Part shown: piece after piece, positions 1 to 64,000 of the stretch
Position numbering within the stretch: position 1 is the first letter of the stretch
How the letters are laid out: every line of letters starts with the position of its first letter
Source of the DNA: Nitrosospira sp. Nl5
Lineage (GTDB): Bacteria; Pseudomonadota; Gammaproteobacteria; Burkholderiales; Nitrosomonadaceae
Direction: 5' to 3'
DNA: 64,000 nucleotides
NCBI RefSeq assembly: GCF_900102495.1
Contig: NZ_FMVQ01000003.1
Coordinates: 186,001 to 250,000, forward strand
The notes under the pieces: generated by a model
Databases searched by the model: none
The model's input: the letters and a program-made list of their open reading frames with translations, nothing else
Told to the model about the DNA's origin: nothing
Position numbers and translations under genes: made by a program

Positions 1-472
1 CTAAAGGAACCCATTCCACCCTGTCCAAGCCACATGTATACAACATTTCATTAAACAGGCGTACGTGGCAGAATTCCTCGGCTAAGTGCACGCGGCTGAT
101 TTTATCCTCTACTCTATGTGAATTCGCCATATCGGGAACCGCATCCCATGCGCCTTTTATTCCCACCCACTCATGCCTGGCGAATTTATACATGCCGGTC
201 AACATGAGTGTCATTCGATCGAGCGACTTGGGGTCATCCTGCATCTTTACATAATTCCGATAGAAACTTTCGGGGTCAGCCAGCGGTTGCCGCAATGTAA
301 CGGGGTTATCCCGGAAGTATTGCAATCGAGCACGTTTTTTTGCGAGATCTTTATCCTCTTCAAAAAGCTCTCCGCCGTGTTGCTGCGTAAACATCCAGTA
401 ATTTTCGAAATTTTGTTTTCTCTCCTGCTTCGTCGCGGGAGAAAAAATGGAAAGGTATTTAGCTGATTGCAT
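1..472 (-). CDS. Ferritin-like di-iron protein (partial, C-terminus outside window)
   Basis: The first 157 codons of a minus-strand gene are visible; it starts at ATG 470-472 and runs off the left edge. The reading frame is open throughout and begins MQSAKYLSIFSP. Around residues 130-140 there is a helix-like stretch, HLAEEFCHVRLF, containing an ExxH motif (E133, H136) of the kind that binds iron in ferritin-like di-iron proteins. A second half with another E/ExxH would be expected outside the window. The di-iron assignment is inferred from this one motif; the exact family and reaction are unknown. It lies downstream of folE in the same direction, about 290 bases away, so cotranscription is possible but not shown. 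Confidence 0.6.
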   Translation of the reverse strand, partial: MQSAKYLSIFSPATKQERKQNFENYWMFTQQHGGELFEEDKDLAKKRARLQYFRDNPVTLRQPLADPESFYRNYVKMQDDPKSLDRMTLMLTGMYKFARHEWVGIKGAWDAVPDMANSHRVEDKISRVHLAEEFCHVRLFNEMLYTCGLDRVEWVPL

Positions 473-760
473 AATTCTCTGGCTCCAGATGGTTTAAATT
501 GTGTTTACGGCCTGGCTGAACGCGAAACGGGGCTGGTAATAGGTAATCCGCAGCGTAGGGCTTTGTGATCTCATCGGGGATTCTACGCCCTGCAGCGCGG
601 CGAGACACAGGCGCGCGATCAAGCCTGGGTTGTATAACTAGCGGAAAGTATGGCACAAAAATTCCACCTATCGTGGACTTTTGCCCATTCTTATGGAGTG
701 TGCCCCGAGCAGGGCATAATGGGTTCGCAGGATAGGTTCGGATGGCGGAGTACTCTCGAC

Positions 761-1330
761 CTACTCGGCCAGCGCCAGGAATTCGGCACGCTGGGCTGAG
801 TTGGTTTTGAGATCGCCGAGCATCGAGGAGGTAACCGTTTCTTCGCCAGCAACCGCAATTCCCCGGGACTCCATGCACATATGGCGGCAGCGGATGATCA
901 CTCCGACAGCCTTGGGTTCCAGATGTTCGAGCAGGGATTGCGCAATCTGCTGGGTCAGGCGCTCCTGAACTTGTAACCGTGCGGCGAAGCAGTTGACCAA
1001 TCGCGTCAATTTGGATAGTCCGACAATATGTCCGGTCGGAAGATAACCGATCGTTGCGTGACCAAAGAAGGGAGCCAGATGATGCTCGCAATGAGAGTAC
1101 ACCGGTATTTGCCTGACAACAATTAATTCATCATAGCTTTCGCCACCATCGGCGAATGTCTTGAGAATTGCAGCGGGGTCCTGCTGGTAACCGCGTGTCC
1201 AATGGGCCCAAGCTCGCGAAACACGGTTAGGTGTTTCAGTCAGACCTTGACGGGCGGGATCTTCCCCGATCGAACGCAGCAGGCGCTGCCAATCGGCAAC
1301 GCCAAATTGCGAGTTATTTGAAGTATCCAT
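761..1330 (-). CDS. folE: GTP cyclohydrolase I
   Basis: FolE converts GTP to 7,8-dihydroneopterin triphosphate, the first step of tetrahydrofolate and pterin synthesis, in the cytoplasm as a homodecamer. The 189-residue protein has the usual length. The zinc ligands are present as C81 and H84 in SHCEHHLAPFFG and C152 in RCRHMCMESRG, with the spacing of the E. coli enzyme (71 residues between the two cysteines). SQDQ-type substrate residues were not checked individually. The gene begins at ATG 1328-1330; a small reading frame overlaps its start by 17 bases. Confidence 0.95.
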   Translation of the reverse strand: MDTSNNSQFGVADWQRLLRSIGEDPARQGLTETPNRVSRAWAHWTRGYQQDPAAILKTFADGGESYDELIVVRQIPVYSHCEHHLAPFFGHATIGYLPTGHIVGLSKLTRLVNCFAARLQVQERLTQQIAQSLLEHLEPKAVGVIIRCRHMCMESRGIAVAGEETVTSSMLGDLKTNSAQRAEFLALAE

Positions 1331-1553
1331 GGTTACTATGCCTTTGGTTGAAGGGGAAGTAATTGCTAATATCTAAATCCGGTTCGTCACAGGGCGGGAC
1401 TAAGGATAAATGCTGGATAATTGACCCCAACATTACACCGCCTTGATACACGTTGGCATCCGCTACAGTTAAAGCGACGCGTTCGAGTATCGGCAGGAGG
1501 AGAGCAATGAAAATAACGTTTTGATCGAGAGTGGCGGGTGAGACATCGACCAT
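1314..1553 (-). CDS. Small hypothetical protein upstream of folE
   Basis: A 79-codon frame on the minus strand ends inside the first codons of folE. The predicted protein has a hydrophobic stretch (VIFIALLLPILERVALTVA, residues 13-31) and no recognisable domain. Codon use is not obviously non-coding, and the overlap with folE could mean translational coupling. It could equally be a chance frame in the folE leader. I do not recognise it and give it low confidence. Confidence 0.3.
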   Translation of the reverse strand: MVDVSPATLDQNVIFIALLLPILERVALTVADANVYQGGVMLGSIIQHLSLVPPCDEPDLDISNYFPFNQRHSNHGYFK

Positions 1554-1700
1554 CCTCCGGGTCTCAATGACGGGCGCAGGTTTTCACTATAGCGTGCATT
1601 ATTATTTATAATAGCACAACATAAACGGAGAGCCATTCAGTATTTGCCCTGGCGACGGCCATGGGAATCTTTCAGCCTGAAGTTAATTTGTCGAATGCGC

Positions 1701-2474
1701 ATGAAAATTGCTACCTGGAACGTCAATTCCCTGAGAGTCCGTCTTCCGCACGTCCTTGACTGGCTGACGGTAAATCAACCCGACGTGTTGTGCCTGCAGG
1801 AAACCAAGATGCAGGATGAGAATTTCCCAATGGCCGAGATTGCAGCTGCGGGATATCAGACAATTTATACCGGGCAGAGAACTTATAACGGCGTCGCTTT
1901 GCTCAGCAAACAGGCGGGATATGATGTCGTTACTGCCATACCCGGCCTTGACGATCCGCAGAAGCGCGTGCTTTCCGCGATCTACGATGATGTTCGGGTA
2001 ATTTGCATCTATGTTCCCAATGGCGGAAGCATCGAGTCGGAAAAGTATCAATACAAGCTAAAATGGCTTGCCGCGCTCAATAGCTGGTTGCGGGACATGT
2101 TAAGTCAACATCAGAAATTGGTGGTGCTGGGTGATTTCAACATCGCACCCGAAGAGTGTGATGTGCATGATCCGGCACTATGGGAAGGGCAGGTTCTGTT
2201 CAGCCTGCCGGAGCGGGAAGCATTCCGCGAAGTACTCAAGCTGGGTTTTCTGGACAGCTTTCGCCTGTTTGAGCAGCCGGAAAAATCCTACACCTGGTGG
2301 GACTATCGCATGATGGCTTTTCGCCGTAACATGGGTTTGCGAATAGACCACATTCTGTTAAGTAACGAGCTTGCGAAAATATGCACTGCATGTGCCATAG
2401 ATAAATCGACACGCAAGCTTGAGCGGCCTTCTGATCATGCTCCGGTGATAATGGAGCTGAGAACAGAGGCGTGA
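1701..2474 (+). CDS. xth: Exodeoxyribonuclease III
   Basis: This is an exonuclease III / AP endonuclease of the EEP superfamily, which repairs abasic sites and removes 3'-blocked ends. I chose ATG 1701 because the protein then starts MKIATWNVNSLRVRLPHVLD, as family members do, giving 257 residues; frames opening at 1644 or 1695 add unconserved residues. Motifs visible are WNVNS (N-terminal), LQETKMQD with the metal-binding Glu, LGDFNIAPEE with the catalytic Asp/Asn, and SDHAPV with the catalytic His near the C-terminus. It is transcribed divergently from folE and convergently with the luxR-type gene. Confidence 0.93.
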   Translation: MKIATWNVNSLRVRLPHVLDWLTVNQPDVLCLQETKMQDENFPMAEIAAAGYQTIYTGQRTYNGVALLSKQAGYDVVTAIPGLDDPQKRVLSAIYDDVRVICIYVPNGGSIESEKYQYKLKWLAALNSWLRDMLSQHQKLVVLGDFNIAPEECDVHDPALWEGQVLFSLPEREAFREVLKLGFLDSFRLFEQPEKSYTWWDYRMMAFRRNMGLRIDHILLSNELAKICTACAIDKSTRKLERPSDHAPVIMELRTEA

Positions 2475-2504
2475 GCGCTGTTGCGCTCTGGAATTACTGC
2501 TACG

Positions 2505-3239
2505 TCAAGAAACGGTGCAAGCCGCGATCAATCCCATTGAGAGGGCGCGGGAGATTGCCTGCTGCCGGTTTACCACGCCCATTTTCTGTGCCGCGTTCTG
2601 CAGGTGGAATGTTACCGTGCGTTCCGAAATGCTGACGATGTTGGCTATTTCCCAACCTGTTTTGCCCTCCGCCGCCCACAGCAAGCATTCTCTTTCCCGT
2701 TCCGTCAGGCTGATTTTTTTCAGGGGAAGGGGGCCTTGGCTAAGCACAATACGCTGAACCGCCTCATGCAGATAACAGGTTAATAGCTGGGCTTTGCCCA
2801 TCATTGCAACGATGTCATCCTGTGCCTCGCGAGATTCGCGGGAGGTGGCAAGGCTCAGCATTGCAGCTTCGCCGCGTCCGCCGTGAACCGAGAAACTGGC
2901 TCCGCCTACCAGACCGCAATCCTTAGCTTCGCTTCGTACCCGGGCCTCCTTGCGTCCCTTGAAGACTTCGTTCTTCCAGATAATGGGAATTGCTGTCCTG
3001 GCGCAGTGAGAAACTGTCGGATCAATACTGGCGTAGTTCTCCTCATCATAACGTTTACGCCATGCCTCCGGATAACAACTGAGGATGAATCGATAGGGGC
3101 GGGTAAGCGATGTGTTGACCTGCACCCCATAAAGAAAATGCTCAAACCCCATGTGGCCGATGATAGACGTTGTGGCGGTATGCAGCTCTTCCACCGTATC
3201 GCAGTTCAGTAACGATTCGAACAGGTCTAAATCATTCAT
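2505..3239 (-). CDS. LuxR-family AHL-responsive regulator
   Basis: A transcription factor with an N-terminal autoinducer-binding domain and a C-terminal LuxR helix-turn-helix. I prefer ATG 3237-3239 (protein starts MNDLDLFESL, 244 residues) because a GGGGAG ribosome-binding site sits just before it; the alternative start at 3254 adds five residues. The ligand-pocket residues conserved in true AHL receptors are all visible: W60 and Y64 (WRKRY), D73-P74 (IDP), W88 (IIW) and a Gly in GLVGGAS. The HTH part (LTERERECLLWAAEGKT) keeps the family Glu, Leu and Gly. No luxI lies next to it, but a luxI homologue at 44645 carries a lux box, so it is the likely partner. The protein probably binds an AHL and activates lux-box promoters (inference). 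Confidence 0.9.
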   Translation of the reverse strand: MNDLDLFESLLNCDTVEELHTATTSIIGHMGFEHFLYGVQVNTSLTRPYRFILSCYPEAWRKRYDEENYASIDPTVSHCARTAIPIIWKNEVFKGRKEARVRSEAKDCGLVGGASFSVHGGRGEAAMLSLATSRESREAQDDIVAMMGKAQLLTCYLHEAVQRIVLSQGPLPLKKISLTERERECLLWAAEGKTGWEIANIVSISERTVTFHLQNAAQKMGVVNRQQAISRALSMGLIAACTVS

Positions 3240-3377
3240 GATCTCCCCTTTCATGATTAATTCTCTTTGCTTCTCCCGTAAGTACTATTTACAACTACTT
3301 GACTACCGAGGCATTCTATCACTTCCTATATTCACAAAGTATTACAAAGTAAGTTTCAGATCATCCGGGTAATTCAA

Positions 3378-4418
3378 TCAACCGGCATAAACGGAAAGCG
3401 GTTTGGCCCGGCGCCAGAATTTCCTCAGGTCTCCCCGTTTCATGACGAAATTTCTGGTGCGACTTCCGTGAACGGCTGTAAGGGTCAGTTGATCAAACAT
3501 GCCTTGCTTCGCCAGCGCCCACAAAGGCGCAAACCAGTTCCGCTCCAGTTCCTTCAGACTCTCACGCCATCCATACGCATCTCCATATTGGGCTTTCCCA
3601 AGCAGGGCATCAAGCACGACAAGATGTTCGCCGGAGGTAACGGGTGGATGCCAGGTTGCCGCATCCGCGGGCAGTAGTGCATGACCGCTACCGCACATCA
3701 GTGCCAGCGATTCAGCAAGGATATCATTGCTCACAACATGGGTATAGGGACAGACCAGGGATTTTGGCCGAATTCCACCGCCCCAGAACCAGGTGCTATT
3801 AACGGCAAGCTCGCCTCGCGCTTCCCGCGACTGATTGAGCGGGTGCTCGTGCAGCAGCATCTGGATTTCATTGAAGAGTCCACGCCAGATCATACTGTTC
3901 GGACCGAACGCTAGCCGCTCATTGATGCCTTGATTGGCAACCTCGCTGAGTAAACAGGTTTCTGCCGGAGGCGTTTTCATTATCCGCAAATACCAGCGGT
4001 CGGGTTGTAGGGGCAGGAATGTTATTTCCTGATTATTTTCCGCAAAATGCCGGTTAAGCAGACCTGTAAATTGATCTGCTTCTTCTGGCGAAATTCGAAA
4101 AACACGGCTGTCGGCCAGCACAATTTGATCGCGTTCAATGCGCAGGTGCACGGGATCGGCTCGAAGCCAGTAATCGTCTCCGGCTTCTATCTTTCCCGCA
4201 CCATCGGCTTGCAGGGTAATAGGCGCCACCGGCCAATCCTGTTGCTTTGGCACACCGAAGGCGCGGCAAAGCCACGGCTCGGTTTCCTGGGATTCATCAT
4301 CTTTGCATAAACTCCTTGCCAGCAGATTTTCCAGTGCGGGGAGCGGTAAATCGCGGTAAATTTCGGGGAGCGAAGCTTCTGGCCAGAAGAGGGCGGGAAC
4401 AAGCAAATGTAGATTCAT
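3378..4418 (-). CDS. Phosphoglycerate-mutase-like conserved protein (COG4255 type)
   Basis: A 346-residue protein of a family found mainly in betaproteobacteria and often annotated as a cofactor-independent phosphoglycerate mutase-like regulatory protein. No phosphatase/mutase metal-binding motif of the alkaline-phosphatase superfamily is evident to me, so catalytic function is doubtful. Notable conserved stretches are STWFWGGGIRP (about residue 208) and a long N-terminal region rich in Leu. Its start is ATG 4416-4418, 33 bases downstream of pmbA on the same strand, so the two may be cotranscribed. In other genomes I recall such proteins near recJ; that gene is not seen here. Confidence 0.6.
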   Translation of the reverse strand: MNLHLLVPALFWPEASLPEIYRDLPLPALENLLARSLCKDDESQETEPWLCRAFGVPKQQDWPVAPITLQADGAGKIEAGDDYWLRADPVHLRIERDQIVLADSRVFRISPEEADQFTGLLNRHFAENNQEITFLPLQPDRWYLRIMKTPPAETCLLSEVANQGINERLAFGPNSMIWRGLFNEIQMLLHEHPLNQSREARGELAVNSTWFWGGGIRPKSLVCPYTHVVSNDILAESLALMCGSGHALLPADAATWHPPVTSGEHLVVLDALLGKAQYGDAYGWRESLKELERNWFAPLWALAKQGMFDQLTLTAVHGSRTRNFVMKRGDLRKFWRRAKPLSVYAG

Positions 4419-4451
4419 TTTCTGAATCCGGCGGGTAAGGACGCGATCCTC

Positions 4452-5810
4452 TTAGCCCCCAGCGACCGTCATGCGGTCTATCAGGAGAGATCCACATTGT
4501 TTCGAACCGCGCACCACCACATCATTTCCCACTGCCGAAATACCAAGCAGCATATCTTTCAGATTGCCTGCGATCGTGACTTCCTCGACCGCATGGCGGA
4601 TTTCTCCGCCTTCCACCCAGTAGCCCGCTGCTCCCCGGGAATAATCCCCAGTCACAGCATTCACGCCATGGCCGAGCAACTCGGTCACCAATAGTCCTTT
4701 GCCCATTTTCCTGAGCAGCGCGGCGAATTCCACGGCAGCGCCATTGTCCAGGATCAGATTATGATTGCCACCGGCGTTTCCAGTAGTGCGCAACCCAAGT
4801 TTGCGAGCGGAATAGCTGTTGAGAAAATAGCCTTGCACGACGCCATTCTCTATTATTTTGCGCTCTTGGGTGGCGACTCCCTCATCGTCGAACGCCCCGC
4901 TGGCCAAACCTTTTTTCAGATGGGGCAGCTCCTTGATGTGGATGTCCGGGGCAAATACCTGTTTGCCAATGCTATCCAGCAGAAAAGATGACTTCCGGTA
5001 AAGGCTGCCGCCACTCACGGCACTAACAAAATGTCCTATCAGACTGGAGGCGATGGGCGCTTCGAACAGCACCGGCACTTCACAGGTAGCAATTTTCCTC
5101 GCGCCTAGGCGTGCGACACTGCGCATTCCCGCTTTTTTGCCGACGCTTTCGGCTTGCTCCAGATCGTTGGGATCGCGCACTGTACTGTACCAATAGTCGC
5201 GCTGCATGGTTTCATCCTGGCTCGCGATCACCGCACAACTGATACTGTGACGAGAGCCGGGATAACCCCCCATGAAACCGAGGCTGTTTGCATAAACAAA
5301 CTGTGATTCATTCAGTGAAACACTGGCCCCTTCGGAATTAGTGATGCGCTTGTCAACCGCAAACGCAGCCGCCTCACACGTCTGGGCGAGTTGTATCGCC
5401 TGTTCCACCGGCAAATCCCATGGAAAATATAAATCGAGATTGGGGAACTCCCGCGCCAGTAAATCGGGGTCAGCCAGCCCCGCGCAATCATCCGCTGCGG
5501 TATGCCCGGCGATGGACAGCGCCGCCGTCACTGTATCGCTCACGGCTTGGGGAGAGAAATCCGAAGTACTGGCGTTACCGCGCTTCTGGCCGATGTAAAC
5601 CGTTACCGATAAACCCTTGTCCCGGTTGTACTCGATTGTTTCCACCTCTCCTCGCCGTACCGTGACATTTTGACCGAAGCCGTCCGATATGTCGGTTTCG
5701 CAACCGGTGGCGCCGCCTTTCCTGGCGTAATCCAGAACGTCACGCGCTATTTTCTGAAGCATTGTAAAGGGATAGGAGAAACGCGGAGAAGGCTTGATGA
5801 TATCGTTCAT
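4452..5810 (-). CDS. pmbA: PmbA/TldE metalloprotease-family protein
   Basis: PmbA (TldE) partners with TldD in a heteromeric zinc protease that matures peptide antibiotics such as microcin B17 and degrades the CcdA antitoxin. PmbA is the non-catalytic partner: it lacks the HExxxH motif of TldD, and none is seen here. The 452 residues match family length. Recognisable parts are the N-terminal GCETDISDGFGQNVTVRRG, VETIEYNRDKGLSVTVYIG, and the C-terminal glycine-rich GLLVTELLGHGVNAVTGDYS followed by RGAAGYWVEGGE. tldD is not in the window. The gene is divergent from darP, with 20 bases between their starts; darP orthologues sit next to pmbA in many proteobacteria, which supports both calls. Confidence 0.93.
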   Translation of the reverse strand: MNDIIKPSPRFSYPFTMLQKIARDVLDYARKGGATGCETDISDGFGQNVTVRRGEVETIEYNRDKGLSVTVYIGQKRGNASTSDFSPQAVSDTVTAALSIAGHTAADDCAGLADPDLLAREFPNLDLYFPWDLPVEQAIQLAQTCEAAAFAVDKRITNSEGASVSLNESQFVYANSLGFMGGYPGSRHSISCAVIASQDETMQRDYWYSTVRDPNDLEQAESVGKKAGMRSVARLGARKIATCEVPVLFEAPIASSLIGHFVSAVSGGSLYRKSSFLLDSIGKQVFAPDIHIKELPHLKKGLASGAFDDEGVATQERKIIENGVVQGYFLNSYSARKLGLRTTGNAGGNHNLILDNGAAVEFAALLRKMGKGLLVTELLGHGVNAVTGDYSRGAAGYWVEGGEIRHAVEEVTIAGNLKDMLLGISAVGNDVVVRGSKQCGSLLIDRMTVAGG

Positions 5811-5830
5811 GGCGACTTTATGGAAGTTAC

Positions 5831-6424
5831 ATGGAGAATGACGCTATGATAGCAGTTTCTCATTGCCGTATTAAACAAGCCAACGTGCAAAAAAAGCCGC
5901 CAAATCATTCCGAAGAGGAACTCCAGCCCAGCAAGACCCGCCTTAAGCGGGAAATGCACGCGCTGCAGGACATCGGCGAGCAACTGGTGCAGCTCGATCC
6001 CAAGCGGCTGGTCGAACTTGGTTTGCCGGAAACATTGACAGACGCCATACTTGAAGCCAAGCGGATGACTAAGCATGGAGCTCGTCGCCGGCAGATGCAA
6101 TTCATCGGCAAATTGATGCGTGATGTTGACGCGGCTCCGATTTTAGAAAAATTCGACTTATGGAGCGGGGCAACCCTGCAGCATACCGCCTGGCTGCATC
6201 TGCTGGAACGCTGGCGCAGTCGTCTACTGACGGATGAACAGGCTTTCGCCGAGCTTGGGCAGAAATATCCTGCCGCCGACTTGCAGCATCTGCGTACGCT
6301 CGCGCGCAATGCGCATAAGGAAAAGCTCGCGAATAAGCCTCCCCGGAGCTTTCGTGCGTTATTTCACGAATTGCAGACCGTTATTCCGGAAGGTCCCGAG
6401 CCCGGCGGAAGTGTCGATAAATGA
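5831..6424 (+). CDS. darP: DarP/YjgA ribosome-associated protein (DUF615)
   Basis: DarP (formerly YjgA) binds late 50S ribosomal precursors and helps the assembly of the peptidyl-transferase centre. The 197-residue product has the charged N-terminus and the conserved helical core of DUF615, including PSKTRLKREMHALQDIGEQL and MTKHGARRRQMQFIGKLMR. Translation could begin at ATG 5831 or at the in-frame ATG 5846; neither has a clearly better ribosome-binding site. It is divergent from pmbA, the usual arrangement. Confidence 0.9.
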   Translation: MENDAMIAVSHCRIKQANVQKKPPNHSEEELQPSKTRLKREMHALQDIGEQLVQLDPKRLVELGLPETLTDAILEAKRMTKHGARRRQMQFIGKLMRDVDAAPILEKFDLWSGATLQHTAWLHLLERWRSRLLTDEQAFAELGQKYPAADLQHLRTLARNAHKEKLANKPPRSFRALFHELQTVIPEGPEPGGSVDK

Positions 6425-6444
6425 AGAGGCCCATGAGCATCAAA

Positions 6445-6476
6445 TGATGGGTTGCGTTTCGTTCCACTCATCCTGC
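6445..6476. repeat. Single copy of the GATGGGTTGC-type palindromic intergenic repeat
   Basis: The sequence reads tgatgggttgcgtttcgttc and continues ccactcatcc-like to 6476. It matches the pair of repeats at 38970-39000 and 39080-39111 with a few changes. The ends (gatggg and cactcatcc) are complementary, so the RNA or single strand can fold into a hairpin. It lies just downstream of darP and could act as a terminator-like or mRNA-end structure; function is unknown. Confidence 0.6.
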
Positions 6477-6578
6477 CCAATAATATATCCGGAATAATGC
6501 CCGAAGCGGTGCGGGGACGGACGCAACGCGGGCGATGGTTCAAAGCCCAGCATTCCTTTATTCCTGGGGCCGGCTGTA

Positions 6579-7685
6579 TTAAAACTTGACGCCCGTGCCG
6601 ATCAATTCCAATGAGACGATCTGATAAGCAAACTCCGCCGGTTCAAGGCTATCTCTGGGGTGACCCGCGATCTCGGCTTGTGGGTACATGAAAAACGGCA
6701 GTTCGCCAATTGCGCTGTCCCGCCCTAGGGTAACGTCTCTGGCATGATTAAACGCCACCCAGTTCATTTCCCACGCCCCGAAAAGTTTTTCGCGCAGTGC
6801 AACCACTCTGGGATGGGTAACGGGCAATTCTTCATCCAGTGCCAGTTGACGCACATCAGCAGGGTCCACAGGCACCCAGCCCAGCCCTGCGAGGTAAAAT
6901 TCCGCGCGGCAGTGCTGCGCATCACTGACATCGCCCGACTTGCCGAGGCTTTTATGTGACGCAGAGTCATCTACGCGAATTCCATAGTGATCCCTTGCAG
7001 GAACGCCGGCGGCACGCGCCAACCCCACGAATAAAGCGTTAAGGTCGGCACACTTCCCTCCCAGATTACCGGATTCCAGCATGGACTTGATGTCCCCCCG
7101 CCCGCAACCTCGCGTTGCCGGATCGCGATAGGAGTTGTCTACCACCCAGTCATAAATGGCGTGCGCCTTTTTAAGGGGCGATTGCGCGTGAGCGTCTTTG
7201 ATAATCGATAAAGCGGTCTTGCGTACGATACCGTCCAGCGGCATATGCTTGGTCGGCCGGAGAAAACGTTTTACATCTGCGGGAATGGCGCTCTTGCCGG
7301 ACTCCGAATATTGGCTCAAGTCGACGGAGCGATCCGTAGTCTTGACTACACTGCTCACCGCGACGCTGCGGGGACCGATACCCTGCCATTCAGCGTAAAA
7401 CATGGGGGAAGCTGTTCCCGGAATGTTTTCGAACCTGGCAATGTCCGCGTTGCCGCTCCACACGCTGCCTTGAGAAAACTGGTGCGGGGTATCGTCGGTA
7501 TCGGGCAACGGTAACCATAAACGTGCCTTTTTCCCTTCCCCCGGAAGGTTGACCTTATAAGTAAGGCGATAGCTGTGCGATCGTGACGGAATCGCTTGTT
7601 GACCGAATACGGATGGCGCAATCGAAAATAATGCGACGCTTGCTCCGCTTGCCCCGGCAAGTTTGATAAAATCCCTGCGTTTCAT
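6579..7685 (-). CDS. Tat-exported transglutaminase-like protein
   Basis: A 368-residue secreted protein with a twin-arginine signal (MKRRDFIKLAG, then a hydrophobic stretch ending near VFGQQ at residue 30). The C-terminal half is a transglutaminase-like domain with the papain-type triad visible: C212 in GGKCADLNALF, H258 in DAQHCRAEFYL and D274 in WVPVDPADVRQ. Such bacterial proteins are thought to be periplasmic peptidases or amidases rather than cross-linking enzymes; the substrate is unknown. The gene stands alone, with about 115 bases separating it from the divergent esterase gene. Confidence 0.82.
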   Translation of the reverse strand: MKRRDFIKLAGASGASVALFSIAPSVFGQQAIPSRSHSYRLTYKVNLPGEGKKARLWLPLPDTDDTPHQFSQGSVWSGNADIARFENIPGTASPMFYAEWQGIGPRSVAVSSVVKTTDRSVDLSQYSESGKSAIPADVKRFLRPTKHMPLDGIVRKTALSIIKDAHAQSPLKKAHAIYDWVVDNSYRDPATRGCGRGDIKSMLESGNLGGKCADLNALFVGLARAAGVPARDHYGIRVDDSASHKSLGKSGDVSDAQHCRAEFYLAGLGWVPVDPADVRQLALDEELPVTHPRVVALREKLFGAWEMNWVAFNHARDVTLGRDSAIGELPFFMYPQAEIAGHPRDSLEPAEFAYQIVSLELIGTGVKF

Positions 7686-7800
7686 GGCTTTCTCCCGCTT
7701 ATTTTATTCGATCTCGAAAATCGCAAGCGCGAATCTAATCCTACCTTTCGGCTAAGTCAACCCTCATTTTCGACCCGCATTTCAACTCCCATTTCCGCCA

Positions 7801-8487
7801 ATGACTAATACCCCCGACAGCGTACTGCCCGCCATAGAGCTTGAGACCGGAATTTCCCCTACTCACACCATTCTATGGATGCATGGACTGGGCGCGGATG
7901 GCAGCGATTTTGTTCCTATCGTGGATGAACTCGCGTTGCCTCTCAACCCGCCCATTCGTTTTGTGTTTCCACACGCACCGATGCGGCCGGTGAGCATTAA
8001 TGGCGGCTCGGTGATGCGCGCATGGCATGACTATGACTTGGCTACTTCAACTTCAAGCTTTCGTGAAAATATGGCGGGTTTGCGCGAATCGCAACGGGCA
8101 ATCGACGCACTGATCGACCGCGAAAAACGGCGCGGCATTGAGCCGGAGAATATCGTCCTGGCGGGTTTTTCACAGGGAGGCGCCCTGGCGCTTCAAACCG
8201 GCTTGCGCTATCCGGAAAAACTTGCGGGCATCATGGCATTATCGTGCTATCTGCCGGCATCACAGACACTTGCGGCCGAAGCCCATCAAGTCAATTCCAA
8301 CACGTCTATTTTCATTGCACATGGCAGTATTGATAACGTCATACCGATGACGCAGGCCCTGGCGTCAAAGCGACAGCTGCTCGAAGCAGGCTATATGGTG
8401 GAATGGCATGAGTATCCGATGGCGCACGCCGTTTGCAAAGAGGAAATAGCCGATATCGCTGAATGGCTGAAACGAGTTCTGATATAA
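7801..8487 (+). CDS. Carboxylesterase/phospholipase of the alpha/beta-hydrolase fold
   Basis: A 228-residue cytoplasmic serine hydrolase of the phospholipase/carboxylesterase (YpfH/EstA) family. The nucleophile elbow GFSQGGALALQTG carries the catalytic Ser near residue 123, the Asp is in HGSIDNVIPM, and the His is in YPMAHAVCKEE close to the C-terminus. The N-terminal HTILWMHGLGADGSDFVPI is the oxyanion-hole region. Family members hydrolyse short-chain esters; the physiological substrate is not evident. No signal peptide is visible. Confidence 0.9.
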   Translation: MTNTPDSVLPAIELETGISPTHTILWMHGLGADGSDFVPIVDELALPLNPPIRFVFPHAPMRPVSINGGSVMRAWHDYDLATSTSSFRENMAGLRESQRAIDALIDREKRRGIEPENIVLAGFSQGGALALQTGLRYPEKLAGIMALSCYLPASQTLAAEAHQVNSNTSIFIAHGSIDNVIPMTQALASKRQLLEAGYMVEWHEYPMAHAVCKEEIADIAEWLKRVLI

Positions 8488-8508
8488 CCAGCGGGGAAAA
8501 GTAAGGTA

Positions 8509-8706
8509 GGGTGCAATAAGCGAAGCGCATTGCACGGTAGTCTATACACTCAAGCATATCTTCATTGCCGCTGCTCCCCAATCCGCTGGATAAGCACTCT
8601 TAGTAAACACTCTCGGCGGTCTAAGTTACATTCTCATTAGACGCTCAAAGAGAGCGGCCGTGGTACTTCATTCCATACGCTGCAATGCGCTTCGCTTATT
8701 GCACCC
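8509..8706. repeat. Pair of perfect 26-base inverted repeats (GGGTGCAATAAGCG type)
   Basis: The 26-base unit at 8509-8534 (gggtgcaataagcgaagcgc...) is found as its exact reverse complement at 8681-8706. Each unit is itself palindromic in the sense that gtgcaat and attgcac-like ends pair around the gcgaagcgc core. The 146 bases between them hold no gene I can support. A related pair occurs at 44298-44406. The sequence resembles small mobile or REP-like elements that scatter through intergenic DNA; no transposase is nearby. Confidence 0.75.
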
Positions 8707-8807
8707 TCTACATCCCTGCGCTTTCGCTTTATCCCCCTGCACCTTACCTGACTCAGGCTTGTCGTCGTCAAGTGTATCTGCAATCTTCACGAATTTTTAA
8801 CATGTGT

Positions 8808-8835
8808 CTGACAATTCCTTCACGTCTGTTATATT
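8808..8835 (+). promoter_or_regulatory. Predicted sigma-70 promoter of the two-component operon
   Basis: A -35 box CTGACA (8808-8813) and a -10 box TATATT (8830-8835) are separated by 16 bases. Each has one mismatch to the consensus. The site lies 58 bases before the response-regulator start codon at 8893. Prediction from sequence only. Confidence 0.45.
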
Positions 8836-8892
8836 ACCCTTCTGTCAACAGGGTATTTTTTGCCGCTTAAACAGAAGCTGGAGGAAATTAAA

Positions 8893-9372
8893 ATGCACGC
8901 ATTTATCCAAGGTCGCGAGACTGGAGGGCTGCCGGGCGCAGTGCCGAATTCGAAGTCAGCCGAAGAAACCGGTACGGCCCAACGAATTGCCCATATCGAT
9001 GACGATCCGGATATCCGGGATACCGTCAAGCGCATCTTGGTCGCCCACGGTTATTCAGTCGATAGCTACCAGACGATGAGCGATTTCATGGAGTCGCTTG
9101 ACGATGCCGGCGCTCACCCCGACCTGGCGATTCTCGATGTCATGGTGGAATCGATGGATGCCGGGCTGGATGCTTATGTGGAAATCCGGAAACGATTCCC
9201 GGAACTTCACATGATATTTATGACCTCCCTTGGCGAAGAGATCCGGCCTTATTTTACCGGTTTGTCCGACGAATGGATTTTGATAGTGGAAAAACCGGTG
9301 GATCCGGCCAGTTTTTTGTCCATTATTCGTAGTCGCCTGGATAACTCAGAATCTAAGGCAGATTCCTCTTAG
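8893..9372 (+). CDS. Single-domain response regulator
   Basis: A 159-residue protein consisting of a receiver domain after about 30 N-terminal residues, with no output domain. I chose ATG 8893 because GGAGG (8880-8884) lies at good distance. The acidic cluster HIDDDPD (residues 34-40), the phospho-acceptor D82 (LAILDVMV), the MTS switch residue and the EKPVDP lysine are all visible. It is followed after 11 bases by a histidine kinase gene, so the two are almost certainly an operon and a cognate pair. With no DNA-binding domain it probably acts through protein-protein contact or as a phosphate relay (inference). Confidence 0.88.
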   Translation: MHAFIQGRETGGLPGAVPNSKSAEETGTAQRIAHIDDDPDIRDTVKRILVAHGYSVDSYQTMSDFMESLDDAGAHPDLAILDVMVESMDAGLDAYVEIRKRFPELHMIFMTSLGEEIRPYFTGLSDEWILIVEKPVDPASFLSIIRSRLDNSESKADSS

Positions 9373-9383
9373 AGTACTTAACC

Positions 9384-10961
9384 ATGGCCGTTGCCGAATT
9401 CTCGTGGGACGTATCCAGAAATCGCTTCACGTTTCCCGGTAAAGGGACAACTGGTTCGATACTCAGCGACGAAGTATTAATCGGCAACGCCCGATGGTTT
9501 ATTATTTTTCGATGGATCGTCATTGCCGTTCTTCTTCTTTTTCAAATAGTGGCGGTTGTTGCTTCGGATGCCCTTACGGAAATCGGCATCACCCATCAGC
9601 AGGGATGGCCGCTCGCCGTCACAATGGTATTATGCGTTGCGAATATTATTTACATCTATGCGCTGGATTTTTGTAAAGCAACCAAGTACAACTCCCCATC
9701 GATCAATATCTGGGCTCAGATTATTGTCGATCTTCTCTGCCTGTCAATTGTCGTACATTACGTTGGCAGCATCGCAACCCCCGCTCCGTTTTTTTACGTG
9801 CTGCATATTGCCTTATCCTGTATCTTTTTTTCGACCGTAGAGAGCCTGATTGTTACGCTTCTGGTTTGTGCCATGTATGGCGTGGTTTTACTGATTGAAA
9901 GCCCTCTTCTTTTTCTGGGTTCCCAACCCGTGCCGATAGATCCCGGTTCGGCCGCCGTAAACCCGCTCAAGGCCAGTATCCTTTTATGGATGTTTACCCT
10001 TAACGTACTGTTTGTCGTGGTCTGGTATGTGGTTTCACGGCTCGCTATTGTCGTACGTACACACGAACGCCAATTAGTGGATGCTTATGAGCAGATCAGC
10101 CGGTCGCAAGTAGAGAAAGACCGGTATGCCGTACTGATGACACATCAGCTCAAAGCGCCACTAGACGCCATCCGCAGCAAAATCAATCTGATAAAGGGAG
10201 GTTATTGCGGAGAGGCCTCGCCTGAAATAAAGGACATCCTTCTAAAAGTCGACAATCGCGCTTCTGGCATGGCAGGCCTGATCCTGGATGTGCTCAAGCT
10301 TGAACGGCTGAAAGCGGCCGCTCGGGATACCAAGAATCTGGAATACGTCAATATCGAAACAATACTTCGCAAATGCATTGATAAATTAAGCCCGATCGCC
10401 AATTCGCGGCGCATCACTATCAACGCATCCATAGAGGCTTTTGTTGTCCAGGGGATTCCCAGCCAGTTTGAAATACTGTTCGAAAACATTATTTCAAATG
10501 CGATCGCCTATTCGTACGACGGGAACTCGGTGGAGATCGCATCAGCCATTGACAAGCCAAGCCAGTCCCCCGTGGTGACCGTGATCGATCACGGGATTGG
10601 AATCGAGGATAAAGATTTACCACACGTTTTTGACGAGTATTTTTATACGCCCAGAGCTGTTTTACACAACAGGACATCGAGTGGAATAGGCTTATCGATA
10701 GTGAAAACGGTTGCGGAAAACAATAAGCTACATATCAAAGTTTCCAGCGAACACAATATGGGAACAACGTTTTCGGTCATCTTCCATGGCGTGGAACACT
10801 CATCTGTTCCGGAAAAAGTTGTGCAGCAACCGGGAAGTCCGGCAGCGAATATTGGGAATTCCCAGACTAAATCATTGGAGCCGAATATGGCGGCGGCCAC
10901 AACGGGCGTTACCTGGCACCCCCGTGTTCGTGAGCGGCGCCGGGGCTATCGGCCGTCATGA
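9384..10961 (+). CDS. Membrane-bound sensor histidine kinase
   Basis: A 525-residue kinase with about six hydrophobic membrane segments in the first 220 residues (for example FRWIVIAVLLLFQIVAVV and LNVLFVVVWYVV) and hardly any periplasmic domain, so it may sense a signal in or near the membrane. The H-box MTHQLKAPLDAI carries the phosphorylated His near residue 254. The ATPase domain shows an N-box (ENIISNAIAYS), G1 (DHGIGIEDKDLPHVFDEYF) and G2 (SSGIGLSIVKTV). A low-complexity tail of about 60 residues follows. Its stop codon overlaps the convergent arfB stop by six bases. Cognate response regulator: the gene just upstream. Confidence 0.92.
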   Translation: MAVAEFSWDVSRNRFTFPGKGTTGSILSDEVLIGNARWFIIFRWIVIAVLLLFQIVAVVASDALTEIGITHQQGWPLAVTMVLCVANIIYIYALDFCKATKYNSPSINIWAQIIVDLLCLSIVVHYVGSIATPAPFFYVLHIALSCIFFSTVESLIVTLLVCAMYGVVLLIESPLLFLGSQPVPIDPGSAAVNPLKASILLWMFTLNVLFVVVWYVVSRLAIVVRTHERQLVDAYEQISRSQVEKDRYAVLMTHQLKAPLDAIRSKINLIKGGYCGEASPEIKDILLKVDNRASGMAGLILDVLKLERLKAAARDTKNLEYVNIETILRKCIDKLSPIANSRRITINASIEAFVVQGIPSQFEILFENIISNAIAYSYDGNSVEIASAIDKPSQSPVVTVIDHGIGIEDKDLPHVFDEYFYTPRAVLHNRTSSGIGLSIVKTVAENNKLHIKVSSEHNMGTTFSVIFHGVEHSSVPEKVVQQPGSPAANIGNSQTKSLEPNMAAATTGVTWHPRVRERRRGYRPS

Positions 10962-11366
10962 TGCAGGTTCAGTCAGCAATTTTTTTCTCATAATCTTAAG
11001 CTGGCCCCGCTGTATTTTACTGTCGAGCCGCTTTTTCTGTGAGCTTCGCGTCGGTTTCGTCGGCTTACGTTCCCGGGGTAGCTCGGTCACGCTATCAACA
11101 AGGTCGTGTAACCGTCTCAGTGCTTCGTCACGGTTCTTCTCCTGGCTGCGGTATCGCTGCGCCTTGATAACGACAACGCCTTCCCTGGTGATACGCTGGT
11201 CCCTCAGTTTCAGCAGCCGCTCCTTGTAAATATCGGGCAGGGATGAAGCGCCAATGTCGAAACGCAGATGAATCGCGCTGGAAACCTTGTTTACATTCTG
11301 CCCGCCAGATCCCTGCGCCCGGATCGCGCTTATCTCGATCTCGCTCTCGGGAATGATTATGTCCAT
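10956..11366 (-). CDS. arfB: Alternative ribosome-rescue factor ArfB (peptidyl-tRNA hydrolase)
   Basis: ArfB (YaeJ) hydrolyses peptidyl-tRNA on ribosomes stalled at the 3' end of broken mRNAs. The 136-residue protein has the GGQ catalytic motif in AQGSGGQNVNKVSSA (about residues 16-30), as in class I release factors, and the basic tail (REPRKPT-like and SQKKRLDSKIQRG) that enters the mRNA channel. No codon-recognition domain is present, which separates it from release factors. It lies downstream of mazEF on the same strand with a 150-base gap. Confidence 0.92.
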   Translation of the reverse strand: MDIIIPESEIEISAIRAQGSGGQNVNKVSSAIHLRFDIGASSLPDIYKERLLKLRDQRITREGVVVIKAQRYRSQEKNRDEALRRLHDLVDSVTELPRERKPTKPTRSSQKKRLDSKIQRGQLKIMRKKLLTEPAS

Positions 11367-11516
11367 ATAGGGCTTTTATTTATCTGATCCGAAATACCGT
11401 GAATTTCATTAATGCCATAAGGTTTGAAGCCTTGCTGATACTGACTCGTGTATCTTTGACTGGGCTCAGCTGGTGCCGTAGCATAAAACCGAAGTTTGCC
11501 GGGTGGCCCCGTAGGA

Positions 11517-11855
11517 TTATTGCTTGCCCATGAGAACAGAAATTTTCGCCAGTACCTGGGCCAACTCACACGGCGAGACTCTGCCTTTGCGGCTGGCTTT
11601 ACGCGCGGCCCAATCAAGACTTTTGACCTGATCGGCCAGCGCTGCAACGGGACAGTCACTCGAAATCAAGACCTCGAATGGGTAACCTTTGATTTGCGTA
11701 GTCATCGGACAACACAACATAAGGCCAGTTTTGCCATTATAGGACGATGGGCTGACCACGAGGGCAGGACGATGTCCAGCTTCCTCATGTTCTGCCTGGG
11801 GATTGAAGTGCAACCAGACAATGTCACCAGCCTCAGGTACATGGCGATGAGGCAC
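11517..11855 (-). CDS. mazF: MazF-type endoribonuclease toxin
   Basis: MazF cuts single-stranded RNA at short sequence motifs and halts translation when not held by its antitoxin. The 112-residue product has the PemK/MazF signature: AGDIVWLHFNPQAEHEEAGH near the N-terminus, RPALVVSPSSYN, and QVKSLDWAARKAS. The start codon overlaps the mazE stop, the usual coupling. Chromosomal MazF of this length with a MazE of about 80 residues is standard. The cleavage specificity cannot be read from sequence. Confidence 0.92.
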   Translation of the reverse strand: MPHRHVPEAGDIVWLHFNPQAEHEEAGHRPALVVSPSSYNGKTGLMLCCPMTTQIKGYPFEVLISSDCPVAALADQVKSLDWAARKASRKGRVSPCELAQVLAKISVLMGKQ

Positions 11856-12097
11856 TACAAAAGCTCTTTGCCGACAGGCGCGCCAAAATCAACCGCGGTA
11901 TGCAGGTTTTCAGGCGTTATGTTGGCAAGCAACTGGGCAAGGTCGTATTTATTTAGGCGAATCGGTTCGATGACGATGCGACCGTCCTCTTCACGAATAT
12001 CAACCGGATCATCTAAACCCAAACGGGCAGCTTCCATGATCCCGGCAGGGATGCGAACGGATGCACTGTTGCCCCACTTTTTCACGATCACGCGCAC
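11855..12097 (-). CDS. mazE: MazE-type antitoxin
   Basis: An 80-residue AbrB/MazE-fold DNA-binding antitoxin. The N-terminal half (VKKWGNSASVRIPAGIM) is the dimeric DNA-binding swapped-hairpin domain, and the C-terminal acidic/flexible part (residues 50-80) would wrap MazF. It is upstream of and overlaps mazF. A palindrome lies 26 bases before the start and may be the autoregulatory operator. Confidence 0.92.
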   Translation of the reverse strand: MRVIVKKWGNSASVRIPAGIMEAARLGLDDPVDIREEDGRIVIEPIRLNKYDLAQLLANITPENLHTAVDFGAPVGKELL

Positions 12098-12122
12098 GAT
12101 AATTTCCTATTGAAAATAGTGT

Positions 12123-12135
12123 CGATATGATATCG
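12123..12135. promoter_or_regulatory. Palindrome upstream of mazEF, possible MazE operator
   Basis: The 13 bases cgatatgatatcg form a perfect palindrome around a central base, 26 bases upstream of the mazE start codon. MazE-MazF complexes usually bind palindromes overlapping their own promoter. Assignment as operator is inference. Confidence 0.4.
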
Positions 12136-12737
12136 GAGAAATCCGAATGTGTCTACATTGTAGATACGTAATGAGCGGCAGACATGAATTGCCGTCAGAG
12201 TGACTGGACTGGATGTTGCGTTCTTGAAGTTGCCGCTGATGAGTTTTATTTCTATCAAACTGGCCAGATCATCGGATAATTATGTCGCTTAAAATAGCAA
12301 GTAGCGGCCGGCAGGAATAACAATGCGGGGCGCATACAATTTGTTGCTTTTGTATATTCTGTCACCTATAATGCCTCCCGCGCCGGTTGCAATTTGTTAG
12401 CAACTTTCGTCAATGGGATATGCCTTCTCCATCGGCGCAACTCAAAAAAAGAAGTAGTAGACGAACGCTCCTCCATAAAAAGAAACTTCTGGTTGCTGTA
12501 ATTCCATAGATAGTCATGCTGGTGAATTAAACGTTGGATATCGAAAGTCTGATGTCCACAGTTTTGCCAAAACCAATCCATGCAGGGGGATGATTCAAGT
12601 CGGCTTGTACGAGAATTGCCGGATTGAATTGTTGTTTCCGCGTTACTTCCTCCATAGGATTACCATGTGCTGTGCGTTCCGCTGCCCGGGGCGCGGCAGG
12701 CTAGGGGACTTAGGAATAAATTAGATGGTAAAAACTT
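12136..12737. other. Intergenic stretch with no supported gene
   Basis: About 600 bases separate mazEF from the polysaccharide region. Only a 71-codon minus-strand frame (12366-12581) is present; I see no family likeness or good ribosome-binding site for it. The DNA is AT-rich around 12290-12500. It probably carries the promoter of the downstream + strand locus, but I could not identify boxes with confidence. Confidence 0.5.
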
Positions 12738-14264
12738 ATGGATGTCTTATTCGTTAATCCAGACTCGTCCGCGAAGGCCTACCAAGGGCTGGCAAAAGTA
12801 TATTCTGCGATCGAGCCGCCGACCTGGGCGCTCCTGTTAGCCGAGTCCTGTCGTTCCAAAGGTTTTGGGGTTGGCATTCTGGACTGCGATGCTGAAAGGC
12901 TTTCTCTTGAGCAATCAGTGCTGCGCATAGAGGAGCTGCGCCCGCGCCTGATCGTATTTGTGGTTTATGGCCAGAATCCGAATTCGGGAACGACCAGCAT
13001 GATTGGTGCGCTGGATCTTGCGCGGACTCTCAAGGAAAATGATCCTGCCTGCCGGATATGTTTCGTCGGATCGCATACGAGCGCCTTACCCCGGGAAGTC
13101 TTGTCGTACTCCTGCGTCGACATCGTGCTTTTAAACGAGGGTGTATACGCTCTGCATGCATTGCTGAAGAGCAATCTGGGCGATGATCTGGCATACATAA
13201 AAGGAATCGGCTATAAGAAGAGCGGTCCGGGAGACGATTTGATCCCTACGATTAATGCTCCGCAAGGCATTGTCCCCCAGCAACGGATGGATGAGGATAT
13301 GCCGGGATATGCCTGGGACCTGCTCCCCTACAAGGCCAAGCCACTCGATTTATATCGCGCGCATTTTTGGCACGCGGAGTTCGACCATGCAAAGCGCACT
13401 CCCTTTGCCGCCATCTATACCTCGCTGGGTTGCAATTTTGGTTGCGACTTTTGCATGATCAACATCGTCAACCGTGTCGATAACGGTGATGAAGTAAACT
13501 CTTCACATTCAAGGGGGATGCGTTTCTGGAGCCCGCAATGGGTGGGCAGGGAAATGGAAAAACTTGCCGGCATGGGTGTCCGCACCTTGCGCATCAGCGA
13601 TGAGATGTTTTTCCTTAACCGAAAGTATTACGAGCCGATATTGAACCAGGTAATTGACCGCGGCCTGGATTTCAATATGTGGACTTACTCCCGGGTTGAC
13701 ACCGTGAGAAGGGATTATCTCGACCTGTTCAGAAAAGCCGGGGTAAGCTGGCTCGCTTTAGGAATTGAAGCGGGCAACCAGGTGGTTCGGCAGGAGGTTT
13801 CCAAAGGTTCCTTCCAGGAAGTCAATATCCGTGAAGTCAGTAAGACGATCGGCGATGCAGGGATCAATATCATCAGCAATTTCATTTTCGGTTTTCCGGA
13901 CGATACTCTGGAAACAATGCAGCAAACGCTGGATCTGGCCATGGAGTTGAATAATGAAATGACCAATATGTATCCCTGCCAGGCGCTTCCGGGCAGTCCG
14001 ATGCATCATTCAGCCAAGAAAAACGGCTGGAAATTGCCAGATACGTTTGAAGGCTATGCCTTTCTGTCTTATGAATGCCAGCCCTTGCCGACAAAGCACC
14101 TCAGTGCCGCTCAGGTGCTTAAATTCCGTGATGAAGCATGGCAAAAGTACTTTTCCAATCCGGCTTATCTTGCGCTTGTGGGAAAGAAATTTGGCGAGCA
14201 AGAGCGGAAGAATGTCGAGGATATGGCCAGCGTTAGACTCAAGAGAAAGTTGCTGGGCGATTAA
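12738..14264 (+). CDS. B12-binding-domain radical SAM enzyme
   Basis: A 508-residue protein with an N-terminal cobalamin-binding-like domain (residues 1-150; MDVLFVNPDS start and GSHTSALP segment) and a radical SAM core. The [4Fe-4S] motif is CxxxCxxC in LGCNFGCDFCMIN, about residues 233-245. Such enzymes carry out methyl transfers to unactivated carbon or phosphorus or other radical rearrangements; several unknown ones occur in polysaccharide clusters. The classical cobalamin DxHxxG motif is not seen, so B12 binding is uncertain. It is the first gene of the + strand locus and ends five bases before the sugar kinase gene, which suggests a role in modifying the sugar or lipid carrier made here (inference). 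Confidence 0.85.
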   Translation: MDVLFVNPDSSAKAYQGLAKVYSAIEPPTWALLLAESCRSKGFGVGILDCDAERLSLEQSVLRIEELRPRLIVFVVYGQNPNSGTTSMIGALDLARTLKENDPACRICFVGSHTSALPREVLSYSCVDIVLLNEGVYALHALLKSNLGDDLAYIKGIGYKKSGPGDDLIPTINAPQGIVPQQRMDEDMPGYAWDLLPYKAKPLDLYRAHFWHAEFDHAKRTPFAAIYTSLGCNFGCDFCMINIVNRVDNGDEVNSSHSRGMRFWSPQWVGREMEKLAGMGVRTLRISDEMFFLNRKYYEPILNQVIDRGLDFNMWTYSRVDTVRRDYLDLFRKAGVSWLALGIEAGNQVVRQEVSKGSFQEVNIREVSKTIGDAGINIISNFIFGFPDDTLETMQQTLDLAMELNNEMTNMYPCQALPGSPMHHSAKKNGWKLPDTFEGYAFLSYECQPLPTKHLSAAQVLKFRDEAWQKYFSNPAYLALVGKKFGEQERKNVEDMASVRLKRKLLGD

Positions 14265-14269
14265 GTCGA

Positions 14270-15265
14270 ATGGTCATTACGCGTACACCGTTCCGTATCT
14301 CCTTCTTCGGGGGTGGGACCGACTATCCGACGTGGTTTCAGCAGCATGGCGGCGTCGTCGTCGCCACCACCATAGACAAGTATTGCTATATCAGTTGCCG
14401 TTATTTGCCCCCGTTTTTCGAGCACAAATACCGGATAGTTTATTCCAGGATTGAGAATGTGGTCGATCCTGCCGAAATTCAACATCCTGCTGTACGCGCT
14501 GTCTTGCAGCACATGGGCTGCAAGAGCGGTCTTGAGATTCACCATGATGGGGATTTGCCGGCCCGGTCCGGACTGGGCTCCAGCTCATCGTTCACGGTTG
14601 GTTTGTTAAATGTCCTGAAAGCACTCGAGGGGTGTTATATCTCGAATGACGAGCTGGCCGCCCTGGCTATCCGCATTGAGCAGGAAGTGATCGAGGAAAA
14701 CGTCGGCTCCCAGGATCAGATTTCCGCCGCCTACGGCGGTTTCAACCGTATAGAATTTCTTCGCGATGGAGGATTCCGGGTGGATCCGATCATCTTGCAA
14801 AAGGACAGGCTGGAGTCCTTTCAGGATAGCCTGATGTTATTTTTCACCGGATTTTCCAGGATTGCATCAGAAATTGCCAAATCTAAAATCGACAACATAC
14901 GCCACCGCCAAGCCGAATTGATGCGAATGAAAGAAATGGCCGATGAGTCGATTTCTATCCTGAATGGGTCCGGTTCCCTGGACGGGTTTGGCCACCTGCT
15001 CGATCAGGGTTGGCAATACAAGAAAAGCCTCTCGGATAAAGTAAGCACTCTGGAAATCGACCAGATGTACGTCGCGGCGCGTGAGGCAGGTGCGCTTGGA
15101 GGTAAGCTGCTGGGTGCAGGCGGCGGTGGCTTTATGCTGTTTTTCGTCAGGCCGGAAGATCAGCCCCGAGTTCGCGAGCGCTTGAATAAACTGATTCATG
15201 TGCCATTCCGCTTTGAAAACTCAGGAAGCCGGGTGGTGCTCTATCAGCCGAATGGATTGCAATAA
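14270..15265 (+). CDS. hddA: GHMP sugar kinase, HddA-like (D-glycero-alpha-D-manno-heptose-7-phosphate kinase)
   Basis: A 331-residue GHMP-family kinase. It starts with RTPFRISFFGGGTDYPTWF, has the ATP-binding loop LPARSGLGSSSSFTVGLLN (near residue 95) and the C-terminal GALGGKLLGAGGGGFMLFF. These features fit HddA, which phosphorylates heptose-7-phosphate at C1 in the alpha configuration on the way to GDP-heptose. Fucokinase-like GHMP enzymes are the alternative. The heptose reading is supported by a GmhA homologue, an HddC-like nucleotidyltransferase and a GmhB homologue in the same locus. It overlaps the next gene by one base (TAATG). Confidence 0.85.
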   Translation: MVITRTPFRISFFGGGTDYPTWFQQHGGVVVATTIDKYCYISCRYLPPFFEHKYRIVYSRIENVVDPAEIQHPAVRAVLQHMGCKSGLEIHHDGDLPARSGLGSSSSFTVGLLNVLKALEGCYISNDELAALAIRIEQEVIEENVGSQDQISAAYGGFNRIEFLRDGGFRVDPIILQKDRLESFQDSLMLFFTGFSRIASEIAKSKIDNIRHRQAELMRMKEMADESISILNGSGSLDGFGHLLDQGWQYKKSLSDKVSTLEIDQMYVAAREAGALGGKLLGAGGGGFMLFFVRPEDQPRVRERLNKLIHVPFRFENSGSRVVLYQPNGLQ

Positions 15266-16224
15266 TGGCGGGAAACCTGGAAAAGAACTCGCGGATTTAC
15301 GTAGCGGGCCACCGCGGCCTTATCGGCTCTGCATTCGCGCGTTATTTTCACGCCGAAGGTTATCAAAATCTGATTGTCCGTGATCATGCATCACTTGACT
15401 TGACCGATGCAGGCCAAGTTCAGTCGTTTTTCGACGAGCAGCGTCCAGAAGTGGTGGTGATGGCGGCAGGCAAGGTGGGCGGCATTGTCGAAAATAAAAC
15501 ATATCCCGCCGATTTCATTACCCAGAATCTCGCCATTCAGCTAAATATAATTCGCTCCGCGCATCTTGCGGGGGTGAAGCGCCTGATTTTTTTCGGGTCA
15601 TCCTGCATGTACCCAAGGGAATGCACGCAGCCCATGGCGGAAGATACCCTACTGACCGGCAAGCCTGAACCCACCAGCATCGCATATGGGATGGCTAAAC
15701 TGACAGGTACCCAGATGTGCCTTTCTTACAACCAGCAGTATGGACAAGGCCGTTTTTTGCCGGTGATTCCCAATAGTGTGTATGGGGCCAACGATAATTT
15801 TGATCCGGTCTCGGGGCATGTCCTTTCGGCCCTGATCAATCGGTTTCATACCGCAAAACAGAACGGAAGTGCCCAGGTAACGCTTTGGGGAAGCGGCTCC
15901 CCACGCCGGGAATTTCTTTATTCCGACGATCTGGTGGGTGCCTGCCTGACACTTTTGCAAACTGATCCGGACAGTATCGCGTTACCCATCAATATTGGCC
16001 CAGGCGAAGATGTATCCATCAAGGAATTGGCCGAGCTGGTCACAGATGTCGTTGGCTATGCAGGCGGAATTGAGTGGGATACCACCAAGCCGGACGGATC
16101 TCCCAGAAAATTGCTGGAGAGCGCCCGGATGAAGGCAATGGGATGGTCTGCCAAAACGACGCTCAAGGATGGTATCCGCCAAACTTATGACTGGTATTTG
16201 AGGAATAGATGTGAACCAGCTTGA
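15265..16224 (+). CDS. GDP-fucose-synthase/ColC-type NAD(P)-dependent epimerase-reductase
   Basis: An extended SDR of 319 residues. The dinucleotide loop is GHRGLIGSA; the active site is SSCMYP with YGMAK as the Tyr-x3-Lys pair. The fucose-synthase epimerase residues are kept: the Cys in SSCMYP and the His in GHVLSALINRFH. Fcl and ColC both epimerise and reduce a GDP-4-keto-6-deoxysugar; Campylobacter homologues do the same on GDP-heptose derivatives. A ColD-type dehydratase three genes on favours a ColC-like role, while the heptose genes favour a heptose substrate. No 4,6-dehydratase (gmd) lies in the window, so the 4-keto donor must come from elsewhere. Overlaps the next gene by 14 bases. 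Confidence 0.85.
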   Translation: MAGNLEKNSRIYVAGHRGLIGSAFARYFHAEGYQNLIVRDHASLDLTDAGQVQSFFDEQRPEVVVMAAGKVGGIVENKTYPADFITQNLAIQLNIIRSAHLAGVKRLIFFGSSCMYPRECTQPMAEDTLLTGKPEPTSIAYGMAKLTGTQMCLSYNQQYGQGRFLPVIPNSVYGANDNFDPVSGHVLSALINRFHTAKQNGSAQVTLWGSGSPRREFLYSDDLVGACLTLLQTDPDSIALPINIGPGEDVSIKELAELVTDVVGYAGGIEWDTTKPDGSPRKLLESARMKAMGWSAKTTLKDGIRQTYDWYLRNRCEPA

Positions 16225-17044
16225 CGAATCGTTGTACGCGCGCCTCAGCGAAAAAGCACGCTGGGTGTGGGAAGAGACCTTGAGAATTCATCGGCGGTCG
16301 CCAGAGACGCGCGTTGCCTCATCCTTGTCTCCTATCGAGATATTCGTCGTTCTTTACTACGGCGGGTTCTTGCGCCAGGATAGCGGCAACCCGCGTTGGG
16401 CGGGGCGGGATCGCTGTATTATCAGCAAAGGCCATGGCTCACTGTGCATGTACCCCATCCTGGCGGACTTAGGGTATTTTCCGATGGAGGAGCTGGAGAA
16501 AGTTTGTCAGGAAGGCAGTTTTCTTGGAGGCATTCCCGATCCGGTGATTCCAGGATACGAAACCGTTAACGGTTCGCTGGGGCACGGAGCCGGCGTTAGT
16601 TCCGGCATGGCGCTAGCTCTCAAGCGGCTTGAAAAAGATCAGGCTGTCTATGTGGTAACCGGGGATGGTGAACTTCATGAGGGTTCAAACTGGGAGGCCT
16701 TCATGTTCGCCGCGCAGCATCGCTTGGACAACCTGACGGTGATCGTGGACAACAACCAGATCAGCATGCTGGGCCCAACCGATGAAATCGTATCCCATCG
16801 CGACTTGCGAAATAAATTCGAGGCGTTTGGCTGGGCAGCGAGAGACGTACCGGACGGGCATTCGGTCACGGCGATAGGCGAAGCATTGCTTGAATGCCGG
16901 CACGACCGTTCAGGCAAACCTAAGGTCGTTATCGTGAACACGCGAAAAGGTAACCGGGTGCCGGGATTGGAGAATGCACCGCTGTCGCACGTTACCGCGA
17001 TCAAGTCCGACCTGGTTGACCAATTATTAGGAGACAGCGCATGA
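16211..17044 (+). CDS. Transketolase, N-terminal (TPP-binding) subunit
   Basis: A 277-residue protein equal to the N-terminal third-to-half of transketolase. The thiamine-diphosphate motif is GDGELHEGSNWEAF followed by NLTVIVDNNQISMLG (the GDG...NN motif), and the upstream SKGHGSLCMYPIL carries the conserved His region. GTG 16211 is the start, inside the end of the previous gene; the stop overlaps the next gene by four bases (ATGA). With the following gene it should form a two-subunit enzyme that moves two-carbon ketol units. Its position in a sugar-nucleotide operon suggests either supply of sedoheptulose-7-phosphate for heptose synthesis or transfer to a nucleotide sugar to give a branched sugar (both inference). 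Confidence 0.9.
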   Translation: MNQLDESLYARLSEKARWVWEETLRIHRRSPETRVASSLSPIEIFVVLYYGGFLRQDSGNPRWAGRDRCIISKGHGSLCMYPILADLGYFPMEELEKVCQEGSFLGGIPDPVIPGYETVNGSLGHGAGVSSGMALALKRLEKDQAVYVVTGDGELHEGSNWEAFMFAAQHRLDNLTVIVDNNQISMLGPTDEIVSHRDLRNKFEAFGWAARDVPDGHSVTAIGEALLECRHDRSGKPKVVIVNTRKGNRVPGLENAPLSHVTAIKSDLVDQLLGDSA

Positions 17045-18060
17045 GTGCTTTACTGCCGCTTAAACCACGGGCCATGCGTGACACCCTCCTGGAGGCAACA
17101 TACGAAGCAATGCTGCGGGATTCCGGCATATTTTTTGTCACCGCGGATTTTGGTTCCCCGGTCATAGACAAGATTCGCACCGATTGCTCGGCCCGGTTCG
17201 TCAATGTGGGTATTGCCGAACAAAACCTGATCAACGTCTCCGCCGGTTTGGCGCTGGAAGGGTTCAAAGTTTTTGCCTACGCCATTGCTCCCTTCATTAC
17301 CATGCGCTGCTACGAGCAGATTCGTGTCAATCTGTCGCTTCTCTCCGAGGTGCGGCCCATCAATGTGAATCTGATTGGTGTCGGGGCCGGGTATAGTTAT
17401 GTGGTCTCTGGCCCCACCCATCAGTGCTACGAGGACCTGACCGTAATGCGAGCGCTGCCGAATATGCGGATATTCTCCCCGGCGGACCAGGTAGTGGCGG
17501 CAGCTTTGCCTGCATTATGCCTGGATAGCAACGGGCCGAAATATTTGCGTCTCGACGCGCAAGTACTGCCTGTTTTATACGAAATATCCCCAGCTCTCGA
17601 TTCGGGATTCCATGTACATCGCAAGGGCGACAAGATTTGCCTGATTGCTACCGGGTACATGGTGCATACGGCGTTGAAAGTGGCGGATAAGCTCGCAGCT
17701 TCCGGCCTATCAGTCGGTGTGGTCGATCTCTTTGATCTTTGCAGTTTCTCGGAGGATAAGCTGCAATCCATGCTCGCCTCTTACCAGGGCGTTGTTACGA
17801 TGGAAGAGGGGTTTCGTGGACGGGGGGGAATGGACGCCATGATGTTCGACTACATTGCCCGTCGTGGAATCAATGTCCGCATGTTCAATATCGGAGTCGA
17901 GGGAGGATACCGTTTCGAACTTGGGGAAAGGAGCGTTCTCCACGAAAAGGTGGGGATAGGCGTGGAATCGGTCACTGGAAGCGTTGAGAGATTTGAGCGG
18001 ACATTTTCGGCGAGCAGCCCGCCCGATTTAAAGAACCGAGGCCAAAAGGTGATTGCGTGA
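17041..18060 (+). CDS. Transketolase, C-terminal (pyrimidine-binding) subunit
   Basis: A 339-residue partner of the preceding gene. It contains the Pyr domain with the catalytic cofactor-activating Glu in NVGIAEQNLINVSAGLALEG and the C-terminal transketolase domain (KICLIATGYMVHTALKVADK; VVTMEEGFRGRGGMD). Split transketolases are common in archaea and in some secondary-metabolism or polysaccharide clusters, whereas central-metabolism transketolase in this group is normally one long chain. The genes are translationally coupled. A 36-codon frame begins within its stop region. Confidence 0.9.
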   Translation: MSALLPLKPRAMRDTLLEATYEAMLRDSGIFFVTADFGSPVIDKIRTDCSARFVNVGIAEQNLINVSAGLALEGFKVFAYAIAPFITMRCYEQIRVNLSLLSEVRPINVNLIGVGAGYSYVVSGPTHQCYEDLTVMRALPNMRIFSPADQVVAAALPALCLDSNGPKYLRLDAQVLPVLYEISPALDSGFHVHRKGDKICLIATGYMVHTALKVADKLAASGLSVGVVDLFDLCSFSEDKLQSMLASYQGVVTMEEGFRGRGGMDAMMFDYIARRGINVRMFNIGVEGGYRFELGERSVLHEKVGIGVESVTGSVERFERTFSASSPPDLKNRGQKVIA

Positions 18061-18164
18061 GAAAAGATTTGCTGATTTTGAAGGCCGATAATTGTCCTAT
18101 TGCCTGGAATTTAGTCAATGCCGGCAGGAGAAAGCCGGTGCGTAAACAAGTAGAGCAACCATAA
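18057..18164 (+). CDS. Very short frame after the transketolase genes (possible gene remnant)
   Basis: A 35-residue frame starts at GTG 18057, overlapping the transketolase stop as the other genes of this operon overlap each other, and ends at TAA 18162-18164. The product (RKDLLILKADNCPIAWN... ) matches nothing I know. It may be the truncated start of a lost gene, since overlapped starts are the rule here, or chance. The next gene starts 82 bases further on with its own ribosome-binding site. Confidence 0.25.
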   Translation: MRKDLLILKADNCPIAWNLVNAGRRKPVRKQVEQP

Positions 18165-18246
18165 ATATATACTCCGTTTGAGATGGAAGTTGGGTAGAGC
18201 GGAAACGATGCTGTCCTTTATTGGGGTTTGGAGTTAGGGGAGAACC

Positions 18247-19416
18247 ATGAAATTTCCATTGATGCGCAACAACATCCTGCGTGAAGATCTTGATGCGGTT
18301 ATCGAGCATTTGAAGCAGGACGATCCGATTCTCACCCATGGAGCCAACGTACGCGCTTTCGAAGCCGAATGGTCGGAATGGCTGGGCGTGAAATACAGCG
18401 TATTCGTCAATTCCGGGGCGTCAGCCAACCTGCTGACCATGGCGGTACTCAAGATTCGCCATCCGGAGGGTGGCGAAGTCATTGTCCCGCCGTTGACATG
18501 GATTTCCGATGTCGCATCAGTGCTGCAAAACGGGTTCAAACCTGTTTTTGCGGATATAGACCCTCAGACTCTTGCCATGGATCCCGCACAGATTCTAGCC
18601 AAAATAAACAAAAATACACGTGCGGTATTCCTCACCCACATTCAAGGATTCGATGGGCTGACCGACGGCCTCCTGGATGAATTGAAATGCCGCGATATTC
18701 CGCTGATCGAAGATGTCTGCGAATCGCACGGCGCAACCCACAACGGTAAGAAACTCGGGAGCCTCGGCTGGATATCGAATTTTTCGTATTACTATGCTCA
18801 CCATATGAGTACCATCGAAGGCGGCATGATCTGTACCGACGACCCGGAGGTTTATCAACAGGTTCGGATGCTGCGTTCTCATGGTATGGTTCGTGAAGCC
18901 ACCGACCCCGTTGTGCGTGCAGCCTATCTTTCGGAGAATCCGGAGCTAAACCCGGACTTCATCTTTGCGTTCGCTGCCTATAACACCCGTAACACAGAGA
19001 TTGGCGGCATCATGGGACGCAGCCAGCTCAAGCGCCTGGATCGCATCGTGAAGCGCCGGACTGAAAACCTGACGCGCTTCCTGAACCAGATCGATTCGAG
19101 CAAGTACCGAACAGACTTCAAGCTGGAAGGTTCCAGTAATTACGCCTTCAACCTCATTCTGAAGCGTCCGGATGACGATCTGGTTCAACGCCTCATGCAG
19201 AAGATGAAAGAATCCGGTGTTGAGTTCAGGCGAGGCAGCGCGGGCGGCGGCAATCAAACCCGTCAACCTTATCTGAAGGGTGTCGTTCCGGATGGTCATC
19301 ATCGCGAGTTTCCCGAAACCGAGCATGTCCACTTCTATGGCTTCTATATTGGCAATTTTCCGGATCTCAGGGATGAGGAAGTGGATGAGCTTTGCACGAT
19401 TCTGAACGCGGCATAA
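18247..19416 (+). CDS. ColD-type PLP-dependent sugar 3-dehydratase (DegT/DnrJ/EryC1 fold)
   Basis: A 389-residue member of the DegT family. In ordinary sugar aminotransferases of the fold a Lys binds PLP; here that position is His in YYYAHHMSTIEGGM (about residues 180-193), exactly as in GDP-4-keto-6-deoxymannose 3-dehydratase (ColD) and related 3-deoxy enzymes. IEDVCESHGATHNG (near 156) provides the Asp that contacts the PLP ring. ColD removes the 3-hydroxyl of GDP-4-keto-6-deoxymannose with glutamate as co-substrate on the way to colitose. The same chemistry on a GDP-4-keto heptose is possible. A GGGGAG ribosome-binding site precedes ATG 18247. Function as 3-dehydratase is strongly suggested; the substrate is inferred. 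Confidence 0.85.
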   Translation: MKFPLMRNNILREDLDAVIEHLKQDDPILTHGANVRAFEAEWSEWLGVKYSVFVNSGASANLLTMAVLKIRHPEGGEVIVPPLTWISDVASVLQNGFKPVFADIDPQTLAMDPAQILAKINKNTRAVFLTHIQGFDGLTDGLLDELKCRDIPLIEDVCESHGATHNGKKLGSLGWISNFSYYYAHHMSTIEGGMICTDDPEVYQQVRMLRSHGMVREATDPVVRAAYLSENPELNPDFIFAFAAYNTRNTEIGGIMGRSQLKRLDRIVKRRTENLTRFLNQIDSSKYRTDFKLEGSSNYAFNLILKRPDDDLVQRLMQKMKESGVEFRRGSAGGGNQTRQPYLKGVVPDGHHREFPETEHVHFYGFYIGNFPDLRDEEVDELCTILNAA

Positions 19417-19427
19417 GGTAATAGCGG

Positions 19428-20135
19428 GTGACAGCGATCTCGGCCGTTATTCTCGCAGGCGGTATAGGCAGCCGGCTTCGCAGTGTCGTGCCTGACCTTC
19501 CCAAACCGATGGCCCCTGTCAGGGACCGCCCGTTTCTTGAATATCAGCTCGACTACTGGATTACCCAGGGAATAAGCAGCTTTGTGCTCTCTGTCGGCTA
19601 CCGGCACGAGGCCATTGTCGATTACTTCGGCAACCGCTACAAGGATGCTGGACTTGATTATGTCATTGAGCGAGTACCTCTGGGTACTGGTGGCGGCCTT
19701 CTGTTAGCCATTGAGAGAATCGGCAGCGACAAACCATTTTTGCTATTGAATGGCGATACATATTTTGCGGTGGATTTGAAGGCCTTGAGCGAGTTTGCCC
19801 GGGAAAATAATGCCGACTGGTGTTTCTCCCTGTTTCGCGCAAATGAACAAGGCCGGTACATGGGCATGGAGGTTTCGCCACAAGGGAAAATAACCTCGCT
19901 CAAGTCGGGTACCGGTCATCCCGGTCGCCTCGCCAATGGCGGCGTATATTGGGTGCACCCTCGCGCCTTGTCCGGCAGCAAATTTTTACCCGGTGACAAG
20001 ATCTCCCTGGAAGATGACATTCTCCCGGCCGCGATAGGTTCCGGTCAACGGCTGTTTGGCATCGAATTCCCCGGCACTTTTATCGATATCGGTGTGCCGG
20101 ATGACTACCATCGCGCACCAGCACTATTGGCATAA
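19428..20135 (+). CDS. hddC: Heptose-1-phosphate nucleotidyltransferase, HddC-like
   Basis: A 235-residue nucleotidyltransferase with a Rossmann-like fold. The signature is VILAGGIGSRLRSVVPDLPK followed by PMAPVRDRPFLEY, with PLGTGGGLLLAIERI and LLLNGDTYFAVD (metal-binding Asp) further on. It resembles HddC, which transfers GMP to D-glycero-alpha-D-manno-heptose 1-phosphate. Glucose- or mannose-1-phosphate enzymes are the alternative. The start codon is GTG 19428, eleven bases after the dehydratase stop; gmhA follows 17 bases downstream. Confidence 0.85.
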   Translation: MTAISAVILAGGIGSRLRSVVPDLPKPMAPVRDRPFLEYQLDYWITQGISSFVLSVGYRHEAIVDYFGNRYKDAGLDYVIERVPLGTGGGLLLAIERIGSDKPFLLLNGDTYFAVDLKALSEFARENNADWCFSLFRANEQGRYMGMEVSPQGKITSLKSGTGHPGRLANGGVYWVHPRALSGSKFLPGDKISLEDDILPAAIGSGQRLFGIEFPGTFIDIGVPDDYHRAPALLA

Positions 20136-20152
20136 TAGAAAAGAGGTTCAAA

Positions 20153-20734
20153 TTGGATCCAATCAAAGGTCTCAAGAAAAACCTGGAAATGTCCATTCAA
20201 GCCAAGCATCAGTTCCTGGCTGACGATGAGGCCCTGTCGCTGTTTGCCAAAGCTGTAGAAACCGTCGTCGACCGCTATCAGCGCGGAGGGCGTATCTACA
20301 TCGCTGGTAATGGCGGTTCAGCGGCCGATGCGCAACACCTGGCTGCGGAATTCGTCAGCAAGCTGGCGCGTGATCGGGCCCCATTACCAGCCGAAGCCCT
20401 CACAGTTGACAGCTCCACTATCACCGCCATCGCCAACGATTACGGCTATGACCAGGTGTTCTCACGGCAGCTGGCCGGCAAGGCGACGGATAAGGACATA
20501 TTTCTGGGCATAACCACTTCTGGGCAATCGCCCAATGTTCTCAAAGCGCTGGAGCAATGCCGCATCATGGGGGTGCCAAGCATTGTTTTTTGCGGGCGGG
20601 ACGGCGGCGCGGCCAGGGTAATGGCCGACCATTGCATTATCGTACCCGGCGCAGACACCAGCACCATCCAGGAGCTGCATATCATATTAGCCCACACGCT
20701 ATGCGAGTGTGTTGAATCGGCCATGTTTGATTAA
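20153..20734 (+). CDS. gmhA: Sedoheptulose-7-phosphate isomerase, GmhA-like (SIS domain)
   Basis: GmhA turns sedoheptulose 7-phosphate into D-glycero-D-manno-heptose 7-phosphate, the first step of both ADP- and GDP-heptose pathways. The 193-residue SIS protein has the phosphosugar-binding IAGNGGSAADAQHLAAEFVS and ITTSGQSPNVLKAL loops, and QELHIILAHTLCE near the end. The likely start is TTG 20153 (an AAAGAGG ribosome-binding site lies at 20139-20145). Next to hddC- and hddA-like genes it most likely feeds the dedicated surface-heptose pathway; whether a second gmhA serves LPS core is unknown. Confidence 0.92.
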   Translation: MDPIKGLKKNLEMSIQAKHQFLADDEALSLFAKAVETVVDRYQRGGRIYIAGNGGSAADAQHLAAEFVSKLARDRAPLPAEALTVDSSTITAIANDYGYDQVFSRQLAGKATDKDIFLGITTSGQSPNVLKALEQCRIMGVPSIVFCGRDGGAARVMADHCIIVPGADTSTIQELHIILAHTLCECVESAMFD

Positions 20735-20765
20735 TGATTTTTTGACAGCCAGAAAAGGAAATAAA

Positions 20766-21704
20766 ATGATTTATAACATCCTCGTCACCGGCGGGGCCGG
20801 CTACCTTGGCAGCACCATGGTCCCCGACCTGCTCAACGCCGGCCACAAGGTTACCGTCCTGGACAATTTCATGTTCAAGCAGGCGACGCTCAACCACGTT
20901 TGCCACCACCCGAACTTCTCGGTGGTGAAAGGTGATATTCGCGTCGAAAGTGTTATCGCTCCGCTCATGAAAAAGGCGGACGTTATTATTCCCCTGGCCG
21001 CGCTGGTAGGCGCTCCGCTTTGCAGCCTGGACCCCGTAGGGGCCACTACGGTCAATCATGACGCCATCACCCTGATGCTGAAGCACCTCTCCCGGGAGCA
21101 GATTGTGCTCATGCCTACTACCAACAGCGCATACGGAACAGGCGACGAAAACAACCACTGCACCGAGGAATCACCACTGCGTCCCATTTCGCAGTATGCC
21201 ATCGAGAAGGTCGGAATCGAAAAGGAACTGATGCAGCACCCGAACGCCATCAGCTTCCGCCTGGCGACGGTATTTGGCATGTCGCCCCGCATGCGCATTG
21301 ACCTGCTGGTGAACGATTTTACCTATCGTGCTGTATACGACCGTTTCGTTGTTCTGTTCGAAAGCCACTTTAAACGCAACTACGTCCACGTTCGTGACGT
21401 CTCGCGCGTTTTCCAGCATGCCCTCATTAATCACGAAAAGATGAAGGGCCAGATCTACAACGTCGGACTTTCCGACGCCAACGTTTCCAAGAAAGAACTG
21501 TGCGAACATATCCAGAAACAGGTTCCCAACTTCATTTTCATCGAGGCCCCGGTAGGCAAGGACCCGGATCAGCGTAATTACATCGTCTCCAATGCCAAGA
21601 TCGAGGCCACCGGCTTCAAAACGGAATTCTCGCTCGATCGCGGCATCGGTGAATTGATCAAGGGTTACACCATGATCAGGAATTCCCTTTACGGCAACGT
21701 TTGA
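20766..21704 (+). CDS. NAD-dependent epimerase/reductase of nucleotide sugars
   Basis: An extended SDR of 312 residues starting MIYNILVTGGAGYLGS, with an AAAGGAAAT ribosome-binding site before ATG 20766. The Tyr-x3-Lys pair is in SQYAIEKVG. The segment TTNSAYGTG stands where 4,6-dehydratases have a Thr-Asp-Glu, so it is not a dehydratase; 4-epimerase or ketoreductase activity fits. Probable role: converting the keto sugar or setting a stereocentre in the heptose or deoxysugar made by this locus (inference). It overlaps an alternative TTG start of the following NUDIX gene. Confidence 0.8.
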   Translation: MIYNILVTGGAGYLGSTMVPDLLNAGHKVTVLDNFMFKQATLNHVCHHPNFSVVKGDIRVESVIAPLMKKADVIIPLAALVGAPLCSLDPVGATTVNHDAITLMLKHLSREQIVLMPTTNSAYGTGDENNHCTEESPLRPISQYAIEKVGIEKELMQHPNAISFRLATVFGMSPRMRIDLLVNDFTYRAVYDRFVVLFESHFKRNYVHVRDVSRVFQHALINHEKMKGQIYNVGLSDANVSKKELCEHIQKQVPNFIFIEAPVGKDPDQRNYIVSNAKIEATGFKTEFSLDRGIGELIKGYTMIRNSLYGNV

Positions 21705-21727
21705 CCCAGCCGATCCAATCCAGGGCC

Positions 21728-22390
21728 ATGTATTACTCTCCTCTATTTCCGCATCCCGCAATGTCTTCTTCTGCGATGAAGGTGGACAAGCTAGAGAAAA
21801 AAAACGAGGAATTAGCGCCGGTTCGGCTCCATTCCCGTCACCTTGCCTGCGAGAATACGATCTTCTCCGTGTTTCTCGATCACGTTACCGGCACGCAGGG
21901 CCATGAGGTATTGCTGTACCTGAGTGTATTGCCCAAGGGCGGGGCGGAAGGCATGGTGGCAGGCGTGGGCGTGCTGCCCATCAAGGATGGTAAATTGGGA
22001 TTGATCCGCGTATTTCGTCATCCCCTTAGCCGATGGTCCTGGGAAGTTCCCAGGGGTCTCGTGAATGCCGGTGAAACGGCGGAACAAGCTGCGGTAAGGG
22101 AGTTGCGAGAAGAAACGGGGTTCGCGGCTAAACCGACGCAATTCGTCGCCCTTGGGGTGATGGCGCCAGAAGCTGGCGTGATTGCCGGCTGCATCCAGTT
22201 GTTCTCGGTAATTTTGGAGAAAGATGAAAGTGTTGGTGCGGTCGACGGAGAACTAGGCCATGGAGAATTGGCTTTCTTTCGCCGCGACGAGATTACCGCC
22301 ATGATCGAATCCGGAAGTGTCCAGGACGGCTGTACAATGTCCGCCATCCTGAAGCATACAATCAAAGAACGCTGGTTCGAAACGCAATGA
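21728..22390 (+). CDS. NUDIX hydrolase, ADP-sugar-pyrophosphatase-like
   Basis: A hydrolase of 220 residues from ATG 21728 (other in-frame starts: TTG 21701, ATG 21761 and 21776). The NUDIX box is complete: GLVNAGETAEQAAVREL continuing REETGF (Gx5Ex7REUxEExGU). Overall it is like the ADP-ribose pyrophosphatase group, which splits nucleoside-diphosphate sugars. In this locus it may hydrolyse a GDP-sugar or remove a toxic by-product. Last gene of the coupled + strand run before the exporter. Confidence 0.82.
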   Translation: MYYSPLFPHPAMSSSAMKVDKLEKKNEELAPVRLHSRHLACENTIFSVFLDHVTGTQGHEVLLYLSVLPKGGAEGMVAGVGVLPIKDGKLGLIRVFRHPLSRWSWEVPRGLVNAGETAEQAAVRELREETGFAAKPTQFVALGVMAPEAGVIAGCIQLFSVILEKDESVGAVDGELGHGELAFFRRDEITAMIESGSVQDGCTMSAILKHTIKERWFETQ

Positions 22391-22495
22391 AGTTTGTCAA
22401 ACCTAGAGTCAAGCCAGGGAATATATTGAACCTTTGGTTCTGCATCCAGCTATATCCATCCTTACTAATCATTCATTAAATTTAAGTAAATCCGA

Positions 22496-23356
22496 GTGGA
22501 ATTACAGGAGCTAAAGTATCTGAAACATTCAGAGATAGTCTATAGGGTAGGGGTTGGCCGATCCAGGTTTTCGCTGGCAATTGAAGACGTAGCGTCGGGC
22601 TTCAAGTCATACAAAGTTTGGGCCCTACTAGGCTGGCAAGACATCAAGCAACGCTATCGTCGTTCAGTCCTGGGTCCTTTCTGGTTAACAATCAGTACAG
22701 GAATTATGATCGGTATGCTGGGTGCCTTGTACGGGCAGCTATTCCGTATGCCGCTGGATGTATACCTGCCATTCCTGGCAACAGGCATAATCATCTGGGC
22801 GCTTATCGCATCGTTGCTAAATGAGTCATGCAATGTATTTATCGCGGCCGATTCGATGATCAAGCAAGTGCACGTGCCATTGACCCTACATGTTTGCCGC
22901 ATGGTTTACAGGAACGTGATCATATTTTTTCATAATCTGATTGTGTTGGTGCCCGTTTTTTTCTTTTATGGAAAAGAGATAGATCTGACCAACTTGTTAT
23001 TGGTGCCAATGGCGATTGGGCTGGTTGCACTCAATGGCGTCTGGGCCGGGCTAATTCTCGGTACATTCTGCACCCGTTTCAGGGATATTCCGCCGATAGT
23101 TACCAATTTGGTCCAGGTGATATTTTTCGTTACTCCCATTATGTGGCTACCCGAGATTATCAAAGGGCGCAGTGCTGCATGGCTTGTCGAGGCAAATCCC
23201 CTATACCATTTTATTGAATTATTTCGTGCCCCCTTCCTTGGGGCCGCAGCCCCCCTTAACTCCTGGATAGTTGTGTTGAGCATTACCCTGATCGGTATGG
23301 TAACAACTATTTTCACATTGTGGAGATTCCGCAATAGGGTAGCCTATTGGCTATGA
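22496..23356 (+). CDS. wzm: ABC transporter permease for polysaccharide export (Wzm/TagG type)
   Basis: A 286-residue inner-membrane protein of the ABC-2 family with about six transmembrane segments (for example FWLTISTGIMIGMLGALYG and LIVLVPVFFFYG), and the motif QRYRRSVLGPFW near the N-terminus that is typical of polysaccharide and teichoic-acid exporters. With the next gene it should move a lipid-linked glycan across the inner membrane. GTG 22496 is the start. The stop codon overlaps the ATPase start (ATGA). Confidence 0.92.
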   Translation: MELQELKYLKHSEIVYRVGVGRSRFSLAIEDVASGFKSYKVWALLGWQDIKQRYRRSVLGPFWLTISTGIMIGMLGALYGQLFRMPLDVYLPFLATGIIIWALIASLLNESCNVFIAADSMIKQVHVPLTLHVCRMVYRNVIIFFHNLIVLVPVFFFYGKEIDLTNLLLVPMAIGLVALNGVWAGLILGTFCTRFRDIPPIVTNLVQVIFFVTPIMWLPEIIKGRSAAWLVEANPLYHFIELFRAPFLGAAAPLNSWIVVLSITLIGMVTTIFTLWRFRNRVAYWL

Positions 23357-24126
23357 ATACAGATGTTATTCGCGCTCGGGATTTGAGGGTTGAGTTTCCG
23401 ACTTATACCGCTGACCGCTCATTGAAACGTGCTGTATTAAAGGCAACCACAGGGGGTCGCATTGCCCGAGATTCCCGATCTTATATTTCCGTGAGGGCAA
23501 TCGACGGAATTAGTTTTAACCTCAAGTCCGGCAACCGGGTCGGCTTACTGGGTCACAACGGGTCGGGAAAAACCACCTTGCTCCGGGTATTGGCGGGGGC
23601 ATATGAGCCGGTCTCGGGTTCATTGGAAATGCATGGGAGGATTGCCTCTTTGCTGGATATCTCGATGGGTATGGAGGGAGATGCCACAGGGTATGACAAC
23701 ATTCTTTTGCGTGGCTTAATGATGGGGCTGGACGCAAAAGAGATCAGAAAACAAATGCCGGAAATAGCCGAATTCACCGAGCTTGGTGAATATCTCGACA
23801 TGCCGTTGCGTACCTACTCCAGCGGGATGCAGATTCGGCTGGCATTTGCCGTATCAACGGCAATCTCCGCGGATATCCTGCTTATGGACGAGTGGCTAAG
23901 CGTGGGTGATGAAAACTTCCAACAGAAAGCGGCCAAGCGCCTTCAGCGGCGGGTAGATGAATCCTCCGTGCTGGTGATCGCCTCGCATTCGCCGGAATTG
24001 ATTTCCAAAGTCTGCAACCGGGCGTTCCGTCTTGATCATGGAAAAATTATTGAAGAATTTGATCCTCGCCAGAAAACAATGAGCAGCCCACCTGAGGCAA
24101 GTTTCGCAAGGAGTGAATCGCTGTGA
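23353..24126 (+). CDS. wzt: ABC transporter ATPase for polysaccharide export (Wzt/KpsT type)
   Basis: A 257-residue ATPase with Walker A GHNGSGKTTLLRVLAG, signature YSSGMQIRLAFAV and Walker B ILLMDEWLSVGDE. ATG 23353 overlaps the permease stop. Many Wzt proteins carry a C-terminal carbohydrate-binding domain of about 150-180 residues; this one stops after the ATPase, so it should belong to the class that exports without recognising a capped chain end. It overlaps the next glycosyltransferase gene by four bases (GTGA). Confidence 0.92.
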   Translation: MNTDVIRARDLRVEFPTYTADRSLKRAVLKATTGGRIARDSRSYISVRAIDGISFNLKSGNRVGLLGHNGSGKTTLLRVLAGAYEPVSGSLEMHGRIASLLDISMGMEGDATGYDNILLRGLMMGLDAKEIRKQMPEIAEFTELGEYLDMPLRTYSSGMQIRLAFAVSTAISADILLMDEWLSVGDENFQQKAAKRLQRRVDESSVLVIASHSPELISKVCNRAFRLDHGKIIEEFDPRQKTMSSPPEASFARSESL

Positions 24127-25961
24127 ACAAACTTAATGTTGCTGTACCCTGGAATCAGTCAAGATATATACCCTGTAACGGTTTTCACCCGCTGTATCGG
24201 CCGTTATTCGAAAATAACCCTTTCTTGTCTTTCAATGTCCTTGATGAGGTGGCGTTCGCTAGACGTCTCGCAGAAGACAATGCTTATTCCGATGAGATTT
24301 TCGAACAAGTAGCGCAAATGCCAGAGCCATTCGCGGAGAAATATGGCGACTTGCCACTGGCCAGGAAGCTTGCGGACCATATTACGCGAGATGAATTATG
24401 GCTGACTAGCGAGTTGCCTGGCGATGTCGAATTTCATCATACCAGCCCACTTACCAACGGTGAGCGGCCCTTTGTGTTTCACTGCGAGTCTTTTCTACCT
24501 ATTTTTATGCCATTTGCGAATCAAGGGCGTGGGGCGATAAAGAACTCTGGCGAATTGCGAAAATTTTATGGACGGTTGCTGGGTTCTGAAAATTGCCTTG
24601 GAATTTTTTCGCACCTGCCTGAGACGCTTGATCAGATCAGAAGTTTTTTTCGCAATGACCAGATAAATGAAAAACTCCGGCGTTCCCGGATTGGGCTGGC
24701 GGACCGGACGCTGAAAATTTTATTGGATGCGCGGAGAGAAACTTATTCCGAACGTCCGATGTTTTTATTTACCAATTCAGCTCACCAGAATCCAAGATCA
24801 TTTGCTCTGCGCGGCGGCGTTATAAGCTTGCTCTTCGCGGAAAGATTTTTGCGTTCAGGTAGGGAGGGGTTATTTATCTTCAGAACAGCCCGGCCTACGG
24901 ATGAGGAGCTGCGGGGCTGGGGGATTGATCTCGCGTTCATGCACTCGCTCGAAAATCGGAAGATTATATGGCTGGAAGGGCATCTTTCCGAACATGAGCA
25001 ATTGCGCCTGTTTATGACAGCTGACATTTTGTTGCTACCAAGCATTAACTTACACTCGGTTACCATCATGCAAGCACTCGCTGCAGGTGCGATACCCGTT
25101 GTAACAGATACTTATGGGCCTGACCTTTACGTGAAGGATGAGCAAAATGGGGTAGTATTAAAAGGAGTTCGGGATGCAGTGTGGCTTGAGGATACAGTTG
25201 AGAGAGTAATTGCTGACAAGCACCAAAATTTTAAGGGGCTTATGGCGGGTCTTGTTGAGCAGATGTACGGTCGAATCACGGTCCTCATAGATAATCCGCA
25301 ATACTTATTGGAAATGCGCGCGTGCGGGCGGAGACGGGTAAAACAAGAATTTTCCGGAACTGCGTTCCGAGACCAAATATCAGAAGAGATTGTTGGGCTG
25401 TGGCGGGATCATAAAAAGAAGAGAAGAGTCAAAAATAGTTCGCGGCATGGCCTGGCATTGCTTGATACCGATGAGTTAGCGGGGTTATTTGAAAGTCCAA
25501 CGCAGCCATATTTGGTATTAAACACGGAGTATGAAAAGGTTTACTCTTGCAAAGGGGTTTTTTTTTATTGTGCTCGTGAAACAACCGTACATGGACTAGA
25601 TCAATTTTCCGTTCTTGCCACTAGGCGCAAACGACAATTAGGGGCGGAAGGGATCAAAATTGCAGCAGTATTTCGTGATCTTGAAGTCCATCTGCTTTCT
25701 TTAGAAAAGATTGGACGGGATTCGGGCTCGCTGACGCTTAAACTTCAATATCGTCTTATGGAGTGGACTCGTCCATACCCTATCGTTTTCTCCTCGCTTA
25801 AAAAAGTTTATTTTTTGTCGCGGAAGACGCGCCGGCTGTTTTCACTGGATGGTATCGCGGACGTTCGGGAATGGGTTCGTCCGTATCCTGCCGTTTTCTC
25901 GGTGCTAAAAGGGCTTTGGTCCATACAGTTAAAGGTAAGGCAGGCATTTTCGTCAAAGTGA
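24123..25961 (+). CDS. Glycosyltransferase, GT-B fold, with a repeated C-terminal tail
   Basis: A 612-residue protein. The middle region (about 220-420) has a GT4-like donor-binding half: FMTADILLLPSINLHSVTIM followed by QALAAGAIPVVTDTYGPDLY. The N-terminal half would bind the acceptor. The last about 70 residues contain two copies of a short motif, EWTRPYPIVFSSLKK and EWVRPYPAVFSVLKG, each followed by a K/R-rich piece ending FS. That repeat could bind membrane or the exporter (speculation). The DNA is AT-richer than the genes before it. Specificity unknown. Confidence 0.75.
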   Translation: MNKLNVAVPWNQSRYIPCNGFHPLYRPLFENNPFLSFNVLDEVAFARRLAEDNAYSDEIFEQVAQMPEPFAEKYGDLPLARKLADHITRDELWLTSELPGDVEFHHTSPLTNGERPFVFHCESFLPIFMPFANQGRGAIKNSGELRKFYGRLLGSENCLGIFSHLPETLDQIRSFFRNDQINEKLRRSRIGLADRTLKILLDARRETYSERPMFLFTNSAHQNPRSFALRGGVISLLFAERFLRSGREGLFIFRTARPTDEELRGWGIDLAFMHSLENRKIIWLEGHLSEHEQLRLFMTADILLLPSINLHSVTIMQALAAGAIPVVTDTYGPDLYVKDEQNGVVLKGVRDAVWLEDTVERVIADKHQNFKGLMAGLVEQMYGRITVLIDNPQYLLEMRACGRRRVKQEFSGTAFRDQISEEIVGLWRDHKKKRRVKNSSRHGLALLDTDELAGLFESPTQPYLVLNTEYEKVYSCKGVFFYCARETTVHGLDQFSVLATRRKRQLGAEGIKIAAVFRDLEVHLLSLEKIGRDSGSLTLKLQYRLMEWTRPYPIVFSSLKKVYFLSRKTRRLFSLDGIADVREWVRPYPAVFSVLKGLWSIQLKVRQAFSSK

Positions 25962-26969
25962 ATGCGCTGCTGTAGCTATATTATGCTTTCCAACAATAAG
26001 ATTTGTTCACAATTAGCCAATAATGAATTGCCGATTCGTTTATGGATTTTCAACCATCCAATCCGATATATAACCGAACAGATCGAATTCTTTTACCTGG
26101 CATTGAAATCGCAGGGACGCGAAGTAACCATTTCCAATCATCCAGACCCATCCGCTCTTAATGTAGTGATTGAGAATTTTAATAAGCATTCTGCGGGTGT
26201 TGTAGAAACATTTTGTCGTAAATACCACAAGCGCGTCGGCATGATCCTGACTGAGCACCTTGATTTTTATCAAGATGAAATTTTCTTTCATGGGACGAGG
26301 TTAGGGATTGACAGTGATTATATGCATCCAGCCACCAAACGAGAACGCCTCCTTAACCTGATTCTGCTGCGAGAACACACAAAATGTTTCTTCAGGCTCG
26401 GGGACTTACCTATGCTGAGTGGGATCGAGAGAATGCTGCCAGGAATACCTGTAATAACTATCCCATTTCCCGAGCTTAAGTTAACTGACCGTTCACCTCG
26501 CTCCCTTAGTGAACCGCCTGCATACGATTTTATCTTTACTGGCTATCTTACGAATTACCGTAGGCAAATTCTTGGTAAATTAGGGAAGCAGTACAACCTC
26601 TGGGTGGCAAATACGATGTCTTCTCGGCGTCGACGAGATGCACTGAATACGATGGGAAGATTTGTATTGAACATTCCCCAGAATGAAAATTGGCCATGGA
26701 TTTCATCCATGCGGGTATTAGCTGCGTTGAGATGTGGTCGCGTAACAGTCACAACCAACACTGATAGGGGCGGCGCTATTCCTCCGATATGCTTGCAATT
26801 CGATAAGAAGGAGCTATTCGGTACTGCAGTTGCGGATGCGTTAGTTAAATATGAGCATATTTTCGAAGAAAAATTTAATGCGTATACAACGTTTGTGACT
26901 TCAAAACAAAACGCCCCATTTCCTGAAGATGTTTTTGCTGTTTGGGGCAGAATGGAGAGCGAGCATTGA
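25962..26969 (+). CDS. Putative glycosyltransferase-like protein of the surface-polysaccharide locus
   Basis: A 335-residue protein that I cannot place in a family with certainty. ATG 25962 follows the previous stop directly; an in-frame ATG at 25983 is an alternative. The C-terminal half (about residues 190-300: YDFIFTGYLTNYRRQIL, RFVLNIPQNENWPW, SSMRVLAALRCGRVTVTTN) has the look of GT-B proteins that lack a classic EX7E motif. It is AT-rich and lies in a run with glycosyltransferase and methyltransferase genes, so it probably adds or modifies a sugar residue. Confidence 0.5.
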   Translation: MRCCSYIMLSNNKICSQLANNELPIRLWIFNHPIRYITEQIEFFYLALKSQGREVTISNHPDPSALNVVIENFNKHSAGVVETFCRKYHKRVGMILTEHLDFYQDEIFFHGTRLGIDSDYMHPATKRERLLNLILLREHTKCFFRLGDLPMLSGIERMLPGIPVITIPFPELKLTDRSPRSLSEPPAYDFIFTGYLTNYRRQILGKLGKQYNLWVANTMSSRRRRDALNTMGRFVLNIPQNENWPWISSMRVLAALRCGRVTVTTNTDRGGAIPPICLQFDKKELFGTAVADALVKYEHIFEEKFNAYTTFVTSKQNAPFPEDVFAVWGRMESEH

Positions 26970-27006
26970 AAATTGGAAGCGTTAAGGACTTTATGGACTT
27001 GTCAAA

Positions 27007-27222
27007 ATGAATGATCTCGGGAAGGAAGAAGAATTCTGTCTTTCACAAGGTGATATAGCGCTACGCGTATATACGTCCTGCCTTTTAGGGCATGACAAAT
27101 CCCTTATCTTGTACAGCGGCGGTAACACATCGGCCAAGATCGTTGAGAAGAATGCTTTTGGCGAAGATGAAGACTTTCTCTACGTGCCCCCATTATCTAT
27201 TTGCATGCTGGAGCATCACTGA
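27007..27222 (+). pseudogene. Truncated copy of the class II aldolase/SDR gene
   Basis: The 71-codon frame matches the N-terminal part of the intact gene at 28538. Bases 27049-27185 align without gaps to 28580-28716; by hand I count about 25 differences in 137 bases, and 35 of 46 encoded residues are identical (shared GGNTS and EKNAFGEDE). After 27185 the likeness stops abruptly and the frame ends. The first about 40 bases differ. This is a relic left when the sequence with the methyltransferase was inserted or when the aldolase gene was duplicated. It is unlikely to be functional. Confidence 0.8.
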
Positions 27223-27333
27223 ACTTAGGTAGCCGTCAGGCTCAATCAAGATTGAGCTCGGTGTTGCAACAAAACCGCTTGGAAACCCTATTGAGCGGCA
27301 AGCCTTTTAACAACTGGGGAGGAGGATGGAATC

Positions 27334-28158
27334 ATGGATTTAAGAGATTACAAACTTACACCAAAACAAATCGCCACAGCAAAAAATGTTTTAGATTATC
27401 AGCCTTTTATAATTACAGACTCTGTACAGACAGGCGTCGCCTACTCCTGGTTATATGGAGATGAGGGAGGACGAACTTCGCACGGCAAGGATTTTATTTG
27501 TGAGCGTGATAAGGTTAGCGAGCAGCAATATAGTAAATTTTGCGATGCGAATCTTGCTTTGCGGGATATGTATGATGATTGGCTTGACGTGATTGCTCAG
27601 TCCTATCCGGGCGGTACGTTGCTTGATCCGGCCTGCAATAACGGATACTTTCCAGTTGGAGCGATCAAGCGGGGAATGAGCACTGCCACCGGATACGACC
27701 GAGCAGATTACACCAAATCAGTTGCATTTCTAAATGAAGTGGTTGGAACGAATGCAATTTTTAATCATCGTGCATATGACCCTAGACAACAGCACACAAT
27801 CCCTGGCTGTAAGCAACATGACGTCGCAGTAGCGTCCCTAATCCTTTGCCATATAAGTGATCCACTCTATTATTTGTCATTTTTGGGGAAGATGGCTAAA
27901 GAGGCAATTTTTCTCTTCAGTGGGATGGGAGTTGAGCCAGGGTATCGTATTTATTATTCGAAACCCAATAAGTTTTATACGAGCGATACTTTTCCCGTTT
28001 GTTTTGATAATGACGTGGGTCTGTCAAAAGACTTGTTGTTTGATAGCCTCGAAATGATGGGATTTAAAAATATTAAAGTTCTTCCTCATCAGGATAGCTG
28101 GCTACCAAAATCATGGTACGACACCGGTAACCAACAGGCTATCCTAGCAATGCGATAG
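27334..28158 (+). CDS. SAM-dependent methyltransferase
   Basis: A 274-residue class I methyltransferase. Motif I appears as TLLDPACNNGYFPVGAIKRG near residue 91; a second strand motif is VAVASLILCHISD. A good GGAGGAGG ribosome-binding site precedes ATG 27334. The gene is AT-rich, sits between the aldolase relic and the intact aldolase gene, and is flanked by 110-380 bases of non-coding DNA on both sides, so it looks recently acquired. It might O-methylate a sugar of the glycan (inference). Confidence 0.75.
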   Translation: MDLRDYKLTPKQIATAKNVLDYQPFIITDSVQTGVAYSWLYGDEGGRTSHGKDFICERDKVSEQQYSKFCDANLALRDMYDDWLDVIAQSYPGGTLLDPACNNGYFPVGAIKRGMSTATGYDRADYTKSVAFLNEVVGTNAIFNHRAYDPRQQHTIPGCKQHDVAVASLILCHISDPLYYLSFLGKMAKEAIFLFSGMGVEPGYRIYYSKPNKFYTSDTFPVCFDNDVGLSKDLLFDSLEMMGFKNIKVLPHQDSWLPKSWYDTGNQQAILAMR

Positions 28159-28537
28159 CATAATCCCTAAGGGTACAGAAACTCCAAATGAAAAGTGGTT
28201 TTGATTTTGCATATTTGAGCATGCCCAATCATAGGAAATTATGGATTTTTGCGAATACAAAACTATTTACTGAACAGACCCAACATAACTGCTAACTTTA
28301 ACTCTCAGTAATTATTTTTTACGAACAATCTTCAAATTGCTGCTTCCTGCTCCTAGCAAGTTGGGGTGCGAGCTTAATTTTTTTGAGCTACAGCAGTAAG
28401 GTAACTGGTATCAGTTATATCTAAGTAACTAGCCGCTTTTTTAAAATCGTGATCTTTTCCAACTGTGGCGATCCACAATTGTGGACGTTACAGGATATGA
28501 GAGTCGGGTAATACATGTTTCACATACAGGCCAAATA
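28159..28537. other. AT-rich intergenic region
   Basis: About 380 bases with no supported gene between the methyltransferase and the aldolase. A GTG-initiated extension of the aldolase from 28481 is open but I prefer ATG 28538. The AT-richness continues that of the preceding genes and stops near the aldolase. Promoter elements for the aldolase operon probably lie here, but I saw no convincing -35/-10 pair. Confidence 0.5.
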
Positions 28538-30511
28538 ATGCATAACCTCTGGATCGAAACGGAATCACGCCTCTTAACTGGCGATAGCGCACTGCGAGTA
28601 TATTCTTCTCGCCTATTAGGCTGCGACAAATCCCTTGTCCTGCACGGCGGCGGTAACACATCGGTCAAAATCATTGAGAAGAATGCTTTTGGCGAAGATG
28701 AAGAGCTTCTTTACGTAAAGGGCAGCGGCTGGGATCTGGAGAAGATCGAAGAGGCCGGCTTTTCGCCAGTCCGGCTTGATTATGTCCGCCGGCTTGCCCA
28801 ATTGCCGTCGCTGCCCGATCCCCAGATGGTCAACGAACTGGTGACGCATATGACCAGAGCCTCGGCACCGGTGCCGTCGGTCGAGGCAATTCTGCATGCA
28901 ATTCTTCCCTACAAGTATGTGGATCATACCCACGCCGATGCGGTGATCGCTATCACCAATACCCTGCGTGGCGAAAGCCGGATTCAGGAGATCTATGGCG
29001 ATCTGGTGGTCGTCATCCCGTACGTGATGCCGGGTTTTGACCTGGCTCGGCTGTGCGCGGAACGCTTTCCTGCCGAAGCGGGCGCACACACCATCGGTAT
29101 GGTGCTGCTAAATCACGGTATCTTCTCTTTCGGAGAAACGGCGAAGGAATCCTACGAGCGGATGATCAAGCTGGTGGGCCGAGCCGAGGATTACCTGAAG
29201 CGAAGCGAAGCCTGGGATATTTGTTGGCCCGATGTCGCGCGGCCGCTGAAAAATGTGTCGCTCGATCTTGCCCGCCTGCGTCGAGAGATTTCGGATATTG
29301 CTGGCTTTCCGGTCATTCTGGCACGCCATGCGGATACGAAGAGTCTCGCATTTGCGGCACGGAGTGATGTCGCAACAATTTCGCAGCAAGGACCAGCGAC
29401 GCCGGATCACGTGATACGTACCAAGCGTGTGCCGATGCTGGGACGCGATGTGAAAGACTATGCGAAAGAATACGGCGAGTACTTTTCCATCCATGAGCCT
29501 TTGGCAACCGAGCGGAAAACAATGCTCGATGCCGCGCCGAGGATTGCGCTCGATCCGGAGCTGGGAATGTGCACAATCGGCAGGACTGCAAAGGACGCTG
29601 CTGTTGTCGCGGAAATCTATTCGCATACGATGGAAATCATTCTGCAAGCAACAGCCCTGGGCGGCTACCGGGCGCTGCCGGCAAAGGATATTTTCGATGT
29701 GGAATACTGGGATCTTGAGCAGGCAAAGCTGCGCAAGAGCGGGAATCCGGCGATATTCGCCGGCGAAGTGGCATTGGTGACGGGGGCTGCGTCCGGGATC
29801 GGCAAGGCTTGCGTTGACGCATTGCTTTCCAGGGGAGCAGCGGTGGTGGGGCTCGATATCAACCCCAAAATTTCCACCTTGCACAAGCGCGCGGATTTCC
29901 GCGGCATTTTATGCGACGTGACGTCTGAAGAGCAGTTGAAGCACGCGCTTGAGAAAGCAGGCGATGCATTCGGCGGGCTCGACATGCTGATACTTAACGC
30001 CGGCATCTTCCCCGGTGGTTGCCATATCGATGCTTTGAAGACAGAGGATTGGCAACGCGTCATGCAGGTCAACCTGGATGCAAACTTGGTGCTGCTGCGT
30101 GAGTGTCACCCGTTGCTCAAGCTTGCACCACGCGGAGGGCGGGTGGTGGTGATTGGTTCGAAAAATGTACCGGCGCCGGGGCCGGGAGCGGCGGCCTATT
30201 CGGTTTCCAAGGCGGCGCTTACCCAGTTGATGAGGGTGGCCGCTCTGGAGTGGGGCGGTGACGGCATTCGCATCAACTCCCTGCACCCGAATGCCGTATT
30301 CGACACGGGTATCTGGACGGAGGAAGTCCTGGCCTCGCGCGCCAGGCACTATGGGTTATCGGTGGAGGAATACACCAAAAATAACGTATTGCGGACGGAA
30401 GTCACCAGCCGCGACGTGGCCGAACTGGCGGCGGAGATGTGCGGTCCATTGTTTGCCAAGACGACGGCTGCGCAAGTGCCGGTGGATGGCGGCAATGACC
30501 GGGTCATTTAA
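28538..30511 (+). CDS. Bifunctional class II aldolase / short-chain dehydrogenase
   Basis: A 657-residue fusion from ATG 28538. Residues about 1-400 form a class II aldolase/adducin domain with the zinc-binding His pair in DHTHADAVIAI and a later His in LNHGIFSFGETAKE. Residues about 410-655 form an SDR with the NAD loop TGAASGIGKA and YSVSKAALTQL (Tyr-x3-Lys). Family members are called rhamnulose-1-phosphate aldolase/alcohol dehydrogenase, and oxidise or cleave deoxysugar phosphates. In this locus a role in making or recycling a deoxysugar is conceivable. A broken copy of its 5' part lies 1.5 kb upstream. Confidence 0.88.
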   Translation: MHNLWIETESRLLTGDSALRVYSSRLLGCDKSLVLHGGGNTSVKIIEKNAFGEDEELLYVKGSGWDLEKIEEAGFSPVRLDYVRRLAQLPSLPDPQMVNELVTHMTRASAPVPSVEAILHAILPYKYVDHTHADAVIAITNTLRGESRIQEIYGDLVVVIPYVMPGFDLARLCAERFPAEAGAHTIGMVLLNHGIFSFGETAKESYERMIKLVGRAEDYLKRSEAWDICWPDVARPLKNVSLDLARLRREISDIAGFPVILARHADTKSLAFAARSDVATISQQGPATPDHVIRTKRVPMLGRDVKDYAKEYGEYFSIHEPLATERKTMLDAAPRIALDPELGMCTIGRTAKDAAVVAEIYSHTMEIILQATALGGYRALPAKDIFDVEYWDLEQAKLRKSGNPAIFAGEVALVTGAASGIGKACVDALLSRGAAVVGLDINPKISTLHKRADFRGILCDVTSEEQLKHALEKAGDAFGGLDMLILNAGIFPGGCHIDALKTEDWQRVMQVNLDANLVLLRECHPLLKLAPRGGRVVVIGSKNVPAPGPGAAAYSVSKAALTQLMRVAALEWGGDGIRINSLHPNAVFDTGIWTEEVLASRARHYGLSVEEYTKNNVLRTEVTSRDVAELAAEMCGPLFAKTTAAQVPVDGGNDRVI

Positions 30512-30514
30512 TAC

Positions 30515-31444
30515 ATGAACCATGTTTTTCCGGTTGCGCCCCAACATCGCGAAGCGTTGACGAGCCCATCAATTTCGTTATTGTTGCCGACGCGAGGCCG
30601 GCCCGCGCTGGTCGAGCGCCTTTTCAAGAGCATTGCCGAGAACACTGCGCAGCCCGAGCGGGTAGAGGTTATCCTGTTTGTTGACGAAGATGATACCGGC
30701 AGCCATCATCTGGATAGCAAGGAAATTTCCGTCACACGACTTATTGGCCCCCGAGCGTCGATGGGTTTTTACAACAGCGCCTGTTACGCAGCGGCGCGGG
30801 GCGACATCATTATTCTGGTCAACGACGATATGGTAATTGGAACGCCGGGGTGGGACGAGATAATTGCCGGGATGGACGCAAGTTTCCCCGATAGAATCTA
30901 CCTGGCCTATGGCAACGACCTGTTCAAGAAGGGTAATCTCTGCACATTCCCGATACTGTCGCGGCGCACCTGCGAACTCCTCGTGGAACCGTATCCGGTG
31001 GCTTACCGGGGCGCATTTATCGATTATCACCTGTTTGATATCTTCAAGCGGCTCAAGCATGGCGGGTTTGACCGTATCCGCTACTTGGAGAATGTTGTTT
31101 TCGAACACCTGCACTACCGTACCGGGAAGGCCTCTTTTGATGAAACCTATGGCAAACGCGACCGCTTCTCGGACGATCCGACATTTCTTGCCCTGATTGA
31201 ATCGCGGCGGGCATCCGCGGAGCATCTTTTGCGGATTCTGCGTGGAGAGCAGCCACCACCATATACGCCTGTTGGAAGTGCCAGGGAAATTTCTCCGGGT
31301 GGCCTATTCAGCGCGATAAGTTACTTTTCCCGAAAGCTATTGCTGGATGGGGAACTGCCTCTACGGTGGCGAGGGTATCTATGGGTCTGGTTCACAGGCA
31401 GGTATATGGCCGCAAGGGGTCTTTTGCGGCCATTCGGCAAATAG
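30515..31444 (+). CDS. Family 2-like glycosyltransferase
   Basis: A 309-residue GT-A-type protein that begins four bases after the aldolase stop. The start ISLLLPTRGRPALVERLFKS and the metal-binding-type motif IIILVNDDMVIGTPGWDE (DD near residue 109) are characteristic of GT2. A C-terminal hydrophobic/basic stretch (LPLRWRGYLWVWFTGRYMAA) could attach it to the membrane. Donor and acceptor unknown; presumably part of the glycan assembly. Confidence 0.8.
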   Translation: MNHVFPVAPQHREALTSPSISLLLPTRGRPALVERLFKSIAENTAQPERVEVILFVDEDDTGSHHLDSKEISVTRLIGPRASMGFYNSACYAAARGDIIILVNDDMVIGTPGWDEIIAGMDASFPDRIYLAYGNDLFKKGNLCTFPILSRRTCELLVEPYPVAYRGAFIDYHLFDIFKRLKHGGFDRIRYLENVVFEHLHYRTGKASFDETYGKRDRFSDDPTFLALIESRRASAEHLLRILRGEQPPPYTPVGSAREISPGGLFSAISYFSRKLLLDGELPLRWRGYLWVWFTGRYMAARGLLRPFGK

Positions 31445-31493
31445 GAAAACAATACACAACAACACTGTTCTTTGCACCGGGAGGTAGCGCAAC

Positions 31494-32384
31494 ATGACAG
31501 ACGGCAATCGGCCAACCGTGATTGGCATCATCGGCGGCAGCGGGGTGTATGACATTGAAGGGCTGGCCGGAAAACGCTGGGAGCGGGTGCGGTCGCCATT
31601 CGGCGAAGCATCGGACGAGCTTCTTTTCGGTGAGCTGGACGGCCAGCAAATGGTATTCCTTCCGCGCCATGGTCGCGGGCATCGAATTCCGCCTTCTGAA
31701 ATCAATTTCAGGGCCAATATCGACGCCTTGAAACGGGCGGGTGTTACCGAAGTCATCTCGGTCAGTGCGGTCGGGTCGTTACGGGAACATTTGCGACCGG
31801 GAATGTTCGTTATCGTGGACCAGTTTATTGACCGTACTTTCGCCCGGACCAAGAGTTTTTTCGGCACTGGTCTGGTAGCTCACGTTTCTATGGCGCATCC
31901 GGTTTGCGGCCGGCTTGGCAATCATATCGAGGCCGCGGCGCGCGAAGCAGGAATTGAGGTGGCGCGTGGAGGTACTTATCTTGTCATGGAAGGCCCGCAA
32001 TTTTCCAGCCTCGCTGAATCGGAGCTCTACCGTAACTGGAATTGCGACGTGATCGGTATGACGAATATGCCGGAAGCCAAGTTGGCCCGGGAAGCCGAGC
32101 TTTGCTACGCGACGGTGGCCATGGTGACGGATTTCGACTGCTGGCACCCCAATCACGACGATGTCACCGTCGACGCAATCATCAAAGTTCTGCTGGCCAA
32201 TGCGGATAATGCGCGAAGCCTGGTCAAGAAGATTGCGCCGCTCCTGCATGACGATGGCGAGGCCGCTTCCTGTAGCTGCCGCAGCGCGCTCGAACATGCC
32301 CTGATCACGGCGTCTGACGCGCGCGATCCTGAATTGGTCCGCCGGCTGGACGCGGTTGCCGGACGGCTATTGAACCCCCGTTAA
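31494..32384 (+). CDS. mtnP: S-methyl-5'-thioadenosine phosphorylase
   Basis: MtnP splits methylthioadenosine into adenine and 5-methylthioribose-1-phosphate in polyamine/AHL-linked methionine salvage. The 296-residue protein has the phosphate-binding GIIGGSGVYDIEGL, the PRHGRGHRIPP loop, EGPQFSSLAES, GMTNMPEAKLAREAELCY, and TDFDCWHP, whose Asp supports 6-aminopurine substrate recognition. The following apt and mtnA genes use its two products, so the trio forms a coherent salvage operon. Methylthioadenosine is also the by-product of AHL synthases such as the one at 44645. Confidence 0.92.
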   Translation: MTDGNRPTVIGIIGGSGVYDIEGLAGKRWERVRSPFGEASDELLFGELDGQQMVFLPRHGRGHRIPPSEINFRANIDALKRAGVTEVISVSAVGSLREHLRPGMFVIVDQFIDRTFARTKSFFGTGLVAHVSMAHPVCGRLGNHIEAAAREAGIEVARGGTYLVMEGPQFSSLAESELYRNWNCDVIGMTNMPEAKLAREAELCYATVAMVTDFDCWHPNHDDVTVDAIIKVLLANADNARSLVKKIAPLLHDDGEAASCSCRSALEHALITASDARDPELVRRLDAVAGRLLNPR

Positions 32385-32402
32385 CATATCCAGAGAAAGC
32401 TT

Positions 32403-32930
32403 ATGCCCATCAAGTCACGAATCCGTACTGTTCCCCATTATCCCAAGCATGGCGTAATGTTTCGGGATATTACAACCCTGTTGAAAGATCCGGTGGGCTT
32501 GCGCATTACCATCACCGAGCTCGTCAATCGTTATGCGGGCAATAAGATCGACAGGGTGGCAGGTATCGAGGCGCGTGGGTTTATTATCGGAGCGGCGCTG
32601 GCACTCCAACTGGGAGTGGGATTTGTGCCGATCCGCAAGAAGGGCAAGCTGCCTGCGGAAACAGTTGGCCACGACTATGATCTGGAATATGGTACTGACC
32701 GCATCGAAATGCATGTGGACGCCGTTTCTCAAGGAGACAGGATACTGCTCGTGGATGACTTGATCGCCACCGGCGGCACGGCAGAGGCGGCGGTGAAGCT
32801 GATCGAAGGAATGGGCGGCGAGGTTATCGAGTGCTGTTTTGTTGTCGATCTGCCTGATCTCGGTGGACGCAAGCGGTTGGAAAAGCATGGTCATAACGTC
32901 TTCTCCCTCTGCGAATTCGAGGGGGACTGA
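32403..32930 (+). CDS. apt: Adenine phosphoribosyltransferase
   Basis: Apt joins adenine to PRPP to give AMP. The 175-residue protein has the PRPP-binding motif [17 protein letters not shown] near residue 115, the N-terminal [20 protein letters not shown] and [20 protein letters not shown]. It recovers the adenine released by MtnP; the gene lies 18 bases after mtnP and two bases before the possible GTG start of mtnA. Confidence 0.95.
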
Positions 32931-32935
32931 GCGTG

Positions 32936-33994
32936 ATGGCCGAAGGCGGGAAGCAACCGGTGGAGACACTACGCTGGAAGGGCGGACGTGTGGAGATGGT
33001 CGACCAGCGCGTGCTGCCTGCACGGTTCGATTACCTTGCCTTCAGTTCGGCGGTGGAAATCGCCGAGGGTATCCGCTCGATGGTGGTTCGGGGAGCGCCC
33101 GCTATCGGCTGCGCAGCGGCCTATGGTGTAGCGCTGGAGGCGCAGAATTTGCGTAACGCCGCGCCTGGTGACTTCGCTACGGCCATGGACGTGGCATTCG
33201 AGGTGTTGGCGGCAAGCCGTCCTACCGCGGTAAATCTGTTTTGGGCGCTCAAGCGGATGCGTGTCATGCTGGATAGCGCAACCGGCCGTGCTCCTGCCGA
33301 GATCGCCGATGTGCTGCTGGCCGAAGCGCATGAGGTGCTGGCTGAAGATATCCGGATCAACCGTGCCATGGGGGCGTTTGGCGCCACGCTGCTGTCAGAT
33401 GGGGCTAGGGTGCTCACTCACTGCAACGCGGGCGCTCTGGCAACGGCCGGGCATGGCACGGCCCTGGGAGTTATCCGTTCCGCGGTGGAGGATGGCAAGC
33501 GTATTTCGGTAATTGCGGATGAGACCCGCCCATTTCTCCAAGGTGCCCGGCTTACAGCCTGGGAGATGGTGCAGGAGAAGATTCCGGTTACGCTTATCAC
33601 GGACAATATGGCGGGCCATTTTATGAGCCAGGGCGAGATCGACGCCGTGATAGTCGGGACCGACCGTGTAGCGGCGAACGGCGATGTGGCAAATAAAATC
33701 GGCACCTACATGGTGGCCGTTTTGGCGAAGCGTCACGGCATTCCGTTCTACGTGGCCTGTCCCTTATCTACGATCGACCTCGATATCCCGGATGGCGCAG
33801 CCATTCCCATTGAGGAAAGGTCTTCCGACGAGGTAACCGGATTTCGGGAATACAAATGGGCGGCGGAAGGAGTCAAGATCCGCAATCCCGCTTTTGATGT
33901 TACGCCGGCGGATCTGGTCACTGCCTTGATCACGGAAAAAGGGATCGTGAAACAGCCGAATAAACAACGCATCACCAAGCTGTTTACATCCTGA
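32936..33994 (+). CDS. mtnA: S-methyl-5-thioribose-1-phosphate isomerase
   Basis: MtnA turns methylthioribose-1-phosphate into methylthioribulose-1-phosphate. About 352 residues from ATG 32936 (GTG 32933 also possible). Conserved parts are VVRGAPAIGCAAAYG, THCNAGALATAGHGTALG with the catalytic Cys, ADETRPFLQGARLTAWE and VGTDRVAANGDVANKIGTY with the catalytic Asp. The later salvage genes mtnB, mtnC and mtnD are not in the window. Confidence 0.94.
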   Translation: MAEGGKQPVETLRWKGGRVEMVDQRVLPARFDYLAFSSAVEIAEGIRSMVVRGAPAIGCAAAYGVALEAQNLRNAAPGDFATAMDVAFEVLAASRPTAVNLFWALKRMRVMLDSATGRAPAEIADVLLAEAHEVLAEDIRINRAMGAFGATLLSDGARVLTHCNAGALATAGHGTALGVIRSAVEDGKRISVIADETRPFLQGARLTAWEMVQEKIPVTLITDNMAGHFMSQGEIDAVIVGTDRVAANGDVANKIGTYMVAVLAKRHGIPFYVACPLSTIDLDIPDGAAIPIEERSSDEVTGFREYKWAAEGVKIRNPAFDVTPADLVTALITEKGIVKQPNKQRITKLFTS

Positions 33995-34003
33995 CGCTGA
34001 ATC

Positions 34004-34585
34004 ATGTCCCCCTTACCGGGAAATCGGCCCGCGCTGTTCCTCGACCGGGATGGTGTCATCAATGCGGAAAAGAATTATGTCAACCGTATTGAGGACTTCG
34101 AATTTGTTGACGGCATTTTCGATCTTTGCAGGAGTGCCGTGGCCGCGGGCATGGCTATCGTGGTTGTGACAAACCAGGCGGGAATTGGCCGCGGTTATTA
34201 TTCCGAGGCCCAGTTCCTGTCAGTGACCGAATGGATGGTGAGCCGTTTTGCCGAAGAAGGCATTGTGATCGGCGGTGTGTACTACTGCCCATACCATCCC
34301 GAGCATGGAATTGGCGGCTACAAGGCAGATTCCTTTGACCGCAAACCCAATCCAGGAATGATCCTGCGCGCCAGGGACGAACTCGGATTGTCTCTGGAGA
34401 GGTCTATCCTGGTAGGCGATAAGGCTTCCGACATCGCTGCTGCCCGGGCTGCTTCCGTCGGGAGGGCGGTATTGTTGGCGCCATCGCACGTTCCCCCCTC
34501 GTCTGTGCCGGATCTACAAGCTGATTCGCTGCACAAGATCAATGAACTGCTGTTCGGGCCGCTGATTCAGGAAAGGCATGGATGA
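34004..34585 (+). CDS. gmhB: D,D-heptose 1,7-bisphosphate 7-phosphatase, GmhB-like
   Basis: A 193-residue HAD phosphatase that removes the 7-phosphate of heptose-1,7-bisphosphate. The catalytic FLDRDGVIN (DxD) and [15 protein letters not shown] motifs and RKPNPGM are clear. The zinc site of E. coli GmhB uses C-x-H and C-x-C; here CPYHPEH keeps the first pair, but the second pair is replaced (SFDRKPNP instead of CxCRKP), so zinc binding is likely altered. It completes the GDP-heptose set begun at 14270, although it is 14 kb away. Overlaps lhgO by four bases (ATGA). Confidence 0.87.
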
Positions 34586-35787
34586 CTGAACGTTCTTATG
34601 ATTACTTGATTGTTGGCGCCGGTATTGTCGGGTTGACGGTGGCGCATGAACTGAAGACGCGATTTCCATCCGCCAGAATAGGCGTTCTGGACAAAGAGGC
34701 CAGCGCGGGCATGCACGCCAGCGGCCGCAACAGCGGTGTCCTGCACAGCGGGATTTACTACAGCAGCGACACGCTCAAGGCCAGGGTCTGTGCCGCGGGC
34801 GCCAGGCGGATGATGGAGTTCGCACACGAGCATGGTATTCCCTGTTCCAAGTCCGGCAAGATAATCGTCGCTACGTCCGAGAGAGATTTGCCAACCGTGG
34901 ACAGGTTGCTGCGCAATGCTGCCGAGAATGGCATCCGCGCCTGGCGCATTGACGAAAAGGAACTCCGCGAGCTCGAGCCCTTCGCCGCAGCCGGCCCTGC
35001 AGCAATCTACTCGCCGGATACGGCGGTGATCGATAGCCGCGCGGTTGTCAAACGGCTGACCGTCTTGCTTGAGCAGCAGGGCGTACGGATTCTCTGGCGT
35101 CACGGCGTCAGAAAGGTGGGGCGCCATGGAGAAGTAGTGACCGATCAGGGAAAGCTGTCCTACGGTTGGCTTTTCAATTGTGCGGGTGCTTATGCGGACG
35201 TCGTGGCCCGGCATTTCGGGCTGGCCGGTAATTATGCCCTGGTGCCTTTCAAGGGCATCTACTGGAAGCTCCGGCCAGAGGCTGAGCATCTTGTGCGCGC
35301 CAGCATTTATCCGGTGCCGGATATCGACCTTCCATTCCTCGGTGTCCATCTGACCCGCGTCATCAGCGGGGACGTATATGTTGGGCCGACCGCCATCCCT
35401 GCGCTCGGCAGGGAGAACTATGGGCTTATTGAAGGCATTCGGCCGTTGGAAGCGGCAAGTGTCGGCTATCGCCTGGCAGGCATGTATCTGAGAAATCGAT
35501 CGAACTTCCGAGCCCTGGCGCATATCGAATTGGGAAAATACAGAAAGCACAATTTTCTCACCGCTGCAAGGCGCCTGCTGCCATCCATTACCGCGGAGGA
35601 CATGATTCCAACTCCAAAGTCGGGAATTCGGCCCCAGCTCATCAACCTGCGCGATGGAAAGCTGGAAATGGATTACATCTTTGAGCACAGCGAACGTTCC
35701 ACGCATGTGCTTAATGCAATTTCTCCAGCCTTTACGAGTTCCTTTGCGTTTGCCGAGCTGATCGTAAGCAGCTGTAACGCGGTCTGA
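34582..35787 (+). CDS. lhgO: L-2-hydroxyglutarate dehydrogenase/oxidase
   Basis: A 401-residue FAD enzyme of the DAO family, oxidising L-2-hydroxyglutarate to 2-oxoglutarate with electrons passing to the quinone pool. The FAD loop is [18 protein letters not shown]; the signature [18 protein letters not shown] is characteristic of LhgO and its relatives, and [17 protein letters not shown] near the end completes the fold. Its position between gmhB and a nucleotide-sugar epimerase is odd for a metabolic housekeeping function. Other DAO-family hydroxyacid oxidases remain possible. Confidence 0.88.
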
Positions 35788-35793
35788 TTGAAA

Positions 35794-36741
35794 ATGGCAT
35801 CCACACTGGTTACCGGCGCCAGCGGCTTCGTTGGACGCGCGCTGGTTGCCGAACTGCTGGCACGGGGAATTCATGCTCGTGGAGCAGTGCGTGGCACCGT
35901 CAGGTTAGATCCAGGGGTAGACCAGGTGGTGATTGAGGAGGTGGACAGTCATACCGACTGGCATGAGGCGCTGGCCGGGGTCGAGTCAGTCGTGCATTTG
36001 GCCGCCCGAGTGCATGTCATGCACGAGACGATATCCGACACTATGGCCGCTTTTCGCGCCGTTAATACGGAAGGCACGCTGAATCTGGCACGACAGGCGG
36101 CGAAGGCTGGCGTTTGCCGCTTTGCTTTTGTGAGCACTATCAAGGTTAATGGCGAAGGGCGGAACACTCCCTACACCGAGTCCGACCTGCCCTCACCGCA
36201 AGATCCTTATGCGATTTCCAAGTGGGAGGCCGAGCAGGGTTTGCGAGATATCGCCGCTCGCACGGGGATGGAGGTGGTCATCCTGCGGCCGCCCTTGGTC
36301 TATGGGCCTGGGGTGGGAGGGAATTTCCTGCGATTGATGCGGGCAGTGGACAAAGGGTGGCCTCTGCCATTGGGCGCGGTAGACAACCGCCGCAGCCTGA
36401 TTTACCTGGGTAACCTGGTGGATGCAATGATAGTCTGCCTGGCTCATCCCGGGGCGGCGAACGGGACGTTTCTACTCTCGGATAACGAGGATGTCGCCAC
36501 GCCCGAATTGGTTCGCCGGTTGGCCGCAGCGTTGCATCGGCCTGCACGGTTAATCCCCGTTCCGCCCACCCTGCTGCGGATAGCAGGCATTGTGTCAGGC
36601 AAGCGTCAGGCTGTAGACCGGCTGCTGGGTTCCTTGACAATTGATGGCGGCGCAAATTGGTCCAGGTTAAGCTGGTCGCCAACCATATCGATGGAGACTG
36701 GATTGTCGGAGACGGCGGCTTGGTATCGAATAAATAATTAA
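35794..36741 (+). CDS. NAD-dependent epimerase/dehydratase-family reductase
   Basis: An extended SDR of 315 residues from ATG 35794. The NAD loop is TGASGFVGRALVAELLARG; the pair is in DPYAISKWEAEQGL, with STIKVNGEG ahead of it. It resembles UDP-glucose 4-epimerases and UDP-N-acetylquinovosamine/WbpK-type reductases of O-antigen clusters. It ends the polysaccharide region. No undecaprenyl sugar-phosphate transferase follows within the window. Confidence 0.8.
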   Translation: MASTLVTGASGFVGRALVAELLARGIHARGAVRGTVRLDPGVDQVVIEEVDSHTDWHEALAGVESVVHLAARVHVMHETISDTMAAFRAVNTEGTLNLARQAAKAGVCRFAFVSTIKVNGEGRNTPYTESDLPSPQDPYAISKWEAEQGLRDIAARTGMEVVILRPPLVYGPGVGGNFLRLMRAVDKGWPLPLGAVDNRRSLIYLGNLVDAMIVCLAHPGAANGTFLLSDNEDVATPELVRRLAAALHRPARLIPVPPTLLRIAGIVSGKRQAVDRLLGSLTIDGGANWSRLSWSPTISMETGLSETAAWYRINN

Positions 36742-36932
36742 GTTCCTGCTACTCGGCCCATTTCAATTATTTACGTACTGGCTAACTGTCAGAAAAAAGC
36801 GCGATGTCTGTGATCTACAGAATCGCCAACACAGTATTCGTAGGGCAACTGTCTGCCCTATTGCTGCTGCCTAGCGTGTCAACCTGAATCTTGCCCTGAA
36901 TCAAACTCCCAAAAATATTTTTTGGCTAAGTC

Positions 36933-36960
36933 TTGTATTTCCCTGAGAAGTGAATATAAT
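36933..36960 (+). promoter_or_regulatory. Predicted sigma-70 promoter of hemP-bfd-bfr
   Basis: -35 TTGTAT (36933-36938) and -10 TATAAT (36955-36960, perfect) are 16 bases apart. The site is 40 bases upstream of the hemP start codon. Only the sequence supports it. Confidence 0.6.
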
Positions 36961-36984
36961 TACGAATCATTCTCATTAATAATC
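36961..36984 (+). promoter_or_regulatory. Fur-box-like site overlapping the hemP promoter
   Basis: The stretch tacgaatcattctcattaat resembles Fur operators of the ATTCTCATTA kind. Only about two thirds of positions match the 19-base consensus by hand. Its place right after the -10 box, ahead of iron-responsive genes, supports iron repression. Confidence 0.55.
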
Positions 36985-37000
36985 GCGGAAGGGGACTCAA

Positions 37001-37186
37001 ATGGACAAGTCAAGTGTAGTTCCGGAAGCCGATGTTAATCAAAGGAATTTTGCAATGCTGGAGCAGAACAAGCGTATTTATAGTGATGCGCTGTTTCTAC
37101 ATGGAGACGAAGTGTTCATCCAGCATCGAGGCGAGCAATACCGGTTGCGCCGCACGCGTAACGGCAAGCTGATTTTAACTAAGTAA
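37001..37186 (+). CDS. hemP: Hemin uptake protein HemP/HmuP
   Basis: A 61-residue protein with the conserved C-terminal core IYSDALFLHGDEVFIQHRGE ending RLRRTRNGKLILTK. HemP-family members are small proteins next to heme or iron uptake genes; in rhizobia and Burkholderia the HmuP/HemP protein activates transcription of heme-uptake genes. Here it follows a promoter and Fur-like site and precedes bfd and bfr. Confidence 0.92.
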   Translation: MDKSSVVPEADVNQRNFAMLEQNKRIYSDALFLHGDEVFIQHRGEQYRLRRTRNGKLILTK

Positions 37187-37225
37187 TAGAAATAATAGAC
37201 AAATAGTAGACTTAAGGCGCTCATC

Positions 37226-37420
37226 ATGTATATTTGTGTCTGCAAAGGTGTAACTGATTCTGCCATTCGCGATGCCGTCCACCAGGGCGCTGACCGCATG
37301 CGGGATTTGAAAACCTGCCTGGGCGTGAGCGAGCAGTGCGGGATATGTGCGTGCCATGCAAAGGAGGTGTTGGAACAAGCACTGATGCAAAAGACTTTGG
37401 CGCAACGCCATTCCACATAA
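37226..37420 (+). CDS. bfd: Bacterioferritin-associated ferredoxin
   Basis: Bfd carries a [2Fe-2S] cluster and passes electrons to bacterioferritin so that stored iron can be released under iron starvation. The 64-residue protein has the cluster Cys as CVCKG near residues 4-6 and CGICACH near residues 38-43. It is 40 bases upstream of bfr, the partner. Induction by iron limitation fits the Fur-like site. Confidence 0.93.
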
Positions 37421-37460
37421 ACCCACTCGCTTACACGAGATCTCGCCTGAGGAGGCAAAC

Positions 37461-37925
37461 ATGAAAAGCAGCGCAGACATTATCCAGTGGCTAAACCGCC
37501 AACTGCAACATGAACTGACGGCCATCAATCAGTATTTTCTTCATGCCCGAATGTATAAAAGCTGGGGCTTCAGCGGCTTGGGTAAAAAAGAATACGAAGA
37601 ATCCATAGAGGAAATGAAGCACGCCGACGCTTTGATCGAGCGCATCCTGTTCCTGGAAGGGTTGCCCAACCTGCAAGAACTCGGCAAGCTCATGATTGGT
37701 GAAAAAGCGGAAGAGTGCGTGGCTTTGGATCTCAAGCTCGAAGTGATTTCCCGTGAAACTCTGGTTGCTGCCATTGCTGCTTCTGAAACGGCCAAGGATT
37801 ATGTGTCGCGAGAGCTTTTTGAGCACATTCTGGAAGATACCGAAGAGCATATCGACTGGCTGGAAACTCAGCTGGATGTCATGCAAAAAGTTGGCGTCCA
37901 GAACTGGCTGCAGAGCCAGATGTAA
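37461..37925 (+). CDS. bfr: Bacterioferritin
   Basis: A 154-residue heme-containing ferritin that stores iron in 24-mer shells. The ferroxidase ligands lie in [17 protein letters not shown] and [18 protein letters not shown], whose Met near residue 52 is the heme ligand between subunits; the later [18 protein letters not shown] supplies the other Glu/His ligands. Bfd is directly upstream. A second ferritin-like gene on the other strand is at 46491. Confidence 0.94.
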
Positions 37926-37935
37926 TGTATTCGTT

Positions 37936-37973
37936 GCCGCTGACGCAGTCGGAATCACGGCTAAGTCAGCGGC
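37936..37973. other. Perfect 9-bp inverted repeat after bfr
   Basis: gccgctgac (37936-37944) and gtcagcggc (37965-37973) can form a stem with a 20-base loop. No T-run follows, so it is not a classical intrinsic terminator; it could be an mRNA-stabilising hairpin. Confidence 0.5.
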
Positions 37974-38039
37974 GTTCACCCAGCCAGCCCGTCCCAGGCA
38001 AGCCAGCGGTTTTATCTGATTTGTCAGGGAGTATTGGCT

Positions 38040-38921
38040 GTGAGACAGCTTAAGAAAGCGGCTTCGGGCGTCACGTTTCCTTTTCCGATTACGGATGCGC
38101 GCCGCCCCGATGAAATTCTGCTCGCTTTCCTGCAGGGTGCGGAAGCGATGTCGATATATCTGCTGCATGGCCGTCCGCGCGCCGATGTCGGCGCATCCGA
38201 GCGGCATGATTCCCATCACTCTTTTCCCGGCCGTATACAGGCATTGCTGGACAAGAAATTTGGCCATGTCATCAGGCAATTCTTCAAGGTTGATGGCGGC
38301 GCCCTTTTTCTGACGCGCGCGGGGCTGACGAGGATGGCGCGCCGGAGAGAGGCTGAGGGCCGTATTGCTGAACTGAAATCGGCTGACAGCCAGCAAGTAC
38401 TGCTGAAGCGTATCGATTTGCTGGAACGCAAGCTCGCCGATGCTGAAACGCGTCTTACCCACGAGGCGGATTGGGCCCCTCTGATCAAAGTTTCTGCCAC
38501 GCCCGAGGCATCTATCACGGCGTTTGCCTCCGATGGCGATGCGCCGGATTGCAATGTCCGTGATGAGAAGCAAGCGTGCGCTAACCTCGACCTTGCGGGA
38601 CGTTGTATTCTGTGCGTGGGCGGGCGCGCGAAACTGTACCCGGAATACCGCCGCCTTGTGGAGACTTCAGGCGGTAGCCTGCTCATCTATCGTAGCGGTC
38701 CAAGGAACGATGTGGACCATCTGTCTACGCTATTTGCCCGTGCGGACATGGTGGTGTGTCCAGCCGACTGCGTAAACCACCACACCTATTTTGCCGTGAA
38801 ACGCTACTGCACACGTTCGGGCAAGGCCTGCGTGTTGCTCGATCGTTCCAATTTATCCACTTTTCGCAAAGGGGTAGAGGCTCTGGCCGCGTTGGTTGCG
38901 TCGCCGGTAGTAACGGCATAG
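38040..38921 (+). CDS. DUF2325 domain protein
   Basis: A protein of 293 residues from GTG 38040 (TTG 38034 also possible), chosen because CAGGGAG lies at better distance. The N-terminal 110 residues are unassigned and contain several His. A coiled-coil-like stretch at about 115-140 (QVLLKRIDLLERKLADAETR) follows. The C-terminal DUF2325 domain (about 195-285) has the pattern CILCVGGRAKLYPEYRRLVE, DMVVCPADCVNHHTYFAVKR and a Cys/His-rich set that could bind a metal. Function unknown; the iron-gene context suggests metal handling. Confidence 0.7.
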   Translation: MRQLKKAASGVTFPFPITDARRPDEILLAFLQGAEAMSIYLLHGRPRADVGASERHDSHHSFPGRIQALLDKKFGHVIRQFFKVDGGALFLTRAGLTRMARRREAEGRIAELKSADSQQVLLKRIDLLERKLADAETRLTHEADWAPLIKVSATPEASITAFASDGDAPDCNVRDEKQACANLDLAGRCILCVGGRAKLYPEYRRLVETSGGSLLIYRSGPRNDVDHLSTLFARADMVVCPADCVNHHTYFAVKRYCTRSGKACVLLDRSNLSTFRKGVEALAALVASPVVTA

Positions 38922-38969
38922 CGGGCGATAAAATCACTCAAGCGCCGGCCGGAAAAAAGGTATGTTATA

Positions 38970-39111
38970 TAGGATGGGTAAAGCGTAACGTAACCCATCA
39001 TTCGGTTTATTCCCCATGCCTCGGTAAATCGCCTAGGTGATGTATTATGTTGCGTGCAGATTTTTGTGGGTGCGCTAATTGATGGGTTGCACTTTCGCTC
39101 CACCCATCCTA
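38970..39111. repeat. Inverted pair of GATGGGTTGC-type repeats
   Basis: taggatgggtaaagcgtaac... at 38970-39000 is the near reverse complement of tgatgggttgcactttcgct... at 39080-39111, and both fold on themselves (gatgggt with acccatc). A single related copy is at 6445-6476. The right copy overlaps a possible upstream start of the multicopper oxidase frame. Confidence 0.7.
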
Positions 39112-39222
39112 CAAAATCGTCCAGGATATAAATTTACGGCGCTGGAAGCGAGATGCGAGTTTGTGCAGATTGTATTGATGATGAACTATTGCGGTAGCAG
39201 AGTGGCTGCGCTGGAGAGGAAT

Positions 39223-40206
39223 ATGTGTTCTGTTTATGCGGGGAGGATTTCCGCGTTGATCGCTTTTGTTGTGGGCTGCTGGATATCACTCCCCGCGCAA
39301 GCTGCGGTGCGGGAATATTGGGTCGCGGCTGAGAAAACAACATGGAATTACGTCCCTTCGGGACAAAACATGATCAAGCCGGATGCGGGGCTCGGCGTGT
39401 GGGGAAAAACGCCTGCATACACCAAATATCGCTATATTGGATATACCGACGGCAGCTATACGCAACCATTGGCGCAACCTGAATGGATGGGAATCCTGGG
39501 ACCCGAGCTTCGCGCTGTGGTGGGAGATACCATCAAGGTTCATTTTCTGAACAAAACAGACCGGCCGCTTTCCATGCATCCCCATGGAATGTTCTACGAT
39601 AAGGACAATGAAGGTGCGGATGGGGCTGGCGCGGGGGCAAGCGTACCCGCGGGCAAGTCCTACACTTACACCTGGGTTGCAGACGAAGCCGCAGGTCCCG
39701 GCCCGATGGATCCCTCATCGATCGTCTGGCTCTATCATTCCCACGTGATGGAAGAGGAAGAAGCGAATCTGGGGCTGATCGGCACCATTATTGTTACCCG
39801 CCAGGGCATGGCGCGTTCCGCCTCTGATCCCGCGCCGCGCGACGTGGACCAGGAATTCACTGCTCTATTCATGATTTTTAACGAAGAAGGCGGAGAAGAG
39901 AGCGGCCTCAAGCATACGATCAATGGCCGCATCTTTGGCAATCTGGAAGGTTATAAAACCAGCCTGGGCAAGCGCGTCCGCTGGCACGTTGTGGCGCTGG
40001 GCAACGAAACGGATAATCACACCGTGCACTGGCATGGGCAGACAGTACTTGATCACGGACGCCGGACCGACGTTGTTGAGGTGCTGCCCGCGAGCATGAC
40101 TTCGGTTGACATGGTCCCTCGCTCGCCCGGCCACTGGCTTCTGCACTGCCATGTCGACGACCACATGATGGCTGGCATGTCGACCCGCTGGCACGTCATG
40201 CCATAG
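39223..40206 (+). CDS. Two-domain multicopper oxidase, exported
   Basis: A copper enzyme of 327 residues. I place the start at ATG 39223, where GGAGAGG precedes and a signal peptide (RISALIAFVVGCWISLPAQA, then AVREYW) follows; longer starts run into the repeat at 39080. The four copper-ligand motifs are visible: MHPHGMF, WLYHSHVME, HTVHWHG, and HCHVDDHMMAG, where the final Met sits by the type 1 copper. The size suggests two cupredoxin domains that trimerise. Substrate unknown; the neighbourhood of iron genes allows a ferroxidase role. Confidence 0.85.
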   Translation: MCSVYAGRISALIAFVVGCWISLPAQAAVREYWVAAEKTTWNYVPSGQNMIKPDAGLGVWGKTPAYTKYRYIGYTDGSYTQPLAQPEWMGILGPELRAVVGDTIKVHFLNKTDRPLSMHPHGMFYDKDNEGADGAGAGASVPAGKSYTYTWVADEAAGPGPMDPSSIVWLYHSHVMEEEEANLGLIGTIIVTRQGMARSASDPAPRDVDQEFTALFMIFNEEGGEESGLKHTINGRIFGNLEGYKTSLGKRVRWHVVALGNETDNHTVHWHGQTVLDHGRRTDVVEVLPASMTSVDMVPRSPGHWLLHCHVDDHMMAGMSTRWHVMP

Positions 40207-40343
40207 AGATATGCCTATGAACCGTTCTCAATTTGGACTGATGCAGGGGGGTAGCGTAATCCATTAAAACACGGGCACAAGACGACACAACAATACAACG
40301 TATCAAGTCATGATGCATATTAATAACAAAAAGGAAGCACTTT

Positions 40344-40988
40344 ATGAAATCTGCACAAATCATCCTCGCTGCCGTCGCCATCGCAAGTAGCCTGCTCAGC
40401 CTCAATGCCTCAGCTCACGCATTATGGCTGGAGGGCGACAAGGCTGCAACCAGGCTCTATTTCGGGGAATATAGCGAAAACCTGCGGGAAACCTCGCCGG
40501 GCAGGCTTGACAACATTATTGAGCCGGTAGTGACGGTGATTGATTCGGCGGGTCTGGAAAAATCCGCTGATGCAATCCGCGAGGATAGCCATTTTGCGAT
40601 ACCTGCCGGTACCACGATACTGGTGCAGGCACTCAGACAGCCGATACGTGAACCTCAGGGCGAAAATCCCGGCCCAGTTCAAAAACGCTTTATGTATGCT
40701 CGCCTTGGCAAAGGCGGGAGCTTACCGCTGGATATTGAGAGTTCCGGCGATTTGCTGCGTGTGAGTTTCATGGGAAAGCCTGCCGCCAAAGCGGAGATTA
40801 TCGTTATTGCCCCAAACGGCTGGGAAAAACATCTGCGCACGGACGAGAAAGGCGAAGTCTCTTTTTCCCTGCCTGGCTCAGGCCTTTATGTAGTTGAAGC
40901 GAAATATGAGCTCAAGAATCCGGGAGAATTCGAAGGCAAGCCCTACGCCATGGAGAGCCACAAGGTCACACTAAGTCTATACAAATGA
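40344..40988 (+). CDS. Periplasmic DUF4198-like protein
   Basis: A 214-residue exported protein with an N-terminal signal (IILAAVAIASSLLSLNASA, then HALWLEGD). The HALWLE start after the signal and the Ig-like C-terminal region (ITVIAPNGWEKHL-like, VSFSLPGSGLYVVEAKYE) are typical of DUF4198 proteins, which occur beside TonB receptors and PepSY proteins for metal uptake. A metal-binding role is inferred from context. It overlaps the next gene by four bases. Confidence 0.75.
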   Translation: MKSAQIILAAVAIASSLLSLNASAHALWLEGDKAATRLYFGEYSENLRETSPGRLDNIIEPVVTVIDSAGLEKSADAIREDSHFAIPAGTTILVQALRQPIREPQGENPGPVQKRFMYARLGKGGSLPLDIESSGDLLRVSFMGKPAAKAEIIVIAPNGWEKHLRTDEKGEVSFSLPGSGLYVVEAKYELKNPGEFEGKPYAMESHKVTLSLYK

Positions 40989-41716
40989 GCACTCTTCAGT
41001 CGAGCACCGGCGCATCCGAGTCGAGCCCAACTGAGACGGTTCCGCGGCCTCCCGTCGAGCCGCGTGGTTATCTGTTCCTCTCTCAGAGCATGAAGCGTGG
41101 CCGTTTTCTTGTCTGGTTGCGACGTACCCATGCCTGGCTGGGTTTATGGGGAGCGGTGATGGGATTGTTGTTTGGCGTATCCGGTATTCTGCTCAATCAT
41201 CGCAATGAGATGAAGATCCCACTTGCCAAGCACGAAGAAACGCGACAGGTACTCACGCCGCCCGCAAGCAGCCTCCAATCATCCGAAACACTGGAAGCAT
41301 GGCTGCGCGCGGAATTCAAGTTGCCAGACGCAAAATCCCGCGTCCAGAAGAAACCTGCCAGCCCTGTCCCCTGGGGTGGCGGTCAGATCGAGCAACCGGA
41401 GAACTGGCGTATTACGCTCACAACGCCCAACCTGAGTGTCAATGCGGAATACTGGAAAGGTGACGCGGATACCCATATTGAGCAAAAAGAGGCCAATCTC
41501 TGGCAAACTCTCGCCAATTTTCACAAGGGCAGCGGAATGTCCAACGCATGGATACTGCTCACCGATACGCTGGCCGGAGCGCTGCTCATCCTGGCGATAA
41601 CCGGCACGCTCCTATGGAGCCGGCTGCACGGCCCCCGGCTTCTGGCAGCGGGTCTGATCGGTACCACGCTCACGGCTCTGCTTGTCCTGATGCTGAATAC
41701 GCTTACGCTATCTTGA
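40985..41716 (+). CDS. PepSY-associated transmembrane protein
   Basis: A 243-residue inner-membrane protein with one segment after a basic helix (LRRTHAWLGLWGAVMGLLFG, near 45-70) and two more near the end (TDTLAGALLILAITGTLL; GLIGTTLTALLVLML). The HAWLGLWGA motif with a His in the helix is that of PepSY-associated TM proteins, some of which act as siderophore or heme reductases. It is coupled to the gene before it and precedes a TonB-dependent siderophore receptor. Confidence 0.85.
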   Translation: MSTLQSSTGASESSPTETVPRPPVEPRGYLFLSQSMKRGRFLVWLRRTHAWLGLWGAVMGLLFGVSGILLNHRNEMKIPLAKHEETRQVLTPPASSLQSSETLEAWLRAEFKLPDAKSRVQKKPASPVPWGGGQIEQPENWRITLTTPNLSVNAEYWKGDADTHIEQKEANLWQTLANFHKGSGMSNAWILLTDTLAGALLILAITGTLLWSRLHGPRLLAAGLIGTTLTALLVLMLNTLTLS

Positions 41717-41862
41717 CCTTGCACCTTTTTATTGGCCGGAGCGTTCGCACCATCTAATTATATTCTTCCGTCTACCGCGTTCGCGGAGGACATTCATAGC
41801 CAGCCAAGCAAGCCGTCGCGGTTGATAGCCAGCCAATAACTATAAAAATAGAGACGTTATCA

Positions 41863-44046
41863 ATGAAACATTGGTTCGGATTCAGATTGAAATGTGTCCA
41901 TGTGGGCTTTATAACCTTATCATCAGCATGGATGTTTACGCCATTGCATGCGGTCGCTCAGGATAGTGCAGTGGGCCAGGGAAAAGGCGCTGCATTGCCC
42001 GAAATCAAGATTATCACTGGACGGGTACGTCCGGGGACACTGGAGGATGTGGCAAGAACGGGAAGCAAGACAGACACGCCATTACGCGACATTCCCGCCA
42101 GTATTGCCGTCGTCCCAGCCGCCTTGCTGCAAGAGCAAGGCGTAACCGAAATGAATGACGCCATGCGTAACGTCAGCAGCGTTCAGCCCTTGATGGGTGG
42201 GGGTTATGGATTTGGCAACAGCTTTACTTCACGTGGCTTGGCTCTGAGCTATTTACGGGATGATTTGCCGGATGGGGGCGCACAAAACAGCTATTTCCGC
42301 ACGATGTACGATATCGAACGCATCGAGGTGTTAAAAGGCCCGGGCTCTGCGCTATTTGGGGTCGCCGGTCCTGGCGGCAGCATCAATATAATCACCAAAA
42401 AACCGCGATTTGGTTTTGGCCTGTCCGCCGGGACCATGCTCGGCAGTTTTGGTACACGCAATGGGTTCCTGGATGTGACCGGCTCAATCCCGTACATGCC
42501 GAACGTTGCCGGCCGTCTAATTGCGAACATGGAGCATACCGATGGCTTTCGCGGGCTGGAGCGGAATATCGTCGAGGCCTCACCCAGTTTTATCTGGCGC
42601 CTGGCGCCCGATAAAACCCTCCTGATAGACTTTGACCACCGTGAGATGAAAATAAAGCCGGATAATTACGGGCTGCTTTTCGATTTCAATTCCAATATCG
42701 CCAACGTTCCCCGCGATACCCGTTACTATAGTCCATTCAACAAGACGGATCACACGATCAATCGCCTTGGCCTTGTCCATCACTGGGCAATATCCGACAT
42801 GTTAACGATGCGAACAGCATTCAATTACGACGCGCGGACACTTGAGATAGTGCGGAATGGAGGCGGTAATCAGGGTAACGCGGCGGGTATTATTACCGGA
42901 CGCGATGCGCGCTCGCAATTTGATATCGCGGGCTACACGACATTGCAGAACGAGTTTATCTGGAAAACAAATACAGGCCCGATTAAACATACGTTCCTTG
43001 GCGGCTTCGAATACAAGAATACGGATATCAATACTGTCCGGAGCGATTTTACTTTGTCTAACGCTGTCAGTATCTTCAACCCCGTCAACCTGGAAACTTC
43101 ATTGGATGGAATCAATCGCAGGCCGATTTTCGACCGCAGAATCAGTAGCGATCAGACCTCTTTCTATGCTCAGGACCAGATTGATTTAAGCGAGAAATTC
43201 AAGCTCCGCCTGGGGATTCGGAATGATCTCGTAAAGTACAGCGACAAGGGTTTTCAATTCGTCTCGGGCGACTATGGGTATCGGGAAATCGTGCAAACGA
43301 GATCCTTGACCACCTATTCGACAGGGGGCGTCTATCAGCCCACCAAGTTTCTGGCTTTTTACGCGGGTTATAGTACCGGCGCCTTTATTAATCTGGCAAC
43401 TGAAGCGCAAGCGGTATCCCGGTCGCCGGAAACTTCGGATCAGATCGAGGTGGGCGCTAAAACAATGTTGCTGGATGGCAAAGCGGATTTGAACGTGGCG
43501 GTGTTCCAAACCAGCCGCAGCAACTATTTCATCATCTTGCCGGGTTCGGGCGGTCAAGCGACCCAGGATGGGAACGATCGGTCGCGTGGTGTGGAGCTGT
43601 CGCTTGGCGTACGTCCAGTTGCCGGTTTGAGTATAATCGGTAATGGAGTATGGATGGATCCGATGACGCTATCGCAAAACGTGGCCACGAACGGTGTCCT
43701 TGGCGTGACGCGAAGCGTTTACGGAAGCCGTCCCGCGGGGGTTGCAACGCATATGGGCAGTCTGTGGAGCACCTACCAGATTCAAGGCGGCCTCGCGCGT
43801 GGTTTAATGTTCGGTTTTGGCGTTACATACAAGGGCGATAGTTATGCGGATACTTTGAATCTTCTGAAGATACCGTCCTATGTCGTACTCGATGCAGCTG
43901 TTTCCTATCGCATCCAAAAGGTGGATCTTGCCATCAACATAAAAAATCTAACGGATAAAACCTATTTCACCAATCCTACTTTTGCCGGCGCATTGCCTGG
44001 CAATCCACTCAGTGCATTCGGTTCTATCCGGTTTAATTTTAATTAA
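41863..44046 (+). CDS. TonB-dependent siderophore receptor
   Basis: A 727-residue outer-membrane receptor with a signal peptide (cleavage near HAVA-QD, residue 32), a TonB-box-like PEIKIIT segment near residue 47, a plug domain (DTPLRDIPASIAVVPAALLQ; GPGSALFGVAGPGGSINIIT) and a C-terminal beta-barrel ending in a terminal Phe-x-Phe-Asn. The family is the FhuE/FpvA-like ferri-siderophore group. No siderophore synthesis genes lie nearby, so it may take up a xenosiderophore. It is the last gene of the metal region. Confidence 0.92.
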   Translation: MKHWFGFRLKCVHVGFITLSSAWMFTPLHAVAQDSAVGQGKGAALPEIKIITGRVRPGTLEDVARTGSKTDTPLRDIPASIAVVPAALLQEQGVTEMNDAMRNVSSVQPLMGGGYGFGNSFTSRGLALSYLRDDLPDGGAQNSYFRTMYDIERIEVLKGPGSALFGVAGPGGSINIITKKPRFGFGLSAGTMLGSFGTRNGFLDVTGSIPYMPNVAGRLIANMEHTDGFRGLERNIVEASPSFIWRLAPDKTLLIDFDHREMKIKPDNYGLLFDFNSNIANVPRDTRYYSPFNKTDHTINRLGLVHHWAISDMLTMRTAFNYDARTLEIVRNGGGNQGNAAGIITGRDARSQFDIAGYTTLQNEFIWKTNTGPIKHTFLGGFEYKNTDINTVRSDFTLSNAVSIFNPVNLETSLDGINRRPIFDRRISSDQTSFYAQDQIDLSEKFKLRLGIRNDLVKYSDKGFQFVSGDYGYREIVQTRSLTTYSTGGVYQPTKFLAFYAGYSTGAFINLATEAQAVSRSPETSDQIEVGAKTMLLDGKADLNVAVFQTSRSNYFIILPGSGGQATQDGNDRSRGVELSLGVRPVAGLSIIGNGVWMDPMTLSQNVATNGVLGVTRSVYGSRPAGVATHMGSLWSTYQIQGGLARGLMFGFGVTYKGDSYADTLNLLKIPSYVVLDAAVSYRIQKVDLAINIKNLTDKTYFTNPTFAGALPGNPLSAFGSIRFNFN

Positions 44047-44297
44047 AAACCCATTTTGACCCATTGAATACAGGTGCGGCTCTCTACCAAACGGCGAGCC
44101 CGTGCCTTCCAGCCAAGCAGAAGTAGGGCGATAATAAGGCAAGCACATTGCGCAGTATCAACTTCACTCAATAGCATCATGACTTGCGCCCTGCCAGCAC
44201 CAATCTCTTTACCGTCAATCTGACGCAACGGCAGGGTAATGCTCTATTGACAAGACATTTAGATCTATTGCGTGAACGGCGAGCGTAGAGATTTACC

Positions 44298-44406
44298 GTG
44301 TAATGCGCTTTGCTTATTACACCCTACCCCCATTTCGTCCTATCCATTCGCACGTTGGCAGCCAATCATTACGAGAATAGCGTGTAATAAGCAAAGCGCA
44401 TTACAC
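44298..44406. repeat. Pair of perfect 25-base inverted repeats (GTGTAATGCG type)
   Basis: gtgtaatgcgctttgcttat... at 44298-44322 is the exact reverse complement of 44382-44406. It is the same repeat family as 8509-8706, with TGTAAT in place of TGCAAT. The pair sits in the 600-base gap between the siderophore receptor and the luxI gene. Confidence 0.75.
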
Positions 44407-44562
44407 ACATGAAGTGAAGAAAGGTAGGTCAAAGCTCGAAGTCATGTCATCCGGGCTCCTTTTCTCTCCGAAATTTTACGTAAAATCCGGTTAAATCCGA
44501 TGTGCCTGCGAATGCCTGGAGCTGGCTACGGGCAATGGTTACAGCCAATATGTTGCGCTTCT

Positions 44563-44582
44563 CCCTGTAAGATTCTACAGCT
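44563..44582 (+). promoter_or_regulatory. lux box upstream of the AHL synthase gene
   Basis: ccctgtaagattctacagct has the half-sites CTGTA and TACAG separated by six bases, exactly as in the Vibrio fischeri lux box (acctgtaggatcgtacaggt). It ends 62 bases before the synthase start codon, a typical distance for a LuxR-AHL-activated promoter. It implies positive feedback by an AHL-bound LuxR protein, probably that at 2505-3239. Confidence 0.8.
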
Positions 44583-44644
44583 ATTCGGCATTTTCATTCC
44601 GTTGTTTCATAGCACCGTGTTTAACCAACGACAGGTGCGAAACG

Positions 44645-45259
44645 ATGGGACAGATCATGCTTGCTCAACATGGAAACGGCTCTCTGGATCAACGGGCTGT
44701 GATAGGAATGTATCGGCTGAGACATGAGGTTTTTCATGACCGGCTGGGCTGGGAGGTAACCAATGATAATGGAATGGAGCATGATGTCTTTGATCATGCT
44801 AATCCGGTTTACGTCCTGGCAAAGGGCGATGAAGATGAGGTGCTGGGTTGTTGGCGTCTACTTCCAACCATCGGCCCCAATATGTTGAAGGATACATTTC
44901 CCCAACTATTGCATGGACAGCCGGCGCCTCAGCAGGCTGATATATGGGAATTAAGCCGGTTCGCGGTAACGATTCCAAAATACGAAAGCGCGGGGTTTGG
45001 TTTTAGTGATATTCCTGTAGAAATGATGCGAACCTTATTCCGCTTTGCAGAGCATAACGGGATTCGCCGCTATGTAACCGTTACCACTGTTGCAGTGGAA
45101 AGGCTGATACGCAAGCTGGGCGTTAACGTCTCCAGGCTGGGAGCGCCTATCAAAATCGGGCGAGTTCTTACCGTAGCCTGTTACATCGAGATCGACGCCA
45201 TCACAGAGTTTGCCCTGTTCGGCATGCTTCCCGAAGATGCGCAAAGGAAAGCCGCATGA
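44645..45259 (+). CDS. Acyl-homoserine-lactone synthase (LuxI family)
   Basis: A 204-residue autoinducer synthase that joins an acyl chain from acyl-ACP to S-adenosylmethionine and lactonises it. The residues conserved in LuxI proteins are visible: R26 and F30 (RHEVF), W36, D47 and D50 (HDVFDH), R71 (GCWRLLP), F85, E102 and R105 (WELSRFAV). A lux box lies upstream. The acyl length cannot be read; a Thr at the position after R-V-x-T (TVTTVAVERL) is often linked to 3-oxo acyl chains but is not decisive. It overlaps the next gene by four bases. Confidence 0.93.
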   Translation: MGQIMLAQHGNGSLDQRAVIGMYRLRHEVFHDRLGWEVTNDNGMEHDVFDHANPVYVLAKGDEDEVLGCWRLLPTIGPNMLKDTFPQLLHGQPAPQQADIWELSRFAVTIPKYESAGFGFSDIPVEMMRTLFRFAEHNGIRRYVTVTTVAVERLIRKLGVNVSRLGAPIKIGRVLTVACYIEIDAITEFALFGMLPEDAQRKAA

Positions 45260-45741
45260 ACATTCTTCTGGTTGGAGAAAGACAGGACACGCGCCGGATC
45301 GTGCAACTGTTGCTTGAGAAATCAAAGCATAGACTGGAACGGAAATCTCTGGAAAACGTTCCGGAACCAGACCTGGAAGCCTACGACATGGTGCTTGTCG
45401 ACGGCGATGTGTACGACTGCACCCAGCAGGCGAACCTGCTGGAATGGATTCGGGAAGCGAGACGGCGCTACCCGCATCTGCCGGTGGCGGTGATGAATAA
45501 CGTGGGGTCACATCTCCCATCCGAAGGTCACAGGGCAGGAGGTGAAAACTTCCGCACCTGTGGCGTTTTTGAATCTCATGATGGCGTATTGAATATGCGC
45601 TGCCGCTTGCAGGAAATTGCGTTGGGCGAAACCGCCGCGCTCATGCGTGAGGGATGTGAAAGAGCGCCGCTGGAGCCGATCACTTTTGAGTATTCGGGGC
45701 CCGAATGCAATACCGTGGAAATATCAAAGAAACAGAGCTGA
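45256..45741 (+). CDS. Degenerate receiver-like protein coupled to the AHL synthase
   Basis: A 161-residue protein whose first 85 residues have the strand/helix pattern of a response-regulator receiver domain (MNILLVGERQDTRRIVQLLL, then YDMVLVDGDVYD). The acidic pair normally after the first strand is missing (VGE instead of VDD), so ordinary phosphorylation is doubtful. The rest shows no domain. Its start overlaps the synthase stop (ATGA), so it is made with the AHL synthase and may modify quorum sensing. I do not recognise a known partner. Confidence 0.65.
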   Translation: MNILLVGERQDTRRIVQLLLEKSKHRLERKSLENVPEPDLEAYDMVLVDGDVYDCTQQANLLEWIREARRRYPHLPVAVMNNVGSHLPSEGHRAGGENFRTCGVFESHDGVLNMRCRLQEIALGETAALMREGCERAPLEPITFEYSGPECNTVEISKKQS

Positions 45742-45921
45742 TACTCTTATATGCATCGGATAGTGTCAGCCCCGGCACAACCAAAATCCCGCAGTAATTT
45801 CTATTGTTTTACAAAACCTTCATAAAACTTTCATTGGAATGCCATCTGCTGCAGTTAGTCTGAATATGTCACTCAAGTTTGCAAAGTCATCTTGAATTCT
45901 CTAACTATCACCGGAGGCAAC

Positions 45922-46206
45922 ATGAAACTCCCATTTTCTATCCAACTGGCGCCATTACCGCCGATGCGCCGAACTGCCGCCAAAGCCGGCGGCACCTTGC
46001 AAGGACGCGCTCCACTACCCGGTGGAGCCCGTGATGCTGATCTAACTGCCGCAGCGAATCAGCCTGTCCAGCCTGTCCGTACCGGCAGTGCTTTCCGCAA
46101 TCCGGCTGTCAACATCTCCGGCTATTTGCAAGCTCTTGCCGATGATAAGCCGCGTCATTCTCAAGCCCCGCTGCACGCAAGGCCTGGAAAGAAGCGGTTC
46201 GGTTAG
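45922..46206 (+). CDS. Small protein of unknown function
   Basis: A 94-residue protein starting MKLPFSIQLAPLPPMRRTAA at ATG 45922, with an excellent ribosome-binding site (CCGGAGGC). It is rich in Ala, Pro, Gly and Arg and has no visible membrane segment. It may form a pair with the frame starting at 46230, which lies 23 bases on. Function unknown. Confidence 0.55.
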   Translation: MKLPFSIQLAPLPPMRRTAAKAGGTLQGRAPLPGGARDADLTAAANQPVQPVRTGSAFRNPAVNISGYLQALADDKPRHSQAPLHARPGKKRFG

Positions 46207-46229
46207 GTTCAAGCGATGCGTCATTTGAT

Positions 46230-46472
46230 ATGCATGGACCGGATACCGCAAGTTTGAATATCCGCATTAAAAACGTCGATACGAATCCACATGATGCCGT
46301 ACTTCAATCCGCCGAATCAACCGGCTCTTTCGATCTGAACCCCGCCGGCATACTGCGGGCATTAACGGATTTCTACGAATCCAATCCAGCCCCGGATGAG
46401 GCGGAAAGCGAGGTTGATCTCATGATTCAGTTAAGCGGCATGGTATACAACTCCATGCAAAACGAGGAGTAA
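46230..46472 (+). CDS. Small acidic protein of unknown function
   Basis: An 80-residue protein (ILRALTDFYESNPAPDEAES, then VDLMIQLSGMVYNSM) starting at ATG 46230. Acidic, helix-rich C-terminal half. No clear ribosome-binding site. It is either an independent small gene or the second half of the preceding gene after a frame shift; the two frames differ by one base step. Function unknown. Confidence 0.45.
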   Translation: MHGPDTASLNIRIKNVDTNPHDAVLQSAESTGSFDLNPAGILRALTDFYESNPAPDEAESEVDLMIQLSGMVYNSMQNEE

Positions 46473-46490
46473 TTCCGGTTCTCGCTGGAA

Positions 46491-46952
46491 TTATGTTCTG
46501 GGAGCTTCGTACACGCCTGTTTTCCCCGTGCGCCGCAGCATCTTGTTAACCTCATCGGCGTGCATCTCTTCCTCAACGATGAGGCCTCTCGCATACTCTT
46601 CCAGCAGTACCGATTTGCCTTGGGTCAGTTCCAGCAGTTGATAGTAAGCGGCACAGGCTTCGCCTTCGTGCGCCAGAGATTCCCTGAGGATATCGCCGAT
46701 GTCATGATGATGGGTCTCCAGCAGCGGTCCGATGGAGAGTGAGGGATACCCACCGAGCAGGGTAACGAGCTCGCCGGCCTTGTGCGCGTGCACCAGCCCT
46801 TCTTCGGCCTCTTTCTTGAGCCACTCCACGACAGGAATGCGGTTGTAGCCGAAGACCATCAATGAATAATGCGTATAGCGCACTACTCCGGCGAGCTCAA
46901 GTTCCATGATTTTATTCAGCAGTGCGATGGCCTTGTCTTTATCGAAGCTCAT
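46491..46952 (-). CDS. Bacterioferritin/ferritin-like protein
   Basis: A 153-residue four-helix protein of the ferritin-like superfamily. Candidate metal ligands are in MELELAGVVRYTHYSLMVFG, EAEEGLVHAHKAGEL, SLAHEGEACAAYYQLLELTQ and LIVEEEMHADEVNKML. It resembles bacterioferritin but lacks the Met-containing stretch that binds heme, so it may be a heme-free ferritin or Dps-like oxidation-protection protein. It lies just downstream of the peroxiredoxin gene on the same strand, which suits an oxidative-stress role. Confidence 0.85.
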   Translation of the reverse strand: MSFDKDKAIALLNKIMELELAGVVRYTHYSLMVFGYNRIPVVEWLKKEAEEGLVHAHKAGELVTLLGGYPSLSIGPLLETHHHDIGDILRESLAHEGEACAAYYQLLELTQGKSVLLEEYARGLIVEEEMHADEVNKMLRRTGKTGVYEAPRT

Positions 46953-47055
46953 GTTTTTCTCCTTGGTTGCAAATAATCCATGGCGGTACGCCTATCTCAT
47001 AATCTGTGATCCTTCCTGGTTGTTGTGCTCACTTCTCATCGCGTCATGGCTCAGC

Positions 47056-47658
47056 TCAAAGTCTCTCTCCATGAGAACCCAGATATTCGGCAACGCCCGC
47101 GGGAGAAGCTTTCATGCCAGGATCCCCCGTCTTCCAGCCGGCAGGGCATACTTCGCCATGGCTTTCGTGGAATTGCAGCGCATCCACCATGCGCAGCATT
47201 TCGTCCACGTCGCGTCCCAGCGGCAAGTCGTTGACCACCTGATGGCGCACAATGCCCTGTTTGTCGATCAGGAACGAGGCGCGCAGGGCGACATGATCCG
47301 GATGAGCAATGCCATACGCATGCATGACCTCTCCCCCCACGTCGGATGCCAGGGTGATCCCCACCGGGCCGATACCGCCCTTGTCGATGGAGGTGTTGCG
47401 CCAGGCGTAGTGGGTGAACTGCGAATCCACCGATACCCCGATGACTTCAACGTTGCGCTTGCGAAACTCTTCCACCCGATGAGAGTGGGCGATGATTTCT
47501 GAAGGACAGACGAAGGTGAAATCAAGCGGATAAAAAAACAGGACAGCATACTTGCCCGAAATTTGAGTATGGAAGTTGAAGGTATCATTGAAACTGCCGT
47601 CCGGCAGTACAGCGGGCTTGGTAAAATCGGGTGCGACACGGGTAACGAGTACAGTCAT
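47056..47658 (-). CDS. Peroxiredoxin, AhpC type (typical 2-Cys)
   Basis: A 200-residue thiol peroxidase that reduces hydrogen and organic peroxides. The peroxidatic Cys is in DFTFVCPSEI (near residue 51) and the resolving Cys is in HGEVCPAGW near residue 170, as in typical 2-Cys peroxiredoxins. The partner reductase is not adjacent. The ferritin-like gene follows 103 bases downstream. Confidence 0.93.
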   Translation of the reverse strand: MTVLVTRVAPDFTKPAVLPDGSFNDTFNFHTQISGKYAVLFFYPLDFTFVCPSEIIAHSHRVEEFRKRNVEVIGVSVDSQFTHYAWRNTSIDKGGIGPVGITLASDVGGEVMHAYGIAHPDHVALRASFLIDKQGIVRHQVVNDLPLGRDVDEMLRMVDALQFHESHGEVCPAGWKTGDPGMKASPAGVAEYLGSHGERL

Positions 47659-47914
47659 CGGTATTCCTCCTTTCTGATTGATGGAATCGGCGCTTTCGCC
47701 AAATTGGCTTCAGCAATCCGAGCTTTAAACAATATTAACATACAGCATTTTCCTTCCTTTTTCCCCGCTCTTTTTTCATTTCTTAGAATGCGCTTCAAAT
47801 ATCGGCTTGTCTGTGCGGTGTCGCTCAGGACGGGCCGCTCAGGCCGCAATATTCTTGGGAAGTTATTGCTCCCCGAACGGCGGCTTGAGCTCCTTCAAGC
47901 AGGCTGCTGGAGCC

Positions 47915-49453
47915 TCAGGAGTGGTAAATCCACTGGTTTAACAGGTTGCGTGCCGCATTCGGAATTTCAGATGCAGTCATTCCCAATGGGCCGCCGTGTT
48001 GTTTCAGCAGCACATCCCCCGCCGCTCCATGCAGATAGACCGCCAGCAATAACGCGTTTTCCGCATTCAACCCCTGCGCCAGCAGGGCACCGATGATGCC
48101 GGACAATATGTCGCCCGTACCCGCGCTGCTTAAACCAGGATTGCCGCTGGTGTTGATGTAGCGCTTGCCGCCGGGCATCGCGCAGATGCTTCCCGCACCT
48201 TTCAGTACTGCACAGCAGTTGAAATTCTTCGCCAGACTCGCAGCGGCGGCCATGCGGTCGTTTTGAACCGTTGCGGTATCCATATTCAGCAACCGCGCGG
48301 CTTCGGCGGCATGAGGCGTGAGAATGGAAAGTGCCTTGCGCTCGTGCAACCGCTCCCGTAGCAGGCTGGCAACTCCGGGATGTGCGGCAATGAGATTCAA
48401 TGCGTCGGCATCGAGCACCAGCGGCAAGGGCGATTCCAGCGCGCAACGCAGCCAGAAGCAAGCTTCGGCTCCCGTCCCCAGCCCCGGCCCGACAACCAGG
48501 CAGTCCAAATGATCGAGTTTGAGCAGTTCGTGGACTGGGCGCAGCATCAACTCAGGTTGGGCAGTGTCTACACCAGGCGCATTACGGGCAATCAAACCGA
48601 GGTAGACGCGCCCCGCACCGAGCTTCAATGCCGCTCCGCCAGCCAGAAGCGCCGCGCCTAACATTCCCGCTGATCCGCCGATTATGCCGATGCTGCCGAA
48701 CATGCCTTTATGGCTGCTGGCGATGCGGGGAGGCGGCAGCAATTTTTGCGCGTGTGCCCGATCCATCACCCATGAGCTGGGTTTTTTCCGGGAAGGTGCG
48801 TCAAGGTCGAGATCGCGCAAGACGATTTCCCCGCAATATTCCGGACCGTCATGAGTGAGGAGCCCGGGTTTGATGCCGATGAATGTGACAGTTATCGTAG
48901 CCCTGATTGCAGCACCGCGCACGGTGCCGGTATCGCTCCCCAGGCCGCTGGGAATATCGAGCGCGAGTACGGGCCGGTTCATGCGGTTGACGGCGTTGAC
49001 CAGGGCAAGGTATTTTCCTTCCAGGTCCCGTCCCTGCTGGCGATCGAGACCAATGCCGAATAGCCCGTCTATCACGGCATCACATTTTTTATTTTCCGGG
49101 ATTTCGTCAATGATCTCACCACCAGCAAGGAGCCAGGCTTCCAGCATTTGCCGGGCCGCGCCCGACAGGCCCTCACGCTTACCGGTGAACACAAGCGTGA
49201 CCTTGAACCACCAGGCCCGAAGATGACGCGCGACCACGAAAGCGTCGCCGCCATTATTACCCGGCCCCGCCAACACCAGTACTTGAGTTCGATCGTGGGT
49301 TAGCAGTTTGTCCCGTGCCACTTCGGCAGCAGCGAGGCCGGCTTTTTCCATCAGATCGGAAGAATCAGGCAATGCGGCAGCGCGTTGCTCGATTTCCCGG
49401 ATCTCGGCGGTGGAATAAACAGCGATGGGATGATTTTGTTCTAATTTACTCAT
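47915..49453 (-). CDS. nnr: Bifunctional NAD(P)HX epimerase / ADP-dependent dehydratase
   Basis: Repairs damaged hydrated NAD(P)H. From ATG 49451-49453 the product has 512 residues (ATG 49463-49465 adds four). The N-terminal YjeF-N domain (about 10-225; [20 protein letters not shown]) is the epimerase; the C-terminal domain (about 230-500) is the ADP-dependent dehydratase, with [20 protein letters not shown] and [20 protein letters not shown]. The gene is divergent from purL, with 88 bases between the chosen starts. Confidence 0.94.
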
Positions 49454-49541
49454 GCTATCAATCATAAAACACTTGCAGACTGCGGGCAGTCTGTCTTCTC
49501 GTGTAAAATTATGTTTTCAACTCATCGGCTCACTTCACTGG

Positions 49542-52500
49542 ATGCTTCGACTTCGTGGTGGCAGCGCTCTTTCCCCATTCCGCCGGGAAAAATTGGCGAG
49601 CGCACTTAAAATTGCCGCTCCGCAAGTTTCCCACATTTATGCAGAATATTGGCATTTTTGCGCGCTGAGGCGCGATCTGCGGCAAAACGAAATCTCAATT
49701 CTCGAAAAGCTGCTTGAGTACGCCCCGGCGGCCGAAATCTTTCTCACGGGGGCAGCCGGGCAGACCAGACATCCAGGTGAATTGCTACTGGTGCTGCCTC
49801 GTCCCGGCACGATTTCCCCCTGGTCATCCAAAGCCACCGACATTGCTCTCCATTGTGGACTGGAAGCGGTGGAGCGGCTGGAGCGCGGCGTGGCATTCTA
49901 TATTCAGATGAAAGACGGGTCTTCCGCCGCATTGTCCCCTGAATTTCCTCCTGATAGCAGGGCTGCCCTGCTTGCGCTGATACACGATCGCATGACCGAG
50001 GCGGTATTTAGCTCATTCGACGACGCGGACAGGTTGTTCCGGCATTCGGAGGCGGCTCCATTCAATACTGTGAATTTACTGACGAGTGGAAGTGGCGCAT
50101 TGCAAATCGCCAATGCTGAGATGGGGCTTGCGTTGTCGTCCGATGAAATAGACTATTTGACAGCCTATTTTATGCGCATCAATCGCAATCCCACCGACGT
50201 GGAATTGATGATGTTTGCCCAGGCTAATTCGGAACATTGCCGCCACAAGATTTTCAACTCGGATTGGGTGATAGACGGCATGCCCCAGGCGAAGTCGCTA
50301 TTCTCGATGATACGCAATACCCACCAGCAGAATCCGCAGGGCACAGTGGTCGCGTATGCGGACAACTCTTCCATTATCGAAGGCGCGAAGATCGCCCGTT
50401 TCTACCCCGGCGAGGATAACGCTTACAGTTATGCCGAGGAGCAAACGCACATCCTGATGAAAGTGGAAACCCATAATCATCCCACCGCAATTTCGCCTTA
50501 CCCGGGGGCCGCCACCGGCGTGGGTGGGGAAATCCGCGACGAAGGCGCCACCGGCCGTGGCGCCAAACCCAGGGCCGGGCTTAGCGGTTTCTCGGTTTCC
50601 AATCTGAATATTCCAGGTTTTATTCAGCCTTGGGAGCTGTACTCGCAACCGGGGGAAACGCATTCTTACGGCAAGCCATTGCGTATCGCATCGGCACTGC
50701 AAATCATGCTTGAGGGTCCCATCGGCGGCGCGGCATTCAATAACGAGTTCGGGCGGCCCAACCTGGCGGGGTATTTTCGCACTTTTGAGGAGCGCATTGC
50801 CGGTGAAATGCGTGGCTATCACAAGCCAATAATGCTGGCTGGAGGCATCGGCCATATCGCTGAACGCCACTCCTTCAAGGAAGAATTTTCGGCCGGCGCG
50901 CTGCTGATTCAATTGGGCGGGCCGGGGATGTTGATCGGCCTTGGTGGTGGCGCGGCATCCAGCATGGACACTGGAATGAACAGGGAGGACCTCGATTTCG
51001 ACTCGGTGCAACGCGGCAATGCCGAAATGGAGCGGCGCGCGCAGGAGGTCATCGACTATTGCTGGCAGATGGAAAGACGCGGTGAGGCGAATCCGATTCT
51101 GTCGATTCACGACGTCGGCGCCGGCGGCTTATCGAATGCGCTGCCCGAACTGTTACATGGTTCCGGACGGGGAGGACGTCTTAATCTGCGCGACATCCCT
51201 TCGGAGGAACCAGGCATGTCGCCGATGCAAATCTGGAGCAACGAGGCACAGGAGCGGTACGTGCTTGCCATCAGCCCGGAGTCGTTGGAGTTGTTCCAGG
51301 CAATCTGCGAGCGCGAACGTTGCCCGTTCGCGCTAGTGGGCACGGCAACGGCGCAACAACAGCTTACCGTGATTGATCCCGTGTTCGATAATCAGCCGGT
51401 TGATATGGAGCTCTCGGCACTGCTGGGCAGCCCGCCAAAAATGATCCGTGATGCAGTGCATGTCAGAAGTATGCCATTATCATTTGATACGGCGGGATTG
51501 GATTTGCGGGAGGCGGCATATCGCGTGCTTCGCCTGCCCGCGGTGGCGGATAAGACCTTTCTTATAAGCATTGGCGATCGTACCGTCGGCGGGATGACCG
51601 CGCGCGACCAGATGGTGGGGCCGTGGCAGGTGCCGGTTGCGGATGTGGCGGTAACGCTGATGGGTTACCGGACATATCTGGGCGAGGCTTTTGCCGTGGG
51701 CGAACGCCCGCCGGTGGCGCTGATTGATCCCGCTGCGTCGGCACGCATGGCGGTAGGCGAAGCTATCACCAATATTGCGGCCGCACGGATTGAACATATT
51801 GGGGAGATCAAGCTTTCCGCCAACTGGATGGCCGCCGCGGGGCATCCTGGCGAAGATGCGGCGCTGTTCGATGCCGTGCAGGCAGTAGGCATGGAATTGT
51901 GCCCCCAATTGGGAATCAGCATTCCGGTAGGCAAGGATTCAATGTCTATGAAAACAACGTGGCAATCAGAATCTGGTCATGGCAATGCGGGAGTCAACAA
52001 GGAAGTAATTGCGCCGCTGTCGCTGATCGTATCCGCCTTTGCAAGGGTAGTGGATGCGCGCAAAACACTTACGCCGCAATTGCGTTCGGACTATGGCGAG
52101 ACGGAGCTCATTCTGATCGATCTGGGCGCGGGCAGGAACCGTCTTGGAGGTTCAGCGCTAGCGCAGGTCTACAAGCAGGTAGGTGATACCGCGCCGGATA
52201 TAACGGACCGGGAGGGGACGGAGAACCTGAAGCGCTTTTTTGCTGCCATACAACGCCTGAATCACGAAAACGCAATCATTGCTTATCATGACCGCTCCGA
52301 CGGAGGCGTGTTCACCACGTTGTGTGAAATGGCGTTCGCGGGCCGCGTGGGAATAACTGTCAACCTTGATCAACTATGTTTCGATGTGCTCGCGAATGAC
52401 GTGGATGGCCATGAACTGCGGCCGGAGGCGCTCGGCGGAAGATTTCTGGAGCGCATCGTATCCGTTTTATTCAATGAGGAGTTGGGGGCGGTGATCCAGA

Positions 52501-53588
52501 TCAGGACGGAACGCCACCATGACGTGATGGCTATCTTGTCCACAGAAGGCTTGCGCGATATGAGTTTCGTTATCGGCACCCTCAATGGCAAGGATGAAAT
52601 CCAGTTTCTGCGCAACAATAAGCCGATATTTGCCGAGAAGCGCGTTGACTTGCATCGCGCCTGGTCAGAGACCACCTTTGAGATGCAGAAGCTGCGCGAC
52701 AATTCGGAATGCGCGCGACAGGAATACGATCGCATCCTCGACATCTCCGACCCCGGCCTGCATGCGCAATTGGGCTTCGACTTGGATGACGATATTTCCG
52801 CACCCTATATCAATAGTGGCGTCAGGCCGCGCGTTGCCATTCTGCGTGAGCAAGGCGTGAATGGCCATGTCGAAATGGCCGCTGCTTTTGACCGGGCGGG
52901 ATTCGCCGCAACCGATGTCCACATGAGTGATATCGTCTCGGGCCGTGTTTCTTTGAGAGACTACATTGGATTTGCCGCATGCGGCGGATTTTCCTACGGC
53001 GATGTGCTGGGGGCGGGGGAAGGCTGGGCCAAATCCATCCTGTTCAACCATCGTGCCCGCGACGAGTTCGAAGCGTTTTTCCTGCACTCCGATACCTTTG
53101 CGCTGGGTGTCTGCAACGGCTGCCAGATGATGAGTAACCTGCATGAAATCATTCCCGGCGCGGAACAGTGGCCGCATTTTGTGCGCAACAAATCGGAGCA
53201 GTTCGAGGCCCGTTTCGTTATGGTGGAAATTCAGGAGAGTCCGTCGCTGTTTTTCGGCGGCATGGAAGGGAGCCGCATGCCTGTTGTTGTTGCGCATGGC
53301 GAAGGTTATGCTGAATTTACCGATAAGAACAAGGTCTCAGCTAAGCCGTCTTTGGTTTCGTTACGTTTTGTCGATAATCGGGGCGAGCCTACCGAGACTT
53401 ACCCGCTCAATCCCAGCGGCTCTCCTCAGGGCATTGCAGGCGTGACCACGCCCGACGGGCGTTTCAGCATACTCATGCCACACCCGGAGCGCGGGTTTCG
53501 TACCGTCCAGCATTCGTGGCATCCCGAGTGGCATGACGATGCCCCATGGATGCGGATGTTCAGGAACGCGAGAAAATGGGTGGGCTGA
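49542..53588 (+). CDS. purL: Phosphoribosylformylglycinamidine synthase
   Basis: PurL makes FGAM from FGAR, glutamine and ATP in purine synthesis. The large single-chain form (1348 residues) has an N-terminal domain, two PurM-like halves and a C-terminal glutaminase with the Cys of [10 protein letters not shown] chose ATG 49542 (protein begins [19 protein letters not shown]) since this is where family members start; an open frame from 49452 has no support. The N-terminal [19 protein letters not shown] is nearly the same as in the E. coli enzyme. Confidence 0.96.
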
Positions 53589-53668
53589 AGTAAATGGGCG
53601 GGGATATCAGTCTAGCAACGAATCCGGGTACGGATGAGTTCGATAATTCACGATAAGGAGTATCCAGC

Positions 53669-54925
53669 TTGACAATTCTTCAAAGTATTCTGCTTCCGTC
53701 TATTCGCCGTGCCTTGCATGCTCTGCGAAAGGAGGGGGCCCTCGCCATCATGTTACTTGCGTTTGGCGCTACTCCGAGCATCGCGTCGGCGCAAACGAAA
53801 CCGGGCGGCAAGGAAAACATTGACTGTGTGCCGGTTGGAAGCTGGATCACGCCTGGGGGCGGGAAGATATCCGGCACGGAAGGCATTGCCCGCGCCGCGA
53901 AGAGCTCGGTAGTGTTGCTGGGTGAGATGCACGATAACGCCGAGCATCATCGGTGGCAGTTGCAGACACTGGCCGCGCTGCACGCGGCACGACCCGATAT
54001 GGTAATCGGTTTCGAGATGTTCCCGCGCCGGGTGCAGAAGGCGCTCGACCAGTGGGTGGCGGGGGAACTCTCCGAAGCTGAGTTTCTCGCTGCGGCAGAC
54101 TGGAACGCTGTCTGGAACACAGATGCGAATTTGTACATGCCGCTGTTCCATTTTGCGCGGATGAATCGGGTGCCGATGGTGGCCCTCAATATTGACACAC
54201 GTTTGAGGCGGGCGGTTTCGGCGAAGGGTCTGAATGGTGTTCCGGAGAACGAACGTGAAGGCGTAATGCCCCCTGCCGCGCCAAGCACCGCTTATCTCGA
54301 CTACCTGATGCCGATATACGGCGAGCACGAGCGCAGCGGCAGGAAGAAGGGCGAAGCCGGCCGCGATGATCCGGACTTCCGGCGCTTCGTCGAGGGCCAG
54401 CAACTCTGGGACCGGGCAATGGCGCAAGCCATACACTCGGCGCTGGAGCGGCCGGGCCGTCCGCTGGTGGTGGGAATCATGGGATCAGGGCATATCAAGT
54501 ATGGTTATGGTGTTCCTCACCAGTTGAAAGATCTCCGCGTCACCGACGTGGCCACGCTGTTGCCATGGAATAGCGGCACGGCTTGCGGGCAGCTGGTCGC
54601 AGGCATGGCGGACGCGGTTTTTGGTGTTGCATCGTCATCGCCTGTCTCGCCTGAGCCGCCGCGGCAGCGCCTTGGCATCCGCTTCGAGATGGCTCAGGAT
54701 GGCGGTGCCCGCGTGCTGCAGGTGGAGAAGGGCAGCATTGCCGAAACAGCCGCTATTCGTGACAGCGACATAATCGTGGAAGCGGCGGGAATGCCGGTCA
54801 AACAAACCAATGACATCGTAGACATCGTCAAACGTCAAGCTCCCGGAACATTGCTGCCGCTCAAATTGAAGCGCGGTGGAGAAATGATCGAGATTAACGC
54901 GAGGTTTCCGGCGGTGTCGAAGTGA
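53669..54925 (+). CDS. ChaN-like heme-binding protein with a PDZ domain
   Basis: A 418-residue exported protein with a TTG start at 53669 (AAGGAG at 53655-53660) and an N-terminal hydrophobic signal (LAIMLLAFGATPSIASAQ). Residues about 80-310 match ChaN/DUF399 (VVLLGEMHDNAEHHRWQLQT, IGFEMFPRRVQKALD), which binds heme in its best-known member; residues about 330-415 form a PDZ domain (VLQVEKGSIAETAAIRDSDI). It overlaps the downstream peptidase gene by four bases. A partner in cleaving or handling periplasmic peptides or heme is inferred. Confidence 0.82.
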   Translation: MTILQSILLPSIRRALHALRKEGALAIMLLAFGATPSIASAQTKPGGKENIDCVPVGSWITPGGGKISGTEGIARAAKSSVVLLGEMHDNAEHHRWQLQTLAALHAARPDMVIGFEMFPRRVQKALDQWVAGELSEAEFLAAADWNAVWNTDANLYMPLFHFARMNRVPMVALNIDTRLRRAVSAKGLNGVPENEREGVMPPAAPSTAYLDYLMPIYGEHERSGRKKGEAGRDDPDFRRFVEGQQLWDRAMAQAIHSALERPGRPLVVGIMGSGHIKYGYGVPHQLKDLRVTDVATLLPWNSGTACGQLVAGMADAVFGVASSSPVSPEPPRQRLGIRFEMAQDGGARVLQVEKGSIAETAAIRDSDIIVEAAGMPVKQTNDIVDIVKRQAPGTLLPLKLKRGGEMIEINARFPAVSK

Positions 54926-56991
54926 GGCGGATGGGGGTGCTCATCCCGCGCGTCCGGAAAGGCGTTGCCTGCGTTCTGTTCCCGCTTCTGATTGCAACCG
55001 GCGCATGCGCGGAGCCCGTATCCGCGTCTCCCGCAGTGGCCGATGATACGGCGGAGATTGATTATGACATTACTGTGCGTATCGATCCGGTGGCGCGTAC
55101 CATTGAAGGACGCAGCGTCATTACGGCGAAGACTGCGGAAGAATTAACTCTGGTGCTGGGACGCCGTTTTGAAGTGATGCACGCACGCGTTGATGCCTCA
55201 CCGCTTGGACCAGCCGCGACGACCGGTAGAATGCGCGCTTGGCGCATATCAGGCGACCAACGGACGCCACGCCGTATCGAGCTCCACTGGCGCGGCGAAC
55301 TTTCTGCGCTTGATACCTCGCTCGATCATCCGCAGACACTCGGTGGAAACGAGCCCGCGAGCAGCGCCGCCGGAACGTTTCTGCCTGACTCAAGTGGCTG
55401 GTACCCATATATAGCGGAAAAACTCGCAAGCTATCGTGTAAGCATCGAACTTCCGGCGGGCCAGCGTGGCATTGTTGCGGGCCGCCTCGTCGAGGAGTCC
55501 GAGTCGGGTGGGAAATATCACGCGCGTTTCGAGTTTCCTTCTCCAACCGGCGGTATCGACCTCATGGCGGGGCCCTACGCGGTCGAAACACAAATAATGC
55601 GCGGCGCGGATGGCAAGGCAATACAACTGCGAACCTACTTCCATCCGCAGATTGCTGATCTCGCGCCTTCTTACCTCAGTGCGGTAAAAGGCTACATTGA
55701 ACTTTATGAGTCATGGATCGGCGCGTATCCGTTTACCGAGTTCAGTGTCGTGTCAAGCCCTACTCCGACAGGGTTCGGCATGCCGACGCTTACCTATCTC
55801 GGAATCGAGGTGCTGCGGCTGCCGTTCATCCGTTCCACCTCGCTTGGGCATGAGGTACTGCATAACTGGTGGGGCAACGGCGTCTACCCCGATTATGCGC
55901 AGGGCAACTGGTCCGAGGGGTTGACCACGTTCATGGCGGACTATGCGTACAAGGAGCGTGAAAGCGCCGAAGCCGCCCGGGAAATGCGGCGTGGCTGGCT
56001 GCGTGATTTCGCCGCACTGTCGCCCGGACAGGATGCGCCGCTCAACAACTTTACCTCGCGTACGCATGGGGCATCGCAGATTGTTGGTTACAACAAGGCG
56101 GCGATGATGTTCCTGATGCTGCGCGACCTGCTCGGGCGCGAGACCTTTGATCGCGCGCTCCAGACATTCTGGCGCGAACAGCGCTTTCGCATCACCTCCT
56201 GGCCCGATCTGCAGCGCGCATTCGAGAGTGTATCGGGACGTGATTTACGCGGTTTCTTCGACCAGTGGCTAACGCGCCCGGGTGCGCCCGTTGTACGCAT
56301 CGCCGATACGACGCGCGCCAAGTCCGGTTCCGGTTACCGGGTTACAGTGACGCTTGAGCAAGCGGAACCCGAATACCGGCTGCGGGTGCCGATCGCAATT
56401 CGTACCGGGGAAGGTGAGCAATTCCATACGCTTGACCTGGAGCGAGGACGCCAGACATTCACGTTCGACACGCGGACGCTTCCGCTGGAGGTAACTCTTG
56501 ACCCGGATCTGCGGTTGTTCCGGCGCTTGATGCCGGACGAGGCTCCGCCAATTTTGCGCCAGGCCATGGTAGACCGGACAACGATAACCGTTCTACTTCC
56601 GGAAAGCGGAGGGGTGCGCGGAACTGCCGAAACGCTTGCCGGCAAGCTTCAGAATCGCGCATTGAAACTGGTTCCGGCGAAAGATAATCTTCCTCCCGTG
56701 GCGGCACTGGTGATAGGTTTGGAGGAACAGGTCGATGCGTGGCTAGCACGGCATCAGTTGCCTCAGCGGCCTGAAATCGTGCGGGGAAAAGGTTCGGCGC
56801 AGGCGTGGACGCTGAGCCGTCCCGACGGCGTAACCCTCGCAGTCGTCTCTGCGCGGGATGAGGCTTCGCTCGCAGCGCTGATACGGCCGCTACCACATTA
56901 CGGCCGTCAGAGTTATGTTGTCTTTGACGGCGCAAAGGCGATCGAGCGCGGGGCTTGGCCAACGCGTGCCCAGGCGGTGAAGCTCGAATGA
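54922..56991 (+). CDS. M1-like metallopeptidase lipoprotein
   Basis: A 689-residue protein with a GTG start overlapping the previous stop and an apparent lipoprotein signal (LLIATGAC, Cys near residue 29). The gluzincin active site is visible: HEVLHNWWGN with, 18 residues after the second His, the Glu of WSEGLTTFMAD. Thus it is like M1 aminopeptidases but with a different N-terminal exopeptidase region; no GAMEN is seen. The C-terminal 200 residues are less conserved. It probably digests peptides in the periplasm together with the ChaN-PDZ protein. Confidence 0.85.
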   Translation: MRRMGVLIPRVRKGVACVLFPLLIATGACAEPVSASPAVADDTAEIDYDITVRIDPVARTIEGRSVITAKTAEELTLVLGRRFEVMHARVDASPLGPAATTGRMRAWRISGDQRTPRRIELHWRGELSALDTSLDHPQTLGGNEPASSAAGTFLPDSSGWYPYIAEKLASYRVSIELPAGQRGIVAGRLVEESESGGKYHARFEFPSPTGGIDLMAGPYAVETQIMRGADGKAIQLRTYFHPQIADLAPSYLSAVKGYIELYESWIGAYPFTEFSVVSSPTPTGFGMPTLTYLGIEVLRLPFIRSTSLGHEVLHNWWGNGVYPDYAQGNWSEGLTTFMADYAYKERESAEAAREMRRGWLRDFAALSPGQDAPLNNFTSRTHGASQIVGYNKAAMMFLMLRDLLGRETFDRALQTFWREQRFRITSWPDLQRAFESVSGRDLRGFFDQWLTRPGAPVVRIADTTRAKSGSGYRVTVTLEQAEPEYRLRVPIAIRTGEGEQFHTLDLERGRQTFTFDTRTLPLEVTLDPDLRLFRRLMPDEAPPILRQAMVDRTTITVLLPESGGVRGTAETLAGKLQNRALKLVPAKDNLPPVAALVIGLEEQVDAWLARHQLPQRPEIVRGKGSAQAWTLSRPDGVTLAVVSARDEASLAALIRPLPHYGRQSYVVFDGAKAIERGAWPTRAQAVKLE

Positions 56992-57079
56992 CTGCCTAGC
57001 GTCAGAAGTCTTGAAATCAGAGGCATGCGACGCGAAACTTGTTACGGAACTGTCCCGCCGCATCATCCCCAGATCGAGG

Positions 57080-57110
57080 GCCCGGCTAGTCACCGGGCTT
57101 TTCGTTTTTT
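57080..57110 (+). terminator. Rho-independent terminator after the peptidase gene
   Basis: A GCCCGG stem (57080-57085) pairs with CCGGGC (57093-57098) around a seven-base loop, and is followed by a T-rich run (57099-57110). It lies about 90 bases after the peptidase stop codon. Confidence 0.85.
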
Positions 57111-57143
57111 CCGACTTGGGAGCGGGGTTTTTTGTTAAAATAA

Positions 57144-57420
57144 AAGAAACCTCTGAATAAGTCCCGCGCGGGCGCGACGGTGGCTTTGCGGGACGGGATG
57201 CGCGAAAGGCGACAACGCGAATGGCCGGGCCCCCTTCGCTAGGAGCCTGACAAAGCAGGCCGCCCGCAAAGCCGCCGTCCCTTCGGGTTGCGGCAAAATC
57301 GGGCGCTCACCGCGTTGCACTCCTCGGGTCGTAGACTGACTACGACCTTCGTCGTGCGCCTTGTGATCATCCCGATTTTGCCGCAACGCGTTCCACGCGG
57401 GACTTGTTCAGAGGTTTCTT
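57144..57420. mobile_element. 277-bp MITE-like element with 25-bp terminal inverted repeats
   Basis: The ends aagaaacctctgaataagtc...(57144-57168) and 57396-57420 are inverted repeats matching at 24 of 25 bases. Two further inverted repeats lie inside: 57176-57192 with 57263-57279 (16 of 17), and 57287-57303 with 57371-57387 (17 of 17), the latter enclosing an 8-bp hairpin around actga. So each half forms a long hairpin. No transposase. It ends 26 bases before the ndk start codon and probably supplies part of the ndk leader. Confidence 0.75.
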
Positions 57421-57446
57421 CATTTCTTAATTTAGTGGAGTATTTG

Positions 57447-57872
57447 ATGGCTGTCGAGAGAACGTTGTCTATTATCAAACCTGATGCGGTGGCAAAAAAT
57501 GTCATCGGAGAAATTTATTCCCGTTTTGAAACCAATGGGTTGAAAATAGTCGCGGCACGCATGTTTCATCTTTCGCAGGCGGATGCCGAGGGCTTTTACG
57601 CCGTGCATCGTGGCCGCCCCTTTTTCAATGACCTGGTGAAATTCATGATTTCCGGGCCGGTGATGATCCAGATTCTCGAAGGCGAAGACGCAATCAGAAA
57701 GAATCGGGATCTGATGGGCGCGACCGATCCGAAAAAGGCGGAGAAAGGGACAATTCGCGCGGATTTCGCCGAGAGTATTGATGCCAACGCGGTGCATGGT
57801 TCCGATGCGCCGGAGACCGCCGCGACTGAGATTGCCTATTATTTTTCCTCTCTCGACATTCATTCCAGATAG
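57447..57872 (+). CDS. ndk: Nucleoside diphosphate kinase
   Basis: Ndk moves the gamma-phosphate between nucleoside di- and triphosphates. The 141-residue protein starts [20 protein letters not shown] at ATG 57447, with AGTGGAG before it. The phosphorylated His is in [16 protein letters not shown] near residue 117. First gene of the conserved block; rlmN follows 18 bases after its stop. The MITE-like element lies directly upstream. Confidence 0.96.
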
Positions 57873-57890
57873 AAAAGGAATTCGGTTCCT

Positions 57891-59120
57891 ATGAGCGTCA
57901 ATCTACTCGATCTCGATGCGAAGAAGCTTTCCGGTTTTTGTGCGGGAATTGGCGAAAAGCCATTTCGCGCCAAGCAATTGCTGCGCTGGATACATCAGTC
58001 GGGTGAAGCGGATTTTGCCGGGATGAGCGATTTGGCAAGGGAATTGCGGGATAAGCTCTCGGCAACCGCCGTGATTGAGGCGCCTGCGGTTATCAGCGAT
58101 CATACCGCCGCCGATGGAACTCGCAAGTGGTTGTTATCAGTGGGTGCAGGCAATGGTATCGAAACGGTTTTCATACCCGAGGCCAGCCGCGGTACGCTAT
58201 GCATTTCCAGCCAGGTTGGCTGTGCGCTGGCATGCACTTTTTGCTCTACCGGCAGGCAGGGCTTTAACCGGAATCTGACGGTCGCGGAAATTATCGGCCA
58301 ATTATGGTGGGCGAATAATGCGCTGGCGGCAGAGCCGAGCGATGAGCCTGTCACGGAACTTGCAGAGATTGCCCATGGTCAGAAAAGAGTGCGCTACCCC
58401 AACTATCCAAATCGTGGCCGCGCTATCACCAATGTCGTGATGATGGGCATGGGCGAGCCGCTGGCCAATTTTGAAAACGTGGTGACAGCGCTTGATTTGA
58501 TGCTGGACGATAATGCCTACGGGTTGTCGCGGCGACGGGTGACCGTGAGTACCTCAGGCCTGGTGCCAGCCATGGACCGGCTGCGTGAGCGTTGCCCGGT
58601 GGCGCTTGCAGTATCTCTCCATGCGCCTAATGACGCTCTGCGAGACCAGTTGGTACCCATCAACAAGAAATATCCAATCAAGGAATTATTGTCGGCCTGC
58701 CAACGCTATCTTCAATCCGCGCCACGGGATTTCATCACTTTTGAGTATGTCATGCTGGATGGCGTCAATGACAGCCGGGCGCATGCGCGTGAATTGGTAC
58801 AACTGGTACGGCACACGCCTTGTAAATTCAACCTGATTCCATTCAATCCGTTTCCCAATTCCGGTTACAAGCGCTCATCGCCGGAAGCGGTAAGCGCATT
58901 TCGCGATGTGTTGATGCAGGCTGGACTGATCACTACAGTACGCCGGACCCGCGGCGATGATATTGCCGCTGCTTGCGGTCAGCTCGCCGGGAAAGTGCTG
59001 GATAAGACGCGGCGGGGGAACCCGCAGGATGACGGAAGCAGCAAGATGAGGCAGATTAGGGCAACCCTGAATAAGTCCCCCGCAGGGACGACGGCGGATT
59101 CGAGTGATGGACCCCGCTGA
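57891..59120 (+). CDS. rlmN: Dual-specificity 23S rRNA/tRNA adenine-C2 methyltransferase RlmN
   Basis: RlmN methylates A2503 of 23S rRNA and A37 of some tRNAs by radical SAM chemistry. The cluster motif is CALACTFC, and the methyl-carrying Cys is in [12 protein letters not shown]. At 409 residues it is longer than usual (about 360-380). One extra stretch lies after [14 protein letters not shown] (about residues 145-180). The last about 20 codons (from 59063) come from a repeat related to the MITE end at 57144, so its C-terminus seems to have been extended by an element. The stop overlaps rodZ. Confidence 0.95.
59063..59097. repeat. Fragment of the MITE-like element inside the 3' end of rlmN
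   Basis: aaccctgaataagtcccccg followed by a gacggcgg-like piece corresponds, with small gaps, to the left end of the 57144-57420 element (aacctctgaataagtcccgcg...gacggtgg). Only about 35 bases are kept. The fragment lies within the rlmN frame. Confidence 0.55.
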
Positions 59121-60060
59121 TCGCGACCAGACCAGCCGAGGAGCCGAAGCGGAAGGAACCCAGACAGAACAGAGCGCGGGTCAATTATTGCGGACGGCAC
59201 GACTGGCTCGCGGCATGAGTATCGAGGACGTAGCGCGACAGTTGCGTTTATCCGTGCGGCAGATCGCGGCGCTGGAGGAGGACGATTATGACAAGTTTCC
59301 GAGCGCCACATTCCTGCGCGGGTTTGTGCGCAATTACGCCAAGCTGTTGCAGGTGGATGAAGGCCCTTTATTGCGGCAGTTGCAGCAGTCGCTACCGCCT
59401 CTCCCCGCCCCAACTATCTCATATCAGATCGAAGGAATTCCTTTTCCGTCAAACCAGAAACGGGGAAGGCGCAACCTGATCATTGCGGGAGCAGCAGTTC
59501 TCGCATTACTGTTGCTGATCTATGAAATTTATAGTGGCAACGAAGGCAATAAGGAAAAGCAGCAACCGGCCGCGAAAGTCGAAACCACAACAGAGGCTGA
59601 GCAAGTTGTGACACCACCGCAATTTGAATTACCGTCCGCAGTATCGACCGGCGGCACTGACTCTGTGGCATCCGGTGAGGAAGTCAGAATGGTCGAACAA
59701 AAACATGGGACTCAGGCTCCTGTTCCAACTCCCGCTCCGCCTGCGGCCCGGCAAGCTGCGCCGTCGGTTATTGCCTCTGAATCAGCGAATGCCGCCACCT
59801 CTGAACCGACGGATGGGGCAGACGTTCTTCGGTTGGTGTTTGAGGGAGAATCATGGGTTGAAGTCAAGGATAGCAGGGGCAGGTTGCTTCTTTCCAAGGT
59901 TAATTCTCCCGGCACGGAGCAAGTGTTATATGGCAAGTCGCCATTCTCTCTCGCGATCGGCAATGCTTCCGAAGTCAAGCTGGCCTACAATAACAAGCCG
60001 GTGGACCTGTCTCCTTATATTAATGCCTATGGGGGAACGGCACGCCTGTCGCTCAAATAG
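59107..60060 (+). CDS. rodZ: Cytoskeletal/cell-shape protein RodZ
   Basis: RodZ links MreB to the membrane and the elongation machinery. The product (about 317 residues, from ATG 59107; GTG 59104 is the alternative) has an N-terminal HTH_25 domain ([19 protein letters not shown]), one membrane segment ([18 protein letters not shown] near residue 130), a low-complexity Pro/Ala-rich periplasmic linker and a C-terminal DUF4115 domain ([18 protein letters not shown]). It overlaps rlmN by 14 bases and precedes ispG, the usual order. Confidence 0.93.
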
Positions 60061-60103
60061 AAGAAGTCCATATTTTCCATACCGATAAATTCTCATACCT
60101 ATC

Positions 60104-61351
60104 ATGACTATGCCCCAGAATATTTTTCCCCCGCGTCGAGACAGCGTCGGCGTCCGTATCGGCAACATCACAGTTGGCGGCGGTGCGCCGGTGGTGGTGC
60201 AATCCATGACTAATACCGATACGGAAAATGAAATTGCTACCGCGGTGCAAGTGGCCCAGCTTGCGCGTGCGGGGTCGGAGTTGGTACGCATTACCGTTAA
60301 CACAGCCGCCGCCGCGAAGGCGGTGCCGGCAATTCGCGCGCGTCTCGACGACATGGACTGCCACGTACCGCTGATAGGTGATTTTCATTTCAACGGGCAT
60401 AAGCTAGTGACCGAATATCCCGATTGCGCCAAGGCATTGGCAAAATACCGCATCAACCCGGGCAATGTGGGGCACGGTAAAAAGCGTGATGAGCAATTTT
60501 CCATTTTGATCGAAGCGGCCTGTAAATATGACAAGCCAGTACGTATCGGCGTTAACTGGGGCAGCCTGGATCCTGAACTGCTGGTACGCGTCATGGATGA
60601 GAACGCGCGGTCCAGTGATCCCAAGGACGCGGCGCTTGTTATGCGGGAAGCATTGATTACATCCGCACTGGAAAGTGCCGCAAGAGCGGAAGAGATTGGG
60701 CTGGGCCGCGACCGGATCATCTTGTCCTGCAAGGTAAGCGGTGTACAGGATTTGATTGCCGTTTATCGTGACCTGGCAGCGCGTTGCAATTATGCCTTGC
60801 ATCTTGGATTGACCGAAGCGGGCATGGGCTCCAAGGGAATCGTCGCTTCGACCGCCGCGCTGTCGGTACTGCTTTTGGGCGGGATCGGGGACACCATACG
60901 CATATCGCTTACGCCGGAGCCGGGTGGCGACCGTACCCGTGAAGTAGTGGTGGCGCAGGAAATTTTGCAAACCACGGGTTTGCGCGCCTTTGTGCCGCTG
61001 GTGGCAGCATGTCCCGGTTGCGGGCGTACGACCAGCACCTATTTTCAGGAGCTCGCGGAAAGCATTCAGGGGTATGTGCGTAGCCAGATGCTGGTATGGC
61101 GCGAGGAATACGACGGTGTCGAAAATATGACGTTGGCGGTGATGGGTTGTGTCGTGAATGGCCCCGGAGAAAGCAAGCATGCCAATATCGGCATCAGCCT
61201 GCCTGGTTCCGGAGAGAGGCCGGTCGCGCCGGTTTACGTGGATGGGCAGAAATCGGTGACCTTGAAAGGTGACAACATTGCCGGAGAATTCCGCCAGATC
61301 GTCGATCAATACGTGCAGATGAAGTATCCGAAGAAATCGGTCAATGCCTAG
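60104..61351 (+). CDS. ispG: 4-hydroxy-3-methylbut-2-en-1-yl diphosphate synthase
   Basis: IspG (GcpE) carries out the reductive ring opening of MEcPP in the MEP isoprenoid pathway with a [4Fe-4S] cluster. The 415-residue protein has the cluster Cys motif [14 protein letters not shown] and, farther on, GCVVNGPGE, and an N-terminal TIM barrel ([20 protein letters not shown]). ATG 60104 and 60110 are both possible starts. The stop overlaps hisS by eight bases. Confidence 0.96.
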
Positions 61352-62606
61352 AATCATCCAGGCCATCCGCGGGATGAACGACATCCTGCCTGATCAGATT
61401 GATCTTTGGGAATTCTTTGAGCAAACAGTGCGTGATTGGATGGCGGGATATGGTTACCGTAACATCCGCATGCCGATTCTTGAGCAGACCGATCTGTTCG
61501 TGCGGTCCATCGGTGCTGTCACCGATATCGTCGAGAAAGAGATGTACTCTTTCCTGGATAATCTCAACGGCGACAGCTTGACATTGCGCCCAGAAGGAAC
61601 CGCTTCCTGCGTACGCGCGGTACTGGAACATAATCTTCTCTATACAGGGCCGCAAAGACTGTATTATTCCGGCCCGATGTTTCGCCACGAGCGCCCGCAA
61701 AAGGGACGTTATCGCCAGTTTCATCAGGTCGGTGCCGAAGCCTTGGGATACGCTGGCCCGGATATCGATGCCGAACTCATTGCCATGTGTGCGGAACTAT
61801 GGAGAAAACTGGGCATTTCCGATGTGCGTCTGGAAATTGGCACGCTCGGCAGCACTGAGTCGCGTGCCCTGCATCGGGCGCGATTGATCAGGTATCTGGA
61901 ACGGCACCTGGGTAAGCTCGATGAAGATGCCCGCAGACGGTTGCACAGTAACCCGTTGCGAATACTCGATAGCAAGAATTCCGAAATGCGGGAAATCATT
62001 GATGGCGCTCCCCAGTTGCTGGATGATTTGGACGAGGATTCGCTGGCGCATTTCGAGGAATTACAGCGCATTCTGCGTAACCAGGGATTAGACTTCGAGA
62101 TCAACCCGCGGTTGGTGAGAGGACTGGATTACTATAACCGCACGGTATTCGAATGGATTACCGGCAAGCTCGGTGCGCAAGGCACAATATGCGCCGGCGG
62201 GCGTTATGACGGACTGGTGGAGCAGATTGGCGGTAAGGCCGCGTCGGCGTGCGGTTTCGCCATGGGCGTGGAGCGGGTGCTGGCGCTGATGATCGAATGC
62301 GGCAACGATATACCGCGTGCCGTGCCGGATGCCTACGTAATACATCAGGGCGAGGCCGCGGACGGACTTGCCTGGAAAACAGTCAGGCACTTGCGGGACA
62401 GGGGTCTCAATGCAATCCTGCATTGCGGAGGCGGCAACTTCAAGGCCCAAATGAAAAAAGCCGATGCCAGCGGTGCGCGTTTTGCCGTCATTATCGGTGA
62501 CGATGAAGCGCAAGCCGGTGAGATAAGCATCAAGCCGTTGCGTGAGGCGGCGGAACAGGTAAGAGTCGGATTGGCCGAAGCGGCGATTCTGCTTAAAAGA
62601 ACCTGA
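61344..62606 (+). CDS. hisS: Histidyl-tRNA synthetase
   Basis: A 420-residue class II aminoacyl-tRNA synthetase. Motif 2 ([20 protein letters not shown]) and the histidine-specific motifs ([33 protein letters not shown]) are present, and the C-terminal anticodon-binding domain begins around residue 325 ([17 protein letters not shown]). Start ATG 61344 lies inside the ispG end, so the two may be translationally coupled. Confidence 0.97.
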
Positions 62607-62647
62607 ATCAGTAGCGATATCTCTGACTCACTACACTAGGAACGTAA

Positions 62648-63286
62648 ATGGCGATTTATGATCTGGAAGAGCAGGAAAAAATAGACGGGCTGAAATCCTG
62701 GTGGGAAGCATACGGCACATTGACAATTGTCGTAGTGGCGACTTTCATCGCGAGTATAGGCGGTATGCAGGCGTGGAACTACTACCAGAAACAGCAGGTG
62801 GAGCAGGCGGCGGAGCTATATGCTTCGCTGCGAGAAATCGAAGCGAGCGGGGATCCCAAGAAAATAGGCGACGCAGCGAATTTATTAATGCAGGGTTTTC
62901 CCGGCAGTGGTTATGCATCTCGGGCCGCGTTGATCTCGGCCCGCGCGAGTTTCGAGGGAGGCGACATACAGGGCGCCAAAAGCCGCCTGCAATGGACGCT
63001 GGACAATACCAAGGAAGATGAGTTGAAAGACCTTGTGCGGTTGCGGCTGGCAGGTATATTGCTGGATGAAGGAAAGCACGATGAAGCCCTGAGGTTGCTG
63101 GAGACTAAACATGGCGAATCTTTTGCCGGTCTTTATGCGGATCTCAAAGGTGATGTCCTCACCACGGCGGGTAAAGTAGCAGAGGCACGTGCTGCTTATC
63201 AAACGGCACTCGACAGGCTGGGCAAAAAAGGCACTTATCATAATATTGTACAAATGAAGCTGGATGCTTTGGCGGACGCCAAATAG
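62648..63286 (+). CDS. yfgM: YfgM family SecYEG-associated TPR-like protein
   Basis: A 212-residue inner-membrane protein with a short cytoplasmic N-terminus (MAIYDLEEQEKIDGLKSWW), one membrane segment (LTIVVVATFIASIGGMQA) and a periplasmic helical TPR-like domain rich in Ala. YfgM works with PpiD at the SecYEG translocon to hand over secreted proteins. The gene sits between hisS and bamB as usual. Confidence 0.93.
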   Translation: MAIYDLEEQEKIDGLKSWWEAYGTLTIVVVATFIASIGGMQAWNYYQKQQVEQAAELYASLREIEASGDPKKIGDAANLLMQGFPGSGYASRAALISARASFEGGDIQGAKSRLQWTLDNTKEDELKDLVRLRLAGILLDEGKHDEALRLLETKHGESFAGLYADLKGDVLTTAGKVAEARAAYQTALDRLGKKGTYHNIVQMKLDALADAK

Positions 63287-63528
63287 ATTCGAATTCGCAA
63301 TACACGCAAAAAGACCGCGAGGACGATGTCAACCACATTTCCCGGGGGAAATCTCGGTTCGCGCCAAGGAAAACGGGACGGCGGATCGGGCACATGGGGA
63401 TGCAACGACCGCATCCAGCCTCCCGGGCGCGATCTGCTCGCAACAGCGAGGCGCAATTCGACGCCGTTGCGTTTTGCTCTGCGATATAAACTCCCCAACC
63501 CTACCTGTCCAACTGCCGGATTTAGATA

Positions 63529-64000
63529 ATGCGCGTAGATAAACCCGTATCGATTACTTGTGCTATCCGGCGGCATATTTTGCTGATGGTGTCGCTGTTG
63601 GTGTTTTCCGGGTGCGCGAGTGTTGTCGATATGACACGTGACCTGGTGCGCGACCTCGCGGATATCGATGTGGCGGGTATGACCGGTGGACTCCTCGGCG
63701 GCGAGACCATTGTAATGACCGAGGACCAGATTGCCCAATTGGCCGCGATTCCGCGCGCGCGCGCACTGTGGGTGAACGGCATAGAAGAAAGTAAGGCGAC
63801 GGCATTTTCGCCGGCAGTCGAAGGAGGCACTGTTTATGCTGCAGGTATGGACGGATATCTTGTGCGTTTTGATTCCGCTACGGGCAAGCAAGCTGGAAGC
63901 GTCGATACCAAGCATAAGTTGTCGGGGGGTGTGGGCCTGGGTGAGGGGATGTTATTGCTTGGGACATTCAAAGGCGAAGTTCTGGCATATGACAGCAAGG
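63529..64000 (+). CDS. bamB: Outer-membrane assembly lipoprotein BamB (partial)
   Basis: The first 157 codons of bamB are visible; the gene continues past the right edge. A lipoprotein signal (LMVSLLVFSGC, Cys near residue 29) leads into a beta-propeller start (TAFSPAVEGGTVYAAGMDGY; DSATGKQAGSVDT). BamB is part of the complex that inserts outer-membrane beta-barrels. A gap of 240 bases without a gene separates it from yfgM. Confidence 0.93.
   Translation, partial: MRVDKPVSITCAIRRHILLMVSLLVFSGCASVVDMTRDLVRDLADIDVAGMTGGLLGGETIVMTEDQIAQLAAIPRARALWVNGIEESKATAFSPAVEGGTVYAAGMDGYLVRFDSATGKQAGSVDTKHKLSGGVGLGEGMLLLGTFKGEVLAYDSK

Follow-up and report, generated by a model that had tools for sequence, protein, structure and literature searches.

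The question raised by this locus is which sugar it makes and exports. In the preliminary description of the window (the whole stretch of 64,000 nucleotides), a 3-deoxy, a 3,6-dideoxy and a branched-chain heptose were all considered, and the order of the steps was left open. As judged from sequence, the transketolase residues and gene neighbourhoods favour the branched sugar among the three. It is fairly probable that the product of the locus is a 3-deoxy-heptose branched at C4 and activated with GDP (a nonose), and that a polysaccharide carrying this sugar is exported. The genes previously named at 14270-24126 were all present as intact open reading frames, tightly packed on the + strand and overlapping or separated by short gaps (Pfam, NCBIfam). 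The larger locus around them spanned 12738-36741; a radical SAM gene lay 5' of the kinase gene, and a downstream gene run (30515-36741) held GmhB and a predicted L-2-hydroxyglutarate oxidase. The features are as follows.

12738-14264, +, B12-binding-domain radical SAM enzyme (radSAM), cassette member (Pfam PF04055/PF02310)
14270-15265, +, HddA-like D-glycero-D-manno-heptose-7-phosphate kinase (NF049969 147.6 bits, below cut-off; PDB 4usm, 3k85, 4n3o)
15265-16224, +, GDP-fucose-synthase-like (fcl-like) reductase (NF047922 400/500 bits)
16211-17044, +, split transketolase N subunit (tkN), RI type with H26R and H100I (PF00456)
17041-18060, +, split transketolase C subunit (tkC) with S385P, H461G, D469S and R520A (PF02779/PF02780)
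18247-19416, +, ColD-like PLP C3-dehydratase (2gms ColD, E 2.3e-52)
19428-20135, +, HddC-like heptose-1-phosphate guanylyltransferase (NF049965 160/300; best PDB matches 5xhw and 6jq8, heptose-pathway proteins)
20153-20734, +, GmhA-like sedoheptulose-7-phosphate isomerase (TIGR00441 169/209 bits)
20709-21704, +, Cj1427-like GDP-heptose C4-dehydrogenase (dh4), an SDR (6vo6 match)
21701-22390, +, Nudix hydrolase, recurrent in some cassettes (PF00293)
22496-23356, +, ABC exporter permease, Wzm (NF050109 296/380)
23347-24126, +, ABC exporter ATPase, Wzt (PF00005)
24123-25961, +, glycosyltransferase (PF00534)
30515-31444, +, protein weakly similar to glycosyltransferases (no Pfam family; NCBIfam best 21 bits)
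31494-32384, +, methylthioadenosine phosphorylase (NF006492 523/437)
32403-32930, +, phosphoribosyltransferase (PF00156)
32933-33994, +, MtnA isomerase (TIGR00512 447/279)
34004-34585, +, GmhB heptose-bisphosphate phosphatase (TIGR00213 177 bits, cut-off 149.6)
34582-35787, +, predicted L-2-hydroxyglutarate oxidase, adjacent to gmhB (NF008726 357.5/299)
35788-36741, +, SDR epimerase/dehydratase (PF01370; no NCBIfam family over cut-off)

The gene order radSAM-hddA-fcl-tkN-tkC-colD-hddC-gmhA-dh4 was found again in locus L044 of another genome of the same taxonomic order, and most of the cassette set was seen in many of the fetched loci. Hence, the gene set is not a chance grouping. Neighbours were compared in 42 loci whose split transketolase carries both H26R and H100I (RI type). 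The context records of this type were labelled Pseudomonadota, Chlorobiota, Nitrospirota, Omnitrophota and an archaeal MAG, and many of them were MAGs. The dh4, dehydratase and hddA genes occurred together in 26 of the 42 loci, and in 16 of the 20 where both flanks reached 8 kb. The radical SAM gene was present in 30 loci and the fcl-like gene in 26, with several loci lacking the latter; the Nudix gene was found in 4, as well as on Azospirillum and Solidesulfovibrio plasmids. The protein at 30515-31444 was conserved beside other cassettes (377 bits in L054, 373 in L066 and 308 in L184).

The NCBIfam scores of HddA (147.6/600), HddC (160/300), GmhA (172/276) and fcl (400/500) were all below the cut-offs; therefore, these names denote similarity, not equivalogs, and the scores were counted against the branched-heptose reading. 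The gene at 20709-21704, previously called an epimerase, was closest instead to the Cj1427-type C4-dehydrogenase. Its product was related over the full length to 6vo6 (E 6.6e-109, 367 bits, 308 residues), which we take to be Cj1427, the GDP-heptose C4-dehydrogenase of Campylobacter, and this match stood well above other SDRs (next PDB match 70 bits). The 4-keto group therefore requires no 4,6-dehydratase. The order of steps is thus less open than had been stated, since the enzyme encoded in the cluster would supply the 4-keto substrate with O6 kept. The earlier pairing of a GDP-heptose supply set with a ColD-type dehydratase stood and points to a 3-deoxy and branched heptose, whereas a 3,6-dideoxy product formed via 4,6-dehydration was not supported.

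A GDP-heptose 4,6-dehydratase was sought with NCBIfam equivalog models in the window and with the gmd model in the genome, none of these models being specific for heptose. In the window, PF16363 matched only the fcl-like gene, the C4-dehydrogenase and the SDR at 35788, and no dehydratase equivalog was found among these three, in agreement with the earlier statement that the window holds no 4,6-dehydratase. A gmd gene elsewhere had been raised as an objection to the heptose reading; across the whole genome, which was scored 99% complete, no gmd was found over the cut-off (TIGR01472, best 72/415 bits). The Pfam family of the cupin C3/C5 epimerase of the C. jejuni heptose pathway did not occur among the 30 window ORFs scanned.

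According to section 19 of PMC10680097, Cj1427 forms the 4-keto sugar together with L-2-hydroxyglutarate. A predicted L-2-hydroxyglutarate oxidase gene lay near the cassette in 9 of the 42 RI-type loci, compared with 0 of 32 other split-transketolase loci, and adjoined dh4 in 5 of those 9; it was absent from the 22 other genomes of the genus (best about 30 bits). The predicted oxidase could recycle the by-product of the C4-dehydrogenase and regenerate alpha-ketoglutarate. Its presence in the locus and its position next to dh4 in five loci would, indirectly, fit a ping-pong oxidation of GDP-heptose with alpha-ketoglutarate by the window enzyme.

In the alignment to ColD (2gms), the dehydratase had a His where aminotransferases have the PLP-binding Lys, as in the ColD/RfbH type. 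This His-type dehydratase stood beside the RI-type transketolase in 29 of 42 loci and was not seen in the fetched stretch of the other 13. Contig ends cannot account for the missing gene in three of these (L073, L084 and L085), where each flank extends for 8 kb. In L187, L188 and L191, dh4 and a transketolase were present and no dehydratase was detected. The fcl-like reductase retained S107, C109, Y136, K140 and H179 of E. coli Fcl. The epimerase residues C109 and H179 are among those kept, so the enzyme may work in the manner of fucose/colitose synthesis rather than at a side chain.

The split transketolase possessed the ThDP-binding and pyrimidine domains (PF00456, PF02779 and PF02780), and the catalytic Glu (E411), H66 and H261 were kept. 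The donor and phosphate residues of a canonical transketolase were replaced (TktA H26R, H100I, S385P, H461G, D469S and R520A). In E. coli TktA these six are, as we assume, His and phosphate-site residues, H100 presumably contacting the C1 hydroxyl of the donor; all six were conserved in both full-length transketolases found elsewhere in the genome. The altered split transketolases formed one clade (34 of 68 tree rows, support 100/100). Apart from the dehydratase, the RI-type neighbours were dh4 in 32 loci, gmhA in 12 and rfbF/rfbG in none. A second set of split transketolases occurred with rfbF/rfbG and without gmhA or dh4, and had the His-type dehydratase in 10 of 12 loci; the partner common to both sets was the 3-dehydratase. 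A YerE-type decarboxylase was ruled out for the window enzyme, which has transketolase domains; no rfbF/rfbG equivalog was found among the locus proteins scanned.

E1-like (pyruvate-dehydrogenase-E1-like) ThDP pairs replaced the transketolase in L185 and in Solidesulfovibrio magneticus and, as annotated, on three Azospirillum plasmids, one of which was checked by alignment. PF00676 (E1_dh) was the best family for the L185 and S. magneticus counterparts, whereas tkN of the window scored 132 bits with PF00456 against 34 with E1_dh. Six other cassette proteins of L185 were 56-78% identical to their window counterparts, and the small E1-like protein of this locus looked altered, by eye, at the ThDP motif. 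Exchanging one ThDP type for the other may yield a different product instead of showing a single donor. Among 16 loci seeded with dh4, 4 had no transketolase- or E1-like gene, one of these contigs ending at dh4.

The split transketolase might merely feed sedoheptulose-7-phosphate to GmhA, with the fcl-like enzyme reducing C4, with or without C5 epimerisation, to give an unbranched GDP-3-deoxy-heptose. The gmhA gene does lie in the same gene run, the GDP-fucose-synthase residues are kept, and C4-reductases of C. jejuni act on the 3-deoxy-4-keto sugar (section 24 of PMC10680097). This explanation is nevertheless quite unlikely, given two normal transketolases in the genome and split transketolases that accompany rfbF/rfbG without gmhA. 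The replaced residues, the dh4 and dehydratase partners, the scarcity of gmhA and the E1-like swaps likewise indicate that the enzyme is probably no supplier of sedoheptulose-7-phosphate. A very unlikely arrangement is that the heptose set makes one residue and the transketolase and radical SAM enzyme another. Several activities are mixed in the locus, and radSAM lies directly 3' of tkC in several more distant loci, sometimes with no dehydratase in view (L080, L083 and L084); the frequent co-occurrence of dh4, dehydratase and hddA argues against such a division.

The sugar may be branched and the added unit still differ. Hydroxypyruvate or another non-phosphorylated donor could provide a glycoloyl (hydroxyacetyl) group, a transfer that PMC12247030 (section 9) reports as an untested proposal for the miharamycin/amipurimycin split transketolases; here it is possible though doubtful. 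The enzyme belongs to the transketolase superfamily with H66 and H261 kept, and His occurs at position 100 in some heptose cassettes (Azospirillum B510 and Az39, L097 and L098). These transketolases lack the R26/I100 change, which is therefore not required for a heptose-cassette context. In the clade of the window, however, H100, the presumed contact of the donor C1 hydroxyl, is replaced by Ile, and the slot is held elsewhere by E1-like pairs, some relatives of which use pyruvate according to the available text of PMC12247030.

For the preferred branched sugar, the Cj1427-like enzyme would oxidise C4 of GDP-heptose, alpha-ketoglutarate would reset the NAD with release of L-2-hydroxyglutarate, and the encoded oxidase would turn the latter back into alpha-ketoglutarate. 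The ColD-like PLP enzyme would then remove the C3 hydroxyl. As far as GDP-3-deoxy-4-keto-heptose, the steps are based on homology with characterised C. jejuni enzymes. For the later steps, we infer that the C4 ketone would receive a two-carbon unit through the split ThDP enzyme, acetyl derived from pyruvate or another 2-oxo acid being the most likely unit and glycoloyl a less likely one, and that the new side-chain ketone would be reduced by the fcl-like enzyme. The product would be a 4-C-(1-hydroxyethyl)- or (1,2-dihydroxyethyl)-3-deoxy-heptose with nine carbons in total, perhaps altered further by the radical SAM enzyme.

A more far-reaching version is tentative and rather improbable. It supposes a widespread and so far undescribed GDP-heptose-based nonose pathway for polysaccharide, with a ketone-accepting acyl transferase of the new transketolase clade that uses 2-oxo acids after loss of its phosphate site and of His100 (now Ile), an AprD4-like radical SAM enzyme that remodels the branched sugar, and dedicated recycling of L-2-hydroxyglutarate and 5'-deoxyadenosine encoded in the locus. 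The radical SAM protein (AF2 pLDDT 90) had AprD4 as its top PDB fold match; its role might be, for instance, radical dehydration of a C6-C7 diol or, more speculatively, carbocycle closure as in caryose. Caryose is named 4,8-cyclo-3,9-dideoxy-nonose in the available part of PMC9026286. Its carbon skeleton can also be represented as that of a 3-deoxy-heptose branched at C4.

The methylthioadenosine phosphorylase is proposed to serve 5'-deoxyadenosine salvage. A 66% identical homologue was held by the A. lipoferum cassette; mtnA adjoined two Azospirillum cassettes, and MtnA had no match in 18 genomes of the genus.

The available parts of PMC10680097 (including sections 19 and 24) and PMC10440746 describe, for the C. 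jejuni GDP-heptose pathways, the same GDP-D-glycero-manno-heptose precursor, Cj1427-type C4-dehydrogenase, PLP C3-dehydratase, C4-reductases and L-2-hydroxyglutarate by-product. GDP-3-deoxy-4-keto-heptose was made in vitro with Cj1427 and the C3-dehydratase of another serotype, HS:5 (PMC10680097, section 24). The locus encodes this same pair together in one gene run, whereas the C. jejuni enzymes came from different serotypes; it further differs in its ThDP pair, radical SAM gene and L-2-hydroxyglutarate oxidase. The word transketolase is absent from the main text of PMC10680097. In the available text of PMC12247030, YerE likewise extends a 3-deoxy-4-keto nucleotide sugar destined for LPS by two carbons (yersiniose A), but it is a decarboxylase-family enzyme acting on CDP-3,6-dideoxy-4-keto-glucose, unlike the transketolase-superfamily enzyme and proposed GDP-heptose substrate here. 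The two-subunit alphaKADH2 ThDP enzymes (aldgamycin, kosinostatin and kibdelomycin) transfer acetyl from pyruvate onto keto sugars and are described there for secondary metabolites. The E1-like pairs of S. magneticus, L185 and the three annotated Azospirillum plasmids resemble them, whereas the pair in the window is of the transketolase type. The miharamycin/amipurimycin split transketolases are likewise proposed to attach a C2 unit to keto sugars and comprise 13 sequences, all from Streptomycetes and none tested in vitro (section 9), whereas the window type has a changed active site and occurs in polysaccharide-type loci of several phyla. The LPS-sugar branching enzymes named in the same source are YerE-like, with transketolases appearing only as untested proposals for Streptomyces secondary metabolites. 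No description of a pathway combining these steps was found.

With in vitro synthesis of the proposed acceptor already achieved (PMC10680097, section 24), a decisive assay is feasible now. The link between the Cj1427-type enzyme and L-2-hydroxyglutarate oxidase suggests how cells handle that by-product. An unusual branched sugar of nine carbons, destined for the surface coat, is the probable product of the cluster, and the set recurs across many bacterial groups. If true, a clade of transketolases whose active site has been rebuilt would offer one more natural way to make tertiary-alcohol sugars.

The genes named in the preliminary description were intact + strand open reading frames that overlapped or were separated by short gaps, and domain searches agreed with their names. 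The HddA, HddC, GmhA and fcl-like proteins scored under the NCBIfam cut-offs, and GmhB (34004-34585) scored above its own. The locus went beyond the reported span, with a radical SAM gene before it and a run of genes after it:

12738-14264, B12-binding radical SAM gene, ending five bases ahead of the kinase start
24123-30511, looser-spaced stretch between the export genes and the downstream run
30515-36741, downstream gene run with gaps of less than 50 bases or overlaps, encoding a protein weakly similar to glycosyltransferases, methylthioadenosine phosphorylase (MTAP), a phosphoribosyltransferase, MtnA, GmhB, a predicted L-2-hydroxyglutarate oxidase and an SDR

The G+C content was 0.454 at 24001-27000 and 0.49-0.60 in the other 3-kb steps; this part covered a glycosyltransferase and an unknown protein, and a separate origin is possible. 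The segment at 27007-27189, upstream of the aldolase/SDR gene (28481-30511), was 66% identical to residues 20-80 of that gene and is possibly a partial duplicate of it. A Nudix hydrolase beside the heptose-sugar gene set (the cassette) was present at 21701-22390 and recurred at the fetched loci L052, L059, L061 (Methylomonas sp. LW13), L092, L153 and L199.

The SDR encoded at 20709-21704, previously called an epimerase, matched the PDB entries 6vo6/6vo8 with an E value of 6.6e-109 over 308 residues, and the next PDB entry scored 70 bits. The PDB label of this match was only 'putative sugar-nucleotide epimerase/dehydratease'; we take 6vo6 to be Cj1427. According to section 19 of PMC10680097, Cj1427 oxidises C4 of GDP-D-glycero-manno-heptose, and its bound NADH is re-oxidised by alpha-ketoglutarate, yielding L-2-hydroxyglutarate. 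The gene following gmhB encoded a predicted oxidase of this product (357.5 bits vs a cut-off of 299). Among the matches listed, a similar oxidase gene was present in 9 of the 42 loci whose split transketolase carried H26R and H100I in E. coli TktA numbering (the RI type) and in none of the 32 loci with other split transketolases. It directly adjoined the C4-dehydrogenase gene in five of these nine listed loci, and likewise in L183. No such oxidase was present in the other 22 genus genomes (best about 30 bits). The oxidase genes near the dehydrogenase gave circumstantial but specific backing to the Cj1427 mechanism; no paper joining L-2-hydroxyglutarate oxidase with heptose was apparent among the open-licence papers searched.

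The DegT-family protein was nearest to ColD (2gms, E 2.3e-52), with His at the aminotransferase Lys position. The in vitro production of GDP-3-deoxy-4-keto-heptose by Cj1427 and a C3-dehydratase is presented under the heading 'novel' in section 24 of PMC10680097. The two enzymes came from different C. jejuni serotypes, whereas such a pair is encoded together in the window. The preliminary description had kept GDP-4-keto-6-deoxymannose as an alternative substrate, supplied by a GDP-mannose 4,6-dehydratase gene (gmd) elsewhere. This gene was sought and was absent from the whole genome, which was scored 99% complete (TIGR01472 best 72 bits, cut-off 415), and the C34 gene considered as gmd was RmlB (497/365 bits) with RmlD adjoining. 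With E. coli Gmd as the query, no RI-type locus exceeded 144 bits among the matches listed, and the strongest listed matches in non-RI loci reached about 450-580 bits. Hence, GDP-4-keto-6-deoxymannose was rejected as the substrate.

The confident structure model of the radical SAM protein (AF2, pLDDT 90.3, pTM 0.91) was nearest in fold to AprD4, a radical SAM 1,2-diol dehydratase (TM 0.68), followed by TsrM, MgmA, CysS, TokK and OxsB. AprD4 (6fd2) was also at the top of the profile search, and against NCBIfam the protein scored 117 bits for HpnJ (cut-off 577.6) and 91 bits for BchE (cut-off 481). The reaction may be a dehydration, a C-methylation or a ring closure. The downstream MTAP and MtnA genes (31494-33994) are suggestive of a 5'-deoxyadenosine salvage set for this enzyme. 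MtnA had no match in the 18 genomes of the genus that were searched, and neither MTAP nor MtnA was seen in the 82 listed loci compared. Two Azospirillum plasmids, those of A. lipoferum and A. ramasamyi, independently had MTAP and/or mtnA next to the cassette:

L203, 14934-17199, Azospirillum MTAP and/or mtnA region
L200, 15293-16396, Azospirillum MTAP and/or mtnA region

The window split transketolase differed from E. coli TktA by H26R, H100I, S385P, H461G, D469S and R520A and kept H66, H261, R358, E411 and H473. In transketolases, these residues contact the donor hydroxyl and the phosphate groups of the substrates. The genome also encoded full-length transketolases of 677 and 740 aa, and both retained all of the compared residues. 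A main role in sedoheptulose-7-phosphate supply was rejected for the split enzyme on the basis of its residues, its neighbours and these two housekeeping copies. Transketolases with I at position 100 formed one clade with a support of 100/100 (34 of 68 rows among the matches listed). At least two split pairs were present in one locus at L089, L096, L129 and L131.

The gene neighbourhoods of split transketolases were explored in 81 loci, comprising 80 from a two-peptide-pattern scan and L044; L047, which duplicates L099, was excluded throughout. The counts describe the matches listed and are no census: a gene was called when its score against one of a small number of queries passed a threshold, and absence means only that no similar sequence was found; contig ends lowered all counts, the seed patterns biased the sample, and related genomes were not independent, which the Fisher values for these counts left out of account. 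The 42 listed RI-type loci carried the C4-dehydrogenase in 32, HddA in 30, HddC in 31, the radical SAM protein in 30, a His-type dehydratase in 29, a Lys-type in 2, an fcl-like protein in 26 and GmhA in 12; rfbF and rfbG were found in 0 of 42. Among listed RI-type loci flanked on each side by 8 kb or more, the values were 18/20 for the C4-dehydrogenase and 17/20 for the dehydratase. The 32 listed loci of the comparison set, which had patterns other than RI and for the most part the full His set, carried a His-type dehydratase in 12, a Lys-type in 7, rfbF in 12, rfbG in 11, HddA in 2, HddC in 1 and an fcl-like protein in 3, and the C4-dehydrogenase, radical SAM protein and GmhA in none. Four listed loci had an HQHH pattern, two of which (L097, L098) also carried the heptose cassette, and two (L091, L095) of the three listed without a usable N subunit had cassette genes. 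A His-type dehydratase accompanied rfbF/rfbG in 10 of 12 listed comparison loci and gmhA was found in 0 of 32; the association of the ThDP enzyme is thus closer with the 3-dehydratase than with the heptose isomerase. The genes rfbF, rfbG and rfbH belong to CDP-4-keto-3,6-dideoxyglucose synthesis. In Geobacter, Paenibacillus and others, split transketolases with four His and without H461 were neighbours of rfbF-rfbG and, for the most part, of an rfbH-like gene (L099, L100, L102, L103, L105, L108, L114, L115, L120), and these loci are candidate yersiniose-like pathways with a transketolase replacing YerE.

The C4-dehydrogenase was also used as a second seed against 398 genomes of the phylum (E 1e-70), with 17 matches including its own genome. 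Around the 16 other loci, where only transketolase-like and Solidesulfovibrio magneticus-E1-like ThDP genes were sought, a transketolase pair was present in 9 (7 of RI type), an E1-like gene in 3 (L185, L194, L198) and neither in 4 (L183, which ends at the dehydrogenase, L192, L196 and L197); L186 and L053 probably represent a single record. Nine of the 16 loci had a His-type dehydratase. At L194, LuxC- and LuxE-like acyl reductase genes (11797-14044) lay beside the dehydrogenase and a His-type dehydratase. L185 and the window shared 56-78% identity in the radical SAM protein, HddA, ColD, HddC, GmhA and the C4-dehydrogenase, and the L185 slot for fcl and the transketolase pair held two genes instead, one for a small E1_dh-like protein (65.8 bits) and one matching Transket_pyr (47 bits). 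The ThDP motif of the small E1-like protein appeared altered by eye, so its activity is uncertain. In the cassette of the S. magneticus RS-1 plasmid, an E1-like pair (PF00676, 210 bits) was accompanied by a His-type dehydratase, with identities to the window of 56% for HddA, 59% for the C4-dehydrogenase and 59% for the L-2-hydroxyglutarate oxidase. Azospirillum ramasamyi, lipoferum and thermophilum had the dehydrogenase, a His-type DegT protein and a pair carrying an E1-type annotation, and Azospirillum B510 and Az39 had transketolase pairs retaining all four His.

Either a 2-oxo acid is the donor throughout these cassettes, or the ThDP type determines the branch made. PMC12247030 includes an account of two-subunit E1-like enzymes that transfer acetyl from pyruvate onto keto sugars in antibiotics. 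For the window enzyme, acetyl is the favoured donor unit, judged from the change of the donor-side His to Ile and the loss of the phosphate site; a glycoloyl unit in its place appears rather unlikely.

The genes, residues and associations are the observed part of the case for the pathway. GDP-heptose supply, C4 oxidation and C3 deoxygenation are predicted from homology to characterised enzymes; a two-carbon transfer onto C4, reduction of the branch and export within a polysaccharide would follow, giving a branched 3-deoxy-heptose. The front end is common to the C. jejuni heptose pathways. In its mode of action the pathway would resemble YerE and alphaKADH2 branching, but the window enzyme was outside both families by the tests run. 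Split-gene transketolases appear in section 9 of PMC12247030 as untested proposals, with 13 sequences, all from Streptomycetes, and no description of this gene set was apparent among the open-licence papers searched. The branching of a nucleotide sugar by a ThDP enzyme would be of a known kind, and the precursor, the enzyme clade and the auxiliary steps would be new.
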